Source: an uncultured Lachnospiraceae bacterium
GTDB lineage: Bacteria > Bacillota > Clostridia > Lachnospirales > Lachnospiraceae
Reading direction: 5' to 3'
DNA length: 64,000 nt
NCBI GenBank assembly: GCA_902774125.1
Contig: CACYHD010000005.1
Coordinates: forward strand, 1-64,000
The notes below the pieces were generated by a model. That model was not told where the DNA came from, did not search any database, and saw nothing but the letters and a program-made list of their open reading frames with translations. The translations under genes were made by a program, and so were the position numbers. Below are positions 1 to 64,000 of the stretch, piece by piece; position 1 is the first letter of the stretch, and every line of letters starts with the position of its first letter.

Positions 1-50
1 GCTCTTCTCCCTTCTCGTATGTATTTTCAATTTTTGACCATTCAAGCTTT

Positions 51-86
51 TGCATACGAGAAGGCCAAAGTGCCTTCTCGTATGCA
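51..86 (+). terminator. perfect 15-bp inverted repeat, terminator-like
   Basis: Two perfect 15-bp arms (51-65 and 72-86) are separated by a 6-nt loop and followed on the + strand by TTTT. It would suit the end of a + strand gene lying left of the window. A partial copy of the right arm (CTTCTCGTATG) also lies at 11-21, so the arm is repeated and may belong to a second hairpin whose other arm is outside the window. Confidence 0.5.
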
Positions 87-126
87 TTTTCATCGTTCTA
101 GAACACAGAAAAGTGCGAGGGCTAAC

Positions 127-152
127 AAAAAAGCTCGGGCGCATGCCCAGGC
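127..152 (-). terminator. second (distal) terminator after pgi
   Basis: Read on the minus strand, an 8-bp GC-rich stem with one mismatch and a 4-nt loop (arms 145-152 and 133-140) is followed by six T. It lies about 45 bp beyond the proximal pgi terminator and looks like a backup copy of it. Confidence 0.55.
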
Positions 153-195
153 TTCCCAGAAAAGCGCCCACACAAAAAAAGCTCAGCGCGCCCAC

Positions 196-222
196 AAAAA
201 AAGCCCGGGCACGCGCCCGAGC
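196..222 (-). terminator. proximal intrinsic terminator of pgi
   Basis: On the minus strand GCTCGGGC, loop GCGT, GCCCGGGC is followed by seven T. The 8-bp stem is very GC-rich for this AT-rich genome. It begins 25 bp after the pgi stop codon. Confidence 0.8.
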
Positions 223-246
223 TTCAATATCTTTTCTAAAACTATA

Positions 247-1593
247 TTATAGTCTCTTTAGTAATTCTTCTGTCTTGTCTTCGTAACCTGGCTTGCCAAG
301 TAGTGCGAACATGTTAGCCTTGTAGCTTTCTACACCTGGCTGGTTGAATGGGTTAACACCTAGCATGTAACCACTAACGCCACAAGCGAACTCGTACATG
401 TAGAATAACTGTCCTAGACTGAATTCATCCTGTGCAGGAATGTTAATCATGAAGTTAGCAACATCACCGTCTGTGTGAGCTAGAATTGTACCCTTCATAG
501 CTGACTTGTTAACGAAGTCCATGTCCTTGCCAGCTAGGTAGTTAAGACCATCAATGTTTTCTGGATCTTCACCGATTGTGATTGAGCTCTGTGGCTCTTC
601 TACGTTGATAACTGTCTCGAACATAATTCTTGAACCGTCCTGGATGAACTGTCCTAGTGAATGAAGATCTGTTGTTAGATCAACTGCTGCAGGGAAAATA
701 CCCTTTCTATCTTTACCTTCACTCTCGCCGTAAAGCTGTTTCCACCATTCAGCTACATAGTGTAGGCTTGGCTCGTAGTTAGCTGTGATTTCTACTGACT
801 TACCCTTGCCTAGCATTACGTTTCTTGCTGCTGCATAAAGCATAGCATCATTTTCCATAGATGGTGTGTTAAGTGCTAGCTCTCTACCACTCTGTGCACC
901 TTCCATTAGCTTGTCGATGTCAGCACCTGAAACAGCGATTGGAAGTAGACCTACTGCTGTAAGAACTGAGAATCTACCACCTACGTTATCAGGAACTACG
1001 AAGCTCTCATAACCTTCTGCTGTAGCTAGGTCCTTAAGAGCACCCTTGTTAGCATCAGTTGTAGCATAAATTCTCTTAGCTGCTTCTTCCTTACCATATT
1101 TCTTTTCAAGCTTGTCTTTGAAAATTCTAAAAGCGATAGCTGGCTCTGTTGTTGTACCAGACTTTGAAATAATATTAACTGAGAAATCTCTATCACCAAC
1201 AACGTCAAGTAATGCGTTTAGGTATGAAGAACTGATGTTGTTACCTGCATAGTAGATTTCTGGAGTTTTTCTAATTGACTTAGGAGCATTGTTATAAAAA
1301 TCATGTCTCAAAAACTCGATTGCTGCTCTAGCACCAAGGTAAGAACCACCGATACCGATTACAACCAAAACATCTGAATCGTTTTTGATTTTTTCAGCTG
1401 CCTCTTTGATTCTAGCAAACTCTTCCTTGTCGTAGTCAACTGGAAGGTCTACCCAACCAAGAAAGTCATTGCCTTCTCCTGTTCCTTCTACCAATGTCTT
1501 CTTAGCTTCTTCAGCTTTTGGCATAATTGCTTTGATATCATCTTCTGAAACAAAGCTTGCTGCCTTAGAATAATCAAAACTTACTTTACTCAT
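247..1593 (-). CDS. pgi: glucose-6-phosphate isomerase
   Basis: It interconverts glucose 6-phosphate and fructose 6-phosphate in the cytoplasm (glycolysis and sugar-nucleotide supply). The 448-residue product has the usual length for the Firmicutes form. Visible family motifs are [12 protein letters not shown] near residue 80, [25 protein letters not shown] and a C-terminal [11 protein letters not shown] signature. I start it at ATG 1593 and not at ATG 1608, because the upstream ATG is part of the Shine-Dalgarno stretch (ATGGAGGAAAAAG) that correctly precedes ATG 1593. Two GC-rich terminators follow. It is the last minus-strand gene before the window edge and is probably its own unit. Confidence 0.95.
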
Positions 1594-1687
1594 CTCTTTT
1601 TCCTCCATGTTTATGATTAAATTGATTTATTAGTATGGAATAACTAACTTGATTTTTCATCTAATAGATTTCCATTAATTACTATAA

Positions 1688-1945
1688 TTATTCGCTGATT
1701 GCTTCCTCTAGTCCTTTGGCTAGCTGGTCTGGACAAGATGTTCCTCTGCCCTGGCAATCAATATTTTTCATTCGCTTGATAGCTTCATGCACGTCCATTC
1801 CCTCAACAAGTGCAGCAACACCCTGAGTATTTCCGTGACATCCACCTTCGAACTTAACATTTGTTACTTTGTCATCAACTATATCGAATCTCACTGCTCT
1901 TGAGCAAGTTCCAACATTAGCATGTCTGATTCCTTCTTTTGTCAT
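1688..1945 (-). CDS. TSCPD domain protein (TIGR03905-like)
   Basis: This 85-residue protein carries the TSCPD signature (GRGTSCPDQLAKGL) near the C terminus and a GGCHGNTQG segment with conserved cysteines at about residues 14, 36 and 67, suggesting a metal- or thiol-binding fold. TSCPD domains occur alone and at the end of some ribonucleotide reductases; the biochemical role of the stand-alone form is not known to me. It lies 12 bp downstream of the exporter ATPase gene on the same strand, so it may share its transcript. The start has a GAGG ribosome binding site. Confidence 0.8.
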   Translation of the reverse strand: MTKEGIRHANVGTCSRAVRFDIVDDKVTNVKFEGGCHGNTQGVAALVEGMDVHEAIKRMKNIDCQGRGTSCPDQLAKGLEEAISE

Positions 1946-1957
1946 CTCTATACCTCA

Positions 1958-2701
1958 CTATTCATTTAACATTGCGTCGTATACTTCTGCCACTTCGCCG
2001 ATATCACCCTGAGCGATAATCTCACCGTGCTCTAGAAGAATCGCTTTGTTACACAATCTCTTAACCTGTTCCAAACTATGTGAGACAAAAAGAACAGTAA
2101 CGCCGTGGTCGAACATTCCCTTCATCTTCTTCTCACACTTCTTTCTGAACTTGGCATCACCAACTGACAACACCTCATCAAGAATTAGAATTTCTGGCTC
2201 TACTACAGTTGCAATAGAAAAACCAAGTCTGGCCTTCATACCCGAAGAGTAATTCTTAATAGGAACATCAATAAAATCTCCCAACTCAGAAAACTCAAGA
2301 ATTTCTTCGTACTTAGACTCAAGAAACTCTCTAGAAAAACCAAGCACTGAACCGTAAAGATAGATGTTTTCTCTACCTGTGTAGTTAGGATCAAAACCAG
2401 CTCCCAGCTCGATCATAGGTGCCATGTGCCCGTTACGAGTAACAGATCCTGTTGTAGGCTTGTACACGCCCGCAATAATTTTGAGCAATGTAGACTTACC
2501 CGCGCCGTTGAGACCGAGTATGCCCAATCTGTCACCTTTTTCTAGTTCAAAATTAATATTTTTAAGAGCCCAAAACTCATTGAATCTGATTTTTTGACCC
2601 TTGATTTTTTTGATTAATAACTCCTTAAGGTTATCAACATTCTCTTTGCTCAAGTTAAAAAGAATACTAACATCCTTAACTTTTAAAACTTTGTTAGCCA
2701 T
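1958..2701 (-). CDS. ABC transporter ATP-binding protein, polysaccharide/teichoic acid export (TagH-like)
   Basis: The 247-residue ATPase has Walker A GLNGAGKST, signature NYSSGMKARLGFS, Walker B ILILDEVLSVGD and the switch His in LFVSHS. The N-terminal sequence before the P-loop, with a long insertion ending in FWALKNINFELEKG, is typical of the Wzt/TagH/RfbE export subfamily. It has only the ATPase domain and lacks the C-terminal carbohydrate-binding extension of some Wzt proteins. With the membrane gene 8 bp upstream it should form a two-component exporter that flips the lipid-linked wall polymer. Confidence 0.9.
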   Translation of the reverse strand: MANKVLKVKDVSILFNLSKENVDNLKELLIKKIKGQKIRFNEFWALKNINFELEKGDRLGILGLNGAGKSTLLKIIAGVYKPTTGSVTRNGHMAPMIELGAGFDPNYTGRENIYLYGSVLGFSREFLESKYEEILEFSELGDFIDVPIKNYSSGMKARLGFSIATVVEPEILILDEVLSVGDAKFRKKCEKKMKGMFDHGVTVLFVSHSLEQVKRLCNKAILLEHGEIIAQGDIGEVAEVYDAMLNE

Positions 2702-2709
2702 CTTTCCTC

Positions 2710-3510
2710 CTAGATATGCAATATGAACTTATCCTGGTTCTTTTTGAATATAAAAATACCAAAAGCTAATGCAACAACACTAAATACCATAGAATATAGC
2801 ATCATAGTTAAGTTAGAAATGCCGTAGCTGTAATGAGTAAAGATTGACCCCTGCTCCATTAGTGCACATCTGAAGTTACTAATAATGCAATACAATGGGT
2901 TAATCATAATTAAGCTTCTTGCCTGACCGATACCATCTATATAATAGAAGATAGCCGAACAGTACATAATAAGCATTAGCATTACATCCCACAAATATTC
3001 TAGGTCTCTAAAGAATACACAAACTGTTGATAGTATCAATCCCGCTGCTATGCTCATCACGAACAAAATAATCAACGGAATAAACACTTCAATAATATGC
3101 CATGTAAAGTGTACTCCCAAAACAATTGAAGTCAAAGCCAATATGATTAGCGATAGCAAAAACAAAATGTAGTTGTACAAAACACTAGACAATGGATACA
3201 AGTACTTAGGTACGTATACCTTTTTGATCATCGCCTGGTTAGATCGAATAGATCTCATCGCTATCTTTGTTGAACTTGAGAAGCAGCTGTATATAAGTCT
3301 ACCACTCAAGATATAAACAGGATAAAGGGCTCCGCCTCTTCCCAACAAACTACCGAACACGAACCACAATACTAATGTAGTTAAAAGTGGTTCTAGTAAT
3401 GTCCATACAAGACCCAAGTAAGATCTTCTGTATTTTAGTTTGATACCTTTTATAACAAGCTCCCTTAAGAGATATCTATATCTCAAGAAGCCGTCCCAAT
3501 ATTTTTTCAT
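2710..3510 (-). CDS. ABC-2 type polysaccharide/teichoic acid export permease (TagG-like)
   Basis: The 266-residue product has about six hydrophobic segments and the ABC-2 export fold. It opens with a cytoplasmic stretch ending in KLKYRRSYLGLVWTLLEPLL, a characteristic N-terminal signature of the Wzm/TagG permeases. It precedes the TagH-like ATPase on the same transcript and is the membrane half of the exporter. A good ribosome binding site (GGAGG) lies 4 nt before ATG 3510. Confidence 0.9.
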   Translation of the reverse strand: MKKYWDGFLRYRYLLRELVIKGIKLKYRRSYLGLVWTLLEPLLTTLVLWFVFGSLLGRGGALYPVYILSGRLIYSCFSSSTKIAMRSIRSNQAMIKKVYVPKYLYPLSSVLYNYILFLLSLIILALTSIVLGVHFTWHIIEVFIPLIILFVMSIAAGLILSTVCVFFRDLEYLWDVMLMLIMYCSAIFYYIDGIGQARSLIMINPLYCIISNFRCALMEQGSIFTHYSYGISNLTMMLYSMVFSVVALAFGIFIFKKNQDKFILHI

Positions 3511-3565
3511 AACACCTCCGCGCTATACACATAGGTCTTAGACCAGGCTATCATCTTTTCTGAAG

Positions 3566-3604
3566 ACGCCTGTCACGTAACTATATTTAACGCCTGTCAC
3601 GTAA
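3566..3604. repeat. two 15-bp direct repeats upstream of the exporter genes
   Basis: ACGCCTGTCACGTAA occurs at 3566-3580 and again, identical, at 3590-3604, 24 bp apart start to start. The pair lies in the 162-bp gap between the GT2-TagF gene and the exporter operon. Repeated sites with this spacing suit a regulator binding two positions on nearly the same face of the helix; that is inference. Confidence 0.5.
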
Positions 3605-3672
3605 TTGTCCTGCGCAAAAACTATTATTACGCCATTAAAATTATATATTATTAGTTTACAATGTCAATAGAT

Positions 3673-5880
3673 TTATAGCGCATCCGCAAATACTTCCTCT
3701 ACAACTCTTTGAGCCGCATGACCGTCATCTATGCAACAATATGTGTCGTAGAACTGCTGGTAACGCTCTTTGTAATCTGCCTCAATCTGATCAATGTTTT
3801 TAATAGCTTCAACTACGTCATCGTTAGTTAGAAGTATAGGACCAGGAAGATCCTTTTCCATATCAAGATAGAAGCCTCTAAGCACATCGCGATATTTTTC
3901 TATATCGTATGCGTAATAAAGAATTGGTCTCTCCAGATTAGCATAGTCAAAAAATACTGATGAGTAATCTGTAATCAAAATATCCGAAACCAAATACAAA
4001 TCTGTAATATCATCATAAGTACAACCGTTAATTGTAAAGTCGCCGTACTTATCTAGATCCATCTTTTCTACAACGAAGTAGTGAAGTCTCAACAACACAA
4101 CGTACTCGTCGCCAAACTCTTTTTTCAATCTATCTAGATCCAGCGCCAAGTCAAAGCCATACTGACCAGCCTCGTAGAAGTTGTCATCTCTCCAAGTTGG
4201 AGCATAAAGTATAACCTTCTTGTCTAGAGGAATGCCAAGCTTCTTCTTAATCGCGATAGCCTCCTCTTCCTTGTTAGGACTATATAGTGGATCGTTAGCA
4301 GGATAACCTGCCTCCAATATTTTTTCTTTTTCGAATCTAAAACAGCTCTGGAACTTTTCAGTAGAAAACGGATTGTCAGAAAGTAGATAATCCCATTCTC
4401 TTGTTTGCTTGAAAACAATGTTTTTGTATTCCGGATTAGCTGAATGCACATCATCCATGTCAAAAACAAGTCTCTTAAGCGGAGTTCCGTGCCATGTTGC
4501 TAGCATGATTGTCTCTTCACGTCTAGGAACACTAAGTGGCTGTCTCATATTGTTAACCCAATATTTACTTCTATTCATATAGTAGTAATATCTTATTCCG
4601 AAACGCTTGCAAGTTACATGCTTGCCTGGAATCTTAACGCCTCGTCTATCAACAACCCATATACATTTGAACTTGTTAGGATAATTCTCCTGCAAGTACT
4701 TGTAAATATACTTAGGCTGACCGGAGCAGTTTCTTCCCATAAAACTTTCAAAAACAATCCAGTCATTTCTTGTCTTGAATCTGGAGAAAACATAAATAGT
4801 AATAGTCTTGTTGAAGACTCTTCTATTAGTAAGCATCTTCTTCCATTTTCTTCTGAATAAAACTTTAATACCCTTCTTATATGTATAGTCGATATCACCA
4901 AGGCCGCAAGCCTTAATCATATTTTTTTCAAGACGGTTAAAGTTCTTGTGTGTGATAGCCTTCATATTTATTTCCTTGGCTCTCACACTTATTCCCTGAT
5001 AATATTCGTTAGGCCATACGTCATTCCACTCTTCCTTAGGATTTCTAATCTTGCGTAGGAATGGCTTAACAATGAACTTACCGAGAATTACATTGAGATG
5101 ATCCTTAAGCTCCTTGTCGCCCTTGGCCGCAATCATTGCGTTGTCATAAGCGACAAAATAGTTAGGCATTGTTATCTCTTTGGCTATCTGGTTGAGAGAA
5201 GGATTTTCGTTTTTGTCGTTGTGACTTCTCTTAACATAAATCGCCTCTGCGCATGACTTGGCCGCTCTGATCTTAGTCAAAAGTCCGACCAAAACTTTGG
5301 CATCTGCAAAATAAAACTGCTCGTTGTTAAAGCTAATGTTATGCTCGATGAACAGAGACTTGCGATAAATTGCTCCTAGTACAGATAGCTTTTCCAATCT
5401 CTTGTATTTGAAAAACATATACTCTCGCACATCGTCAAAGTTGTACTGAGAAATAGTCTCTTCGATTTCGTCTTCGTTTTCTTCCTGCTCCTGCTGCGCC
5501 TTGTTGAACGCACTCTTCTGGAACCATGTATGTCTGAACTGAGAATAAACCATATCTGTTTTCTCATCAAACTTCTCCATCATTGAAGCAAGATAATCAG
5601 GTGTTAGGTAGTCATCGTTATCCAAAAACATAACATACTCGCCGCCCGCCTTGCTAAGTCCAAGGTTTCTTGCTGCACTTACACCTTCTGCATCTTCAAG
5701 CTGATAAAGCTTAAGATTAATTGAGTCCTTCACACTGTTGATCAGATCAGTTAGATCATCCTCTGTGTGGTCTAGAACCAATATTGTTTCTATATCATCA
5801 TAGTTTTGCTCTGCGATACTCTCAAGACAGTCTTTAATATAGTGAGTGTTTCTCTTGTGAGTCACAATAATACTTATCAT
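3673..5880 (-). CDS. GT2 glycosyltransferase fused to CDP-glycerol glycerophosphotransferase (TagF-like)
   Basis: This 735-residue protein joins two enzymes. Residues 1 to about 240 form a GT-A glycosyltransferase (start MISIIVTHKRN, then DNDDYLTPDYL with the DxD-type acidic motif). Residues about 360-735 form a TagB/TagF-like glycerophosphotransferase with YKYLQENYP, WHGTPLKR, YAPTWRD and ITDYSSVFFDY. It should add a sugar and glycerol phosphate units to a lipid-linked polymer on the inner face of the membrane. Such fusions are known in Gram-positive teichoic acid and capsule loci. It lies between tagD and the exporter genes. Confidence 0.88.
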   Translation of the reverse strand: MISIIVTHKRNTHYIKDCLESIAEQNYDDIETILVLDHTEDDLTDLINSVKDSINLKLYQLEDAEGVSAARNLGLSKAGGEYVMFLDNDDYLTPDYLASMMEKFDEKTDMVYSQFRHTWFQKSAFNKAQQEQEENEDEIEETISQYNFDDVREYMFFKYKRLEKLSVLGAIYRKSLFIEHNISFNNEQFYFADAKVLVGLLTKIRAAKSCAEAIYVKRSHNDKNENPSLNQIAKEITMPNYFVAYDNAMIAAKGDKELKDHLNVILGKFIVKPFLRKIRNPKEEWNDVWPNEYYQGISVRAKEINMKAITHKNFNRLEKNMIKACGLGDIDYTYKKGIKVLFRRKWKKMLTNRRVFNKTITIYVFSRFKTRNDWIVFESFMGRNCSGQPKYIYKYLQENYPNKFKCIWVVDRRGVKIPGKHVTCKRFGIRYYYYMNRSKYWVNNMRQPLSVPRREETIMLATWHGTPLKRLVFDMDDVHSANPEYKNIVFKQTREWDYLLSDNPFSTEKFQSCFRFEKEKILEAGYPANDPLYSPNKEEEAIAIKKKLGIPLDKKVILYAPTWRDDNFYEAGQYGFDLALDLDRLKKEFGDEYVVLLRLHYFVVEKMDLDKYGDFTINGCTYDDITDLYLVSDILITDYSSVFFDYANLERPILYYAYDIEKYRDVLRGFYLDMEKDLPGPILLTNDDVVEAIKNIDQIEADYKERYQQFYDTYCCIDDGHAAQRVVEEVFADAL

Positions 5881-5940
5881 ATAAACTCCTCATGCGAATA
5901 ATGATTAGCAGTACCTCTGTTAATAATCTGCTGCAAGTTT

Positions 5941-6333
5941 TTATTTCTTGTTAAGATCTTCCTTGATCTGAGTTGTTGAGATACCTTCTGTTCTAGGCAA
6001 GTAAACAACCTCGCAGTAATCCTTCAAAAAGTCGAACTTACCTTCCCAGTCGTTGCCCATTACAAAAACGTCTACATCATTATCAACTACATCACTTATT
6101 TTTTGATCCCAGTTCTCTTCTGGCAAAACTTCATCAACGTACTTGATTGCTTCCAAAACAGCTTTTCTCTCTTCATAAGTGAAGTAACACTTCTTCTGTT
6201 TTTCGTTCCAGTTGAATTCGTCTGTTGACATTACTACGATCAAATAGTCGCCGAGAGCCTTAGCTCTTCTTAGCAAATTGATGTGTCCGTAATGTAGCAT
6301 ATCAAAAGTTCCATAAGTAATTACTTTCTTCAT
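5941..6333 (-). CDS. tagD: glycerol-3-phosphate cytidylyltransferase
   Basis: It makes CDP-glycerol from CTP and glycerol 3-phosphate, the donor for all the glycerophosphotransferases in this locus. The protein begins MKKVITYGTFDMLHYGHIN with the nucleotidylyltransferase HxGH motif and ends with the RTEGISTTQIK motif. I chose ATG 6333, giving 130 residues, the usual TagD length; a longer reading from 6411 adds 26 residues with no family similarity. The ribosome binding site is weak. It is divergent from the next CDP-glycerol transferase gene. Confidence 0.93.
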   Translation of the reverse strand: MKKVITYGTFDMLHYGHINLLRRAKALGDYLIVVMSTDEFNWNEKQKKCYFTYEERKAVLEAIKYVDEVLPEENWDQKISDVVDNDVDVFVMGNDWEGKFDFLKDYCEVVYLPRTEGISTTQIKEDLNKK

Positions 6334-6555
6334 TTCAATTCTCTTATAATCCAATGCAAGCTCGCACCGGATTATTCCTTTCTTTTTTATAGCATGCGTC
6401 ATTCGGCACATACCTTTCTTTATTATAGTATATTCTAATCTGAATAGTCAACGAAACCAAATTATGATAAAATAATACCGAATATGTCACGTGGAACTAT
6501 TATCGTTCCGTGCATATCGATAAACATATATTTTTAAGTACATTGGAGTATTACT

Positions 6556-7746
6556 ATGGCAGTTATCAAAGGAAAAATAATGAAGGTTTTGGCTTTTTTT
6601 GTCAAACAGCTATGTAGATTTTTTAGATTCAATCCCAAGGTCGTTTTGTTCGAGAGCAGTCTTTTCAGGAACTACACCGGCAACCCTCGATACATTTACG
6701 AGCAAATGGTTGCGGAGGGCTTGGACGAGAAGTTCGACATTTACTGGATAGCCAAGGACCCTTCAACAATTAACAAGGATATTATTCCTGGCAAGTTCAA
6801 TATATGTAAGTACAAGACTTTTCAGTTTTATAAACTTTTTTCGTCTGCTGCTTTTATCGTTTCTGACAGCAGACTTCCTAAGTACTTGTACAAAAACAAA
6901 AAAACAACATACATCCAAACATGGCACGGCACTCCTCTTAAGAAGCTTGCCTTGGATATGAAGACATTAGACATGGGTGGTAGCAACGACATCAAAACTT
7001 ACCACAAAAACTTTAAGAAGAGTTCCTCAATGTGGGACTACTTCATTTCACAAAACCCATTTTCTACAGAGACTTTCCGAAGATGTTTTGCCTACGATGG
7101 CGAGTTTTTGGAAATCGGTTATCCTCGCAACGACAAGTTGATCAACACAACGCCGAGCGACATCTATTCTCTCAAGCGTCAGATGGGATTGCCACTCAAC
7201 AAAAAAATAATTCTTTACGCTCCAACATGGAGAGACAATCAGTTTTATAAGCAGGGCGAATACAAGTTTGCCAACCAGGTAGACTTCGATGCATTGCGCG
7301 ATGCACTTGAAGATGAGTACGTTATGATCGTTAAGTATCATTACCTCATCAAAGATTCTGTTGACTGGAGTAAGTACGAAGGCTTCGTTTATCAGTACGG
7401 CGAAGAATATGATATTGCTAATCTTTATCTTGTTTCGGATATGCTCATAACTGACTACTCATCTGTAATGTTCGATTATAGCGTTCTCAACAGACCGCTT
7501 GTATTCTTCACATACGACTTGGAAGAATATATGAATGACCTTCGCGGCTTCTACTTTGACTTCAAAGAAGAGGCACCTGGTCCAATCGTTCTAACTAACG
7601 ACGATCTAATCGATGCCATACTCAACTATGACGAATCACAGTGGAAGGAAAAATACACCAAGTTCCACAACAAGTACAATCCGCTAGATGACGGACAGGC
7701 GTCAGCCAAGGTTGTAGAACTAATCAAAAACAAAGCAAACTTATAA
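6556..7746 (+). CDS. CDP-glycerol glycerophosphotransferase family protein
   Basis: The 396-residue protein has the TagB/TagF catalytic region: WHGTPLKKLALDM near residue 125, YAPTWRDNQFY, and ITDYSSVMFDYSVLNRP, with His and Asp residues expected for glycerol-phosphate transfer. A short N-terminal hydrophobic or amphipathic stretch (KVLAFFVKQLCRFFRF) would attach it to the membrane. It is one of four such domains in 7 kb, so the polymer probably contains several distinct glycerol-phosphate linkages or primers. GGAG lies 8 nt before ATG 6556. It is transcribed apart from the other polymer genes. Confidence 0.9.
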   Translation: MAVIKGKIMKVLAFFVKQLCRFFRFNPKVVLFESSLFRNYTGNPRYIYEQMVAEGLDEKFDIYWIAKDPSTINKDIIPGKFNICKYKTFQFYKLFSSAAFIVSDSRLPKYLYKNKKTTYIQTWHGTPLKKLALDMKTLDMGGSNDIKTYHKNFKKSSSMWDYFISQNPFSTETFRRCFAYDGEFLEIGYPRNDKLINTTPSDIYSLKRQMGLPLNKKIILYAPTWRDNQFYKQGEYKFANQVDFDALRDALEDEYVMIVKYHYLIKDSVDWSKYEGFVYQYGEEYDIANLYLVSDMLITDYSSVMFDYSVLNRPLVFFTYDLEEYMNDLRGFYFDFKEEAPGPIVLTNDDLIDAILNYDESQWKEKYTKFHNKYNPLDDGQASAKVVELIKNKANL

Positions 7747-7808
7747 TCAAAAACATATTTGCAAACAAAAACATATTTGCAATCAAAAACATATTTACAA
7801 ACAAAAAC
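7745..7808. repeat. 18-bp tandem repeat, about 3.5 units
   Basis: The unit AATCAAAAACATATTTGC is repeated three times with one or two changes per copy, then decays into a partial unit just before a terminator. It lies between two convergent genes and is only A-rich spacer; no coding potential is likely. Confidence 0.75.
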
Positions 7809-7810
7809 AA

Positions 7811-7838
7811 AGCTACCGCGTAACAACGGTAGCTTTTT
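7811..7838. terminator. bidirectional terminator between convergent transferase genes
   Basis: AGCTACCG and CGGTAGCT form an 8-bp stem with an 8-nt loop. The + strand has TTTT after the stem and the minus strand has an interrupted T-run (TTTGTTTTTG), so it can stop both genes. Confidence 0.8.
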
Positions 7839-7840
7839 CA

Positions 7841-8986
7841 TTAAAGTCCTATTCTCTCAATTATTGTCCGTGCACAATGTCCATTGTCCAAGTAATTGAA
7901 CTTGGCATTAAATGCATCATACTTATCTTGCCATTCTTTATTGCCATTATTTATCATTTGGACCAATTCATCTTGCGTCCTAGCAACAGGTCCCGGCAGC
8001 TCTTCCTCGCCAATATAAAAATCTCGCGCATTAGTTTTGTAATCATCTGAGTCGTACATATAAAAATAAATAGGTCGATGCAGATTAGCATAGTCAAAAA
8101 ATACCGACGAATAATCTGTGACAAGAATATCACTTGCTATGTATAACTCGTTGACATTCTCATATGAAGAAACATTGAAAACGAACCCTTCATACTTACT
8201 TACATTGAGCTGCTTAGCAACAAAGTAATGAGCTCTAAAAAGCACAACATAATCATCGCCAATTTGCTCTCTCAATTTATCCCAATCCAATCCATCAGCA
8301 TTGGAATATCCGCCAACCTCTGAGTGCTTGTTGTCTCTGAATGTCGGTGCATATAATATCACCTTTTTATCAGCTGGAATGCCTAGCTGCTTTTTGATTT
8401 GTTCCACGTCCCCAGTGCGACTTTGCAATTCGTCATTTCTCGCATAGCCTGTCTCTAGCACGATATCCTCTTTGCCCAGCTGATCCAGCCCAAAAGCAGA
8501 AATCAACTTTTCTGTACAATACTTAGAAGGGGAAATCATATATGAAAATTTTTGTGCCTCGTTTTTGTAATTGAGCGGGCTTGTCGGTACATCCATTCCA
8601 ATTTTTTTGAGCGGTGTTCCATGCCATGTCTGCACAAAAATCTGCTCAGCCTTAGGCTTGAGAAATGGTCTCACATTGGAGTTAAAAATCCAATATTTAG
8701 CTCTGCCTAGCGCTCTGTAATAACCCCAGCTTTCGTATTTAACTGTGCTTGCACCTTCCACCTTTTTGTTTGAGTCCCTGAACGACCATATCAAAGTGTA
8801 GTTCTTGTTTTTGGCGTCCCTCAACTCCTCAAAAATTGCGCGCGGATTGCAAGCGTAGCTTCTTCCCTGGAAACTTTCAAAAACAACCGTTTCTGATTCC
8901 ACAGATGTTGTCGCAAAGGCTAGTTTACATAATATTCTTTTGTATAGGAGCATTATAGCTCTTAAAATATTTCTTACTATTTTCAT
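7841..8986 (-). CDS. CDP-glycerol glycerophosphotransferase family protein
   Basis: The 381-residue protein has WHGTPLKKIGMD, YAPTFRDNKH and VTDYSSVFFDYANLHRP, the three conserved blocks of the TagB/TagF family. An N-terminal hydrophobic/basic stretch (AIMLLYKRILCKLAF) suggests peripheral membrane binding. It is the last gene of the minus-strand series that begins with the sugar-phosphate transferase (12323) and runs with gaps of 2-17 bp, so it is almost certainly co-transcribed with it. Which glycerol-phosphate step it performs cannot be told from sequence. Confidence 0.9.
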   Translation of the reverse strand: MKIVRNILRAIMLLYKRILCKLAFATTSVESETVVFESFQGRSYACNPRAIFEELRDAKNKNYTLIWSFRDSNKKVEGASTVKYESWGYYRALGRAKYWIFNSNVRPFLKPKAEQIFVQTWHGTPLKKIGMDVPTSPLNYKNEAQKFSYMISPSKYCTEKLISAFGLDQLGKEDIVLETGYARNDELQSRTGDVEQIKKQLGIPADKKVILYAPTFRDNKHSEVGGYSNADGLDWDKLREQIGDDYVVLFRAHYFVAKQLNVSKYEGFVFNVSSYENVNELYIASDILVTDYSSVFFDYANLHRPIYFYMYDSDDYKTNARDFYIGEEELPGPVARTQDELVQMINNGNKEWQDKYDAFNAKFNYLDNGHCARTIIERIGL

Positions 8987-9003
8987 ATCTAATTCCTATA
9001 CAG

Positions 9004-10119
9004 CTATTTGATATAATACTGAACAATACGCTTGGCGCTGTTACCGTCCTGATAATCGTTCATGATATTGTTAACCTCGAAGCGCTTGTTTCGGTATGAA
9101 TCTACACCGAATTCAACTCCGTTAATAAACTTGACGAAGTCCTCCTTACAGTCTAGCGTAGGTCCCGGCATGTAATCTGTAGGATAGTCAAAAATAAATC
9201 CTCTCTTTTTGTCATACTCGCCGATATCTGTAATCGTAAATCCAATCTGTCTGTTGAGAATCATATAGTCAAAGTAGACAGATGAGTAATCGCTTATAAG
9301 TGCATCTGCATTGCGCAAAATATCATACACAGTAATTCCCGCCTGAGATAACTGGTCCTCAGTTATAACTTCAATATTGGAATAATTGATTCCTGCGATG
9401 TCCACCTGCTGCAATGGATGGAGTTTAATAATCATTCTATTGTTATGGAACTTGAGAATTCTATTCAAGTCCTCCATGTCATCCTTGTTAAGAATCGGCA
9501 CAAAGAAATCCTCATCGTATTCTCTATATGTAGGAAGCCATGCAAACATTTTGTTGCAGCCCCTTCTAATAGCCTGATCCAATTCCTTGTCCGGCTGTAG
9601 CAGCGCATCGTTTCTCGGATAGCCTAGAACATCCACTTCGCTTTCATCGCATCCAAAAATATCAGCCATAATCGGGATATACATAGACGATGCTGTTACA
9701 ACATTTGTGAAATAATGATAGTCTATTTCTTCTTTGCCCTCTTCTAGATTTCCAAGACACTTGATAGGTGTGCCGTGCCACAAATTCACGACTGTCTGAC
9801 TCTTGGCAGGCTTAATCGGATACTTGCCAAAACAATAAAAAGCGTATTTGCATTTTAGGAAATACTTGATACCCTCTTTGTTGCTAACGAACTTAACACC
9901 TCTAGGGGCTGTGTCAGCATAACGTTCATAGTCATCTGCACTGACTACAATTCTGTAGACCTTATTAAACTCTTCTTTGATCATATAATCGTATAGAGCT
10001 TTCACATTATCCCTGAATCCTAGATTAGTATAAAAAAAGATTAGATTATCATTTTTTTTGCTGATTTTATTCCACCACGTTAGTGGCTTGAAAAAAACTT
10101 TTAGTAACTCTTTGTTCAT
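9004..10119 (-). CDS. CDP-glycerol glycerophosphotransferase family protein (divergent)
   Basis: The 371-residue protein keeps LWHGTPIKCLGN, the WLPTYRE variant of the usual APTWRD block and ISDYSSVYFDYMILNRQ. The altered middle block sets it apart from the other three CDP-glycerol transferases here, so it may act on a different acceptor, for example a priming step like TagB; that is inference. It lies 2 bp after the GT2 gene and 17 bp before the next transferase on the same strand. Confidence 0.85.
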   Translation of the reverse strand: MNKELLKVFFKPLTWWNKISKKNDNLIFFYTNLGFRDNVKALYDYMIKEEFNKVYRIVVSADDYERYADTAPRGVKFVSNKEGIKYFLKCKYAFYCFGKYPIKPAKSQTVVNLWHGTPIKCLGNLEEGKEEIDYHYFTNVVTASSMYIPIMADIFGCDESEVDVLGYPRNDALLQPDKELDQAIRRGCNKMFAWLPTYREYDEDFFVPILNKDDMEDLNRILKFHNNRMIIKLHPLQQVDIAGINYSNIEVITEDQLSQAGITVYDILRNADALISDYSSVYFDYMILNRQIGFTITDIGEYDKKRGFIFDYPTDYMPGPTLDCKEDFVKFINGVEFGVDSYRNKRFEVNNIMNDYQDGNSAKRIVQYYIK

Positions 10120-10121
10120 TA

Positions 10122-10937
10122 TTATCCTCGTAGTTTCTTCTTATATAAAAACTTTCTAACGAAGTTAGGCATAATACTTACTATAGACCTAGCAGCAGAT
10201 TGAGTCAAAAACTGCTTAGTAGTAATGTAGCCTAGCTCTTTCATATACTTGTTGAATCTTACAATGCATTTGACATAGCCCAGTCCGCCACGTCTATTAT
10301 AAAGTTCATCGCCGGCTCTCATGTTAACGAGAACTTCTCCAACGTTGTATCCTTTGTCTCCTTGGCTAAGCATCGTTACCCACAATGCATAATCCTCAAA
10401 ATAATCATAGCGTGGATATCCACCTGCTGCTTCTACCTTGTTCTTTTTGAATACAACTGATGGATGATTGAACGGATTGCGCTTTTTGGCAAAAGCCTTT
10501 ATGTCCTCGTCCTCTACTGGAACGATTCGCTTGCCGCCTTTGTTGCTGAGCGTTCCATTAAATTCTACAACATAACTTCCCACAATGTCAGCATGCTGTT
10601 CCTCTAACGCCTCAAGCTGCTTGGCCATTCTGTTTGCTTCGCTAATATCGTCGCTATCCATTCTGGCTATTATTTCGTTTTTGCAATATTTCATACCCTT
10701 GTTAAGAGCATTAGCCAATCCACCATTTTTTTCAAGGCGTACAATATTGAATAAGCCCGGATGTGACTTATCAAAATCTTCAATCACGTCATCCAGGCTT
10801 TTATTCAAGGGGCCATCGCACACTATAACAAAATCGTTAGTCATAACGGTCTGTCTAAGCATGCTATTAATAGCCTCACTAAGATTTATTGCTTTTTCCT
10901 TATGGTAAACTGACATCAAAACTGAGTAATCTGTCAT
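10122..10937 (-). CDS. GT2 family glycosyltransferase
   Basis: It is a GT-A fold enzyme of about 271 residues: MTDYSVLMSVYHKEKAINL at the N terminus, IARMDSDDI (the nucleotide-sugar DxD) near residue 80, and NPFNHPSVVFKK with YFEDYALWVTM, typical of WcaA-like capsule and wall glycosyltransferases. I start at ATG 10937, which has AAAGG about 8 nt upstream, and not at GTG 10946. It lies 2 bp before the divergent CDP-glycerol transferase gene and 18 bp after the initiating sugar transferase, so it probably adds the second sugar to the lipid-linked primer. Confidence 0.88.
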   Translation of the reverse strand: MTDYSVLMSVYHKEKAINLSEAINSMLRQTVMTNDFVIVCDGPLNKSLDDVIEDFDKSHPGLFNIVRLEKNGGLANALNKGMKYCKNEIIARMDSDDISEANRMAKQLEALEEQHADIVGSYVVEFNGTLSNKGGKRIVPVEDEDIKAFAKKRNPFNHPSVVFKKNKVEAAGGYPRYDYFEDYALWVTMLSQGDKGYNVGEVLVNMRAGDELYNRRGGLGYVKCIVRFNKYMKELGYITTKQFLTQSAARSIVSIMPNFVRKFLYKKKLRG

Positions 10938-10955
10938 TTGTTTCACCTTTAATTT

Positions 10956-12323
10956 TTACTTGTCTTTCTTTTCTATTATAGCTGTTTTCTGATCTTTCTC
11001 TACACCTTCTGTGTTTTCCTTGATAAACATAATCTTAAATGTCATAAGAATAAGCTGAATATCTCTCCACACAGTATAGTTCTGAATGTAGAACAAATCA
11101 AGTTTGAGTTTGTCGTATGGTGTTGTGTTGTACTTGCCATAAACTTGTGCAAAACCAGTAAGACCAGCTTTAACTTTGAGTCGATAGTTGAACTCAGGTA
11201 TTTCTTTGAGATACTCGTGTGCAATCTCAGGTCTCTCAGGTCTTGGTCCAACAACAGACATCTGACCAATAAGAATGTTGAACACCTGTGGTAACTCGTC
11301 TAAGTGAGTTGCTCTAAGCACTTTTCCAACCTTTGTGATTCTATCGTCGTCCTTGGCTGCTAGTCTAGCGCCTTCTGTCTCAGAGTCAACCTTCATACTT
11401 CTGAACTTAATAATGTTAAACTTCTTGCCGTTTCTAGTAAGTCTTGGCTGTGTGTAAAAAATAGGTCCTCTGTCCCAAATCAAATTGCCGATAGCAACTA
11501 CTACCGTAATAAGTACAGCCGGCACGCAAAGAATTAATGAAATAACAATATCGATCAATCTCTTAACCGCTGCCTGCTCCCACTTAAGACCTTTGATTTT
11601 TGTCACAAGAAGTGGTGAGTCGAACAATGTGTTTTGGTTAGCACCGATAATAATCAAGTCAGATAACTTAGGTGTGATGTAAGTTCTCTTATCGTGCATA
11701 TAACAATACTTAACAATCTTGTTACGACGTCCACTAGGAATGTCGCAAAGAAGAACTGCATTGTGTCGTCTTATGGCAGCTCTTAGATTGTCGTTGCTTG
11801 TATCACAATGAATAGATTCTTTAATTAAATACTTGTCTTCTCTTGTCGCAATTTTTTGAACTAGGTTATCCGGGTCACGGTCACTATATATAAGAAGTAA
11901 CTCGCGAGGTGGATAGAGCCATCTATATACGATTAGTGCAAAAAAGCACCAAACTACACACACAATTACATTGAGGAATGACATTCCGATAATAGGAACT
12001 ACATTGACCATTCGATATGAAAGCAATGATGTCTGCAAATAAATAAGAGCATTAGTAAACAAAATAGCTAATATCTGTGAAAATACTATATTGGAATACT
12101 GCAAACTTCCTAGCTTGAATGCGCCGTACACATTACAGAAAACTGTGAACATCAACGCGTACAATCCAAACAATACAATGTATCCCTTAAGGAAGAATAC
12201 CTTATTCAATCCCAAGTTGTAACTTGCGAACCAACTATGTGCAAAAATAAAAGTTTGTGAAGCTACAACTATAGCTAGTAATATCAGAATAACTATTCGC
12301 CTAAAAGCTCTTGATTTCCTCAT
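10956..12323 (-). CDS. undecaprenyl-phosphate sugar phosphotransferase (WcaJ/CpsE type)
   Basis: This 455-residue membrane enzyme has about four N-terminal transmembrane segments, a soluble middle domain, and a C-terminal bacterial sugar transferase domain: KRLIDIVISLILCVPAV membrane helix, then KFRSMKVDSE, LRATHLDELPQVFNIL and SVVGPRPERPE. It should transfer a sugar phosphate from a nucleotide sugar to undecaprenyl phosphate and so start polymer synthesis. It is first in a four-gene minus-strand unit with GT2 and two CDP-glycerol transferases, and divergent from the LCP ligase. AAGGGAG precedes ATG 12323. Confidence 0.92.
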   Translation of the reverse strand: MRKSRAFRRIVILILLAIVVASQTFIFAHSWFASYNLGLNKVFFLKGYIVLFGLYALMFTVFCNVYGAFKLGSLQYSNIVFSQILAILFTNALIYLQTSLLSYRMVNVVPIIGMSFLNVIVCVVWCFFALIVYRWLYPPRELLLIYSDRDPDNLVQKIATREDKYLIKESIHCDTSNDNLRAAIRRHNAVLLCDIPSGRRNKIVKYCYMHDKRTYITPKLSDLIIIGANQNTLFDSPLLVTKIKGLKWEQAAVKRLIDIVISLILCVPAVLITVVVAIGNLIWDRGPIFYTQPRLTRNGKKFNIIKFRSMKVDSETEGARLAAKDDDRITKVGKVLRATHLDELPQVFNILIGQMSVVGPRPERPEIAHEYLKEIPEFNYRLKVKAGLTGFAQVYGKYNTTPYDKLKLDLFYIQNYTVWRDIQLILMTFKIMFIKENTEGVEKDQKTAIIEKKDK

Positions 12324-12371
12324 AATAACTCCCTTTTTATATTAAATAAATTTTAACAGAGGGCATATTGT

Positions 12372-12400
12372 TTGTCAATCAATCCTGCCCGTGTTATAAT
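12372..12400 (+). promoter_or_regulatory. sigma-A-type promoter for the LCP gene
   Basis: TTGTCA at 12372-12377 and a consensus TATAAT at 12395-12400 are separated by 17 bp, the ideal spacing, about 100 bp upstream of the LCP start. A second TATAAT at 12468-12473 has no good -35 element. A small hairpin (CGGTT/AACCG) lies in the leader. Confidence 0.65.
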
Positions 12401-12503
12401 GTTGACAACTTCGGTTTAATAACCGATTTTCTAACAATATTTTAATCAATTTGTGTTAATTTTATTGTATAATTATTAAAAAGACATTAGTATGGAGGAC
12501 CAT

Positions 12504-13889
12504 ATGAACAATTTATATAATTCTGATTCTATTCAAAAAGGTTATTATGGATATTCTTCAGAAGCAAACGCTTCTAATTCAAATAAAAAACCACCCAAAA
12601 ATCGTAGGGACAGCGGTATGCGACGCAAACTAAGACGAAGCACTATTCTTGGATTGATTCTTGTTTTGATTCAGGCAGCGTTATCAGGCTATCTGGTCTA
12701 TACAGTTATGACTAAGAAGTTCGCCTTCATTACTCCAGAGTATTTGTATGGCGGCATTGGCATTCTCGCTTTCTTCCTATTATTAACTCTAATAATGGAG
12801 ATCAAGGGCAAGCTTGGTGTTAAGAGAGCGGGCAAGGTAATATCTATTCTCATTTCGCTCTTGGCAGGTCTTGGTATTTACTTGCTAGGTCCATGGTCAC
12901 CAATGAGCGGTAACAAAGTAGACGAATCTCCTTTTGTTGTTTTTGTATCCGCTAGCGACACATTCGGTGCACTAGATTCTGATAAAACTAACTCAAGATC
13001 AGATACAAACATAATAGCAGCAGTTAATCCTAAGAAGCATACAGTTATGATGGTTTCTGTTCCTAGAGATTACTACATTCCTATTGTTGCTAAGGATGTT
13101 GCTCCTGGCTCAATGGATAAACTTACACATATCGGAATGTATGGTAATGGTAAGGCATACGACGCTAACAACAATGAGCTCAACGCTACTGAGTGGAACT
13201 ACGGTGGCGACGTACATCACTGGGGTCTAGGTCGTCAGGCTATTATGGATTCACTTAAGAGTACATTTAATTTCAATATAGATAAGAAGCATTACCACTT
13301 CGCCGAAATCAACTTTACTGGTTTTGCCAAGGTTATCGATGAGCTAGGTGGCATTAACGTTCACGTTGACGAGTCATTCTCAACTAAGACTTATGCATCA
13401 TATGGCGACAAGGACACAGGCAAGCGTAAAAAATACAAGTACAAAAAAGGTGATATGGAAATGGACGGCGCAACAGCACTTACATTTGCAAGAGAGCGTC
13501 ACTCATTCTCTAACGGAGATATGCAGCGTAACAAAAACCAGGTTAAGGTTATCAACGCTATGTCCAAAAAGATTCTTTCACCTTCAGTATTGTTCAGATA
13601 CAACGGTGTAGTTAATGCAGTTTCAGAATGCTACGACACAGACATGGACATTTCTTCACTAGTTGACCTTCAGAGAAAGGTTTCTGGCGGATGGCAGATT
13701 GTTTCATTTGGCGTTATCGGCGATCCTTCAAGACAGGTTCTTACGTGGAACGGTCTATCTAAGTCTGTAGTTATGCAGGATGTTGACTCAATCGAGCATG
13801 CTCATCAGCTACTTAACGATACACTTGCAGGCAAGAGTTACAAAAAGCTTAAGAAGCAGGCAGCAGAGTATGAGGCAGCTCAAAAATAA
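12504..13889 (+). CDS. LCP (LytR-CpsA-Psr) family wall-polymer ligase
   Basis: LCP enzymes transfer lipid-linked wall polymers onto peptidoglycan outside the membrane. After a basic N-terminal region there are three hydrophobic segments (about residues 47-70, 80-100 and 112-130) and then the extracellular LCP domain: RSDTNIIAAV, SVPRDYY and FARERHSFSNGDMQRNKNQ, with the conserved Arg and Asp residues that bind the pyrophosphate. I start at ATG 12504 (461 residues) because ATG 12492 is part of the GGAGG ribosome binding site. It faces the initiating sugar transferase gene across a shared intergenic region, fitting its role in attaching that polymer. Confidence 0.92.
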   Translation: MNNLYNSDSIQKGYYGYSSEANASNSNKKPPKNRRDSGMRRKLRRSTILGLILVLIQAALSGYLVYTVMTKKFAFITPEYLYGGIGILAFFLLLTLIMEIKGKLGVKRAGKVISILISLLAGLGIYLLGPWSPMSGNKVDESPFVVFVSASDTFGALDSDKTNSRSDTNIIAAVNPKKHTVMMVSVPRDYYIPIVAKDVAPGSMDKLTHIGMYGNGKAYDANNNELNATEWNYGGDVHHWGLGRQAIMDSLKSTFNFNIDKKHYHFAEINFTGFAKVIDELGGINVHVDESFSTKTYASYGDKDTGKRKKYKYKKGDMEMDGATALTFARERHSFSNGDMQRNKNQVKVINAMSKKILSPSVLFRYNGVVNAVSECYDTDMDISSLVDLQRKVSGGWQIVSFGVIGDPSRQVLTWNGLSKSVVMQDVDSIEHAHQLLNDTLAGKSYKKLKKQAAEYEAAQK

Positions 13890-13926
13890 TTTATTACTTT
13901 TAATATGTACAATAATTTAATACAAT

Positions 13927-13960
13927 ATATAAGGCAGTGACGTTATGTCCTGCCTTATAT
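13927..13960 (+). other. stem-loop between LCP and murG genes
   Basis: Perfect 10-bp arms (ATATAAGGCA and TGCCTTATAT) enclose a 14-nt loop. No T-run follows, so it is not a standard terminator. The loop contains ACGTTA and a later segment at 13984-13989 reads TAACGT, so an alternative pairing is possible in the murG leader. Confidence 0.45.
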
Positions 13961-14014
13961 AATATATAGAACTATTTGGGGACTAACGTCCATTCAATTG
14001 AAGAGGTTAAGCTT

Positions 14015-15091
14015 ATGACAACAACAAACAAAAAAATAGTTTTGACTGGCGGCGGTACTGCCGGCCACGTTACACCTAACATCGCTCTAGTTGGAGACCT
14101 TAAGGAAGCTGGATTTGACATTAAATACATCGGCTCTTCTAAAGGTATGGAAAAAGAGCTTGTTATGGAAGCAGGTTTGGATTACGAGGGGATATCATCA
14201 GGCAAGCTTAGAAGATATTTCAGTTTCAAAAACTTCACAGATCCATTCAGAGTTCTAAGAGGTTACTTCCAGGCCAAAAAGATCATAAAAAAATATCGCC
14301 CTAATATTGTTTTTTCCAAGGGCGGTTTTGTAACAGTTCCTGTTGTGTATGCAGCAAGCAAATATAACATTCCTGTTATTATTCACGAGTCAGACATGAC
14401 TCCAGGTCTAGCCAACAGACTAGCAATCAAGAGAGCAACTAAGGTATGTCACACATTCCCAGAAACTGCTGCTCACCTTGGTTCTAAGGCTGAGTTCACT
14501 GGCTCACCTATAAGAAAGGAATTGTTTACTGGTGACCCTGAGGTTGCCAAAAAGCTATGTGGCTTCACTGGAGACAAACCTATTATTATGGTTACAGGTG
14601 GTAGCTTGGGCGCATCTAATGTTAACAAGTTAGTTCGCGAAGCACTTCCTACATTGCTAGAGACATTCGACGTAGCTCACTTATGTGGAACAGGAAAGCT
14701 TGACGAGTCACTCACTAACCTTGAGGGCTACAAGCAGTTCGAATATATTAAAGATGAGATGAAAGACTTTTTCGCTATGGCGGATCTAATCATTTCTCGC
14801 GCAGGCGCTAACTCAATTTTTGAAATTGCTGCTTTGTGCAAGCCTAATGTTTTGATTCCACTATCTGCTAACGCTAGCCGCGGAGACCAAATCCTCAATG
14901 CCAAGTCATTCAAGAAGCAGGGCTTTAGTGAAGTTTTGGACGAAGACACTGCTACGTACGAGGACTTGATAAAAACTGTAAATGATGTATACTCTAACAA
15001 GGCTAAATATATCGATGCCATGTCACAGTCTTCTGTTGCCGGTGGCGTCGACAACATAATCAATCTAATCAAGAAACTTGCTACTGACTAA
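14015..15091 (+). CDS. murG: UDP-GlcNAc:lipid I N-acetylglucosaminyltransferase MurG
   Basis: It adds GlcNAc to lipid I to make lipid II on the inner membrane face. The 358-residue protein has the GT28 blocks: LTGGGTAGHVTPNIAL at the N terminus, FSKGGFVTVPVV, IHESDMTPGLANRL, VTGGSLGASNVNK and the donor site SRAGANSIFEIAAL. I start at ATG 14015, which has GAGG at the right distance; a TTG at 13976 would add 13 unsupported residues. It stands outside any division/wall (dcw) cluster, next to polymer genes. It may be the only MurG or a second copy; the window cannot show which. Confidence 0.93.
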   Translation: MTTTNKKIVLTGGGTAGHVTPNIALVGDLKEAGFDIKYIGSSKGMEKELVMEAGLDYEGISSGKLRRYFSFKNFTDPFRVLRGYFQAKKIIKKYRPNIVFSKGGFVTVPVVYAASKYNIPVIIHESDMTPGLANRLAIKRATKVCHTFPETAAHLGSKAEFTGSPIRKELFTGDPEVAKKLCGFTGDKPIIMVTGGSLGASNVNKLVREALPTLLETFDVAHLCGTGKLDESLTNLEGYKQFEYIKDEMKDFFAMADLIISRAGANSIFEIAALCKPNVLIPLSANASRGDQILNAKSFKKQGFSEVLDEDTATYEDLIKTVNDVYSNKAKYIDAMSQSSVAGGVDNIINLIKKLATD

Positions 15092-15133
15092 TAACAATTA
15101 CTCACAAGTTTCTACGAATACGAGGTAAAAATT

Positions 15134-16216
15134 ATGGCAAAAAAATTAGATACTAACGACTTATATGACAAAGCCGTTAAGCTTATGAATTCTACAGAAT
15201 GTCTTGTAAAAAATTCTGACAAGGTCAAAATTCTCAAGACAGCTTCTAAGCGTTTTGAAGACTTGGAAGACTATAAGGATTCAGCACAGCTTTCACAAAA
15301 ATGCCTAGAGATGACTAAGCAGTTTGAGGGCAAAAAGGATAACCTTCCTCCACACCCAGTTAACCCTCTAGACAACAAGAAAAAAACTAAAGTTGGAAAG
15401 ATCCTTACAGCAATTGTTGTTGTAGTAGCACTTCTTGCTGTTTTTTGGCTCATCTATTCTAGAGTTTCTGAGAACGGTCGTTATCTCAAAGCCAACTTCT
15501 ACGGTGCAATCGGCAACCACGAGAAGGCATACAAGATGTTAGATAACCTTAAGGACTACAAAGATGCTCCAGAGCTTAGAGTTAAGCAGCAGTATCTTTT
15601 TGCCAAGAGCAAATATGATGCTAAGAAGTACAACAAAAAGAAATATTGGACAGCAATTAACTCATTTAGAAAAACACTGGATTACAAAGACACAAACAAG
15701 CTTTTGACTGATGCCGAAATCGAATTCATCAAGCACACTGACAAAGGTCACGATGTTTTGTTCGGCGAGGCTCATTGGATAATAGTCGAAAAATATAAGC
15801 ACAAAGCAATGCTTGTCAGAACAAAACCTCTTGCAGGTTTTTCATACAACTCAACTAACGCAAACGTTACATGGAAAACTTCTACTATTAGAGGTTACAT
15901 CAATGGTCCAATATATATGAATTCAATTTTCACTAATGAAATGCAAAAACATATTATGGACACTAAGATTAGAGCTAAGGCTAACAAAGCCATTAAGGGG
16001 TACAGAACAACAGATAAGTTGTTCTTCCTAAACAGTAAGCAGGCTGAAAAGTACGAAGAACTACTTACTGCTTTTAGAAGAGACTACTGGTTGATAGAAT
16101 CAGGTAGTGCTCCTAACAGAGCCAAATATGTTTCATTTGGACAGGTTATGGACAACGGCTACGAAGTAGACAATCCATACATCAACATTCGTCCAGCAAT
16201 GTGGATCAATTACTAA
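15134..16216 (+). CDS. membrane-anchored DUF6273 domain protein
   Basis: The 360-residue protein has a cytoplasmic N-terminal helical region (about 1-85) with TPR-like pairs such as FEDLEDYKDSA, one transmembrane helix (about 95-114), further short helical repeats (NLKDYKDAPEL, LDYKDTNKL), and a C-terminal DUF6273-like domain: WKTSTIRGYINGPIY, DKLFFLNSKQAEKY and INIRPAMWINY. This domain occurs in many gut Firmicutes surface proteins and its function is unknown. It follows murG by 42 bp on the same strand and ends at a strong terminator, so it may be the last gene of that unit. Confidence 0.75.
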   Translation: MAKKLDTNDLYDKAVKLMNSTECLVKNSDKVKILKTASKRFEDLEDYKDSAQLSQKCLEMTKQFEGKKDNLPPHPVNPLDNKKKTKVGKILTAIVVVVALLAVFWLIYSRVSENGRYLKANFYGAIGNHEKAYKMLDNLKDYKDAPELRVKQQYLFAKSKYDAKKYNKKKYWTAINSFRKTLDYKDTNKLLTDAEIEFIKHTDKGHDVLFGEAHWIIVEKYKHKAMLVRTKPLAGFSYNSTNANVTWKTSTIRGYINGPIYMNSIFTNEMQKHIMDTKIRAKANKAIKGYRTTDKLFFLNSKQAEKYEELLTAFRRDYWLIESGSAPNRAKYVSFGQVMDNGYEVDNPYINIRPAMWINY

Positions 16217-16220
16217 AATA

Positions 16221-16277
16221 AAAAAACGCATACACTTCACAGTGACTAACAATCACTAAGAAGTATATGCGTTTTTT
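16221..16277. terminator. bidirectional terminator
   Basis: AAAAAACGCATACACTT pairs with AAGTATATGCGTTTTTT, with an inner AGTGA/TCACT stem. It separates the DUF6273 gene (+) from the HIT gene (-) and has a T-run on both strands. Confidence 0.9.
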
Positions 16278-16296
16278 GTTTTCTTATAATAATTGT

Positions 16297-16707
16297 CTAG
16301 AACAATTCCTGAGCCTTGTTGATAATAGAATCAATTGCTTCCTGGTCCGGTTCCTGTGTTTTCCACATAAGCATATCGCTCTTGTTATATCTTGGAATAA
16401 CGTGAATGTGGAAATGGAAGATAGTCTGTCCAGCCATCTCGCCGTTGTTCTGAAGAATGTTGATTCCCTCGCAATCAGTTATCTCATCAAGAACCTTGGC
16501 AACATTTTGTGCCAACTTGTAAGCCTTACCGATAAGCTCCTCTGGCATCTCGAACACATTAGCGTAATGCTCTTTAGGTAATATTAGAACATGTCCCACT
16601 GTGGCTGGTGCCGCATCAAAGATAACTCTAAAGTCATCATCCTCATATAGAGTATTTGTGTCAAAAACACCATTGGCTAGTTTGCAAAAAATACAATCGT
16701 CTTTCAT
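16297..16707 (-). CDS. HIT family nucleotide-binding hydrolase (HinT-like)
   Basis: The 136-residue protein has the full-length HIT layout: DDCIFCKLANG at the N terminus, ILPKEHYANVFEMPEE, and the catalytic histidine triad FHFHIHVIPRY near residues 97-107. HinT-like enzymes hydrolyse adenosine phosphoramidates and act on aminoacyl-adenylates; the in vivo substrate is uncertain. It is 18 bp downstream of the DUF5662 gene on the same strand. AAAGGAG precedes the start. Confidence 0.93.
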   Translation of the reverse strand: MKDDCIFCKLANGVFDTNTLYEDDDFRVIFDAAPATVGHVLILPKEHYANVFEMPEELIGKAYKLAQNVAKVLDEITDCEGINILQNNGEMAGQTIFHFHIHVIPRYNKSDMLMWKTQEPDQEAIDSIINKAQELF

Positions 16708-16725
16708 AGCTATTCTCCTTTTCTT

Positions 16726-17286
16726 CTATTTATTTTTCTTTGCTTTTTTATATTTTTTTATTTCTTTTTTGGCGTAAGCAAAAGCAGTTTTTTCGCCATG
16801 CTCTGCTAGTATCTCAAGCAGCATCTGTAAGTTGGCGCTTGTGTTAGGGTGCATCTTGAATCTGGCGCCACCGCGCATAAAATATTTCAGTGCATCATCG
16901 TCCTTGTACGCCTTCTTGCGATACACCTTGCTGGCCGCCATTCGATCACAAAACATCTCAACAACATAATTGTATGGCATATCAACTGACTCGTATGACT
17001 TAGTTTCCATGTTGATATCTATCCAATATTCGTAATGATGCTTGTTGCGTCCCTTGTGGTGAATCCACGCATATGAGCATCCCAGGTCGATTCGCTCTCC
17101 CTCGTTGGGACTTCGATCTCCCACGAAATATTTGACCCCCGGCCAAAACTCAGTTGGCGAATACTTAGACAAATCATGTCGCAGACCTTGACCCAAAATT
17201 CCTGCCTTAGCGCAGTGCTTAGCCACCAAAAATCTATGTTTATTTATCGTATGCAAATGTCCAAAAAATTTTTGTAAATTGTTCAT
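16726..17286 (-). CDS. DUF5662 family protein
   Basis: The product has 186 residues and no signal or membrane segment. Recognisable family features are GLRHDLSKYSPTEFWPG and WIHHKGRNKHHYEYW, with many His and Asp residues that suggest metal binding, possibly an HD-like phosphohydrolase. Function is unknown to me. I start at ATG 17286 (MNNLQKFFGH), which has AGAAGGA upstream, and not at 17307. The C terminus is strongly lysine-rich. It is in a minus-strand series with HIT and two ATP-grasp genes. Confidence 0.75.
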   Translation of the reverse strand: MNNLQKFFGHLHTINKHRFLVAKHCAKAGILGQGLRHDLSKYSPTEFWPGVKYFVGDRSPNEGERIDLGCSYAWIHHKGRNKHHYEYWIDINMETKSYESVDMPYNYVVEMFCDRMAASKVYRKKAYKDDDALKYFMRGGARFKMHPNTSANLQMLLEILAEHGEKTAFAYAKKEIKKYKKAKKNK

Positions 17287-17322
17287 ATAATTCCTTCTGT
17301 CTGACAACTTGAACTTCTTATA

Positions 17323-18108
17323 TTAATGCATTGTTTTTGCAATATGCTCAGCGAACATTTTTATAATGTCTACGCTACTACTATTATAAAGCATTCTCGC
17401 ACCAACTGCATCTTCCATTTCATTAAACACAGGCTGACCCATGTTGTATATTAGATCAAGCCCAACATAATCAGCATAAATTCCATCGAGCAAACTGCCA
17501 ATCATTTTTTGCTCCTGGTCAGTCACTTCGCTGAGCTTGGCCTGACCGCCCAGACTAAAGTTGCTCCTAAAGTCATCCGATGTTCTAAGTACAGCTGCCA
17601 CTATTTTGTTACCTATAACATAAACTCTCTTGTCCACGCCCAAGTCAGTCGCAACTTCCTGGCGTATGAAATGCTTGTTAGAAGAATGCGTCACATTAGC
17701 TAGCGCTTCTTTTTCCTCCGCCTCTGACTTGACCAAAAACACTTCGCTGCCACCGTGGCCATCCACAGTTTTGACAACAGCCGGATAACCGTCAGTCAGT
17801 GGCATCATAGAAACTTTTGATTCAAAATATTGCTGAGCCTTACTCTTGTCGTTGCCCAGCTCAGTGATGATAGAGTTGTTGAAAACTCTTATGCTTCTTT
17901 GCTCATAAAGCTGGGACAACTTGTAGTCTCTGCTTCTATTCACAACAAAGTCTGTCGTCTCACTGCCATCAACCTCACTTCTAAGTTTAAGTTCGAGATA
18001 AATTCCCAAGTCAGACATTTCCTCAGTAAGCTTGCGAATAAAAAAATCGTTTTTTTCCGCGTCAGACTTTTCGTATATTATTATTCCTTTTAACGTATCG
18101 TTTGTCAT
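17323..18108 (-). CDS. ATP-grasp domain protein (RimK-like), second of pair
   Basis: The 261-residue protein has an ATP-grasp core: YPAVVKTVDGHGGSEVFLV (Lys and glycine-rich loop), then an FIRQEVATDLGVDKRVYVIG block and the metal-binding end VGLDLIYNMGQPVFNEMEDAVGARM. Such enzymes join a carboxylate to an amine or thiol using ATP. The terminal motif reads NEMED instead of the more common NEVN, so the metal site is slightly atypical. Its partner lies just upstream; the two may modify the same substrate. Substrate unknown. Confidence 0.8.
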   Translation of the reverse strand: MTNDTLKGIIIYEKSDAEKNDFFIRKLTEEMSDLGIYLELKLRSEVDGSETTDFVVNRSRDYKLSQLYEQRSIRVFNNSIITELGNDKSKAQQYFESKVSMMPLTDGYPAVVKTVDGHGGSEVFLVKSEAEEKEALANVTHSSNKHFIRQEVATDLGVDKRVYVIGNKIVAAVLRTSDDFRSNFSLGGQAKLSEVTDQEQKMIGSLLDGIYADYVGLDLIYNMGQPVFNEMEDAVGARMLYNSSSVDIIKMFAEHIAKTMH

Positions 18109-18119
18109 TATTTGTTCCT

Positions 18120-18198
18120 ATCAGCGATAATGTAGTCTGCTGTTTTTTAATTAGCGATAAAGTAATCTATTATTTCGCATCAGCGATAATGTAGTCTA
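18120..18198. repeat. three partial copies of a ~20-bp sequence at a gene end
   Basis: On the minus strand the end of the upstream ATP-grasp gene (TAGACTACATTATCGCTGAT, encoding the DYIIAD tail) is followed by a degenerate copy (TAGATTACTTTATCGCTAAT) and a third copy with one change. The second and third copies lie after the stop codon, so the end of the gene looks duplicated into the intergenic gap. Confidence 0.7.
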
Positions 18199-19048
18199 TT
18201 ATTTTTTCTGCCACGTTCACTCCGGTGCAGTCAAAAATATTTTTGAAATGCGCATTAGAATTAACTTCACAGAGCAGCGGCTTGCCGTCCGCGTCCCATA
18301 TTATGTCAACCCCGGCAAAATCAAGTCCAAGTGCCTTCGTAGCCTTAAGTGCAATTGCTTGTTCCTCTTCAGTAGGGCTGTACTCCTCCATTGTTCCACC
18401 GCTTGTCACGTTGGACACGAAGTCCTGTCCGTTAGTTAGTTTCATAGAGCATACAATCTCACCTCCAACAACTTGGATGCGAGCACTTTTCCCTTTACTT
18501 GCTTCAACTAGCTCCTGCATAATGAACTCGCCTGGTTGAAGTTTTTCTATAATTGTTTTGGCTCCCTCCAAATCATCCGCCAGATAAACCTGCACACCGA
18601 ACGAACCTTTGCACGCCTTGATGATCATAGGATACTCCAAGTACTTGGCCGCCTGCATCAAGAAGGAGTAGTCCGGATATTTTCTCTCAAAACACATTGG
18701 CGCACTGTAAGTTCGTGGCATAGGGATGTCTGTGTTTTTCAGTTCCACGAATGTCTTGGCCTTGTCGTCACATATCTCGATAGCCCTAGCGCTGTTGTAA
18801 ACTCTGAAGCCCTCCTGCTCGAGCGCTCTGGCAAGCACTGTATCCTTGTCCCAAAAAAGCACAAAGTCTGGTCTAACTCGCCAATCCATTTGCCCGCTGT
18901 TAATCTGCAGAATAGATGCAACTCTATCCCCTGGCAAAATCTTCAGTTGAATGTCCTTGTCGCCAGCCGCCTTCACCAGCCAGTTATATATTTCGTCGAA
19001 CTTAGGACTGTTAAGATATCCGTTTACAATTAACCATGCGTTTTTCAT
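18170..19048 (-). CDS. ATP-grasp ligase, RimK family
   Basis: The 292-residue protein has a RimK-like N-terminal domain (MKNAWLIVNGYLNSPKF), a central CDDKAKTFVELKNTDIPMPRT segment, the ATP-binding YPMIIKACKGSFGVQVYL loop, FIMQELVEASKGKSARI and the metal site AGVDIIWDADGKPLLCEVNSN. It should form an amide bond, adding an amino acid to a protein or peptide end, but the substrate is unknown. It is the first of two ATP-grasp genes in a row. AGGGG precedes ATG 19048. Confidence 0.87.
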   Translation of the reverse strand: MKNAWLIVNGYLNSPKFDEIYNWLVKAAGDKDIQLKILPGDRVASILQINSGQMDWRVRPDFVLFWDKDTVLARALEQEGFRVYNSARAIEICDDKAKTFVELKNTDIPMPRTYSAPMCFERKYPDYSFLMQAAKYLEYPMIIKACKGSFGVQVYLADDLEGAKTIIEKLQPGEFIMQELVEASKGKSARIQVVGGEIVCSMKLTNGQDFVSNVTSGGTMEEYSPTEEEQAIALKATKALGLDFAGVDIIWDADGKPLLCEVNSNAHFKNIFDCTGVNVAEKIIDYIIADAK

Positions 19049-19193
19049 AATTACCCCTTATCTTTTTGTATAATAAGCTTATTTAATTCTAACAAATTAT
19101 AATATTTTTTTGAACGCAAAAACCTCAATATCTTCCTTTATATTTATTATTATTTGTGCTAAAATTTCAAATAGTTATATATGGGAGGTTACT

Positions 19194-19829
19194 ATGAATA
19201 AAAACACAAAATTAATAGCAATTGTAACAGGTTTTATTGTAGTTGCTTTGATAGTTGCTGCTATTTTGGCTAATAGCGGAGACAAGTCTAACAACTCTAC
19301 TCAGTCAGGACAGGTTAAGCAGACACCTAAGCAGATTAAAGTTTTGGAAGAGCACGGAAGCATGGACGCTTTGAGTAAGAAAAAACTTTCTGTTAGAGAC
19401 GTTAAGTTTGGTGCTAAGTATAAGGATGTTATTGCTAATGAGAAAAAGCAAAAAGATACTTTGAATAAATATAGCGAAGCTAGCTCACAGGATGGTTATA
19501 CTTATGTAAGTTACAAGTTCGACAGCAAGAAAGTTAAGAACTTCTGGGGTGTTAAGCCTAATGTTAAAGATCCTTCATGTATGCTAACTTATGTATTTTT
19601 CAAGAAACGTTTGATTGAGTTAAGAGTTCAGTATGGTAAGCAGGCTCCTGACGCTGTAAACAAAGCTGTGGAAAATGCTTCTCAAGTATTTGGCAAAACA
19701 ACTTATGACCGTAAGTACGATAATGGTTGTCTAGATTACTGGTGGAAAACTAAAAAGGCTACTTTGAGAATTATGAGAAGTGATAGCACTAACAATTCTC
19801 TATCAGCATATTTTTCACAGAACAGATAA
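19194..19829 (+). CDS. hypothetical exported or membrane-anchored protein
   Basis: The product has 211 residues. After MNKNTK there is one hydrophobic helix (about residues 7-27) without a lipobox cysteine, so it is probably an uncleaved anchor or signal peptide with the rest outside. The Ser/Gln-rich linker is followed by a lysine-rich domain (FGAKYKDVIANEKKQ, then VFGKTTYDRKYDNGCLDYWW) with no family I recognise. The start is set by GGGAGG at 7-12 nt upstream. It precedes a GtrA-like gene by 17 bp and is probably co-transcribed with it. Confidence 0.65.
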   Translation: MNKNTKLIAIVTGFIVVALIVAAILANSGDKSNNSTQSGQVKQTPKQIKVLEEHGSMDALSKKKLSVRDVKFGAKYKDVIANEKKQKDTLNKYSEASSQDGYTYVSYKFDSKKVKNFWGVKPNVKDPSCMLTYVFFKKRLIELRVQYGKQAPDAVNKAVENASQVFGKTTYDRKYDNGCLDYWWKTKKATLRIMRSDSTNNSLSAYFSQNR

Positions 19830-19846
19830 TCGGATAGGGTCATATA

Positions 19847-20323
19847 ATGGAACAACAAGGATTTTTTAAAAAATTAATTAGACTAGTTTTTAGCAAAGAG
19901 TTTATTATGTACGGCATCATGGGTGTTTTGGCTACAATCGTCAACTGGGCGGTTCATGCACTTGTCGTTAATCACATGATTGCTCTTGTAGGCAATAAAA
20001 GTTTAGGTATTACAATCACTACTATCATAGCCGTTATAGTTTCGGTAATATTCGCTTTTTTCACAAACAAGATTTTTGTTTTTGAGAGTAAGTCATGGGA
20101 AGCCAAGATTTTCCTAAAAGAATTTATCAGTTTTATTACGGCTAGAGCTTTGACAGGTGTTCTCGAGGTTTTGGGTGTACCATTCCTTGTGAATATAGGA
20201 CTAGACCAAAAACTGTTTGGCGTCGAAGCAATGGTAGCCAAAGTTACTGTAAGTTTTATTGTTATTATACTTAACTATGTATTTAGCAAATTGTTTATAT
20301 TCACACATAAAAGTGGAAAATAA
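19847..20323 (+). CDS. GtrA family membrane protein
   Basis: The 158-residue protein has four hydrophobic helices in the GtrA arrangement, including MYGIMGVLATIVNWAVH at the start, the FAFFTNKIFVFES block between helices 2 and 3, and NYVFSKLFIF at the end. GtrA proteins are thought to flip or carry lipid-linked sugars used to decorate O-antigen, teichoic acid or arabinogalactan. It has no neighbouring glycosyltransferase here, but the wall-polymer locus is 4-20 kb away. A strong terminator follows. Confidence 0.88.
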   Translation: MEQQGFFKKLIRLVFSKEFIMYGIMGVLATIVNWAVHALVVNHMIALVGNKSLGITITTIIAVIVSVIFAFFTNKIFVFESKSWEAKIFLKEFISFITARALTGVLEVLGVPFLVNIGLDQKLFGVEAMVAKVTVSFIVIILNYVFSKLFIFTHKSGK

Positions 20324-20352
20324 AAAAACGAGGCAATGCCTCGTTTTTTTTA
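20322..20352 (+). terminator. terminator after gtrA-like gene
   Basis: AACGAGGC, AAT, GCCTCGTT forms an 8-bp stem with eight T on the + strand and seven A on the left side, so it can act in both directions. Confidence 0.9.
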
Positions 20353-20473
20353 TAATTCTGAGGCGAAAGTTTAACTTAATAATCCAACATTATCTTTTTC
20401 AAATTCGCCTCATTTTTCTTGTAATGTAAAAAGCACCATCCCAGACAATTTAATGCCCGAAACGGTACCCGCG

Positions 20474-20546
20474 TGCACCTCCAGGGGCTCGAACCCTGGA
20501 CACCCTGATTAAGAGTCAGGTGCTCTTCCAACTGAGCTAGAGGTGC
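20474..20546 (-). tRNA. tRNA-Lys (anticodon CTT)
   Basis: The 73-nt minus-strand sequence folds into a standard cloverleaf: acceptor GCACCTC/GAGGTGC, D-arm AGCTCAGTTGGAAGAGC, anticodon stem CCTGA/TCAGG with loop CTCTTAA, and T-arm with GGTTCGAGCC. The anticodon is CTT (lysine). The discriminator is A and CCA is not encoded. Confidence 0.95.
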
Positions 20547-20710
20547 GTTTTTATTCATGTTGTCCACAGCGGAACAGTATTAATTATATACTATAGTGTG
20601 ATGTTTTGCAACAAGTTTTTTCACTTTTTTTCATTTATTTTTTTCTCTTGTTTTGACCACCCTTTTGCCTTTATACTTATAGTATAGTAGTAATTTGATC
20701 GGAGGTAATT

Positions 20711-21976
20711 ATGGATAAAAAGATTAAGTTTAGGCCAAGCAGTAAATATTTTACTATTTCGCTTTACACGATTATAACTTGCTTTATTATCACCTTGATT
20801 ATCAAAACTGTTATTTTTTGGGAGTCAACTTCTCGATTTTTTAACAGCTTGATTTCAACTCTTGCACCATTTTTCATTGGTATTCTTATCGCGTTTTTGA
20901 TGAATCCACTAGTCAATTGGTTCAAGGTCAAGGTATTCGGACGCTTTGTGAAAAAGAGCAAAACGCTTAGCAACACATTGGCAATTTCTGTTTCTTATAT
21001 CTTAGTTATTCTAGTTGTTTTAATTGCCCTTACTATTGTTATTCCAGAACTTGTCGAGAACATTAGTAAGTTGACCAAGTTAATTCCTGAGTGGAAAGAT
21101 TCCGCTCTTTCATTCGTTCACGACTTTAACAAAAATCATCCTACTATTGATTTGACTGCTTTGGAGAAGTCACTCAAGAACGCGGACAAGTCTATTGTAG
21201 AATACTTGAAAGGTTCAATTTCTTCAATTTCCAAAACAGTTGTTTTGACAGGTATGAGTATTGTTTCTGTTGTTATTAATGTAGTTATCGCTATCATCGT
21301 TTCTCTATATATTATCGTTGATAAAGATTTACAGAAGCGAAGCGTTAAGCGTATTATTTATGCAACATTTGAGACAGAGAGAGCCGAGCATTTATGCTAT
21401 ATGATTCGCAAAGCTCTAAAAATCTTCTCAAGTTTCTTCAGTGGTAAGGTTGTTGACTCAGTTGTTTTGGCAATACTCAACGCACTTGGAATGTGCTTGT
21501 TTGGCATTATCGGACTAGATGGTTTCTTCGAAACAATGGCTCTAGTAACACTTCTTATCGGTGCTACTAACATGATCCCATATTTTGGTTCATACATCGG
21601 TTCCGTTCCAAGTATTATCTTGCTACTTATTTACTCGCCAATGAGTGCATTAGTTTATGCAATATTCATTATCGTTCTAATGCAGATTGATGGTAACGTT
21701 ATCGGTCCTAAGATTCTCGGTGACTCAACAGGCCTAAGACCTTTGTGGATTATTTTTGCAATCACATTCGGCGGTTGGGTTTACGGCGTTCCCGGAATGC
21801 TTATAGGTGTTCCTGTCGTTGCTACAATTTCTGGTTTGATTGAAGATGCAGTTAATAAGAAGCTAGATAACAAAGAAATAGAAATGCCTTCTCTCAAAAC
21901 ATACAGTGACATTAAAGAAGAGGAGCAAAAACGTAAAGCAAAAAAAGCTAAGAAGACTGATTCCAAATCAGAATAA
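20711..21976 (+). CDS. AI-2E family (TqsA/PerM-like) membrane permease
   Basis: The 421-residue protein has about eight membrane segments in the AI-2E layout: two near the N terminus, a hydrophilic helical middle (about residues 115-190), and a C-terminal block ending in FGGWVYGVPGMLIGVPVVATI with the conserved GPKILGDSTGLRPLWIIFAI stretch. Relatives export small molecules or ions; the substrate cannot be inferred. The C terminus is highly charged (EEEQKRKAKKAKK). It has its own GGAGG site and ends at a terminator, so it seems to be a single-gene unit. Confidence 0.88.
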   Translation: MDKKIKFRPSSKYFTISLYTIITCFIITLIIKTVIFWESTSRFFNSLISTLAPFFIGILIAFLMNPLVNWFKVKVFGRFVKKSKTLSNTLAISVSYILVILVVLIALTIVIPELVENISKLTKLIPEWKDSALSFVHDFNKNHPTIDLTALEKSLKNADKSIVEYLKGSISSISKTVVLTGMSIVSVVINVVIAIIVSLYIIVDKDLQKRSVKRIIYATFETERAEHLCYMIRKALKIFSSFFSGKVVDSVVLAILNALGMCLFGIIGLDGFFETMALVTLLIGATNMIPYFGSYIGSVPSIILLLIYSPMSALVYAIFIIVLMQIDGNVIGPKILGDSTGLRPLWIIFAITFGGWVYGVPGMLIGVPVVATISGLIEDAVNKKLDNKEIEMPSLKTYSDIKEEEQKRKAKKAKKTDSKSE

Positions 21977-21997
21977 TATTAGCTGAAATAACACAGC

Positions 21998-22026
21998 AAA
22001 AAAGCTTACGGATTTCCGTAAGCTTT
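21998..22026. terminator. bidirectional terminator between permease and trmB
   Basis: AAAAAAGCTTACGG, ATTT loop and CCGTAAGC then TTTTT. It lies between convergent genes and has A/T runs on both sides. Confidence 0.9.
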
Positions 22027-22030
22027 TTAT

Positions 22031-22669
22031 TTATCTACTTATAATCATTTTGTGGATTTTGTTGCCCATGCTAGAAAACTTAGTTTCGTACTCTGTCATG
22101 ACATTGCCCTCGTTAAGTTCTGCGTCGTTGTGCAAGTCCCATGTGAATGCGTCAATATTCCACCCCGCCTCAGGCGCCTGCTCTAGCGAAAACTCAAAAA
22201 GCAAATCGTTATCTGTCTTAAACTCAACAACACCATCTTTTTTCAACACGTTGTTGTATCGATCCAAAAATCTGTGAGATGTAAGTCTTCTTTTGGCATG
22301 TCTATCCTTGGGCCATGGGTCTGAGAAGTTAAGGTAAATCTTATCAACCTCGCCCTGCTCAAAAACATTTTCGATGTTTTCTGCATCCATTCTAATAAAT
22401 CTAATATTATCTAGCTCGTTATCCTCTAGCTTTTCAAGCGCTCTTACAAGAACACTAGAATATTTTTCTATTCCTATATAATTAATGTTAGGATTGCGTT
22501 CCGCCATTTGTGTCAAAAACTGACCCTTACCCATTCCTATTTCAATATGAATCTCGTTGTCGTTGCCAAAAACATTTTTCCAACTGCCCTTGTAATCCTC
22601 CGGATTAGTATAAGCCTTGTTGCTATTCTCTATTGTTTCGTCTGAACCTGGAACGTTTCTTAATCTCAT
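22031..22669 (-). CDS. trmB: tRNA (guanine-N7-)-methyltransferase
   Basis: It methylates G46 of tRNAs using S-adenosylmethionine. The 212-residue protein has the SAM loop EIGMGKGQFLTQMAE, IGIEKYSSVLVRALEK and the tRNA-binding family motif NFSDPWPKDRHAKRRLTSH. Length and motif order are standard. AAAGG lies before ATG 22669. It is divergent from the D,D-carboxypeptidase gene across a 211-bp AT-rich gap. Confidence 0.95.
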   Translation of the reverse strand: MRLRNVPGSDETIENSNKAYTNPEDYKGSWKNVFGNDNEIHIEIGMGKGQFLTQMAERNPNINYIGIEKYSSVLVRALEKLEDNELDNIRFIRMDAENIENVFEQGEVDKIYLNFSDPWPKDRHAKRRLTSHRFLDRYNNVLKKDGVVEFKTDNDLLFEFSLEQAPEAGWNIDAFTWDLHNDAELNEGNVMTEYETKFSSMGNKIHKMIISR

Positions 22670-22880
22670 AAACTGACCTTTCTTCTTTTATTATTATATT
22701 TGTCCTATACATTTTATATTTTATTCGGAACAATTACAACATATTAATTAATTTATTGACGCAAAATAGCACATATTAACCCTAAATGTAATTTATTATT
22801 TTTGAGATTTTAGTATTGTATTTTGTGACATTTTTAAGTAAAATTGTTTTGACTATAAAAAATCAAAAAAAGAGGTACGT

Positions 22881-24287
22881 ATGATTAGAAAAACAAATAT
22901 TATTGCGATTATACTCAGTGTACTATGCTTAAGTTTGTGCCTAGATTGCGGCACAAGTTTTGCGGCAACTAAGTCATGGCCTTCTTCTAAGGTTAACACT
23001 GTTGCCAAGTCATCTATTGTAATCGACGCAGACACAGGAACAGTCCTTTATGCTAGCAAGGAACACACTAAGAGATACCCTGCTAGTATCACAAAAATAA
23101 TGACTGCTCTTCTTACAATCGAAAAAGGAAATCTCAATGACACTTTGACATACTCTAAGCACTCACTTGCATGCATCAAAGACGGTGCTGCCAACATCGG
23201 CGCAGTTGTTGGTGAGAAAATGACTGTCAAAGATGCACTATATGGATTGATGCTTCAGTCCGGTAACGAGTGTGCGTCTGCTCTTGCAGAATATGTTGCA
23301 GGCTCCGAGGCCAAGTTCGCAGAGATGATGACTCAGCGAGCTAAGGAAGCTGGCGCCAAAAACACTCAGTTCAAAAACGCTAATGGTCTTCACAACGAGA
23401 AGCATTACGTTACAGCATATGACATGGCTATGATAATGAGACAGGCACTTAAGTATCCAACATTCCGCGACATTATCAACACAACAGCTTACACAATTCC
23501 TAAAAATAACAAACGTAAAAAACGTTTCTTCGCATATCAGAGACACAAGATGGTTTATCCTGGAACAGCCAATTATTACGAGGGAATCATTGGTGGTAAA
23601 ACAGGTTTTACAGACCAGGCCAGAAACACACTTGTAACTGCAGCCAAGAGAAACGGACTTACAATTATTTCTGTTGTTCTTAAGTCTGACACGTTCAACG
23701 TGTACAAAGATACAAGAGCGTTACTCAACTACGGTTTCAAAAATTACAAGGCTGTAAATATTGCGCAAAACAATCCTGCGTTTAATAAAAAGAAAAGTAT
23801 TTTTGTCTCACCATTTTATGATGAGGATGACGAGGACGGCTCACTTTATATCGATCCAGTCGCTCACGTTGTAATTCCTAAGAAGGCTTCATTTAACGAC
23901 TTGACTATGAAGGCAAGTTTTTCTAACAACGCTGATTCATTCGCAACACTTACTTATTCATATGGCAGCCACAACGTAGGTTCTGCACAAGTATTGTACA
24001 AGCCTAAGGAAGAGCCAACTACACAGGCCAAGGCTGCAGCGGCAGTTAACACTCAACCTACAACTGCAGTTGCCCAGACTAAGCCAGCCCAGACACAGGC
24101 AGTCGACCAAAAACAATCTAGCAGCCACTCCAAACCTAGTGTTTGGCTAAAAATTGTTAAGTCACTTGCTTTCAAAATTGTTTTGGCCGCACTAGTTGTT
24201 TTGATCATAATCGGAATATTGCTAGTCAAGAGAAAACGCAAGATTGATCGAATCAGAGAAGAAAAACGAAACAGATATAGACACTAA
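22881..24287 (+). CDS. serine D-alanyl-D-alanine carboxypeptidase (DacF/PBP5-like)
   Basis: It trims the terminal D-Ala from peptidoglycan peptides outside the membrane. The 468-residue protein has a signal peptide (about 1-29, ending near TSFAA), the S11 peptidase motifs PASITKIMT (SxxK), QSGNECASAL (SxN) and IGGKTGFT (KTG), a C-terminal beta domain, a Thr/Gln/Ala-rich linker and a C-terminal transmembrane helix followed by a basic tail. The membrane helix replaces the usual amphipathic anchor. It is 17 bp upstream of the recombinase-fold gene, likely one transcript. Confidence 0.92.
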   Translation: MIRKTNIIAIILSVLCLSLCLDCGTSFAATKSWPSSKVNTVAKSSIVIDADTGTVLYASKEHTKRYPASITKIMTALLTIEKGNLNDTLTYSKHSLACIKDGAANIGAVVGEKMTVKDALYGLMLQSGNECASALAEYVAGSEAKFAEMMTQRAKEAGAKNTQFKNANGLHNEKHYVTAYDMAMIMRQALKYPTFRDIINTTAYTIPKNNKRKKRFFAYQRHKMVYPGTANYYEGIIGGKTGFTDQARNTLVTAAKRNGLTIISVVLKSDTFNVYKDTRALLNYGFKNYKAVNIAQNNPAFNKKKSIFVSPFYDEDDEDGSLYIDPVAHVVIPKKASFNDLTMKASFSNNADSFATLTYSYGSHNVGSAQVLYKPKEEPTTQAKAAAAVNTQPTTAVAQTKPAQTQAVDQKQSSSHSKPSVWLKIVKSLAFKIVLAALVVLIIIGILLVKRKRKIDRIREEKRNRYRH

Positions 24288-24304
24288 ATTATGGGAGGTA
24301 AATT

Positions 24305-25051
24305 ATGAATTGGGTTGCACCTATCAAAGATTTGGAAACTCAGCAGGAGTTCAAGGAAGCACTCAAAAAGGTAGACTACAAGTACTACATTCTTTTTGAA
24401 CTAGGCATCGGTACAGGCCTTCAGCTTCAAGACATTCTTGCGTTCAAAAATAAAGATGTACGCGGCAAAAAAGAAATCGATGTATCAATCGGCAAAAAGG
24501 GAACTAAAGTTACATTCAAGATTCCTAAATACTTGCAAAAAGAAATCGATAACTACACAAAAGGAAAGCCAGCATCTCACTATCTCATTCCTGGACATGC
24601 CACACAGGACAAACCTGTTTCACGTGAACAGGCTTACAGAGTTCTAAGAAAAGCTGGCCTCAAAGTTGGCTTGAGTTCAATCGGTGCTCAGACAATGAGA
24701 AAAACTTTTGCATACAATTACTACAGAGAAACAGGCGATATTTATTATCTTCAGAATCTCTTCAACCACGCTTCTCCATCAATCACTTACAGATTCATCG
24801 GCGAGAAGCCTAATGTAGAAATCTTCATGAGAAAACTTACTCCTCAGGAGAACGAGAGAAGTCGACTACTTCTATATATGAACGGCAACGGCAAAAACAG
24901 ACTTAACGGAATCATCGATGTTCTAGCAGCTATACGAGATAGAATCGACAGTCCGATCAACAACGATGCTTTTTATGGAAGAGTTGAATGTCTGCTCGAT
25001 GAGCTTGATTCAATTATGGAATCATACAAAAAAGCAGAAGAACAAAACTAA
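24305..25051 (+). CDS. tyrosine-recombinase-fold protein, probably catalytically inactive
   Basis: The 248-residue protein aligns by eye with phage-integrase family catalytic domains: TGLQLQDILAFKNKDVRG, AQTMRKTFAYNYYRETG, NLFNHASPSITYRFIGE. In active relatives these blocks read TGLR..., HTLRKTF... and SITLRYIG, so the first catalytic Arg is Gln, the box-II His is Gln and the nucleophile Tyr is Phe here, while the second Arg and the later His remain. There is no N-terminal core-binding domain, and about 70 extra C-terminal residues follow. It has its own GGGAGG site and lies after the carboxypeptidase gene, with no attachment site or phage genes. Likely a DNA-binding or structural protein. 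Confidence 0.75.
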   Translation: MNWVAPIKDLETQQEFKEALKKVDYKYYILFELGIGTGLQLQDILAFKNKDVRGKKEIDVSIGKKGTKVTFKIPKYLQKEIDNYTKGKPASHYLIPGHATQDKPVSREQAYRVLRKAGLKVGLSSIGAQTMRKTFAYNYYRETGDIYYLQNLFNHASPSITYRFIGEKPNVEIFMRKLTPQENERSRLLLYMNGNGKNRLNGIIDVLAAIRDRIDSPINNDAFYGRVECLLDELDSIMESYKKAEEQN

Positions 25052-25106
25052 AAGTAAATACAAAAAAACAAAAACAAATACAAATACAAAATTGAAAACA
25101 AACTAC

Positions 25107-25140
25107 AAAAAAAGAACTGCTATACAGCAGTTCTTTTTTT
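25107..25140 (+). terminator. terminator after the recombinase-fold gene
   Basis: GAACTGC, loop TATACA and GCAGTTC form a 7-bp stem flanked by a run of A on the left and seven T on the right. It lies between convergent genes and can serve both. Confidence 0.88.
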
Positions 25141-26158
25141 AGTCATCTGAGTCATCGTCGTTAAACCATTCATCAGAATCCCAGGCAGCTCCTCCGTGAT
25201 TGTTTTCGCTGGAGCGTTGTCTTCTCTCTCGTCTTTTTTCTCTCAACAACTCTTGCCTTTCTTTAATTCGCATAGCTCCTTCCTCATCTGTCGATTTCAT
25301 AATCTTGATTGCGAAGAAGCTATCCTCTTCATATTTTTTAATTTTGATTTTGCCTCGCACCAGACCATGCTCCTTGCATCGTCCCAGGCAGTAGTACATT
25401 TTTCCGTTATCCGAGAACCAGTCGATAACTCTCTCAAGTTTCTTGTCACATATGTTGCAATCCATGTGCTCCACATCTTTATCCTCGAACATTTCTTCCT
25501 TCGTCAAAAACTCTCGAGTGACAAGCTTCGTGTACTCGTCAAACCTAACAAAAATTTCTTCCTCTTTGAGTCGTGGTGGATAATATGTGTCGATAGAAAG
25601 TCTCTTAATGTATCTTCCTGGATCCATTGCCTTAAATACCTTTGCAGTATACTCTGCATCTTCCAAGGCTCTGTGGAATCCGCCTTCGTCTTCTATGTTC
25701 AAAAACTTAACGGCATCACTCAATGTACTTTTTTTGTGACCATCTCCATATCTCAGACTGAATATTTTTTGCAAGTCCAAGTAGAATAGAGGATAGTCCA
25801 AAACTCTTTCAAGTTTGTAGTACTTCATATTTTTTTGGAGTTCGGTCAAATCCATTGGTCCCCACGTACAAAACATAAAGTCATCTCCACACCATTCCAA
25901 AAAGTCTCGAATAGTTCGATAGAAACCTTTGCCCTTGCTGAGTTCTTCGTCAGTAAAGTGAGTTATCTCTTGAATTCTATAATGCAGCTTTCTATAAACT
26001 CTCGGTCTGATAACCTGATGGAAGGAGTCTAGCACCTCGCCATCTTCTGTCATTCTCACTGCACCAATTTCTATTATCTCAAATGGCATTTCAGGATGAT
26101 TGTTTTTTTTGCCGTAAGGATTCTGGTTCCACTCCAAGTCCATTACTATGTAATCCAT
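25139..26158 (-). CDS. 3'-5' exonuclease, DEDDh family
   Basis: The 339-residue protein has an RNase T/DnaQ-type exonuclease domain (about 1-180): IVMDLEWNQ (Asp-Glu of Exo I), CTWGPMDLTEL (Exo II Asp) and GFHRALEDAEYTA (Exo III His and Asp). The C-terminal part has paired cysteines (CNICDKK, later CLGRCKEH), suggesting a zinc site, and ends in a charged tail rich in Arg, Ser and Asp. It is expected to trim RNA or DNA 3' ends. I start at ATG 26158 because GGAG lies 6 nt upstream; ATG 26179 has no such site. Confidence 0.88.
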   Translation of the reverse strand: MDYIVMDLEWNQNPYGKKNNHPEMPFEIIEIGAVRMTEDGEVLDSFHQVIRPRVYRKLHYRIQEITHFTDEELSKGKGFYRTIRDFLEWCGDDFMFCTWGPMDLTELQKNMKYYKLERVLDYPLFYLDLQKIFSLRYGDGHKKSTLSDAVKFLNIEDEGGFHRALEDAEYTAKVFKAMDPGRYIKRLSIDTYYPPRLKEEEIFVRFDEYTKLVTREFLTKEEMFEDKDVEHMDCNICDKKLERVIDWFSDNGKMYYCLGRCKEHGLVRGKIKIKKYEEDSFFAIKIMKSTDEEGAMRIKERQELLREKRRERRQRSSENNHGGAAWDSDEWFNDDDSDD

Positions 26159-26212
26159 AATCCTCTCCAATATATTCAATTGTTTTTGGCTGACAATATT
26201 ATGTCAACCTAA

Positions 26213-26286
26213 CGTCCCGTAGAGGATTCGAACCTCCGACCCCTCGCTTAGGAGGCGAGTGCTCTATCCAACTGAGCTAACGAGAC
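26213..26286 (-). tRNA. tRNA-Arg (anticodon CCT)
   Basis: The 74-nt minus-strand sequence has acceptor GTCTCGT/ACGGGAC, D-arm AGCTCAGTTGGATAGAGC, anticodon stem CTCGC/GCGAG with loop CTCCTAA and T-loop GGTTCGAATCC. The anticodon CCT decodes AGG (arginine). The discriminator is G and CCA is not encoded. Confidence 0.94.
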
Positions 26287-26316
26287 GGATGGCAAAGTTA
26301 AACTCTGCCTTTATTT

Positions 26317-27600
26317 TTATTTCTTTGTGATTTTTTCCATGCCACCCATGTATGGTCTTAGCGCTTCAGGAATGTTTACACTTCCATCCTCATTAAGATT
26401 GTTTTCAAGGAACGCAATCAACATACGTGGTGGAGCAACAACAGTGTTGTTAAGTGTGTGAGCGTGATAGTTGCCCTCAGCACCTTTGATTCTGATGCCC
26501 AATCTTCTAGCCTGTGCATCGCCTAGGTTAGAGCAACTTCCAACCTCAAAGTACTTCTTCTGTCTAGGTGACCACGCCTCAACGTCAACTGACTTAACTT
26601 TAAGATCAGCCAAGTCACCTGAACAGCACTCAAGTGTTCTAACAGGAATGTCTAGAGTTCTGAACAAGTCAACTGTGTTTTTCCATAGCTTGTCGTACCA
26701 TTCCATACTTTCTTCTGGCTTACAGATAACTATCATTTCCTGTTTTTCAAACTGATGTATTCTGTACACACCTCTCTCTTCGATACCGTGAGCACCTTTT
26801 TCTTTTCTAAAACATGGTGAGTAACTTGTCAATGTATATGGTAGCTCATCTTCCTGGATGTGCTTATTAATAAACTTACCGATCATTGAGTGCTCACTTG
26901 TTCCGATTAGATACAAGTCCTCGCCCTCAATCTTGTACATCATTGAGTCCATCTCATCAAAACTCATAACGCCAGTTACAACGTTACTTCTAATCATAAA
27001 AGGAGGAACACAATATGTGAAACCTCTATCAATCATAAAGTCTCTAGCGTAACTGATAACTGCTGAGTGAAGTCTAGCGATGTCACCCATTAGATAATAA
27101 AAACCGTTACCCGCAACATCTCTTGCAGCATCAAGATCAATTCCGTCGAACGCTTCCATAATTTCTGTGTGATATGGAATCTCGTAATCTGGAACGACTG
27201 GCTCGCCAAACTTTTCAAGTTCAACATTCTTGCTGTCGTCCTCACCGATTGGAACTGATGGATCGATGATGTTAGGAATAACCATCATTCTCTTTTTGAT
27301 TTCTTCCTCAAGAGTTCTTTCCTTTTCAGTTAGCTCGTCGATTCGTGCATTGCCGGCAGCAACTTCTGCCTTAACTTTTTCTGCCTCATCTTTTTTGCCA
27401 TCTTTCATCAAGCCACCAATCATTTTTGATAGTTTGTTTTTGTTGGCTCTAAGAGCTTCAACCTCTTTTTTGTTATCTCTGTTCTGCTGGTCTAGTTCAA
27501 TAACTTCATCAACTAGTGGAAGCTTCTTGTCCTGGAATTTGTTTTTGATATTCTGTTTTACAATATCAGGATTTTCTCTCAAAAATTTAATATCTAACAT
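26317..27600 (-). CDS. serS: seryl-tRNA synthetase
   Basis: It charges tRNA-Ser. The 427-residue protein has the usual length and layout: an N-terminal coiled coil for tRNA binding (about 30-105, KKEVEALRANKNKLSK) and a class II catalytic domain with GTSEHSM, FRKEKGAHGIEERGVYR (motif 2), ECCSGDLADLK and the motif 3 region NYHAHTLNNTVVAPPRML. AAAGGA precedes the start codon. The recurring ATATTATGTAAACC motif lies 22 nt before the ATG on the coding strand. Confidence 0.96.
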   Translation of the reverse strand: MLDIKFLRENPDIVKQNIKNKFQDKKLPLVDEVIELDQQNRDNKKEVEALRANKNKLSKMIGGLMKDGKKDEAEKVKAEVAAGNARIDELTEKERTLEEEIKKRMMVIPNIIDPSVPIGEDDSKNVELEKFGEPVVPDYEIPYHTEIMEAFDGIDLDAARDVAGNGFYYLMGDIARLHSAVISYARDFMIDRGFTYCVPPFMIRSNVVTGVMSFDEMDSMMYKIEGEDLYLIGTSEHSMIGKFINKHIQEDELPYTLTSYSPCFRKEKGAHGIEERGVYRIHQFEKQEMIVICKPEESMEWYDKLWKNTVDLFRTLDIPVRTLECCSGDLADLKVKSVDVEAWSPRQKKYFEVGSCSNLGDAQARRLGIRIKGAEGNYHAHTLNNTVVAPPRMLIAFLENNLNEDGSVNIPEALRPYMGGMEKITKK

Positions 27601-27621
27601 GTTGTTTCCTTTCTTGTGGTT

Positions 27622-27636
27622 GGTTTACATAATATT
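27622..27636 (-). promoter_or_regulatory. recurring motif (ATATTATGTAAACC) before serS
   Basis: The minus strand reads AATATTATGTAAACC, 22 nt upstream of the serS start. The same 13-14 bp stretch is found before parB, rsmG (twice) and gyrA and, degenerate, in the oriC gap. Role unknown; it contains a TATTAT that could be a -10 element. Confidence 0.5.
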
Positions 27637-27678
27637 TATACTGTAGTTTTTGTTTTTCCTATTGATTTTCCTGCTGTG

Positions 27679-28149
27679 TTACTGGTTGATTGCTTTTTCC
27701 AAAGCTTCTTTTTCTTCCTCACCAAGTGTTGCGTACGCCTCACCTTTTATGATTTCTTTGATGTATGTGTAACTACTGTCTCGGCCGTGCATTGTGTTTA
27801 GTATGAAACCTGTGTTCACGTCGTCCAAAACACAAAGTGCAAAACTAAGGTTGCCGCCCATTTCCTTGAAAGCGTCGTACTTGACAATTCCTAACTTGTG
27901 GAAAGTTGTCTTGATTTCCTTGAGCGCTTCGTCCATCTTTAGTTCGTTGGCTTTGTAGTCTTCTTTAAGTATTTCCATTTGCTGAAAATTTTCTTCAATT
28001 GCCTCTGCAAGATTCTCAGCATTTTTTCCTTTCATAAAGTTTTCGTATCTTGCCATTAGATGTTTAATCTTTTGGTTCTGAACTATAAGAATAATAATTG
28101 AAACCAAAAGTATAAACGCAACAGCACCTAAATAAATATATTCTCTCAT
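27679..28149 (-). CDS. DUF4446 family membrane protein
   Basis: The 156-residue protein starts with a transmembrane helix (about 6-25, VAFILLVSIIILIV), then a coiled coil (about 30-85) and a compact C-terminal domain: LGIVKYDAFKEMGGNLSFAL, LDDVNTGFILNTMHGRDSS. This family is common beside parB in Firmicutes; its function is unknown. Here too it directly follows parB (53 bp), so it is probably in the parAB transcript. Single-pass anchoring with a cytoplasmic or external domain cannot be decided. Confidence 0.88.
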   Translation of the reverse strand: MREYIYLGAVAFILLVSIIILIVQNQKIKHLMARYENFMKGKNAENLAEAIEENFQQMEILKEDYKANELKMDEALKEIKTTFHKLGIVKYDAFKEMGGNLSFALCVLDDVNTGFILNTMHGRDSSYTYIKEIIKGEAYATLGEEEKEALEKAINQ

Positions 28150-28201
28150 ATTGTTAACCTTTCATTTGTATTTTTGTTTTAGTCTTTTGGGCCCGTTATT
28201 T

Positions 28202-29173
28202 TTAGTCTCTGTTAAGACTTTCAAAAAGAGCAAATAATCTTTCGAACTCATCTGTTGAATAATAGTCGATTTCGATTTTTCCCTTGCCATCTTTTTTATG
28301 GTTAATAGAAACTTTTGTTCCCAAAATATTTTTCAACTTTTCTGTAAGTCTTACAACCTCTGCGTCGTTCTGTTTTGGCAAAGGTAATTTCTTTTGTTTT
28401 GGATGAAGAATAGATTTGACATATTCTTCAGTCTCTCTAACACTCATGTTTTTTTCTACAACACTCTTAGCAGCGCGCTCCTGAATTTCCGGAAGCTCAA
28501 GTGCTAGCAACGCTCTTGCGTGACCGTTGGATATCTGTCCTTCAATCACCATGTTCTGAACCTTGTCTGTAAGGTTGAGAAGTCTAAGTGTGTTAGTGAT
28601 AGCAGATCTTGACTTGGACAACCTAGATGCAACTTCTTCTTGCTTGAGATTGTACTCGTCGATAAGACTCTTGTATGCTCTAGCCTCTTCGATAGGATTC
28701 AAATCTTTTCTCTGTAAGTTCTCGATTAGGGCAACCTCAGACGCTTCCTGCTTACCCATATTTTTTACAACGACAGGAACTTCTTTGATGCCGGCTAGCT
28801 TGGCAGCTCTCCAACGTCTCTCACCTGCGATGATTTTATAATAGTCATTTTCTTTTTGAACTACGATTGGCTGAATCAAACCGTACTGGCTAATTGAATC
28901 AGCAAGTTCCTCTAACGCCTCCTGGTCAAAAAACTTACGAGGCTGATCTCTGTTAGGCTCAATATCCGATATAGGCAACATTGTATCTGCCGGAACTTTT
29001 ACCTCTTTGATTACTTCTTTGATGACTTCTTTCTCAACAGGAACTTCTTTGATAACTTCTTTTTCAACAATCTTTACATTTGAGTCATCTTTTGATTTAT
29101 TATCTTTCTTAGGTTTGCTACTTGGGATAAGTGCATCAACACCTCTTCCTAAACCTTTCTTTCTAACAGCCAT
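28202..29173 (-). CDS. parB: chromosome partitioning protein ParB/Spo0J
   Basis: ParB binds parS, spreads as a CTP-dependent clamp and loads SMC complexes near the origin. The 323-residue protein has an N-terminal basic region, a Glu/Lys/Val linker with repeated EVIKEV units, the CTPase/partition motifs QPRKFF, GERRWRAAKLAG and ENLQRKDLNPIEEARAY, a helix-turn-helix (VASRLSKSRSAITNTLRLL) and a C-terminal dimer domain. The linker is longer than in the B. subtilis protein. GGAGGG lies 5 nt before ATG 29173. Its targets, TGTTTCACGTGAAACA, cluster 1.1 kb upstream. Confidence 0.96.
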   Translation of the reverse strand: MAVRKKGLGRGVDALIPSSKPKKDNKSKDDSNVKIVEKEVIKEVPVEKEVIKEVIKEVKVPADTMLPISDIEPNRDQPRKFFDQEALEELADSISQYGLIQPIVVQKENDYYKIIAGERRWRAAKLAGIKEVPVVVKNMGKQEASEVALIENLQRKDLNPIEEARAYKSLIDEYNLKQEEVASRLSKSRSAITNTLRLLNLTDKVQNMVIEGQISNGHARALLALELPEIQERAAKSVVEKNMSVRETEEYVKSILHPKQKKLPLPKQNDAEVVRLTEKLKNILGTKVSINHKKDGKGKIEIDYYSTDEFERLFALFESLNRD

Positions 29174-29192
29174 TTTTCCCTCCGTTTTTGTT

Positions 29193-29206
29193 GGTTTACA
29201 TAATAT
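29193..29206 (-). promoter_or_regulatory. recurring motif (ATATTATGTAAACC) before parB
   Basis: The minus strand reads ATATTATGTAAACC, 19 nt upstream of the parB start inside the 113-bp parA-parB gap. It matches the copies before serS, rsmG and gyrA. Confidence 0.5.
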
Positions 29207-29286
29207 CTGGTTGTTTTTTCTTATTATAATCTTTAGATTTATATATTATGCTCTATTAATTCTCATTAATATTATTTTCTATTTTT

Positions 29287-30054
29287 TTATGCTCTAGTGT
29301 TTTTGATTATTTCCTTAGCAAGATTTTCATAAGCCTCTGCACCAGCAGACTTCTTATCGTACATGTGGATTGGAATTCCATAACTTGGTGCTTCTGCCAA
29401 TCTTACATTTCTAGGAATTACTGTTTCATAAATGTGAAGGTGAATATTATCCTTAACATCGTTTACAACGTCTGATGAAAGATTAGTTCTTGAATCATAC
29501 ATTGTGAAAACAATTCCATCGATTTCTAAGTTCTCATTCAATCTATCCTGAATAAGATTGATTGTATGAATAAGCTGTGACAAACCTTCTAGAGCGTAGT
29601 ACTCACACTGAATTGGAACAAGAACAGAGTCAGCAGCTACCATAGCATTTACTGTAAGTAAGTTAAGTGAAGGTGGACAGTCAATAATAATGTAATCGAA
29701 CTGATCCTTAATCTTGTCTAACTCATTCTTCAAAATAAATTCTCTATCATCAATACCTATCAAATCAATTTCTGCACCAGATAAGTTTACGTTAGATGGA
29801 AGAACCTTAAGGTTATCCACAACACTATCTACAGCACATTCCTCGAATGTAGCTTCCTGCAAAAACAAATCATAAATAGTATTTTCTAATGTTTGCTTTG
29901 TTACACCTGTACCACTAGTTGCATTTCCCTGAGGGTCGATATCTACTAGCAAAACTTTCTTGCCCAGTTCAGCAAGACATGAGGCTAGATTGATAGATGT
30001 AGTAGTTTTTCCTACACCGCCCTTTTGGTTAGTTATAGCCATTATCTTTCCCAT
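29287..30054 (-). CDS. parA: chromosome partitioning ATPase ParA/Soj
   Basis: The 255-residue protein is a deviant Walker-type ATPase: KGGVGKTTTSINLASCLAE, VDIDPQGNATSG and IIDCPPSLNLLTVNA. ParA binds DNA with ATP, works with ParB in origin segregation and in relatives also controls DnaA. Length is normal for Soj. GAAGAGGTG precedes ATG 30054. The gene is followed by parB and preceded by the parS-rich gap, whose five sites could let ParB bound there affect parA transcription; that is inference. Confidence 0.96.
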   Translation of the reverse strand: MGKIMAITNQKGGVGKTTTSINLASCLAELGKKVLLVDIDPQGNATSGTGVTKQTLENTIYDLFLQEATFEECAVDSVVDNLKVLPSNVNLSGAEIDLIGIDDREFILKNELDKIKDQFDYIIIDCPPSLNLLTVNAMVAADSVLVPIQCEYYALEGLSQLIHTINLIQDRLNENLEIDGIVFTMYDSRTNLSSDVVNDVKDNIHLHIYETVIPRNVRLAEAPSYGIPIHMYDKKSAGAEAYENLAKEIIKNTRA

Positions 30055-30278
30055 GATAACACCTCTTCCTTTAGTCTTCTCTAAAGAAATATTCTAACAC
30101 AGATGACTAATCTTTGCTATAAAAGAATGAAGGAATATATCACCATATATCACCCTAAAAGTCAGTAAAAATCAACAATATAGAGCATTGAAACAATGGC
30201 AGCTCTACAATATATTGTGCTTTAAGTGTATAATCCAGGCCTAAAATAATTCTAAAAATTTTTTTGAATAATTCTGGA

Positions 30279-30468
30279 TGTTTCACGTGAAACATGTTTT
30301 GCTATATAGTTGTCTTATGTTGAACAGTTGATTTATGTTTCACGTGAAACATTTCTTGTTCATAGATTGTTTATTGTTTCACGTGAAACATTTCTTGTCC
30401 ATGAATTGATCATTGTTTCACGTGAAACATTTCCTGCCCATACATTTATTATTGTTTCACGTGAAACA
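30279..30468. repeat. cluster of five parS sites
   Basis: Perfect 16-bp parS palindromes (TGTTTCACGTGAAACA) occur at 30279-30294, 30336-30351, 30375-30390, 30414-30429 and 30453-30468. The last four starts are exactly 39 bp apart and the sequence between them is also related (ATTTCTTG...CAT), so the array is a 39-bp tandem repeat; the first is 57 bp from the second. The 463-bp gap 30055-30517 holds this array, a terminator and little else. Confidence 0.95.
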
Positions 30469-30484
30469 TAGCAGACATTCTTTC

Positions 30485-30512
30485 AAAAAAAAAGGAATGC
30501 ATTGCGCATTCC
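30485..30512 (-). terminator. terminator after the coiled-coil gene
   Basis: On the minus strand GGAATGC, GCAAT loop, GCATTCC is followed by nine T. It sits just past the stop of the coiled-coil gene and in front of the parS cluster, so parA probably has its own promoter. Confidence 0.9.
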
Positions 30513-30517
30513 CTTCA

Positions 30518-31075
30518 TTACATATCTTTCAAAATATTTTTTAATTCTAGCGAAACTCGATTTCCATCGACTCTGCATATCTTCAAACAGAACTCCAACT
30601 TTTCTTTTATCTTTTTGTTCTGAACATATTGTTCTTCATCAAAGTTCTTGTTCGTAACATCAAGAGATATGTTAAAGCTGCTTGGTTCTTCATTTTTAAT
30701 TATATTAGTGCTTGTCTCAGAATCATTCACTAATGTTTCACGTGAAACATTTATTTCTTCAACTTCATTCTGACAAAGCTTTATTAATTCAATTTCCTGC
30801 TTTTTTTCTTTAATCTCTTTGTTGTAGTTGTTTATTTCTTCATAACACTGGTTGATATGCTTTTTCATATTATCAACTTCTTCATCCTTAGATGCAAGAG
30901 AATCTCTAACTGTAACAGAAAGCATCTTTGATATTTCATCTGATTCATTCTCTACTTCGAAGATTTGTGCATTTATTTGCTTGATAGAAACCTCGCACAT
31001 TTTTTTCTTTTCATCCAATAGATCTAATTCTTTTTCAATTATTCGAATTCTATCTGCCAAATATTCTTTAATCAT
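30518..31075 (-). CDS. coiled-coil protein of unknown function with an internal parS site
   Basis: The 185-residue protein is mostly predicted coiled coil (about 5-100, e.g. IEKELDLLDEKKKMCEVS) followed by a less ordered acidic region and a short C-terminal segment. No signal, membrane segment or known domain is seen. A sixth perfect parS site (30734-30749) lies inside the reading frame and encodes NVSRET. It stands between rsmG and parA, where a noc-like gene is found in Bacillus, but it has no ParB-like motifs. GTGGAGG precedes ATG 31075. Confidence 0.75.
   Translation of the reverse strand: MIKEYLADRIRIIEKELDLLDEKKKMCEVSIKQINAQIFEVENESDEISKMLSVTVRDSLASKDEEVDNMKKHINQCYEEINNYNKEIKEKKQEIELIKLCQNEVEEINVSRETLVNDSETSTNIIKNEEPSSFNISLDVTNKNFDEEQYVQNKKIKEKLEFCLKICRVDGNRVSLELKNILKDM
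30734..30749. promoter_or_regulatory. sixth parS site, inside a coding region
   Basis: A perfect TGTTTCACGTGAAACA in the coiled-coil gene. It reads NVSRET in frame, so the site and the protein sequence constrain each other. It lies 281 bp from the array of five. Confidence 0.95.
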
Positions 31076-31100
31076 TTTTCCTCCACTTATATCAAATACC

Positions 31101-31814
31101 TTATAATGGTTTCTTTGTAGGCTTACCAGCTCTTCTGGGATATTTATTATCTGTACAATTCACCTTATTAATAATAGCAAATGTTCTATCTATATCTGTT
31201 TCTGGAATGCTAACTGTTTCTACTTTTTCTAATTCTCCTCCGAGAACTTTTATAGCGTTAGAAGATTGATTAATTTCTTCTTCGCTATTAGCTGACTTGT
31301 AACTAACAAACTTGCCTCCCTCTTTAACAAAAGGAATACAATACTCTGCTAGTACCGATAGATTAGCTACTGCTCTAGATACGCAATAGTCGAACTGTTC
31401 TCTATAACTTTCATCTCTTCCAAAATCCTCAGCTCTTCCATGAATAGTATACACATTCTCTAGTCCTAGCTTTTCTATAACTTCATCTAAGAATTTAATT
31501 CTCTTATCTAATGAATCTAGAAGAACAACTTCCAATTCAGGAAAAACAATTTTTAGAACAAGACCTGGAAAGCCTGCTCCAGTTCCCACATCAATTATTT
31601 TTCCATTAGTCATTGGCACAACAGAATTGATGAGAGCACTGTCAACAAAGTGCTTGCTTATAATCTCATCTACATCTGTAATTGCAGTTAGATTCATTAC
31701 TTTGTTTTTTTCAATAAGAAGAGAGCAGTAGTTCTTCAACTGATCAACTTGCTTATCACTCAATTCAATATTTATTTTTTTTAAACTACTTATTAATAAT
31801 TCATTATTAAACAT
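31101..31814 (-). CDS. rsmG: 16S rRNA (guanine-N7-)-methyltransferase RsmG (GidB)
   Basis: It methylates G527 of 16S rRNA. The 237-residue protein has NLTAITDVDEIISKHFVDS, the SAM-binding DVGTGAGFPGLVLKI and CVSRAVANL. Length is typical. It follows mnmG by 29 bp on the same strand. Two copies of the ATATTATGTAAACC motif lie 11 and 26 nt upstream of its ATG, and the farther one overlaps the mnmG stop codon. Confidence 0.95.
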   Translation of the reverse strand: MFNNELLISSLKKINIELSDKQVDQLKNYCSLLIEKNKVMNLTAITDVDEIISKHFVDSALINSVVPMTNGKIIDVGTGAGFPGLVLKIVFPELEVVLLDSLDKRIKFLDEVIEKLGLENVYTIHGRAEDFGRDESYREQFDYCVSRAVANLSVLAEYCIPFVKEGGKFVSYKSANSEEEINQSSNAIKVLGGELEKVETVSIPETDIDRTFAIINKVNCTDNKYPRRAGKPTKKPL

Positions 31815-31825
31815 ATTTGCACCTT

Positions 31826-31855
31826 GGTTTACATAATATAGGTTTACATAATATT
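31826..31855 (-). promoter_or_regulatory. two tandem copies of the ATATTATGTAAACC motif before rsmG
   Basis: Copies at 31826-31839 and 31841-31855 are 15 bp apart in the same orientation, directly upstream of rsmG. The distal copy supplies the last codons and TAA stop of mnmG (ATT ATG TAA). Confidence 0.6.
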
Positions 31856-33721
31856 TTGTTCCATATAAATCATAAGCACAGAAATATCAGCAGGAGACAC
31901 ACCAGATATTCTAGATGCCTGGCCTATATTGATAGGCTTATACAATTTGAGTTTTTGTCTAGCCTCAATACGCAAGCTCTTTACCTTATCATAATCGAAG
32001 TCACTAGGTATTTTTTTGCCTTCGATTTTTTTAAAGTTTCTAACTTGCTTTTTTTGTCTCTCAATATATCCGCTGTACTTAATATTAATGTTAACTTGTT
32101 CCTTAACATCATCCGGCAATTCTTCTCTGTCGTGATCAAGCTCAGCAATCAAATCATAGCTAAGCTCTGGTCGTCTGATTAACTCGGCGAGAGTAGTTGC
32201 AGTCTTGAGATGTGTTGAACCTATCTTTTCAAGAATTTCTTGGTTTTCTCTAGCAGCGCCGATAGAAGTATTTTCAAGTCTTTCAACTTCCTTGGCAATT
32301 AATTTTTCTTTGAGACAAATTCTGTCATATCTTTCCTGACTAATCAAACCAACTTCATAACCAATCTTGGACAATCTAAGATCTGCATTGTCCTGGCGAA
32401 GAAGTAGTCTGTACTCTGCACGACTTGTCATCATTCGATATGGTTCGTGACTTTCTTTAGTAACTAGGTCATCAATCAACACTCCGATGTAACCTTCGGA
32501 TCTGTCGATTACAATTGTATCCTTACCCTGGCAAAAACGTGCAGCATTAATTCCAGCAACAATACCTTGCGCTGCAGCTTCCTCATAACCTGAACTTCCG
32601 TTAAACTGACCTGCACTAAACAAACCTTTAACCGCCTTGAACTCAAGGTCAGGCAAAAGCTGTCCATACTCAATACAATCGTATTCAATAGCATAAGCAT
32701 TTCTAACAATTGTTGCATTCTCCAAACCTGGAACAGAATGATACATAGCATCTTGAACATCTTCAGGAAGTGATGATGACATTCCACCCAGATACATTTC
32801 ATTAGTATATAATCCTTCAGGCTCAATAAAAACCTGATGTCTGTTTTTGTCCGCAAACTTCACAACCTTATCTTCAATAGAAGGACAATATCTTGGACCT
32901 GTTCCCTCAATCATTCCTGAGAAGAGAGGAGAGCGGTTAATATTTTCTTTTATAATTTCATGTGTCTTTTCTGTTGTATAAGTTAGCCAACATGAAACCT
33001 GATCTTTTTGAATGCTTTCTGGATCAGTTTCAAAAGAGAATGGAACAACTCGCTCATCGCCAAACTGTTCCTCCATCTTACTAAAGTCAACAGTTCGCTT
33101 GTCGACACGGGCAGGAGTACCTGTCTTGAATCTTCTCATCTTGATTCCATTTTCTTCAAGAGACTCTGTTAAGTGAGTTGCAGCGCTAAGACCGTTTGGA
33201 CCAGTGTGCTGACACACATCACCATAAATACATTTGGCCTTGAGATAAACACCAGTTGCAAGAACAACAGAAGTAGCATAATAAGTTGCATTACTTGTTG
33301 TCTTAACTCCTTTGATAACGCCGTCTTCAACAATAATGCTAGCAACTTCACCCTGCTTAATTGTTAAGTTGTCTGTATTCTCAAGAGTTCTTCTCATCTC
33401 TCTTGTGTAATCTTGCTTATCCGCCTGAGCTCTAAGTGAATGAACAGCAGGACCTTTGGACTTGTTAAGCATCTTAGATTGAATAAACGTCTTATCAATG
33501 TTTTTGCCCATCTCGCCACCGAGAGCATCAACCTCGCGAACAAGGTGACCCTTTGATGTTCCACCAATATTAGGATTACATGGCATAAGTGCAATGCTAT
33601 CAACACTAATAGTAAAAACAATTGTTTTTAATCCAAGGCGCGCCGAAGCAAGAGCTGCCTCGCAACCCGCATGACCTGCTCCAACTATAATCACATCATA
33701 TGTTTCAGTTATATTTCCCAT
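31844..33721 (-). CDS. mnmG: tRNA uridine-5-carboxymethylaminomethyl modification enzyme, FAD subunit
   Basis: MnmG works with MnmE to modify U34 of several tRNAs. The 625-residue protein has the FAD site [18 protein letters not shown], the [18 protein letters not shown] block, [20 protein letters not shown] and [17 protein letters not shown]. Length is standard. It lies between mnmE (54 bp upstream) and rsmG, the usual order near oriC. AGGAG lies before ATG 33721. Confidence 0.97.
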
Positions 33722-33775
33722 TACATTCTCCTAGTTTAACTAACTTTTTCTAATTGTTTTGGGTGGCCAAAAAAA

Positions 33776-35161
33776 TTATTTGCCCATACAAAACTTCGAA
33801 AAAATTTCTTCTGCCAAATCATCCTCAACACTCTCACCAATAATAAGACCTAGCTGCTCGTAAGCATTCATAAGATCTATTGAATAAAAGTCCTCAGGCA
33901 TCTGGTCATTAACAGTTTGCACAACATTCATAAGACTAACCTTGGCCTCATCAAGCGCCTCCTTATGTCTTATGTTAGTGATGTACACTTCGTCATTCAT
34001 ATTTATCTTGCCCAGATAAAACTTGTTTTTGATTTCTTCCTCAAGCTGACTCATACCGTCACCTGTTTTGGCAGAAAAAAGAATAGCATCCAGGCCATAA
34101 TTGTTTTTGATTTCTTCCTTATCAAGAACAATATCCTTGTCAATCTTGTTGAGCAAAACAATTGACTGCTTGCCCTTAATGATATCGATGATTGCCTTGT
34201 CATTGTCATCAAGAGGTTTACCTCCATCAACGACAAAAATAATAAGGTCTGCATCCTCAGCCATTTCCTTAGACTTGCTAACACCAATCTGCTCAACCTT
34301 GTCGTCAGACTCACGGATGCCGGCAGTGTCTACTATATTAAGACTGATTCCAGAAAGATTAATATTTTCTTCGAGCGTATCTCTCGTTGTACCTTCAATA
34401 TCTGTTACGATAGCTCGCTCTTCTCCAAGCATTAAATTGAGAAGTGAAGACTTACCTGCATTAGGCTTTCCTAGAATTACAGTTTTAATTCCCTCTTTAA
34501 TAATCCTACCGTTTTCAAAACTTGAAGAAAGTCGCTCAATCTCTTTTATGTTTTTGTCTAGCATCTTGCTAATCTCATCGCTGTAACCGTCAAGGCTAAT
34601 GTGCTCCGGATCATCAAGTGCAGATTCAATAAACGCGATATGATAAATAATATCTTCTCTTAATTTTTTGATTGCATCAGAAACTCTTCCGTTAAGCTGA
34701 CCAATTGAACTTTTGTGGGCCAAGTCGTTTTTGGAATTAATCAAATCCATAACAGCTTCCGCCTGTGTCAAATCCATCTTGCCGTTAAGAAAAGCACGCT
34801 TAGTAAACTCACCAGGTTCTGCAGTTCTTGCACCGGCTTTAATAACTGTCTCCAAAACTTTTTTGAGGACAAGCATTCCGCCATGACAATTTATCTCGAT
34901 AGTATCCTCACCGGTAAAAGAATGTGGCCCTTTCATTATAAGCACAAGTACCTCATCAATCTCCTCGCCGTTGTCTACTATCTTACCAAAGTGAGCTGTA
35001 TGACTTTTACATGAAGCCAAAAAATTATCTTTTTTATTATTATGTGAAACAAAAATCTTGTCTGCTATAGTTATGGAATCTTCTCCGCTAATTCTTATAA
35101 CGCCAATTCCTGAATTGCCATAGGCAGTTGATATAGCAGCAACTGTATCAGTTATTTTCAT
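33776..35161 (-). CDS. mnmE: tRNA modification GTPase MnmE (TrmE)
   Basis: The 461-residue protein has an N-terminal folate-binding domain, the inserted G domain (G1 GKPNAGKSSL, G2 EGTTRDT, G3 DTAGIRES, G4 NKID) and ends in FCMGK, which holds the conserved C-terminal Cys of the family. It forms the U34-modifying complex with MnmG, encoded next. It is preceded by a terminator for khpB and so likely has its own promoter in the 35162-35289 gap. AAGAGGA precedes the ATG. Confidence 0.97.
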   Translation of the reverse strand: MKITDTVAAISTAYGNSGIGVIRISGEDSITIADKIFVSHNNKKDNFLASCKSHTAHFGKIVDNGEEIDEVLVLIMKGPHSFTGEDTIEINCHGGMLVLKKVLETVIKAGARTAEPGEFTKRAFLNGKMDLTQAEAVMDLINSKNDLAHKSSIGQLNGRVSDAIKKLREDIIYHIAFIESALDDPEHISLDGYSDEISKMLDKNIKEIERLSSSFENGRIIKEGIKTVILGKPNAGKSSLLNLMLGEERAIVTDIEGTTRDTLEENINLSGISLNIVDTAGIRESDDKVEQIGVSKSKEMAEDADLIIFVVDGGKPLDDNDKAIIDIIKGKQSIVLLNKIDKDIVLDKEEIKNNYGLDAILFSAKTGDGMSQLEEEIKNKFYLGKINMNDEVYITNIRHKEALDEAKVSLMNVVQTVNDQMPEDFYSIDLMNAYEQLGLIIGESVEDDLAEEIFSKFCMGK

Positions 35162-35289
35162 AATATCCTCTTCTTACATATTACAATGCCAAAAATTTAT
35201 AATTACTCTGATGCAAAAAAGCATAGTAATTCAATTTAAAAGTATAGCACAAATAATAATAAAGTCATAGAAAAAGGTTTTTGCATAAT

Positions 35290-35333
35290 AAAAAATCCTT
35301 TGCAACCTACTTAAAGATTACAAAGGATTTTTA
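35290..35333 (-). terminator. terminator after khpB
   Basis: On the minus strand AAAATCCTTTG and CAAAGGATTTT form an 11-bp stem around an 18-nt loop, followed by T-rich sequence. It separates the khpB-yidC group from mnmE. Confidence 0.75.
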
Positions 35334-35347
35334 TTTAATAAATATTA

Positions 35348-35983
35348 TTATTTATTTTTAAGTACTACTGTAACGTGTCTGTAAGGTTCTTCACCTTCAC
35401 TAATAGTAGTGCAGAACTTATCGTTCTGAAGAGTAGAGTGAATGATTCTTCTTTCATATGGATTCATTGGCTCTAGAGCTACAGGCTTCTTAATTCTTTT
35501 TGCCTTCTTAGCAGTATTTCTTGCTAAGTCTTCAAGTGTAGCTTTTCTTCTCTCACGATAGTTTTCTGTATCAAGTCTTACTCTGTAGAACTTGTCATCT
35601 GACTCTTTGTTTACTACTAAGCTAGTTAGGTACTGAAGTGAGTCAAGAGTCTGACCTCTCTTACCAATAAGAACACCCATGTTCTCACCAATAATTTCGA
35701 TGTTGATTGTACTTCCATCTTCTGTTTCTTCTTCGTTAACTTCAATGCTAACTGGAAGATTCATTGAGTTAAGTACTTCTTTAAGGAAACCTTTTGCAAT
35801 ATCTTTTGCATTAGCTTTTTCCCTAGCTTTGATGACTGCATTCTTTTTTCCAATACCTAGAAGACCACTTTTGCCTTCTTCAACTACTTCGTATTCAAGT
35901 TTGTCAGAAGTAATTCCTAATGATTCGCAAGCATTAGTAATTGCTTCCTCAACATTTTTTCCTTCAAAATTTTTGTATTCCAT
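35348..35983 (-). CDS. khpB: RNA-binding protein KhpB (Jag/EloR)
   Basis: The 211-residue protein has the Jag-N domain (GLLGIGKKNAVIKA), a KH-like domain with NMGVLIGKRGQTLDSLQYL and a C-terminal R3H domain (NPYERRIIHSTLQ). KhpB binds small RNAs and mRNAs with KhpA and affects cell elongation. It follows yidC by 9 bp, the usual order. AAGAGG precedes the ATG. Confidence 0.95.
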   Translation of the reverse strand: MEYKNFEGKNVEEAITNACESLGITSDKLEYEVVEEGKSGLLGIGKKNAVIKAREKANAKDIAKGFLKEVLNSMNLPVSIEVNEEETEDGSTINIEIIGENMGVLIGKRGQTLDSLQYLTSLVVNKESDDKFYRVRLDTENYRERRKATLEDLARNTAKKAKRIKKPVALEPMNPYERRIIHSTLQNDKFCTTISEGEEPYRHVTVVLKNK

Positions 35984-35992
35984 AATTACCTC

Positions 35993-37222
35993 TTACTTAT
36001 TCTTTTCATCAAAATCTTTTACCATATTAGCCTTTGCTGCAAGACCACTTCCTGAAGCTGCCTTTGCTCTAGCCTGCTCAATACGTCTTTCTTTTTCCTC
36101 GGCAGACATTTGGTCTGAATCCTTAACATCAGCTTTGGCAGTTGATGCTTTAAGAACCTGCTCTCTGTAAATGCCTTTTTTCTCTTTTTTCTTCTCAGCT
36201 TTTTTATCAGCTTTGGCTTTGCTCTCAGCAATAATAGCATCAGTTCCCTTCTTATTAAGATAAAGGTTGATAAATACCTGCTGTACCATCATTACTAATG
36301 AACCAACACACCAATATATACCGATACCAGTCTGAAGAATGTAACACATATAAATAGAGAAAATTGGCATAACGAAGTTCATAATCTTCATTGAACTTCC
36401 CATTGATCCAGCCAAGCCACCATCGGCCTGAGTAGCAGCTTTGTTCATCTTAGTAGAAAGCTGAACGCTGACGAACTGGAACAAACCAGACAAAATAGGA
36501 ATAATCATAGCTACTACTATTGAAATCATTCCCATCTTAACCATTGTGTTTGGTGAAAGACCAATATCTAGACCAAAAAAGTCGTTAATATCTTTGATTT
36601 TGCTAGCGGCACCTTTATCAGCTACTGCCAAAATATCATTGATAGTAAACTTGCCCTTCAAAGAAACATCAGAACCTCTAGCTGCTGTCAAAGCATCAAT
36701 GTACTTGTTGATGTTGCCCTTACTAGGCATACCGATTTTTTTGTGACTAAAATACTTATCGATTTGTGTAGCATTAAGACTAAAAATAACTTTCTTATAA
36801 AGTGTCTTAACTGGTGCTACGTAAGCTGGAACATTCATAATCACTCTATATAGAGCAAAAAGAATAGGCATTTGGATAATTAACTGTAGACAACTTCCTG
36901 TAGGACTAGTTCCATACTTAGCATAAACAGCTTTGATTTCTTCCTGCTGTGCCATCTGTGAAGCCTGGTCTTTTTTATCCTTATACTTCTTCTGAATTTT
37001 TTGAATTTCCGGCTGCATAACTGCATTAAGTTTACTAAACTTCTGCTGTTTAACCTGCATAGGTAGCATTAGCATTCTTACAACAATTGTAAAGAATATA
37101 ATACATATACCGATGTTATAAACACCTAAAGCAGTAAAACCGTTATAAATAAATTCAAGAATTTTTCCTAATACATAAGCAAAAGGCTGTAAAATACCTG
37201 TTTGTTGTGTTGCTAAAAACAT
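35993..37222 (-). CDS. yidC: membrane protein insertase YidC
   Basis: It inserts and folds proteins in the cytoplasmic membrane. The 409-residue product has the 60KD_IMP pattern: LEFIYNGFTALGVYNIGICI, QQKFSKLNAVMQPEIQKIQKKY with the basic cytoplasmic hairpin, and late membrane helices (YILQTGIGIYWCVGSLVMMVQ). A large external loop (about residues 145-215) and a long basic C-terminal tail rich in Lys and Ala suit ribosome contact. No lipobox is seen. It lies 17 bp after yidD. Confidence 0.94.
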   Translation of the reverse strand: MFLATQQTGILQPFAYVLGKILEFIYNGFTALGVYNIGICIIFFTIVVRMLMLPMQVKQQKFSKLNAVMQPEIQKIQKKYKDKKDQASQMAQQEEIKAVYAKYGTSPTGSCLQLIIQMPILFALYRVIMNVPAYVAPVKTLYKKVIFSLNATQIDKYFSHKKIGMPSKGNINKYIDALTAARGSDVSLKGKFTINDILAVADKGAASKIKDINDFFGLDIGLSPNTMVKMGMISIVVAMIIPILSGLFQFVSVQLSTKMNKAATQADGGLAGSMGSSMKIMNFVMPIFSIYMCYILQTGIGIYWCVGSLVMMVQQVFINLYLNKKGTDAIIAESKAKADKKAEKKKEKKGIYREQVLKASTAKADVKDSDQMSAEEKERRIEQARAKAASGSGLAAKANMVKDFDEKNK

Positions 37223-37239
37223 ACTATAAAAATCCTTCC

Positions 37240-37494
37240 TTATGGGACCGGATCATAACCACCTTCATGTAGAGGATTACATCTCAGTATTCTTCTAATA
37301 GCAAGATAAGATCCTTTGATTGGTCCGTACTTTTGTAATGCCTCTATTGCATACTGAGAACAGGTTGGTATATATCTACAATGGCTTGTTCTCTTGAGCG
37401 GAGATAAAAACTTCTTGTAGAATTTTATCAACCCTATAAATATTAATGTTATTCCCTTAGAAATATATTTAAAAATTTTTTTAATAGATTTCAT
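37240..37494 (-). CDS. yidD: membrane protein insertion efficiency factor YidD
   Basis: The 84-residue protein has a hydrophobic N-terminal helix ([20 protein letters not shown]) and the family core [19 protein letters not shown] plus [14 protein letters not shown] with its Cys residues. It sits between rnpA and yidC, the usual position. I start at ATG 37494; an in-frame TTG at 37506 is also possible because neither has a strong ribosome binding site. Confidence 0.9.
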
Positions 37495-37599
37495 TTTTAT
37501 ATACAATAGATTATTTTCTTAATTAATTGTTTTTCATAAATCAGAGAAATAAAAATTTCTTACTAATTTATCTTATATTCTGAATATAAAAACTACCAC

Positions 37600-37941
37600 C
37601 TAGTTTTCAGACAGAATACGCGAAATCTTACCTAAGTGCAAAAGCGCACTCTCGATTTCTTTGTAAGTTTTGCCAACTGCGGCACGCTTTGCCACAATGA
37701 CTATGTCTAGACCACTACTAAACATATCAATATTTAGTCTGTAACTTTCCTTGATTAAACGTTTTAGGCGATGTCTCACTACACTATTTCCTACTTTTTT
37801 GCTTACTTGAATACCTACTCTGTTATAATTACAAGCATTATCTTTAATGTACATCACTAAATATTTGTTTCCTACAGATTTGTGTTCATTAAAAACTAAC
37901 TTAAAATCTGCATTCTTTTTCAATGATTCTACTTTGTTCAT
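37600..37941 (-). CDS. rnpA: ribonuclease P protein component
   Basis: The protein subunit of RNase P, needed for tRNA 5' processing, about 113 residues long. The family signature is LVMYIKDNACNYNRVGIQVSK followed by the RNR-type motif KKVGNSVVRHRLKRLIKESYR. I chose ATG 37941; an upstream GTG at 37953 overlaps the T-run of the rpmH terminator. The ribosome binding site is weak, so translation may depend on read-through from rpmH. Confidence 0.93.
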   Translation of the reverse strand: MNKVESLKKNADFKLVFNEHKSVGNKYLVMYIKDNACNYNRVGIQVSKKVGNSVVRHRLKRLIKESYRLNIDMFSSGLDIVIVAKRAAVGKTYKEIESALLHLGKISRILSEN

Positions 37942-37954
37942 TTGTAATTTCACA

Positions 37955-37988
37955 AAAAGAAAAAAGTCACATTATAGAGAATGTGACT
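37955..37988 (-). terminator. terminator or attenuator between rpmH and rnpA
   Basis: On the minus strand AGTCACATT, loop CTCTAT and AATGTGACT form a 9-bp stem followed by TTTTTCTTTTT. The stem starts inside the rpmH stop codon, and the T-run ends 14 nt before the rnpA ATG. It likely lets rpmH be made in excess of rnpA. Confidence 0.85.
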
Positions 37989-38121
37989 AAGCTGATAATT
38001 TCTTTCTTCCTTTTGCTCTTCTAGCTGCTAAAACTTTACGTCCGCCAGCAGTTCTCATTCTTTTTCTAAAACCATGTTCTCTAGATCTCTGTCTCTTTTT
38101 TGGTTGAAATGTCATTTTCAT
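37987..38121 (-). CDS. rpmH: 50S ribosomal protein L34
   Basis: The 44-residue basic protein reads [20 protein letters not shown] then [20 protein letters not shown], the near-universal L34 sequence, and ends LSA. AAGGAGG lies 10 nt before ATG 38121. It is the first minus-strand gene left of the oriC gap, and dnaA starts 505 bp away on the other strand, the classical arrangement. Confidence 0.97.
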
Positions 38122-38297
38122 AACTTAGTTACCTCCTTCTCTTTCTAGTAGTAAAACATCTCTACTATGTAAGAAATTCGTAGCAATTATCAATTAAACC
38201 ATATTTTGTCATTATTTTCAACACTTTTATGGCATATTTATTAATATTTTTTAGTTATTATCATTCTATCCAAAAAAACACACCTTTTTCAATTTAA

Positions 38298-38308
38298 TTT
38301 ACATAATA
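38298..38308 (+). promoter_or_regulatory. TTTACATAATA motif copy in the oriC gap
   Basis: An 11-bp match to the recurring motif, in the same orientation on the + strand as those left of the origin. Degenerate copies in the opposite orientation lie at 38453-38464 and 38473-38485. Confidence 0.35.
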
Positions 38309-38327
38309 CTATGCAACTTAACATAAG

Positions 38328-38336
38328 TTATGCACA
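38328..38336 (+). promoter_or_regulatory. DnaA box (TTATGCACA)
   Basis: It differs from the consensus TTATCCACA at one position, which natural DnaA boxes tolerate. It is the only good match I found in the rpmH-dnaA gap. Confidence 0.6.
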
Positions 38337-38594
38337 TTTTGTTAATAAGATGTTAATAACTTTTCTTATTAACACCGTTTTTACTAGAGTTTTTGCCATT
38401 ATTAACATATTAATGTTAATAACTATGATGTATATTAACTTATTTCTATTCAATTATGTAAATCATTTGGCTATATTATGTAACCATAATTTTTATTTTC
38501 GCTGATTTTGGCTTATTTCGAGTTTCTTCCTATTATATATATATTCGATTGAAATACTTGTCAATTTGGTGTATATTATTATTGTGCGATATTT

Positions 38595-38616
38595 TGCGAA
38601 TTTTCGCATTTTTTTT
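38595..38616 (+). terminator. hairpin plus T8 immediately upstream of the dnaA ribosome binding site
   Basis: TGCGAA, TT, TTCGCA forms a 6-bp stem, followed by eight T and then AGGAGGG and the dnaA ATG at 38627. An additional TGCGA at 38585-38589 could compete for the same right arm. It looks like a leader terminator that could reduce dnaA transcription, or a stop for upstream reading. Confidence 0.65.
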
Positions 38617-38626
38617 AGGAGGGTAT

Positions 38627-39994
38627 ATGATTGAACTTGACAATAGTAAATGGCTTGAAATAATAGATTTTTTCAAAAATGAATATGATATAGCTAATGT
38701 TACCTTCTCAGTTTTTATTGAACCACTAGAATTCATTTCATATAAAGACGGAGTAATAACTCTTTGTTATTCCGGTCAAACATCATCCAATCTAGTACAA
38801 TACATAGAAAAAAAGTATCTTGCATTGCTCAAGGCTTCTGCTTTTGAAGTAACTGGAGAGAACGTAAGATTCAATATTATAATGCCTGAAGATAAGGATA
38901 CACCAGTTATTGAAGCAAGTTCTGTAGATTCTAAGCTTGATGCAAGAATCCAGGAATCTAACTTAGATAAAAAGTATACTTTTGATACTTTCGTAGTTGG
39001 TGCTAACAACAATGCAGCAAAGGTTACAGCTATGGCTGTAGCAGAAGCCCCTGGCGAAATATACAATCCACTGTACATATACGGTGGTGTAGGTCTTGGT
39101 AAGACTCACATTATCCATTCTATTGGTAATCATGTGTTGGCTAACAATGAAGACGCTAAGGTTCTATACACAACTAGTGAGAATTTCGTCAACCAAGTAA
39201 TCGACTTATTGGGTGTCAAAAACACTGAGCAGGAAGACTTTAAGGAATTCAGACGCAAGTACCGCAATGTAGATGTTCTTTTGATTGACGATATACAGTT
39301 TTTTGCCAACAAAGATAGATGTCAGGAAGAATTGTTCAACATCTTCAATGACCTACATATGAAAAACAAACAAATAGTTTTGACAAGCGATAGATTGCCT
39401 AAAGACATTGAGGATATCTCAGATAGACTTATTAACAGATTCGAGATGGGACTTTCTGTAGATATGAAAAACCCTGATTATGAAACAAGAATGGCTATCC
39501 TCAAAAACAAATCAAAGTCTTGTCCTATAGAGATTGAGCCAGAAGCACTTAGCTTTATTGCTAACAACTTTACTACTAACGTAAGAGAACTGGAAGGTTC
39601 GCTTAACAATATAACTGCTTTTGCCAAGATTGAAAGACTTAAGGTTATTACTGAAGATTTTGCCAAGTCTATATTGAAGGACAGACTAGATCCTGACAAA
39701 GAACCTACTATTACATGTGACCAGATAGTAGAAGTTGTGGCGGATCACTTCAATATTAGTAAAGCTGATATCAAATCAAAAAAGCGTAATAGTGATTTGG
39801 TTAACGCTAGACAGATCTGTATGTATCTATGCCGCAAGCTAACTGATGAAAAGCTAGATACAATAGCAAAGGAACTTAACAAGAAATCTCATAGAACAGT
39901 TCTTTATAGTTATGAGACAGTTCAGAATGAATTGCTAACAGATGCTAAGATGCAAAAAGATATCAATATCATTACTAAGAAAATAGGAAAATAA
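38627..39994 (+). CDS. dnaA: chromosomal replication initiator DnaA
   Basis: It unwinds oriC and recruits the helicase. The 455-residue protein has domain I (MIELDNSKWLEIIDFFKNEY), an AAA+ domain with Walker A GGVGLGKTHI and Walker B VLLIDDIQF, and a C-terminal DNA-binding domain: ICMYLCRKLTDEKLDTIAKE followed by KKSHRTVLY. I start at ATG 38627 with AGGAGGG 4 nt upstream; an earlier ATG at 38549 adds a non-homologous hydrophobic stretch. A hairpin with a T-run lies just before the ribosome binding site. Confidence 0.97.
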   Translation: MIELDNSKWLEIIDFFKNEYDIANVTFSVFIEPLEFISYKDGVITLCYSGQTSSNLVQYIEKKYLALLKASAFEVTGENVRFNIIMPEDKDTPVIEASSVDSKLDARIQESNLDKKYTFDTFVVGANNNAAKVTAMAVAEAPGEIYNPLYIYGGVGLGKTHIIHSIGNHVLANNEDAKVLYTTSENFVNQVIDLLGVKNTEQEDFKEFRRKYRNVDVLLIDDIQFFANKDRCQEELFNIFNDLHMKNKQIVLTSDRLPKDIEDISDRLINRFEMGLSVDMKNPDYETRMAILKNKSKSCPIEIEPEALSFIANNFTTNVRELEGSLNNITAFAKIERLKVITEDFAKSILKDRLDPDKEPTITCDQIVEVVADHFNISKADIKSKKRNSDLVNARQICMYLCRKLTDEKLDTIAKELNKKSHRTVLYSYETVQNELLTDAKMQKDINIITKKIGK

Positions 39995-40159
39995 ATAACT
40001 GTTAATAAATAATGACTTATTGAAAAGTTATTGTACACGAAAAAACAATAACTTTTGCCCATTTTATCTGGGCTAGAGTGAGTTATTATCATATTAACAG
40101 CCCTTATTATTACTATTATTATATATATAATATATTTATTTATACGAAGGAGAGCTCCA
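39995..40159. other. AT-rich dnaA-dnaN gap with inverted repeats
   Basis: The gap has an 11-bp inverted repeat AAAAGTTATTG/CAATAACTTTT (40023-40056), a short GCCC/GGGC hairpin, and a TTATTATTACTATTATTA stretch leading into TATATATAATATA. It could be a dnaA terminator and part of the origin unwinding zone. No good DnaA box was seen here. Confidence 0.5.
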
Positions 40160-41290
40160 ATGAAATTAATTTTTAAGAAATCGGATTTAACAGAAAGCAT
40201 TAATATTGTAATGAAAGCTATCTCTAATAAGCCAGCTATGCCTATAATGGAATGTATTCTTATTGATGCTACAGAAGGAATTATTAAGTTCAGTTCTAAC
40301 GATATGGAATTAGCTATCGAGACTATAGTTAATGGAGATATTGTTGAACCTGGTAGAGTAGCAATTGATGCTAAGGTATTCTCAGATATTATTAGAAAAC
40401 TTCCTGGTGATGAAGTTACATTATTAATGGATAATGATTCTAAGGTTATAATTGAAAGCAATCAGGCTAAGTTTAATATTCTTACAAAGGATGCTGAAGA
40501 CTTTTCACCACTTCCTTCTATTGAAAGAGATAAGATGATTAGTATTTCTCAATATACACTTAAGGAAATGATTAATCAGACTATTTTTGCAATCGATGAT
40601 TCAGAAAAAGGAAAGATGCTTAACGGCGAGAGATTCGAAATCAAAGGAGACAAAATCAAAGTCGTTGCATTAGATAAGTTCAGAATTGCAATTAGAAGTG
40701 TAGAGATTAATGAAGAATATGAAGACTTCACTGTTGTTATTCCAGGTAAAGCTTTAAATGAAATAAGCAAAATTCTTACAGGAGAGATGGATAGCCTAGT
40801 AAATATTTATTTCTCTAACAATTATGTTTTATTCGAGTTCGATGACACATTAGTTCTTTCAAGATTGATCGACAATGCCTCATTGTTTGATACAGACAAG
40901 ATGCTTAGCAACGATTACAACACTAAGATGAACATCAATAGAAAAGAATTAATGAACTGTATAGATAGAGCGACTCTTCTTAATAAAGAAGGCGAAAACA
41001 AACCTGTGCTACTTACAATTAAGGAAGACCAGTTAGAGCTATCAATCAACACTGTTCTTGGAACAATGAATGAAGTTATTCCTATTGTAAGAGAAGGTAG
41101 AGAGCAGATGGTTGCATTCAATCCTAAATTCTTGATCGATATTCTAAGAGTTTTGGAAGATGAAACTGTAAGCTTGTATTTCACTAATTCTAAGGCACCT
41201 TGCTTCATCAGAAACGAGGATAACAGCTACATCTATATCGTGCTTCCAGTAATTTTGATGGAGGATGTTGATTATGGAAATAACAATTAG
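40160..41290 (+). CDS. dnaN: DNA polymerase III beta subunit (sliding clamp)
   Basis: The 376-residue protein forms the dimeric ring that tethers polymerase. It shows the three-domain clamp pattern: MKLIFKKSDLTESINIVMKA at the N terminus, the NIVMKAISNKPAMPIMECIL block, and the C-terminal IYIVLPVILMEDV instead of the more common MPMRL ending. AAGGAGAG precedes ATG 40160. The S4-domain gene overlaps its end. Confidence 0.96.
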   Translation: MKLIFKKSDLTESINIVMKAISNKPAMPIMECILIDATEGIIKFSSNDMELAIETIVNGDIVEPGRVAIDAKVFSDIIRKLPGDEVTLLMDNDSKVIIESNQAKFNILTKDAEDFSPLPSIERDKMISISQYTLKEMINQTIFAIDDSEKGKMLNGERFEIKGDKIKVVALDKFRIAIRSVEINEEYEDFTVVIPGKALNEISKILTGEMDSLVNIYFSNNYVLFEFDDTLVLSRLIDNASLFDTDKMLSNDYNTKMNINRKELMNCIDRATLLNKEGENKPVLLTIKEDQLELSINTVLGTMNEVIPIVREGREQMVAFNPKFLIDILRVLEDETVSLYFTNSKAPCFIRNEDNSYIYIVLPVILMEDVDYGNNN

Positions 41291-41477
41291 AGATGAGTAT
41301 ATCAAACTAGGACAGGCCATGAAGTTAGCCGGAATAGTTTCATCAGGAGTTGATGCTAAGTTTCTAATAACTGATGGACTTGTCAAGGTTAATGGAGAAG
41401 TAGAAACAAGAAGGGGCAAAAAATTATATCCCGGCGACACATTTGAGTTCGAAGGAGATGTAGTTACTGTTAAATAA
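41274..41477 (+). CDS. yaaA: RNA-binding S4 domain protein (YaaA/RlbA)
   Basis: The 67-residue protein is a single S4-like RNA-binding domain: IKLGQAMKLAGIVSSGVDAK, then GLVKVNGEVETRRGKKLYPG. Its place between dnaN and recF is conserved in Firmicutes; the role is probably linked to ribosome assembly or RNA binding. It overlaps the last 17 bp of dnaN, and its ribosome binding site (GGAGG) lies inside dnaN, which implies coupled translation. Confidence 0.9.
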   Translation: MEITIRDEYIKLGQAMKLAGIVSSGVDAKFLITDGLVKVNGEVETRRGKKLYPGDTFEFEGDVVTVK

Positions 41478-41485
41478 TTTAAGAA

Positions 41486-42574
41486 ATGATAGTTAAAGAA
41501 ATTGAGCTAAAAAATTTCAGAAATTATAAAACATTAGATTTGGGTTTTGACGAACACATCAACATATTATATGGAGATAATGCTCAGGGTAAAACCAATG
41601 TTTTGGAATCTATATATATGTGTAGCACTACCAAGTCTCACAGAAGTAACAAGGACTTAGAACTTATCAAGTTTGATAAAAAAGAAGGTCACATTAAGTT
41701 ACATGTTGAGAAAAAAGGTAAGAACTACAGAATAGATGTCCATCTCAAAAAAAACAAAAGTAAAGGAATAGCAATAAATGGTATTCCTATAAAAAAAGCA
41801 AGTGATTTGTTTGGTGTTTTTAATGTTATATTTTTCTCTCCAGAGGATTTGAGCATAATTAAGAGTGGTCCATCAGAGAGACGTAAATTTTTGGATATAG
41901 AATTATGTCAATTAGATAAAATATATGTTCACAACCTTATTAATTACAACAAAATTCTCAACCAGAGAAACAAACTACTCAAGGATATTTACAATAACAG
42001 CAATTTGATTGAGACTTTGGATGTGTGGGACATACAACTGGCATCATACGGCAAAGAGATAATCAAAAAAAGACGAGAGTTTATTAAAAACATAAATACT
42101 ATTTTGGAACCAATCCACAAAAAAATAACAAACGGTGAAGTAATCAGAATAGAGTACAACAACAATTGCGACGAAGAATTGATTTATGACAATCTTCTAA
42201 AAAACAGAGATAGAGATCTCAAATACAAAACAACTTCAGTTGGACCTCACAGAGATGATATGTCATTCATAAGTGATGATATTAACTTGCGAGTGTATGG
42301 TTCACAGGGACAACAAAGAACTGCAGCTTTGTCTCTCAAACTATCAGAGATTGAGCTGGTAAAAAGACAAATAGGTGATACACCTGTTTTACTCCTAGAT
42401 GATGTAATGTCGGAGCTTGACTCTAAGAGACAAAAACATCTTCTAGACAGTCTGGATGACATACAGACTATTATCACATGCACAGGTCTGGATGATTTTA
42501 TCGAAAACAGATTTAGCATGGATAAGATTTATCAAGTAGATAGTGGCAATATTGAAGAATATATTAATAATTAA
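41486..42574 (+). CDS. recF: DNA replication and repair protein RecF
   Basis: The 362-residue protein has the SMC-like ATPase layout: KEIELKNFRNYKTLDLGF, Walker A GDNAQGKTNVLESIY, the signature region YGSQGQQRTAALSLKLSEIE and Walker B VLLLDDVMSELD. RecF helps load RecA at gaps. It starts 8 bp after the S4-domain gene and 24 bp before gyrB in the same operon. Confidence 0.95.
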   Translation: MIVKEIELKNFRNYKTLDLGFDEHINILYGDNAQGKTNVLESIYMCSTTKSHRSNKDLELIKFDKKEGHIKLHVEKKGKNYRIDVHLKKNKSKGIAINGIPIKKASDLFGVFNVIFFSPEDLSIIKSGPSERRKFLDIELCQLDKIYVHNLINYNKILNQRNKLLKDIYNNSNLIETLDVWDIQLASYGKEIIKKRREFIKNINTILEPIHKKITNGEVIRIEYNNNCDEELIYDNLLKNRDRDLKYKTTSVGPHRDDMSFISDDINLRVYGSQGQQRTAALSLKLSEIELVKRQIGDTPVLLLDDVMSELDSKRQKHLLDSLDDIQTIITCTGLDDFIENRFSMDKIYQVDSGNIEEYINN

Positions 42575-44530
<1,956 letters not shown>

Positions 44531-44542
44531 TTTTGCCTGCGG

Positions 44543-44555
44543 TATTATGTAAACC
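44543..44555 (+). promoter_or_regulatory. recurring motif (TATTATGTAAACC) before gyrA
   Basis: The + strand reads TATTATGTAAACC, 54 nt upstream of the gyrA start in the 79-bp gyrB-gyrA gap. It has the same orientation toward the gene as the copies before serS, parB and rsmG. Confidence 0.5.
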
Positions 44556-44609
44556 ACAGCAAAAACAAAAAGTAAACCATAAAATTCGTAAATGCGAATA
44601 GGAGAAGAT

Positions 44610-47177
44610 ATGGAAGATAATATTTTTGACAAAATAAATGATGTAGATCTGAAAGATACCATGGAAAAATCTTATATCGATTATGCCATGAGCGTTATAG
44701 CTTCACGTGCATTGCCAGATGTAAGAGACGGTCTTAAGCCGGTTCAGCGAAGAATACTTCACTCCATGGTAGAACTTAACAACGGACCAGATAAGCCACA
44801 CAGAAAATGTGCCCGTATCGTCGGTGATACAATGGGTAAATATCACCCACACGGTGACAGTTCTATTTATGGTGCTTTGGTTAACATGGCTCAGGAATGG
44901 AACACTAGATATCCATTAGTTGATGGTCATGGTAACTTTGGTTCTACTGACGGTGACGGCGCTGCTGCCATGCGTTATACAGAGGCTAGACTAAGCAAGA
45001 TTTCTATGGAATTAGTTGCTGATATCAAGAAGGATACAGTAGACTTTGCTCCTAACTTTGACGAGACAGAGAAGGAGCCTACAGTACTTCCAGCTAGATA
45101 TCCCAACTTACTAGTTAACGGTACTAGCGGTATCGCGGTAGGTATGGCTACTAATATTCCACCACACAACCTAACAGAAGCAATCGATGCTATCGTTAAG
45201 ATTATTGATAATCAGATTGATGAGGATAGAGATACTACTATCGAAGAGATTATGGATATAATCAAAGGACCTGATTATCCAACTGGTGGTACTATTCTAG
45301 GTCGCGCCGGAATTGAAGAAGCTTACAGAACAGGTCGTGGCAAGATTGTTACAAGAGCGGTTTCTGAGATTGAGACAATGGATAATGGCAAGAGCAGAAT
45401 TATTGTAACTGAGCTTCCATACATGGTTAACAAAGCTAAGCTAGTTGAAAAAATAGCAATGCTTCATAGGGACAAAAAGATTGATGGAATAACAGACCTA
45501 AGAGATGAAACTAACAAAGATGGTACTCGAGTAGTTATCGAACTAAGAAAAGATGCCAATGCTAATGTTATTCTCAATCAGTTATACAAGCATACACAGC
45601 TACAGGATTCTTTCGGTGTAATTATGCTAGCACTAGTTAACGGAGAGCCTAAGGTTCTCAACTTGCTACAGATGCTAATGCATTATCTAGATCACCAAAA
45701 AGAAGTAGTAACAAGACGTACTAAGTACGATCTTAATAAAGCAGAAGAGAGAGCTCATATTATCGAAGGTCTACTTATCGCCATCGATAATATCGATGAG
45801 GTAATTAGAATAGTTCGAAACTCTCATACAACTCAGGATGCCAAGGACAGCTTGATTAAGAGATTTGGTCTAAGTGATGCACAGGCACAGGCTATCGTTG
45901 ATATGCGTATCAGACAGCTAACAGGTCTAGCCAAGGAAGATCTAGAAAATGAGTTGGCTGAGCTCAAAGAAAAGATTGATTATTACAAAGCTATCCTAGC
46001 TGATGAGAAAAAACTTCTAGGTGTTATAAAGGAAGAAATTGAAATAATCAAAGAAAAATATGGTGATGAGAGAAGAACAACTATCGGTATCGATCCAGGT
46101 GATCTTTCTAACGAGGATCTAATTCCTAGAGAAGATACAGTAGTTGCTATGACTAACCTAGGTTATATCAAGCGTATGACTCTAGATAACTTTAAGTCAC
46201 AAAACCGTGGTGGTAAGGGTATCAAGGGTATGCAGACTATAAACGATGACTACATCAAAGAAATGTTTATGGTTAGCACACATGACTTTATACTGTTCAT
46301 TACTAACACAGGTAGAATATATAAGATGAAGTGTTATCAGATTCCAGAGGCTAGTAGAACAGCTAGAGGTATTGCGGTTATCAACTTACTTCAGCTCAAA
46401 CCTGGCGAGTATATTTCTGGAATGGTTGCTATGAAGGACTTCGAAGAAGATAAGTATCTAGTAATGGCAACTAAAAATGGTACTATCAAGAAGACTGGTC
46501 TAATGCAGTATGTCAACATTAGAACTAGTGGTATCCAGGCTATCTCACTAAGAGAGGGAGACGAACTAAGAGATGTTCATATCCTAGAGTCTGACGATAA
46601 CATTATGATCTTTACTAAGAATGGTCATGCTATTAGATTTAAGACTAGCGATGTCAGAGAGACAGGACGTTCTGCTATGGGTGTTAAGGGTATCGAACTT
46701 AACGCTGGCGATGAGGTTATCTCAATGCAGGCAGAGTCAATGGGCGACCATATGCTTATCGTATCAGCTAACGGTTATGGTAAGAGAACTGCGTTCGATG
46801 AGTTCAAGTTACAAAACCGTGGCGGTAAGGGTGTTAAGGCATATAAGATTACTGACAAGACTGGCGAGGTAGTCGGTGCCAAGGCAGTAAGCCCAGGCGA
46901 TGAAATAATGATGATTACTAACGAGGGTATCATTATAAGAATGGGCGTCGATGATATTTCTATTTTAGGACGTGTAACACTAGGTGTTAAACTTATGAAT
47001 ACTGGTAAGGATGATGATGTAGTCGTAGCTAGTATTACCAAGGTAGTAGAAGAAGAATCTGACGATGATGAAAACAATGATGGCGAGGTTGTTTTGAACG
47101 GAAATGCAGAAGTAACTGAAGCTGAGGAAAATACAGAAATAACTGAAGCGGAAGATAATACAGAAGCATCTGAATAA
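44610..47177 (+). CDS. gyrA: DNA gyrase subunit A
   Basis: The 855-residue subunit has [19 protein letters not shown], the quinolone region [16 protein letters not shown], the DNA-cleaving Tyr in [11 protein letters not shown] and the C-terminal beta-pinwheel with [11 protein letters not shown] (GyrA box). The quinolone region has GDSSIYG, with Gly where E. coli has Asp87; I believe this is common in Lachnospiraceae and not a resistance change. The last ~45 residues form an acidic tail with repeated [12 protein letters not shown] units. AGGAG lies before ATG 44610. Confidence 0.97.
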
Positions 47178-47186
47178 TAACAATTA

Positions 47187-47213
47187 ATGGCAGCCTTATG
47201 GCTGCCATTTTTT
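47187..47213 (+). terminator. terminator after gyrA
   Basis: ATGGCAGCC, TTAT, GGCTGCCAT forms a 9-bp stem followed by TTTTT. It ends the dnaA-gyrA series and lies just before the MATE gene. Confidence 0.9.
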
Positions 47214-47232
47214 GATAAGGGGAATTAGACTT

Positions 47233-48954
47233 ATGAGAAGTGGCTTTTGCGAAAAAAAATTTAGATCAATGTTTATATCTGGCACGTTTACCAAAGCCGT
47301 TATGTATATAATGTTGCTTTGCGACAGTATTATTGCTGGTTACTTTATCGGCAAAGAAGGAGTGGCAGCTATCAATGCCATCACACCGGTTACAGGTATT
47401 GTAACTTTTTTTGGCGACCTTGTATCTACGGGAGTAGGAATTGTTTTTGCCAGGGAAGTCGGTGCGATGAGAAAAAGAAGAGCCGATGAGATATATGGAC
47501 AGGGGCTTATTATTAGTATCGGAATTGGACTGATATCTGCAATAACTATTTTTGCGATTCAGGACATTTACTTTAGTGCCAACAATATAAGTGGAGCAAT
47601 TCTTAAGAATGCGCTTGAGTACTATCGCTTCGTTCCGATTAATGCTTTTTTGACTATCGTTATTTTTTATCTTGAGCAGATGGTGTACAGCGACGGCGAT
47701 GAGTTCTGCAACAACCTCTGTTATGTATTCCAGATAGGTGGCAATATTGTGCTATCTATAGTGCTAACGAATTTCTTCGGAATGACTGGTATTATCATGG
47801 GATCTGTAATCGGAAATGGTCTTGGAATACTAGTTTGTTTTTGGCATTATTTCCGCAAGGGCAATACGCTTCACTTTGTTTGGCATCTATCTTTTAAGGA
47901 TTTCTTGCTGACATCAAGGTACAGCATTGTGGACTCTTCGGTGTATTTGTGCTGGGCGTTGATGGACTATGTAATGATTGGATTTGTGTCTAGAAGTTAT
48001 GGTTCTTCCGGTCTAATTACGTTAGCGGTTGTAGTGAGTCTAATCGAGTTTGGCGTTGTTATGGATGGTGTCGGAATGGCTATGCAGCCATTGATTGGAA
48101 CTTACTTTGGCGAAAAAAATCACAAGTTAATCAAGAGGGTTATGAAGTCGGGAATCAAAGCAGCTTTAATCGAAGGCATTATTGCGACAGCATTTATATG
48201 GATTTTTGCCAAGCAGTTTTGTGGACTGTTCGGAATCAGCGGTGGCGCGGCGCTAGCGCCATCTATGTCTGCTATTAGAATAGTTTCGCTCGGATTCGTT
48301 TTTTGTAGTGCGGTATCACTGACTACATCATATTATATGTTGATCGACAGGATAGGAATGTCGGTGTGCATCTCGTGTCTGCAAAATGGTTTGCTTTATG
48401 TACTGCTACCGATTGCAGGTTCATTTGTTTTTGGCGTAGGAGGAATGTGGGCAGGATTTGTTATCGCGCCTATGTTAACGCTAGCGAGTGCGATGATGTT
48501 CGTGTATTTGAAATTTGGAAGAGAGAACTTCCCATTTCTTCTCAAAAATATGGAATCAGAAATTATAGTGATAGAAGATGAGTTGACCAAAAACAATGCG
48601 GCGAAGCTTTCAGTTAAAGCGAGAGATATTCTTCTAGAGCACAACTACTCACGAGAGGATGCCAACAAGACGGCTTTATTTGTAGAAGAGATAGGGCTTA
48701 CGATTTTAGATCAAAACAAAAAAAACAAGAAGCCAATACTAATCGAGCTTTCACTGTTTTTGGAAAAGGATTCTGTTCTAATTATACAGAGAGATTCAGG
48801 TAGGTTATTCAATGTAATGGATCCTAACCTAAATATTAAAGGACTAAGTGGTTTTATACTAAGCGGGCTTATGGAAGTTCACAATGAGGAGAAGGCGTAT
48901 CTGGTAACTACAGGATATAATCGCAATATGATAAGGTTCGCGAATAATGAATAA
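47233..48954 (+). CDS. MATE-type transporter with a C-terminal HATPase-like domain
   Basis: The 573-residue protein has a MATE (MatE) membrane part, about residues 1-430, with roughly 12 hydrophobic segments (MYIMLLCDSIIAGYFIGKEG, YRFVPINAFLTIVIFYLEQM). It then continues with a cytoplasmic domain of about 135 residues: EDANKTALFVEEIGLTILDQ followed by a beta-rich stretch and YLVTTGYNRNMIRF. That end resembles anti-sigma/RsbW-type HATPase_c domains (the N-box like NKTALFVEEIG), so ATP or regulator binding may control transport. Substrate unknown. AAGGGGAAT precedes ATG 47233. It ends before a 42-bp perfect palindrome. Confidence 0.8.
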   Translation: MRSGFCEKKFRSMFISGTFTKAVMYIMLLCDSIIAGYFIGKEGVAAINAITPVTGIVTFFGDLVSTGVGIVFAREVGAMRKRRADEIYGQGLIISIGIGLISAITIFAIQDIYFSANNISGAILKNALEYYRFVPINAFLTIVIFYLEQMVYSDGDEFCNNLCYVFQIGGNIVLSIVLTNFFGMTGIIMGSVIGNGLGILVCFWHYFRKGNTLHFVWHLSFKDFLLTSRYSIVDSSVYLCWALMDYVMIGFVSRSYGSSGLITLAVVVSLIEFGVVMDGVGMAMQPLIGTYFGEKNHKLIKRVMKSGIKAALIEGIIATAFIWIFAKQFCGLFGISGGAALAPSMSAIRIVSLGFVFCSAVSLTTSYYMLIDRIGMSVCISCLQNGLLYVLLPIAGSFVFGVGGMWAGFVIAPMLTLASAMMFVYLKFGRENFPFLLKNMESEIIVIEDELTKNNAAKLSVKARDILLEHNYSREDANKTALFVEEIGLTILDQNKKNKKPILIELSLFLEKDSVLIIQRDSGRLFNVMDPNLNIKGLSGFILSGLMEVHNEEKAYLVTTGYNRNMIRFANNE

Positions 48955-49001
48955 TTATTTATAAAAGAGTAGGTGTAAAATCAGCAAATAACATAGGAAT
49001 A

Positions 49002-49043
49002 GCACTATAAAACGGCAACTTTAAAGTTGCCGTTTTATAGTGC
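49002..49043 (+). terminator. 42-bp perfect palindrome, likely terminator
   Basis: Two 21-bp arms (GCACTATAAAACGGCAACTTT and its exact complement) meet without a spacer. The core AACGGCAACTTTAAAGTTGCCGTT followed by TT forms a strong hairpin that fits the end of the MATE gene. It can also act as a protein-binding palindrome. Confidence 0.7.
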
Positions 49044-49059
49044 AAATTTCTAAAAATCG

Positions 49060-49082
49060 CCTTATATACTACGTATATAAGG
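49060..49082. repeat. inverted repeat with 10-bp arms
   Basis: CCTTATATAC, TAC, GTATATAAGG. It lies in the 242-bp gap before the AT-rich hypothetical gene. It could be an operator, as no promoter was clear nearby other than a TTGACA at 49095-49100. Confidence 0.5.
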
Positions 49083-49196
49083 TATTATCATTTCTTGACA
49101 GAAATAATAATAAAAAAAGATTAGGAACGGACTAAATATTTTTACGAGCACACTTTTTAGTGTGTGTTTTGTGGTTGAAGAAAGGAAAGTTTTATT

Positions 49197-49847
49197 ATGG
49201 AAAAAATATTTAGCGACAAAATTTTTGATTTTTATTACTATGAGGCACTGAAGGATGCAACTCTAAGGAATACTTGTGAAACTGATTCTAGAGATAGAAT
49301 GTTTGATATAAATAATAAAGATAGCAATGCTATAAAAGATAAAGTAAAAGAATATATAAAAAAAATAATCGATGGAAACTTGAAAGAAGGAGAGTGTGAG
49401 AAAACAATTAAATCTATATCTGAAGAAGCGAAGAAATTTGCACAAGATTTTACATTTGGTAATGCTCAAAAACTTGTTAACATGATGGCTAAGTATTTTT
49501 ATGCACTAGCATATGTATGTGATGAAAAAAGAGAAAATTTTGAAAATTGTGACTGTCCTATGGATAGGATAATGCTGAAAGAAATAAGTGATTATTGTAA
49601 AAGAATTAAGAATAATGCAAATGAAAAAAATGATGGAGAATTAATAAGAAAAGCAGAAAATTGGGATTCTATGGCGGAAATAAGTTGGAGCAAAATAAAC
49701 ATTGAAGACATTGGTATTTATAAAGAATATCAAAGTAGAGTAAAAGAATTAATGAAATCAGATATTTTTATCGAGGAATATGGGGAATTAAAATCACCAT
49801 TGGAAGTGGATTTTGTATTGTGGAATAGTGTGAAGGAGAAAAAATGA
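49197..49847 (+). CDS. hypothetical protein, AT-rich gene
   Basis: I do not recognise this 216-residue protein. It has no signal or membrane segment, is rich in Lys, Glu, Ile and Asn, and looks largely helical. Its codon use is more AT-rich than the nearby gyrA. The stop overlaps the start of the secreted glycosidase gene (ATGA), so the two are translated together. AAGGAAAG precedes ATG 49197. It may be foreign DNA or a partner of the secreted protein. Confidence 0.65.
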   Translation: MEKIFSDKIFDFYYYEALKDATLRNTCETDSRDRMFDINNKDSNAIKDKVKEYIKKIIDGNLKEGECEKTIKSISEEAKKFAQDFTFGNAQKLVNMMAKYFYALAYVCDEKRENFENCDCPMDRIMLKEISDYCKRIKNNANEKNDGELIRKAENWDSMAEISWSKINIEDIGIYKEYQSRVKELMKSDIFIEEYGELKSPLEVDFVLWNSVKEKK

Positions 49848-52800
49848 AAAGGAATAAATTTTTTAAAGGAATAATATCGATATTACTTTCAGTAACTATG
49901 CTTGCAACTATAATGCCTTTTTATGTGAATAATAACAATGAAGTAAAAGCTGCCAGTTTTTCAATTACAACACCGGCTGCTAATTCACTAAGACCAGCTG
50001 GACATATTGATATTGCATGGAGCCAAGCTTCAGGTTCTGTTAAGAATTATGAAGTGTATATCGATAATACTAAGGTAGCAACAGTTAATGGTACATCATA
50101 TGATTATTATTCTACAGCAGTAGTTTCACATAAGCTTTATGTTAAAGCTGTTAAGAATGATAACAGTACAGAAAGCAGTGATACTATCAATTTTTCAGTA
50201 AGTAAAAAAGGTCTTGGACTAGCATCAGACATGGGACGTAGCATTAGCCTTAAAGATATGGGCGTTGCATGGTACTATAACTGGGGCGAGAATCCATCAG
50301 GCGGAGACCAGTACAAGGGTGTTGATTATGTACCTATGATATGGAAAGAGACTAATGCCAACAACTTCATAAAGAGAGTCAACAATGCAAAAAATAAAGG
50401 ATATAAAGAAATCCTTACATTTAACGAGCCAGACCTAGGTGATCAGTGTAACATGTCAGTTGATGACGTTTACAATGTTTGGCAGGGAATTGATAACTTC
50501 AATGGAAACATTAGTATTTCATCACCTGTCACAGCGGTTTGGCCTCAGGCTTCAGGTGGATGGTTCCAGCCATTTATGAGTAAGCTTACAGGTAATGATT
50601 ACAAGCCTGACTTTATTAGTATTCACTGCTACCCAGACGACTATGGCGGCGCAGGTATGGCTAGATGGTTCGTTGAGGAAGTAGTAGACTGGACATGGAA
50701 TCAATATCATATTCCTATTTGGATTACAGAGTTTTCAACAAAAGGTAGCGTAACAGCTACAGGTGGAAATGGTACTAAGGAATTCTGGGAGACAGTAATG
50801 CCTCTACTAGACGAGAGAGAATACGTTGAGCGTTATGCAGGTTTCTGCTTTAATGCTGCTTATATGCCTAACTGCGGATTGTGGAATTATAACACAGGCG
50901 AATTGACACCAGGTGGTGAGATGTACAGAGATTTGGGTAACCCAGAAGGTTATGATCCAGGAAACCTTCCACTGCCAGATTATAAAACAACAATAGGACA
51001 GCGTAATACTCTATTGGATGATAATATAACTATTAATGGAGTTTCATATAGAGATTATATAGCTCAGGGTGGTGTAAGTGCTACAGCTTCATCGGTTAAA
51101 TATAGCAACGTTGCAGGAAATGTAATTGACTCTGATATCGGTAGTAGATGGGAATCTAATTGGAGTGATCCACAGAATCTAACTATCGATTTGGTTTCTT
51201 CTAAGAAAATAAAAGAAGTTGATATCGTTTGGGAAGATACGTCAGCTGCTAAGTACGAGATTCAAGTTTCTAATGATGGCAATAACTTCACTACTGTAGC
51301 CACAGTAGAAAGCAATAATGGTGGTAGATGGGATAAGATAATGGTATAGCTAGAACTACTCAGTATGGATATTCTATAAAGGATATGGCTATATATGGTC
51401 CTGACAATTCTCAGATGGAGACTATTGAATTATCAAATTTAAATGGAGGAAGACTTACAACATATATTGGTACTGATTGGACTACAGCGAGCGGCAACAT
51501 AATGGCTTCAACCAACGGTGACATTACAGCTTATATTACTAACGGTAGTAACGAGTCCAGATATAATTCTATTCAGGCTCAGTACAAAGAAATCAAACTA
51601 GAAGTAGGCACTAAGTACAAGTTCTCGGCAACTCTTAATTCAACAGTTAAGAAAAAAGTTACTATAAAACTAACAGATGCTAATGGCAATCAGGTTCAGG
51701 GAGGTACCACAACTAAAACTATTGAGGCAGGTGACACAATAGCAGTCGAGTTTATATTTACAGCTGAGACAGATGAACTTAATGTTGCATATCTATTTGG
51801 TAACCATAGTGGAGAAAAATATACTGATTATACTTTCAAAATTACAGATAACAAACTGACTGATAACAAAAATTATGATTTTATAAACGGTCATTTGAAT
51901 ATTTATTCTAATTCGTTTTTTGAAGAAAAAGAAATGAAAAATATAAACGTAGAAGATGTAAAACAAGTTAGAATTTTCAACCCGGTAACTTATATAGGTG
52001 AATCTGCATTTAGTGGATGTAGTAGTTTAACAGAAGTAACAATCCCAGATGGTGTTACAAGTATAGGGAATAATGCATTTGATGGATGCAGTAGTTTGAC
52101 AGAAGTAACGATTCCCGATAGCGTTACAAGTATAGGTGAATATGCATTTAGTGGATGTAGTAGTTTAACAGAAGTAACAATCCCAGATAGCGTTGCAAGT
52201 ATAGGTGGTGGTATGTTTAGAGGATGTAGCAGTTTAACAGAAGTAACAATCCCAAATAGTGTCATACTTATAAGGGAATATGCATTTAGTGGATGTAGTA
52301 GTTTAACAGAAGTAACAATCCCCGATAGCGTTACAGGTATATGGAGGAATGCATTTGATGGATGCAGTAGTTTAACAGAAGTAACAATCCCAGATAGCGT
52401 TACATGTATAGGTGAATATGCATTTAGTGGATGCAGTAGTTTAACAGAAGTAACGATCCCAGAAAGCATTAAATCTTTAGGTTACTTTATTAGTGTAGAC
52501 GGATCTATAGGAGAGCATGCATTTGATGGATGCAGTAGTTTAAAAGAAGTAACAATCCCCGATAGCGTTACATATATAGGTGGAGCTGTTTTTACTGGAT
52601 GTAGCAGTTTAGCAGAAGTAATAATTCCCGATAGCGTTACATATATAGATGGAGCTGCATTTAGAGGATGTAGCAGTTTAACAGAAGTAACGATCCCAGA
52701 TAGCGTTACATGTATAGGTAAATATGCATTTAGTGGATGCAGTAGTTTAACAGAAGTAACGATCCCCAATAGCGTCACAAGTATATGGAATAATGCATTT

Positions 52801-53598
52801 GATGGATGCAGTAGTTTGACAGAAGTAACGATCCCTGATAGTGTCACAAGTATAGGGAAGTCTGCATTTTGGGAATGTGATTCTTTAAAGAAGCTTGTGT
52901 TACCGAAAAAACTTACAGGAGAAATCAACATTGGTTTAGAAACGTGTAAATCGTTAAGTACAGTAATTATTAAAGCTATGAGTAATACAGTAACACTTGC
53001 GAATGATTGTTTTACTAATGGAGAGTTGAAGGATATATACATCATTAATGCTGCAATGGATATTTCTAATACTGGCATAAGTAAAGATGTTAAAATTCAT
53101 TGCTTTGAATACTCCAATGCTTATTGGCATGCTAAAAGGAATGGAAATATAATTGTATTGTTGGATGAGAATGGCAATGATATAGAGACCACTGTAATGG
53201 AATCTACCGAAATCGTTACAACAACTAGAAATGAAGAAGTTGGTTCAACAGAATTCAATTCTGATGATGTAACTACTCAAACATTTAGTCATACAGATGT
53301 CCAAGTACAGAAACCAAATAAACTTTCAATTAAAAAAGTAATATCAAAAAAGAAGTCGCTTAAGATTAATTGGAAAAGACAAAAGAATATTGATGGATAT
53401 AATTTACAATGTGCTTTGAGTAAAAAATTTAAAAAAGCAAAAAATACTATTATACGTGATGCTTCAAAAATTAGTATTGTGATAAAAAAACTCAAAAGCA
53501 AAAAGAAATATTATGTTCGTATACGAAGTTATAAAAAGATAAATGGAAAAAATATATATTCTGTTTGGTCTAAAATAATAGCAAAGAAAACAAAATAA
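49844..53598 (+). pseudogene. frameshifted secreted GH128-like/F5-8C/LRR protein
   Basis: One long gene looks split by a frameshift near 51335-51350. The first part (49844-51349, 501 residues) has a signal peptide (about 1-36, cleaved near VKAA), an Fn3-like segment, a glycosyl hydrolase core (Asl1/GH128-like; acid/base in LTFNEPDLG, nucleophile in IWITEFSTKG) and the start of an F5/8 type C domain, then TAG. The second part (frame open from about 51343; ATG 51385, 737 residues) resumes that domain with GIARTTQYGYSIKDMAIYG, then a CBM-like region, 13 LRR_5 repeats (51985-52911), a Thr-rich linker and a Fn3-like C terminus. The indel may also have removed a few residues. A sequencing error could mimic this. 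Confidence 0.7.
51985..52911 (+). repeat. 13 BspA-type leucine-rich repeats, 69-bp DNA units
   Basis: Twelve units are 23 residues and one (the eighth) is 33, with the core GCSSLTEVTIPDSV. The DNA units are highly alike, so copy number may vary by slippage or recombination. This region is AT-rich compared with the glycosidase part. Confidence 0.9.
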
Positions 53599-53622
53599 GT
53601 TTTAACAAAACTATTATAGTTT

Positions 53623-53650
53623 AACGGGCAGCCATTAGGCTGCCCGTTTT
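53623..53650 (+). terminator. bidirectional terminator
   Basis: AACGGGCAGCC, ATTA, GGCTGCCCGTT forms an 11-bp stem followed by TT. It separates the LRR gene (+) from the next secreted protein gene (-). Confidence 0.85.
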
Positions 53651-53678
53651 GAAGTGAGTCTTATTATTGGCGTAATTT

Positions 53679-54626
53679 TTATCTTAATACAATGTTGGAA
53701 GGTCTCCAATGATCTTTTAGTAGAAATTTATGTGCTTTGCTATTGTAATAGACATATAATTTGGTTTTTTTAGTACTCCATTCGTTGTAAAAAAGTAATT
53801 TACCAAATTTTTTTACAGATTTAGGGAAATAGACTTTTTTCCATTTTTGATATGCAAGACTTTCGGCTTTGAGAGTTTTTACTCCCTCTTTGAGGACAAG
53901 ATGATTAATCTTGCTATGAGATAAAGCTTGTTTATTGAGCGTTTTACAATGTCCTGGAACTATTAATTTTTTTGTTTTTGGTTCGTACCCTGGCATTGCT
54001 GCAAAGGCATGTGTGCCAATAGTCTTAACAAAATAAGGGATTTTTACTTTCTTTTTATAGCCGGTGTATTTGATAAGAACACCTTTTTTTACATAAAAAT
54101 CATTATATCCGTGGTAATCTTTAGCAGCTTTGATTTTGTAGTAATCGTATGATTTTTTGAATTTCTTATATTGTTTTCCCATCAAATAATAGTTCATAGA
54201 CGCTTTACAATAATATGAATCATTTTCGTTTGTATTGACGTAGTAAACATCAATTAGTCCGGCTTTATTTGATTTTTTGAATCTAAGTTTTGTTTCTCTT
54301 ATATAAGACCCATAATCAGATTTTTCAGTAAAGTTAAGAGTTAAAATACCAGTGTTAGCATCGTAGGAATAGTTTACACATTTACTCTTGTATAATTCTA
54401 TAGTGCTTTTGTCATCCAATTTATTATATTGGGTAAAAGTACCATCAGATTTAAGTGTAAGAACGACAGGGTCCCATTCATAAACTGCATTTCCCAAGTA
54501 CCATTTACCAATAATTTCTCCTCTCGCAGGATAACTATCAGCTTTTACTTGTTTGCTGAAAATAGGAGTTGCAAAAATTAATGACAGCAATAAAGCAAAT
54601 GCAACATACTTTTTAATCGATTTCAT
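53679..54626 (-). CDS. secreted protein with lipocalin-like and LRR-like parts
   Basis: The 315-residue protein has a signal peptide (about 1-30, ending near VKADSY). Next is a beta-rich domain beginning IIGKWYLGN with WDPVVLTLKSDGTFTQYN, resembling lipocalin-like beta-barrel domains of gut bacteria. The C-terminal half has degenerate LRR_5-like units: VKIPYFVKTIGTHAFAAMPG and KKVYFPKSVKKFGKLLFYNE. No lipobox is present. Role unknown; it may be related in surface function to the adjacent LRR protein. It has its own promoter region and faces away from the helicase. Confidence 0.72.
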   Translation of the reverse strand: MKSIKKYVAFALLLSLIFATPIFSKQVKADSYPARGEIIGKWYLGNAVYEWDPVVLTLKSDGTFTQYNKLDDKSTIELYKSKCVNYSYDANTGILTLNFTEKSDYGSYIRETKLRFKKSNKAGLIDVYYVNTNENDSYYCKASMNYYLMGKQYKKFKKSYDYYKIKAAKDYHGYNDFYVKKGVLIKYTGYKKKVKIPYFVKTIGTHAFAAMPGYEPKTKKLIVPGHCKTLNKQALSHSKINHLVLKEGVKTLKAESLAYQKWKKVYFPKSVKKFGKLLFYNEWSTKKTKLYVYYNSKAHKFLLKDHWRPSNIVLR

Positions 54627-54789
54627 AGTATACCTCCATTGTTATAAATATTATAGACGAATAAGATTAAAAATACATTAGAAAGGTGGTAAAATAAAGC
54701 TAATAGATAATTGAATAATCATAAGATTTGGGTTAGGCTCACATAAGCCGTAGAGAAAAATGATTAAGTATTATAGGTAGGGTAAAAGT

Positions 54790-57621
54790 ATGTCTAATTT
54801 GGCGGAAAAAATTATAGATAGTGCGAGAACAAGTTTGATTAATTCTAGTTACGAGTCAGAGGAAGCGTTAAGACCTAGACTTCTTTATAACAATCAAAAC
54901 AAAGGAAACACAATTCTTGCAAACATTGAGGATGAATTAAAAAAATGTGATTCATTCTGGTTTTCGGTTGCATTCATAACAAGTAGTGGACTTATATTAA
55001 TTAAAGATTTGCTAAAAGAGTTAGAGATAAGAGGTGTTAAAGGAAAAATTCTTACAACTGATTATCTCACTTTTAGTGAGCCAAGAGCCTTAAAAGAATT
55101 AATGGCTTTTAAAAATGTTGAAGTAAAAGTTTACACGGAAGAATCATTTCATACCAAAGGATATATGTTCACAAAAGGTAATGTGAAAACTTTTATTGTA
55201 GGAAGTTCTAATTTTACCCAAACAGCTTTGAAGCAAAATAAAGAGTGGAATCTAAAGGTAACTTCTCTCGAAGAAGGGGAGTTGGTTGAAGAGACTAATA
55301 GTGAGTTTTATAGTATGTGGCAAAACGCAACAGAACTTACTACAGATTGGCTCGATGAGTATGAAGTAAGATATAAGGAAGTCAAAAAAACCCGTCCTAA
55401 AACAAAAGTTGCTCGCATAAAAACATACACATTAAAACCAAATAAAATGCAGGTTGAAGCTACAGCTGCTTTGGAAAACTTAAGAAAGTGTAATAAAAAT
55501 AAAGCGCTACTCGTTTCAGCAACAGGGGAAAGTTATCTGGATGTACTAGGTAATGATATTAATGTTGGAATGATTGGCGGCGGAAAGCATGAGATGTACG
55601 CTGATTATATATTCTCAACAGTTCAGACTATTTCTAAAAAAGAAAATTTGGAGAAGTTTGCGCCGGATCATTTTGATTACATTGTAGTTGATGAGACGCA
55701 CAAAGCTGGTGCTGATTCATATCAAAAAGTAATAGATTATTTTCATCCGAAGTTCATGCTAGGAATGACAGCATCACCAGAGCGAACAGACGGATACGAT
55801 ATTTATAAGTTGTTTGATAACAACATAGCTTATGAGATTAGATTGAAAAAAGCAATGGAGGAAGATTTGCTTTGTCCATTCCATTACTTTGGAATATCTG
55901 ATTTTGAGGTAGATGGACAGACTGTGGATGATAACACTGATTTTAATTACTTGGTTTGTAGCGATAGAGTTGATCATATTATTAGACAGGCGGAGTTTTA
56001 TGGTTACAGTGGAGACAGAGTAAAAGGCTTGGTTTTTTGTAGTAGAAAAGAAGAGGCCAAAGAATTATCTAACGAGTTTAATCAAAGAGGGTATGACACT
56101 ATCGCTTTGTCAGGAGAGGATTCGCAAGAAAAAAGAGAGGATGCAATCCGTAGATTAGAGCAAAACGAAATCGAGAATAAATTAGATTATATTTTTACCG
56201 TTGATATTTTTAACGAAGGCGTGGACATACCTCAAGTTAATCAAGTTATAATGATTAGAAAAACAGAAAGTCCAATTGTTTTTGTGCAGCAGTTGGGACG
56301 AGGCCTAAGAAAATCTGACGGAAAAGAGTATGTTGTAGTTCTGGACTTTATAGGAAACTATCAGAATAACTTTATGATTCCTATCGCATTATCAGGAGAC
56401 AGAACTTACAATAAAGATACAATTAGAAAATATGTTAGGGAAGGAAATAGAGTTATTCCAGGATGCTCTAGCATTCACTTTGATGAGATTGCCAAAAAAA
56501 GAATTTTTGCATCAATCGACAGAATGTCTACGACAAAAAGAATGCTAACTGACAAATATATGCAGCTCAAGTTTAAGCTTGGACGTATTCCAACAGTATT
56601 GGATTTTTATGATTATGGTGAGATTGATCCGATGTTGTTTATTAATTATGCAAAAACATATGATAGTTTTGTAAGAATGGTAGACAAAGAATACAGCGTG
56701 TCTTTTAATGAAAAAGAAGAGGCGATTCTTGAGTTTATCTCTTCTACTATTTTGAGTGGAAAAAGACCGCATGAACTATTGATGTTAAAGATGCTAGCTG
56801 AGAACAAAGAAGTATATAAAGATAGTTTCAAAAAAGAATTAGAAATGCTAGGCGAAAAATATCGTGTGGCAGATTATGATTCTGCAGTAAGAGTTTTGAG
56901 CAAAGAGTTTATGAATAATAAGTCAGAAAAGAAAAAGTTTTCTGATATAGAAATATTTGACGAAAAACTTTTGGCCATAGGTCAATTAAAAAGGGCAGTT
57001 TCTTATCTAGATACTTTCAAAAAGAAAAGTTTTGCTGCAGAGATAGAAAATCTTATTACATATGGCTTGAAAAGATACAAAGATATGTATAGTGAGCATG
57101 ACGAAGATAATCTGGTAATGTATGAGAAGTATTCTAGAAAGGATGTGTGTCGCATTCTTAACTGGGAGAAGGATGACAGCGCTACAATTTTTGGATATCG
57201 AATTAAGCATGGCACTTGTCCTATTTTTGTAACGTACAAAAAGAAGGATGACATTTCTAGCAGTACTAAGTATGAGGATCAGTTCGTTAACCCGGGATTA
57301 TTTAGTTGGATGACTAGAAGTAATGTGAAGATAGACAGCGCGGAGAGTCAAAAGCTGATTAACTACTTGGAGAATGGACTAAAGATTTATCTCTTTGTAA
57401 AGAAGAGCGACGGTGAAGGTTCTGACTTTTATTATATGGGACGAGTGACTCCTGAGAAGTGGGAGCAGACAACAATCAAAAATGATAAAGGTCAGGAACT
57501 ACCGATTATGAATTTTCTTATGCGATTGGAGAATAGTGTGAGGGAAGATTTGTATGATTATGTTAAATCTGAGCTTACAGATGTGGAATATGACAGCGTT
57601 GTCAAGAAAAAAGCAGAATGA
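54790..57621 (+). CDS. PLD-like/DEAD-box helicase/DUF3427 protein lacking its Walker A motif
   Basis: The 943-residue protein has a PLD-like nuclease domain (1-200; HTKGYMF and GSSNFTQTALKQNKEWN), a superfamily II helicase (215-560; DETHKAGADS, GMTASPERTD, FNEGVDIPQ and QLGRGLR) and a DUF3427 region to the end. Between LLVSATG and ESYLDVLG the P-loop (normally TGKT) and motif Ia are absent, about 33 residues. The gene is otherwise open, so the deletion is in frame. The ATPase is probably dead. A decayed piece of the missing segment is at 59215-59309. These proteins are linked to DNA repair or defence. Confidence 0.85.
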   Translation: MSNLAEKIIDSARTSLINSSYESEEALRPRLLYNNQNKGNTILANIEDELKKCDSFWFSVAFITSSGLILIKDLLKELEIRGVKGKILTTDYLTFSEPRALKELMAFKNVEVKVYTEESFHTKGYMFTKGNVKTFIVGSSNFTQTALKQNKEWNLKVTSLEEGELVEETNSEFYSMWQNATELTTDWLDEYEVRYKEVKKTRPKTKVARIKTYTLKPNKMQVEATAALENLRKCNKNKALLVSATGESYLDVLGNDINVGMIGGGKHEMYADYIFSTVQTISKKENLEKFAPDHFDYIVVDETHKAGADSYQKVIDYFHPKFMLGMTASPERTDGYDIYKLFDNNIAYEIRLKKAMEEDLLCPFHYFGISDFEVDGQTVDDNTDFNYLVCSDRVDHIIRQAEFYGYSGDRVKGLVFCSRKEEAKELSNEFNQRGYDTIALSGEDSQEKREDAIRRLEQNEIENKLDYIFTVDIFNEGVDIPQVNQVIMIRKTESPIVFVQQLGRGLRKSDGKEYVVVLDFIGNYQNNFMIPIALSGDRTYNKDTIRKYVREGNRVIPGCSSIHFDEIAKKRIFASIDRMSTTKRMLTDKYMQLKFKLGRIPTVLDFYDYGEIDPMLFINYAKTYDSFVRMVDKEYSVSFNEKEEAILEFISSTILSGKRPHELLMLKMLAENKEVYKDSFKKELEMLGEKYRVADYDSAVRVLSKEFMNNKSEKKKFSDIEIFDEKLLAIGQLKRAVSYLDTFKKKSFAAEIENLITYGLKRYKDMYSEHDEDNLVMYEKYSRKDVCRILNWEKDDSATIFGYRIKHGTCPIFVTYKKKDDISSSTKYEDQFVNPGLFSWMTRSNVKIDSAESQKLINYLENGLKIYLFVKKSDGEGSDFYYMGRVTPEKWEQTTIKNDKGQELPIMNFLMRLENSVREDLYDYVKSELTDVEYDSVVKKKAE

Positions 57622-57623
57622 TA

Positions 57624-57659
57624 AATAAAAAGTGTTACACCTTTGATACGAGTGGGTAT
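57624..57659 (+). repeat. left direct repeat flanking the RhuM-Doc pair
   Basis: AATAAAAAGTGTTACACC followed by a related TTTGATACGAGTGGGTAT. It matches 59177-59213 at about 31 of 36 positions; all five substitutions are transitions and there is one extra A. It encodes KKCYTFDTSGY in one frame. Confidence 0.75.
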
Positions 57660-57722
57660 ACAAAATCCTATTTAATTATCAACATGTATGGTGGGTGTAT
57701 TAATATTAATAAAGGAGATGCT

Positions 57723-58739
57723 ATGAAAAAAGATTTGACAAATTCAAGATTAGATAGACAGAATATTTTGAACAATAATATAGCCATTAACGAGATAAAA
57801 AATAAATCTGGTATAGAAGGTATAGTCTGGAATGAAAAAATATATATTACGCGTGATATGGCAGCAGATTTTTTCGAAGTAGATATTAGAACAATTAGTC
57901 GTTATTTAGAGCAAAATAATGAAGAATTGTCAGAAAATGGTTATGAAGTAATACGTGGAAAAAAATTAAAAGATTTTAGAGAGGCTGTCGAAAATTCTGG
58001 TAAGGACATAAATGTCCCTACCAAAACTACAGTACTTGGTATCTTTGATTTTAGAGCTTTTTTAGATTTGGCTATGTTAATAGCTGAAAGTGAAAAGGCG
58101 AGAGCTTTGCGTCAGATGATGCTTGATATAGTTATAGATCTGATTAATTCAAAAACCGGTGGTGGAACAAAATATATTAATCAAAGAGATAAAGACTTTG
58201 TTTTTGCATCGTTACAGGAGGATAATTACCGAAGAAATTTTACAGATTCACTTAAAGAGTATGTCGAAGAAGATAAATTCAAATATGCCCATTTTACTGA
58301 TTTGATTTATGTGAGTATTTTTAAAGAAAAGGCCAAGGAATATAAGAAGATATTAGACCTTAAAGAAAAGGACAAGGTAAGGGATACTTTTTACAGTGAA
58401 ATATTAGATATTATTGCAGCTTATGAAAGTGGAATGGCAGATGCCATAAAAAAGGAGTCAACAGAGAAAGGAAGAGTGCTGACAATAAAAGAAACTGAAA
58501 AGCTTTTTAGCGAATTTGAGGAGATGGCATTGTGGAAACCGTTGATACATAGAGGAAGGATAAAAATGGCAAGTCGAGATATGGCATTGCGAGATGCTTT
58601 CCACTATCAACTATCTGAATATATTCAACCACTAGATGAAGAAGAATATAAGAAATTCTTAGGCACAACAGGAGATGAATTAGAACAATTAATGAAGGAA
58701 AACAGTGATGTTTTAAAAAGGTTAAAGGAGCGTGATTAG
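57723..58739 (+). CDS. RhuM/KilA-N-like DNA-binding protein paired with Doc
   Basis: The 338-residue protein has an N-terminal DNA-binding-like part (EGIVWNEKIYITRDMAADFF, VDIRTISRYLEQN helix-turn-helix) and a GIFDFRAFLDLAMLIAESEK block similar to BRO/RhuM proteins. C-terminal helices lead into LEQLMKENSDVLKRL. Genes of this type often sit before Fic/Doc toxins and act as antitoxin or regulator. I start at ATG 57723 because AAAGGAG is 7 nt upstream; the frame is open back to 57618. It overlaps nothing but ends 1 bp before the Doc start. Confidence 0.75.
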   Translation: MKKDLTNSRLDRQNILNNNIAINEIKNKSGIEGIVWNEKIYITRDMAADFFEVDIRTISRYLEQNNEELSENGYEVIRGKKLKDFREAVENSGKDINVPTKTTVLGIFDFRAFLDLAMLIAESEKARALRQMMLDIVIDLINSKTGGGTKYINQRDKDFVFASLQEDNYRRNFTDSLKEYVEEDKFKYAHFTDLIYVSIFKEKAKEYKKILDLKEKDKVRDTFYSEILDIIAAYESGMADAIKKESTEKGRVLTIKETEKLFSEFEEMALWKPLIHRGRIKMASRDMALRDAFHYQLSEYIQPLDEEEYKKFLGTTGDELEQLMKENSDVLKRLKERD

Positions 58740-58740
58740 G

Positions 58741-59181
58741 ATGGAAGAAGTAAAGTATATCACGCTTGAACAGGCAATTAGTATACATCAAAAAACTATA
58801 AAATATAGTGGAGGTGGAGCTTTAGGATATTTGGATTTAGGTAAATTAGAGAGCGTTTTAACTCACATTCAAAATGATGATTATTATCCAACATTTGTTG
58901 AGAAGTTAACACATTTATTCTTTTGCACATGTGAATTTCATTGTTTTGAAGATGGAAACAAAAGATTGGCTATATCTTTGTCTGCATACTTTTTGTTGTT
59001 AAATGGATATATGGCTGTAGCAAAAAGCTTTTTTGAAGTAACTGAAAATATAAGCTATTATGTTGCGGCAGGAAAAATCGATAAAGAATTATTACTAAGA
59101 ATAATGGAAGCGATAGTGGTAGGAACATATGACTTTGATGAAGATTTGAAGTTAGAAATATATAACGCAATAAATCAATAA
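58741..59181 (+). CDS. Doc-type Fic family toxin
   Basis: The 146-residue protein has the Fic core HCFEDGNKRLAI (HxFxDGNKR) near residue 65, typical of Doc kinases that inactivate EF-Tu or modify other targets. The length (about 150) is near that of Doc. It starts 1 bp after the RhuM-like gene. A ribosome binding site AAAGGAG lies about 10 nt before ATG 58741. The inhibitor is probably the upstream protein. The pair sits between two imperfect direct repeats, suggesting a mobile toxin-antitoxin cassette. Confidence 0.85.
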   Translation: MEEVKYITLEQAISIHQKTIKYSGGGALGYLDLGKLESVLTHIQNDDYYPTFVEKLTHLFFCTCEFHCFEDGNKRLAISLSAYFLLLNGYMAVAKSFFEVTENISYYVAAGKIDKELLLRIMEAIVVGTYDFDEDLKLEIYNAINQ

Positions 59182-59213
59182 AAAAGTGTCACACCCTTGA
59201 CATGAGCGGGTAT
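59177..59213 (+). repeat. right direct repeat flanking the RhuM-Doc pair
   Basis: AATAAAAAAGTGTCACACC then CTTGACATGAGCGGGTAT; the partner of 57624-57659. In one frame it reads KKCHTLDMSGYR and ends at TAA 59217. Confidence 0.75.
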
Positions 59214-59214
59214 C

Positions 59215-59342
59215 GGTAATACATATCTCTCCGCCTTCGACGTGCGCAACTTTGCATCGAAAAAATGTTATTTTTGGCACACAGAGAGCTGATTCTAAAT
59301 CAAGCAAGTGAAAGTTATCTGGATGTATTAGGTAACAATATT
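59215..59342 (+). pseudogene. decayed helicase fragment (P-loop to motif Ia)
   Basis: In frame it reads GNTYLSAFDVRNFASKK and, after a one-base frameshift near 59265, LFLAHRELILNQASESYLD and VLGNNI. This is the segment missing from the helicase at 54790, where the frame jumps from SATG to ESYLDVLG. The last 33 bp (59310-59342) match 55528-55560 with a few changes, so it comes from a diverged copy. The P-loop Lys is Asn and the frame is broken: a relic, not a gene. Confidence 0.75.
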
Positions 59343-59347
59343 TATAA

Positions 59348-59437
59348 GAGGAAGTTATTCTTGTGGATACAGGATTGTCTGCTGATTGGGAATGTCCTAG
59401 ATGCATCCAGGGCAAAGAGAAGTTTTACAAGGCATAA
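59348..59437 (+). pseudogene. possible rubredoxin-domain C-terminal scrap
   Basis: One frame reads EEVILVDTGLSADWECPRCI and QGKEKFYKA, then TAA. SADWECPRCxxGKEKFY resembles the second CPxC knuckle and tail of rubredoxins (compare DWVCPVCGxGKDxF). There is no start and the first knuckle is absent. It directly follows the helicase relic, so 59177-59437 is a mosaic of gene pieces. The rest of this 308-bp gap, to 59489, holds no gene I can support. Confidence 0.5.
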
Positions 59438-59489
59438 AACGACAAGTCGCGATGACACTATAAACGAAAAGAAAAAGAGGCATTAAATT

Positions 59490-60308
59490 ATGGAAACAAA
59501 AATAACGGTTATAGTTGATAATAAATCAATTGATGGCATCCAGGGTGAATGGGGACTTTCTGTTTTGGTTCAGTATAATGGTAAAAACATCCTTCTGGAT
59601 GCCGGCTCTTCAGATTTGTTTTTGGAGAATATGGGCAAGCTGGGCGTGGATGTGACTGACATCGATTACGCAACGCTTAGTCACGCGCATTATGATCATG
59701 CCAACGGCTTTCCAGCATTCCTGGACAAAAACAAAAAAGCACGACTATACATAAGGGAAAATACAGCTGCTAACTGTTACAGAAAAGCTTTCATTTTTCA
59801 CAAATATATAGGAATTCCCCGAAAACTGATGACTAAGTATTCGGACAGGATTGAAGTGGTTTCTGGAGATTGTAAGATTATGGAGGGAGTATGGCTGATC
59901 CCCCACAAGACGAATTCGCTTGATGAGATTGGAAAGCGTGAGCAGATGTTTAGAAAGTTGCCAGGTGGGTTGAGACCTGATGATTTTTCTCACGAGCAGA
60001 GTCTTGTTGTGGATACGGATAAAGGTCTGGTCATTCTCAACTCATGTTCCCATGGCGGCGCAGCTAATATTATTAGAGAGATTCAGGAGACCTTCCCAGA
60101 AAAAAACGTATATGGTTTGATTGGTGGATTCCATCTGTTCAATAAATCTAGCGATGAGATAAGAGAGGTTGCCGGAAAAATACGTGATACAGGCATTCAA
60201 TATGTTTGCACGGGCCACTGCACCAAAGACAGGGCTTTTGGAATCCTTAAGCAGGAACTGGGCGATATGGTAGAGCAGATGCAGGTGGGATATCAGATCC
60301 TCATATGA
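59490..60308 (+). CDS. MBL-fold metallohydrolase (MptA/dihydropterin-like)
   Basis: The 272-residue protein has the metallo-beta-lactamase metal motif LSHAHYDHANG (HxHxDH) near residue 62, the later His ligands in LNSCSHGGAANI and GGFHLF, and a CTGHCT block. It resembles the group that includes 7,8-dihydropterin-6-methyl-4-(beta-D-ribofuranosyl)aminobenzene phosphate synthases. It is cytoplasmic. Substrate unknown. It begins 308 bp after the Doc gene and ends before a hairpin. Confidence 0.87.
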   Translation: METKITVIVDNKSIDGIQGEWGLSVLVQYNGKNILLDAGSSDLFLENMGKLGVDVTDIDYATLSHAHYDHANGFPAFLDKNKKARLYIRENTAANCYRKAFIFHKYIGIPRKLMTKYSDRIEVVSGDCKIMEGVWLIPHKTNSLDEIGKREQMFRKLPGGLRPDDFSHEQSLVVDTDKGLVILNSCSHGGAANIIREIQETFPEKNVYGLIGGFHLFNKSSDEIREVAGKIRDTGIQYVCTGHCTKDRAFGILKQELGDMVEQMQVGYQILI

Positions 60309-60317
60309 GAGTCGAAA

Positions 60318-60361
60318 AATATGTTTTTGAAGATATTCCATTATCGGATGAAAAACATATT
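60318..60361. repeat. 11-bp inverted repeat after the MBL gene
   Basis: AATATGTTTTT (60318-60328) and AAAAACATATT (60351-60361) are perfect arms with a 22-nt loop. No T-run follows. It may be a weak transcription end or a regulator site. Confidence 0.5.
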
Positions 60362-60375
60362 CGTAACTAAGATTG

Positions 60376-60434
60376 TAGATAATATATTATCTAAAAATGC
60401 GTATTTTCATTGAAAATAGATAATATATTATCTA
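60376..60434. promoter_or_regulatory. two 18-bp palindromic operator sites
   Basis: TAGATAATATATTATCTA is present at 60376-60393 and 60417-60434, identical and 41 bp apart (about four helical turns). They lie 38-96 bp before the HTH regulator start, as expected for autoregulation by a dimer. Confidence 0.7.
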
Positions 60435-60471
60435 TAATTATTTATAGGAATAATTTTTTTATGAGGATTAG

Positions 60472-60753
60472 ATGATGAGAAAATATATTTGGGAGACTCC
60501 AGAAGAGATTAACTTAATAGTAGCGAGCAATGTTAAAAATATAAGAAAACGCAAAGGCATCTCACAACAAAAATTAAGCGAGCTGACAGGGGTTAGTTAT
60601 GGCTCAATCAAGCGTTTCGAAATGACCGGTAATATTAGTCTTTTGTCATTAACCAAAATTGCTATTGAACTTGATGCAGTTAACGATATTAAATCATTGT
60701 TCACTTCTGTTGTTTATCAATCAATCGAGGAGGTAATTAATGAGCAGAAATAA
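60472..60753 (+). CDS. XRE-family HTH regulator (HipB-like)
   Basis: The 93-residue protein has a Cro/CI helix-turn-helix: NVKNIRKRKGISQQKLSELT and GVSYGSIKRFE. Similar proteins precede hipA toxin genes; here no hipA follows. Instead a 23-bp copy of the kptA gene end lies right after the stop. AGGATTAG precedes the ATG (60472 or 60475). The two 18-bp palindromes upstream are likely its operators. Confidence 0.85.
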   Translation: MMRKYIWETPEEINLIVASNVKNIRKRKGISQQKLSELTGVSYGSIKRFEMTGNISLLSLTKIAIELDAVNDIKSLFTSVVYQSIEEVINEQK

Positions 60754-60756
60754 ATT

Positions 60757-60779
60757 CTTACTAAAGAAGTAGCAGTAAA
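60757..60779. repeat. 23-bp copy of the kptA 3' end
   Basis: This 23-bp sequence beginning CTTACTAAAG and ending GCAGTAAA is identical to 62026-62048, where it encodes LTKEVAV at the end of kptA. Here it is noncoding, just after the HTH stop. The 1.3 kb between the copies holds two paralogous small genes and most of kptA. Confidence 0.85.
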
Positions 60780-60810
60780 GAATATAGAATTAATAATAGG
60801 GAAAGTAATA

Positions 60811-61140
60811 ATGAAAATTGTACCAAGCAACAAAATAGATTATCAGATTTTTATTGGCCTTAATGATTCCCAAATTTATGAAAAAGTGATTAAGGAACAG
60901 GAGATTATAGAAATGATTAACGATTTTTTTACACGTAAAAAAATCGATTTTTCGTTGCTCAAAGCAACTGGAGGGTATCTATACCAAAACGGTGAGTATA
61001 TTATAGAAAATGTATTATGCATTAATATTATAGACAACAAGCAAATAGATATTCTTAAGCTAACCCAGAGTCTCTCTATGTTTATGAATCAGGAGAATGT
61101 TCTGGTTATGAGAAATAATACAATGGTAAAAATGGGCTAG
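60811..61140 (+). CDS. small protein of unknown function, paralog A
   Basis: The 109-residue protein has no signal, membrane segment or domain I know. Pattern: YQIFIGLNDSQIYEK near the start, FSLLKATGGYLYQNG near residue 47 and a C-terminal NVLVMRNNTMVKMG. Its neighbour shares this pattern. It has a weak AGGGAAAG site before ATG 60811. Confidence 0.65.
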   Translation: MKIVPSNKIDYQIFIGLNDSQIYEKVIKEQEIIEMINDFFTRKKIDFSLLKATGGYLYQNGEYIIENVLCINIIDNKQIDILKLTQSLSMFMNQENVLVMRNNTMVKMG

Positions 61141-61147
61141 GTAATAA

Positions 61148-61474
61148 ATGAAGAAAGAATTTAAAAAAGGAATTAAATACGAAATATTTGTAGGCATCAA
61201 GGACCAGGATAGTTACGAAGAACTGTTTAGTGCTGATGATTTTAAAAATATTCTTACGGAGATTTGTTCAGAAAAACAAATCAGTTTTTCTTTGCTGACA
61301 CAGATGGGCGGGTACACACACAACAAAGGTTATACTACAGAGACTAGTATGAGAGTTATAATCATAGGTGTTGATGAGGACGAAATCAAAAAGATTGGCG
61401 ATAGATTAAAAGAAATAATAAACACAGATACTATTCTCATTACTAAAACGGATGTAGAATATTGTTTTATATAG
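61148..61474 (+). CDS. small protein of unknown function, paralog B
   Basis: The 108-residue protein aligns with the gene just upstream: YEIFVGIKDQDSYEE, FSLLTQMGGYTHNKG and a C-terminal ILITKTDV stretch. The shared FSLL...GGY core and similar length suggest a tandem duplication. Function unknown. It is 7 bp downstream of paralog A. Confidence 0.65.
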   Translation: MKKEFKKGIKYEIFVGIKDQDSYEELFSADDFKNILTEICSEKQISFSLLTQMGGYTHNKGYTTETSMRVIIIGVDEDEIKKIGDRLKEIINTDTILITKTDVEYCFI

Positions 61475-61533
61475 ATTGGACACGAGGTTTAATAATAAAA
61501 GGGAGTAATGAAAATCTCAATTAGGGAGTCAAT

Positions 61534-62067
61534 ATGTCACTTAATAATACAAGCAAATTCCTGGCACTTATTCTGCGCCATAAGCCGGAAGTCATAGGCA
61601 TTAAACTAGACGAGCATGGCTGGGCCAATGTAGATGAGTTGCTTAAGGGTATTAACCAGACTAGAAAAATAGATATGCAGACGTTAGAGCAGATTGTCAG
61701 AGAAGACAATAAACAGCGCTACGCTTTTAACGAGGATAAAACTAAGATTAGAGCTAATCAGGGTCACTCTATTCCTGTTGACGTGGAATTGGAAGAGGTG
61801 GATCCGCCTGATGTTTTGTATCATGGGACAGGCGAAAAATATTGCGGCAGCATAGAGAGTGAGGGCATTAAATCTAAGACAAGATTATATGTTCATCTGT
61901 CAGAAGATGTTGACGCTGCGATTATTATTGGAAAGCGTCATGGAAGACCGGTCGTTTACAAGATTAATACTAAGCAGATGCATGAGGATGGCATCAAGTT
62001 TTTTAAGTCAGTAAATAATGTTTGGCTTACTAAAGAAGTAGCAGTAAAATATATTAGTAGAATTTAG
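61534..62067 (+). CDS. kptA: RNA 2'-phosphotransferase (KptA/Tpt1)
   Basis: The 177-residue protein has the Tpt1 pattern: MSLNNTSKFLALILRHKPE at the start with the catalytic Arg-His, IKLDEHGWANVDELL, LYHGTGEKY and GRPVVYKINTKQMHEDG. The enzyme removes an internal 2'-phosphate from RNA using NAD. In bacteria its role is uncertain because there is no yeast-type tRNA splicing; RNA-repair is a common proposal. AGGGAG precedes ATG 61534. Length is normal. Confidence 0.93.
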   Translation: MSLNNTSKFLALILRHKPEVIGIKLDEHGWANVDELLKGINQTRKIDMQTLEQIVREDNKQRYAFNEDKTKIRANQGHSIPVDVELEEVDPPDVLYHGTGEKYCGSIESEGIKSKTRLYVHLSEDVDAAIIIGKRHGRPVVYKINTKQMHEDGIKFFKSVNNVWLTKEVAVKYISRI

Positions 62068-62085
62068 GAAAGAGAGACATTATAA

Positions 62086-62475
62086 ATGAAAACGATTAGA
62101 GTCGTAGCAGCAGTTATTAAAGATAAGAATAAAATTTTTTGTACGCAGAGAGGCTATGGAGAGTTCAAGGGATATTGGGAATTTCCAGGCGGCAAGATTG
62201 AAGAAAATGAGACACCACAGGAAGCTTTGAAAAGAGAAATCAAAGAAGAGTTAACTATAGACATAGAAGTAGGAGATTTGATTGATACTGTAGAGTACGA
62301 CTATCCAGAATTCCATCTTTCGATGGATTGTTTTTATGCCGAGATAATAAACGGTGAGATTGAACTTAAAGAGCATGACAATGCATTATGGTTGGAAAGA
62401 GACAATCTAAAGACAATTGAATGGTTACCGGCAGACGAGGATCTTATTAATAAAGTTGTAGAAAAAAATGGTTAA
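62086..62475 (+). CDS. NUDIX hydrolase, MutT-like (deoxy)nucleoside triphosphatase
   Basis: The 129-residue protein has IRVVAAVIKDKNKIFCTQRG at the start, YWEFPGGKIEENETPQEALK and REIKEEL, the complete Nudix box (GX5EX7REUXEEXGU). It likely hydrolyses damaged or non-canonical nucleoside triphosphates. Enzymes of this group often lie near PLD-DUF3427 helicases, as here 4.5 kb away. It starts 18 bp after kptA. AAAGAGAG precedes the ATG. Confidence 0.92.
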   Translation: MKTIRVVAAVIKDKNKIFCTQRGYGEFKGYWEFPGGKIEENETPQEALKREIKEELTIDIEVGDLIDTVEYDYPEFHLSMDCFYAEIINGEIELKEHDNALWLERDNLKTIEWLPADEDLINKVVEKNG

Positions 62476-62499
62476 AAAGCATAGAGGGAGATATGAGCC

Positions 62500-63264
62500 A
62501 TGAATAAAGCATATCAGTTAAAAATATCAATAAAAGATTCGCATCCACCTATCTGGAGGAGAGTTGTTGTACCATCAGGTTTAACTTTTTCGCAATTAGC
62601 AATAATTCTAATTGAGGCAATGGGATGGAGTGGATATCATTTGTGGTCGTTTGAGTTTTACCATAGAAAACTAGAATTAATAGAAAAAGATGACGTGTTT
62701 GGACTAGAGCCTTCTTATGGCAGAGATGTAGCAGATGCAGCTTTAGCATGTATAGATGAATTAATGGAAAGTGAGAAATGGTTTACTTTCATATATGATT
62801 TTGGTGATTATTGGGAACATAGGGTAGAAATAGAACAGGTAATTGAAGATTATGAATACAATTATCCGAAGGTAATAAAATACAAAGGCGATTGTCCACC
62901 AGAAGACATAGGAGGCATTTGGGCATACCAACAGTATCTTAAAGGTGGAATAGATGCACTTCTTGAAGAACGTGGATATTCAAAAGATGATGAAGATGCA
63001 GAATATATTAGAGAAGACTTGGTAATGAAATTTGAATATAACGAATATGAAGTTGGTTATACGAATGAAAAATTAAAGAATACATATCATGTTACGTACG
63101 GTGAGCAGGAAAGTAGGAGTGCAAGAATTCTTTTTGATGAAGCATTAATGTATGGGAAAGGATTTATAGCAACAAAGAATCCTTCAAAAATTGATATTAT
63201 AAAGTACAAACCATCTCAAGCAGATTTGAGTTTCTTATTGAAATGTCTTACGGATTTTAAATAA
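62500..63264 (+). CDS. plasmid pRiA4b ORF-3 family protein
   Basis: The 254-residue protein has the PRiA4_ORF3 pattern: QLKISIKDSHPPIWRRVVVP, then AMGWSGYHLWSFEF and FIYDFGDYWEHRVEIEQV. The function of the family is unknown; it is found on plasmids and in defence or accessory regions. It starts 24 bp after the NUDIX gene, likely the same transcript. The C-terminal 60 residues are an additional helical region. Confidence 0.88.
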   Translation: MNKAYQLKISIKDSHPPIWRRVVVPSGLTFSQLAIILIEAMGWSGYHLWSFEFYHRKLELIEKDDVFGLEPSYGRDVADAALACIDELMESEKWFTFIYDFGDYWEHRVEIEQVIEDYEYNYPKVIKYKGDCPPEDIGGIWAYQQYLKGGIDALLEERGYSKDDEDAEYIREDLVMKFEYNEYEVGYTNEKLKNTYHVTYGEQESRSARILFDEALMYGKGFIATKNPSKIDIIKYKPSQADLSFLLKCLTDFK

Positions 63265-63321
63265 GAGGATATTATTTGTTGCATTGTAATAGACTAAAAA
63301 GGATGGAAAAAACATTAAAGT

Positions 63322-64000
63322 ATGAGAATAAAAAATATAATTATATTAGTTTTGTGTATCGCGATTCTAACAGGGTGCGGACACAGCGTTAAGCAGGCAC
63401 AAAAAATTAAAAACACAAATTCAAAACATGAGTATGCTTGTACAGAATACACATACAGCGAATACACAGTAAAAAGAAACGGTCTTAAACTACACCTAGA
63501 TTGCATGACAACTAAGGGGGCACATCCTAAGAAGGATATCCTTTTGATTCACGGAGTGACTTATTCGTCGCATGAATTTGATGTGGATTACAAGGATTAC
63601 AGTTTGGTTCGCAAGCTGGCTAGAGAAGGCTATGCTGTGTGGAGATTGGACATTGCTGGTTTTGGTCAGTCAGAGCAGGTTAAGGATGGCTTTATGCCAG
63701 ACTCCGATTATGCGGCAGAGGATATAGCAGCAGCTACCCAGAAGATTATTAAAGAGAGTGGCCACTCTAAGATTGATATTTTAGGTTGGAGTTGGGGCAC
63801 GGTTACTACTAGCAGATTTGCGGCTAAGCATCCTGAGCAGCTTAATAAGGTTGTTTTGTATGCGCCTATTCTTTATGGCATAGGTGAGTATAAGGTGACA
63901 GAGCCTTTCCATCACAATGACTGGAATCATGCAGCAGATGATTTCCAAAAAACTAAGGATGGCAAGTTCGATTATTCGGTTGCCGAAAAACAGGTGATAG
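63322..64000 (+). CDS. alpha/beta hydrolase lipoprotein, cut by the window edge
   Basis: At least 226 residues, continuing past the window. The first 18 residues are a lipoprotein signal (ILVLCIAILTGCGH, lipobox LTGC), so it sits on the outer face of the membrane. Then ILLIHGVTYSSHEF (oxyanion HG), YAVWRLDIAGFGQS and the nucleophile elbow ILGWSWGTV (GxSxG) are visible. Substrate unknown. No strong ribosome binding site is seen before ATG 63322. Confidence 0.82.
   Translation, partial: MRIKNIIILVLCIAILTGCGHSVKQAQKIKNTNSKHEYACTEYTYSEYTVKRNGLKLHLDCMTTKGAHPKKDILLIHGVTYSSHEFDVDYKDYSLVRKLAREGYAVWRLDIAGFGQSEQVKDGFMPDSDYAAEDIAAATQKIIKESGHSKIDILGWSWGTVTTSRFAAKHPEQLNKVVLYAPILYGIGEYKVTEPFHHNDWNHAADDFQKTKDGKFDYSVAEKQVI

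Follow-up and report, generated by a model that had tools for sequence, protein, structure and literature searches.

The helicase gene and the segment missing from it

The window, by which we mean the whole 64,000-nucleotide stretch of DNA analysed, comes from an assembly that is 92.7% complete and divided into 86 contigs. It carries a PLD–helicase–DUF3427 gene, followed by two cargo genes, two copies of a short repeat, a decayed fragment of helicase and a NUDIX gene (table 1). The helicase frame is open across 943 codons. Its product has Pfam matches to PLDc_2, ResIII, Helicase_C and DUF3427 and is assigned by PADLOC to mREase_IV. Its best sequence match is PDB chain 7clg (E 6e-212), which the PDB listing titles 'putative helicase' and which we take to be SauUSI.

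Table 1. Features of the helicase locus, with positions in the window.
Feature	Position	Strand	Remarks
SauUSI-like PLD–helicase–DUF3427 ORF without motifs I and Ia	54790..57621	+	putative attB gene, mutated
Probable deletion junction ACAGGGGAA	55522..55530	+	same as left junction of G157 contig C73; 33 codons gone between 55527 and 55528
R1, decayed right arm and start of P-loop, most likely the older	57627..57659	+	6 bp after helicase stop; 26/37 consensus positions
Cargo gene 1, PADLOC PDC-M59A	57723..58739	+	candidate phage defence; E 1e-107; no Pfam family
Cargo gene 2, PADLOC PDC-M59B	58741..59181	+	Fic/Doc family
R2, right arm of element and core GG (59209–59210)	59181..59210	+	34/37 consensus positions
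Displaced helicase 3′ half, decayed relic	59209..59345	+	GIGNT for GTGKT; frameshift
NUDIX gene	62086..62475	+	normally adjoins this helicase on its downstream side; distance here 4.5 kb

The original prediction placed in this gene a gap of about 33 residues that takes out the TGKT of the ATP-binding site, and both alignment and domain profile agree with it. Compared with the intact orthologue of genome G008, the window helicase is without the 33 residues TGKTYLSAF...KQAE, presumably helicase motifs I and Ia, and its ResIII match begins only at profile position 93. The frame reads SATG|ESYLDVLG across the gap, the DNA at 55522–55533 being ACA GGG GAA AGT. The HKD-like stretch and motifs II, III, V and VI are still present. 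The PLDc, helicase and DUF3427 domains thus follow one another as in a SauUSI-type enzyme, while the Walker A of its P-loop NTPase is gone with the 33 in-frame codons. Judged from its sequence, the protein is by descent a SauUSI-type type IV restriction enzyme, and we do not class it as a working one. It has presumably lost ATPase and restriction activity; ATP-dependent cleavage would not be expected of it, because motifs I and Ia are missing.

If these codons have left the gene, where are they now? The relic downstream carries exactly the missing segment, as had been noticed, with a shifted frame and the P-loop Lys changed to Asn. It reads GIGNTYLSAFDVRNFASKK from 59209, shifts frame in a run of A and then continues as LFLAHRELILNQASESYLDVLGN. 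Relic and helicase overlap by 33 bp, of which 30/33 are identical (55528–55560 against 59310–59342; E 2e-7), and the match is therefore not due to chance. These two are the only helicase matches within the window's own genome as assembled. The earlier thought that the relic might be a recombination cassette able to restore the helicase finds no support: it is frameshifted, has Asn for Lys, and the genome yields no match to the PF07508 recombinase family.

The first bases of the relic are the GG of the P-loop codons, and a short conserved arm stands directly before it. This arm belongs to a second pair of repeats, unmentioned in the original prediction (57627–57659 and 59181–59213, 85% identical), the second copy of which abuts the relic. 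Searched with up to three mismatches, the 33-bp repeat occurs nowhere else in the window's genome. The consensus score of R1 exceeds the maximum of 21 reached in 30 shuffles; between 59346 and 62400 the best scores for a further degenerate copy, at 19/37, fall under that maximum.

The helicase and its neighbour among relatives

Is the short form common among relatives? At E <= 1e-40, 124 of 397 genomes of the family match the intact helicase. Of the matches listed, the window's alone combines a near-full-length ORF with an alignment that breaks off at residue 250 and picks up again at 283. When 54 loci were checked by motif the P-loop was intact at 41, in 36 distinct DNA contexts; the remaining 13, counted as one group, include the window's. 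From the motif survey and the family search together we conclude that the P-loop-less short form, whose presence in relatives would have spoken against the original prediction, is not a shared form. The peptide ESYLDVLGN, common to the relic and the window helicase, is DSFKDVLGN in four congeners (G004, G007, G008 and G010), and the relic and the helicase therefore look like one lineage.

A recent exchange of the helicase 3′ half was also considered and is not used as evidence, the rise in identity beginning past the P-loop, near residue 360. Amino-acid identity between the window helicase and that of G008 is 66% (162/246) over residues 1–250, 79% over 290–500 and 89% over 800–965; where it rises, DNA identity is only about 60–78%, and dS is saturated or not computable.

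What normally follows this helicase? The family search yielded 30 loci, the window's among them, and at 21 of these a NUDIX gene on the same strand follows the helicase within 500 bp; at another it is 1.1 kb away, and at eight none appears in the bases examined. For the window the distance is 4.5 kb, for G017 4.1 kb, with cargo, right arm and relic in between. In G017 the relic ends in a piece of integrase core (rve_2), after which comes the NUDIX gene. Past the arm of G004 and G031, the piece of helicase continues into a NUDIX fragment, recognized by eye against the NUDIX protein of G008. This placement of NUDIX identifies the piece behind the arm as the 3′ half of the resident helicase. Yet the window, G004, G017, L046 and L048 all have a complete helicase 3′ end upstream of the cargo, and a single simple insertion fails to explain it in these five genomes or records.

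Junctions at the P-loop codons

The same right arm with the same breakpoint, found twice in the window, recurs in seven further genomes or records (G004, G017, G031, G157, G189, L046 and L048), several positions of the arm differing in G189. The core reads GA in G017 and GG in the others. Past the core the helicase resumes from its P-loop codons in G004, G017, G031, G157, G189 and at R2 of the window; L046 and L048 keep only about 13 bases of helicase there, and a second copy in L046 (725) slightly more. The genes before the arm vary: PDC-M59 in the window, IetA/IetS (IetAS) in G004, PDC-M09 in G157, an IrrE/ImmA-like protein and others in G017, and HipA with an HTH partner (HipBA) in L046, the same proteins occurring in L048. 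PDC-M59 is a candidate for defence cargo adjoining a right end, as in the relatives.

A looser pattern of the arm matched only the window and G157 among the 397 family genomes, and the junctions of G031 and G189 were detected solely via their helicase halves. A generic pattern of P-loop and right arm found 0 of 295 genomes of the order, in a sample that did not include G157, G189 or G031; the window relic itself is unable to match that pattern because its P-loop is mutated. Three pattern scans of viral contigs each gave 0 matches to the arms. We conclude firmly that R2 and the relic form a right junction at the P-loop core, so that the relic is not a stray second helicase. Most likely the whole of 57627–59345 represents the right ends of two insertions into the P-loop codons, R1 being older than R2. 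Of the origins first proposed for the relic, a fragment left by an insertion is the one borne out: more exactly, it is a helicase 3′ half that has been displaced and now adjoins the right attachment junction of an integrating element.

What of the left side? In G157, the one genome of its genus, two helicase 5′ halves stop at residue 250, after which both show one and the same tail, opening with GGAACGTGTTATTATTGTGACAGG; contig C17 has another 5′ piece, decayed, next to tail sequence. The window junction, ACAGGGGAA, matches the left junction of contig C73 exactly and that of C17 in all but one base. The tail itself, sought in seven genomes, was found in G157 only, and not in the window's genome. 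Joined through the GG, the right and left arms make a dyad centred on it with 15/26 pairs, equalled in 3/20,000 shuffles of the arms when the centre is fixed there and in 0.45% when it may lie anywhere (43/5,000 shuffles in a first, shorter test); a weakness of this reconstructed attP is that its arms come from different contigs of one metagenome-assembled genome, G157, with about 5% contamination.

A second site at the Walker-B codons

In G167 a related helicase is split at its Walker-B codons, and the halves lie 56 kb apart on one contig. Its right arm has TTGACA, as at the P-loop site, then six bases, then a core within GATGAG. The two Walker-B arms form a dyad of 18/26 pairs (0/20,000 shuffles at that centre, 1/20,000 at any). 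A 56-kb prophage, with genes for terminase, portal and capsid, occupies the space between the halves. Close to its right end three large serine recombinase genes stand in tandem, all of them combining Resolvase, Recombinase and zinc-ribbon domains. G030, G245 and G118 likewise have right junctions at these Walker-B codons. Similar recombinase genes stop 151 bp short of the core in G245, where two were seen, and 213 bp short of it in G118, where two are accompanied by a fragment of a third; G030 shares with G167 a 386-residue gene adjoining the end.

Searched with the G167 triplet, 12 right-junction loci gave recombinases at three, all of Walker-B type (G167, G245 and G118). None was found beside the right junction of G030 in the bases available, nor at any of the eight P-loop-type right junctions examined, within 2.3–10.3 kb. 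The nine PF07508 matches in G157, G004 and G017 are located elsewhere than the junctions, and arm sequence was absent from the stretches examined around seven of these genes and around C50. G004 does have, between the helicase end and the cargo, a 124-residue piece of no Pfam family that matches the C-terminus of a G157 large serine recombinase (E 4e-11). Insertion falls inside a gene and always at one position, the same P-loop or Walker-B codon being struck in several genomes. The core is very short and would be 2 bp long.

A probable history of the locus

How might the locus have come to its present form? We think it likely that the P-loop codons are an attachment site of integrating elements, that 59181–59345 and 57627–57659 are right junctions left by them, and that the loss of the P-loop is a deletion scar. 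The P-loop codons of SauUSI-like genes would serve as attB, with core GG in ACA-GG-TACCGGTAAAAC. A recombinase, most likely a large serine recombinase, would join the attP of the element to this attB in the ATPase codons and so split the helicase. With the cut at GG, the 5′ half would stay by the left arm of the element and the 3′ half would be displaced beyond the right arm. The segment 59181–59345 would then be a right junction together with the 3′ half that was displaced there and has decayed, and 57627–57659 an older, more decayed right junction. A deletion that set out from a left junction (ACAGGGGAA) and reached 99 bp into the 3′ half, its two ends sharing a GAA, would have rejoined the frame without motifs I and Ia. 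The missing P-loop is thus probably a scar at the same attachment site, to judge from the junction sequences; recombinase action at the P-loop site and the order of these events we infer.

The main rival differs from this history in the route taken and not in the nature of the right arm. Units composed of helicase 3′ half, defence cargo and right arm might enter at the P-loop site or via homology in the 3′ half. The resident gene would keep its full frame, each round would bring a new attachment site and push the old 3′ half behind the arm, and arrays would build up. The order helicase 3′ end, cargo, right arm does recur in the window, G004, G017, L046 and L048, and the window and L046 each have two copies of the arm, one of them between helicase and cargo. 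However, no helicase 3′ half comes after the left junctions of G157, no unit was found in free form, and a complete upstream helicase exists in the window only, the other contigs breaking inside the gene. We regard such cassette exchange as possible but unlikely.

A little less likely still is that the relic is the remnant of an insertion while the P-loop was lost in an unrelated, spontaneous in-frame deletion. A GGG codon, found at this P-loop position in 4 of the 36 intact contexts, would alone yield the junction sequence, and the window keeps its own left arm for only a few bases. But the deletion starts at the exact base where elements insert, and the sequence there is the C73 junction of G157.

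That the gap or the order of pieces is an assembly artefact, a chimera of strains or copies, is very improbable: although the assembly is in many contigs and several relatives' contigs break inside this gene, the helicase and relic sequences differ, the frame is held over its full length, and only a short repeat was found at the ends of the missing segment. Least credible is the chance recombination of two independent helicase genes with destruction of one, a suggestion at most partly right, in that two helicase-derived sequences do lie 3.7 kb apart; the relic's residues match the window helicase and not another family, and its boundary is a sequence common to other genomes at the same codon.

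On the favoured history, integration followed by a deletion scar, a wider and more tentative view can be built. Phages and related elements may carry attachment sites matched to ATPase codons that are invariant in a type IV anti-phage restriction enzyme, one branch matching Walker A and another Walker B. Integration would disarm the nuclease at codons the host cannot easily change, the element would bring its own defence cargo, and repeated rounds would leave arrays. The favoured history by itself already makes a readable record of an odd pseudogene, with mobile elements of similar ends repeatedly striking the same catalytic codons of an anti-phage enzyme. Attachment sites become predictable from protein motifs, and split type IV restriction genes are flagged as places where defence cargo is deposited. 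The locus lets one ask directly whether integrating into a defence gene amounts to counter-defence. It also carries a warning for annotation: a near-full-length SauUSI-like ORF may be without its ATPase.

Comparison with known systems

SauUSI is described, in the portion of PMC3874153 available to us, as a type IV enzyme that cuts m5C- and hm5C-containing DNA with ATP or dATP. The window protein is like it in the order PLDc, ATPase/helicase, DUF3427 and unlike it in the absence of motifs I and Ia. In one open-access library we found no report of serine recombinases in DUF3427 or SauUSI genes, or of SauUSI-like Walker-A or Walker-B codons as targets, which is weak evidence of absence.

Elements with three serine integrases that split restriction genes are a known kind. 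As far as the accessible text of PMC4701971 goes, streptococcal ICEs with serine integrase triplets insert within hsdM, traG and mutT with repeats of 2–8 bp, sometimes with genes between the triplet and the target. The targets of Tn1806-like ICEs, which have triple serine integrases, are snf2, hsdM and a methylase gene, according to the part of PMC12942858 consulted. In the corresponding excerpt of PMC6814731, three recombinases are spread over three elements and are not a triplet. IMEs with a single serine integrase occupy snf2, traG or maff2 of Tn5252-type ICEs in the section of PMC5357655 at hand; they resemble the present elements in that insertion disrupts a conserved gene of another element, helicases among them, and are unlike them in having one integrase and another target gene. 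The elements described here share with the triplet ICEs, as those sources portray them, a split target gene, very short repeats and, in some cases, genes between recombinases and target; three serine recombinase genes at one end are matched in full by G167, at the Walker-B site. The elements differ in that no triplet was found here at the P-loop site, in that the target is a SauUSI-like gene, entered at its Walker-A or Walker-B codons, and in that the complete example, in G167, is a prophage.

Breaks elsewhere in the helicase gene

Where else is this helicase family split? The Walker-B codons are the split point in L114 and L115 (both G167 C6), L116 (G245), L117 (G118) and L040 (G030), and the elements responsible have similar ends in all four genomes. 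The two helicase halves of G167 are separated by a prophage of 56 kb. The gene of G082 is interrupted near residue 195–200, and the intervening stretch is bordered at each end by GTAAAAAA..CTTACC-type repeats.

Among L035 (G004 C6), L037 (G007 C132) and L038 (G017 C12), contigs of two relatives stop at the identical codon, residue 374 of the intact G008 helicase, and one contig ends at the P-loop. That the contigs of these genomes break within the helicase gene suggests that their samples contain several helicase alleles.

Neighbouring genes, and a recombinase triplet in G157

Upstream of the window helicase, the 737-aa ORF, with many near-identical repeats of the SVTSIGEYAFSGCSSLTEVTIPD type, is a putative repetitive surface-type protein. 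Downstream of the relic, the HTH gene resembles the HipA partner carried as cargo in L046; no HipA gene lies behind it, and in G004 (L036) HipA is likewise present only as fragments. The two small ORFs look like paralogues. The recombinase triplet of G157 has on either side a set of Vsr-like and, judging from their sequence, DNA methyltransferase-like genes.

Positions of features in the window and in two relatives
Feature	Location	Positions
737-aa ORF	window	51385–53598
HTH gene	window	60472–60753
Adjacent ORFs, 109 and 108 aa	window	60811–61474
Helicase interruption, about 2.7 kb	L119 (G082 C1)	about 1610–4340
Three tandem large serine recombinases	L077 (G157 C28)	4225–9269
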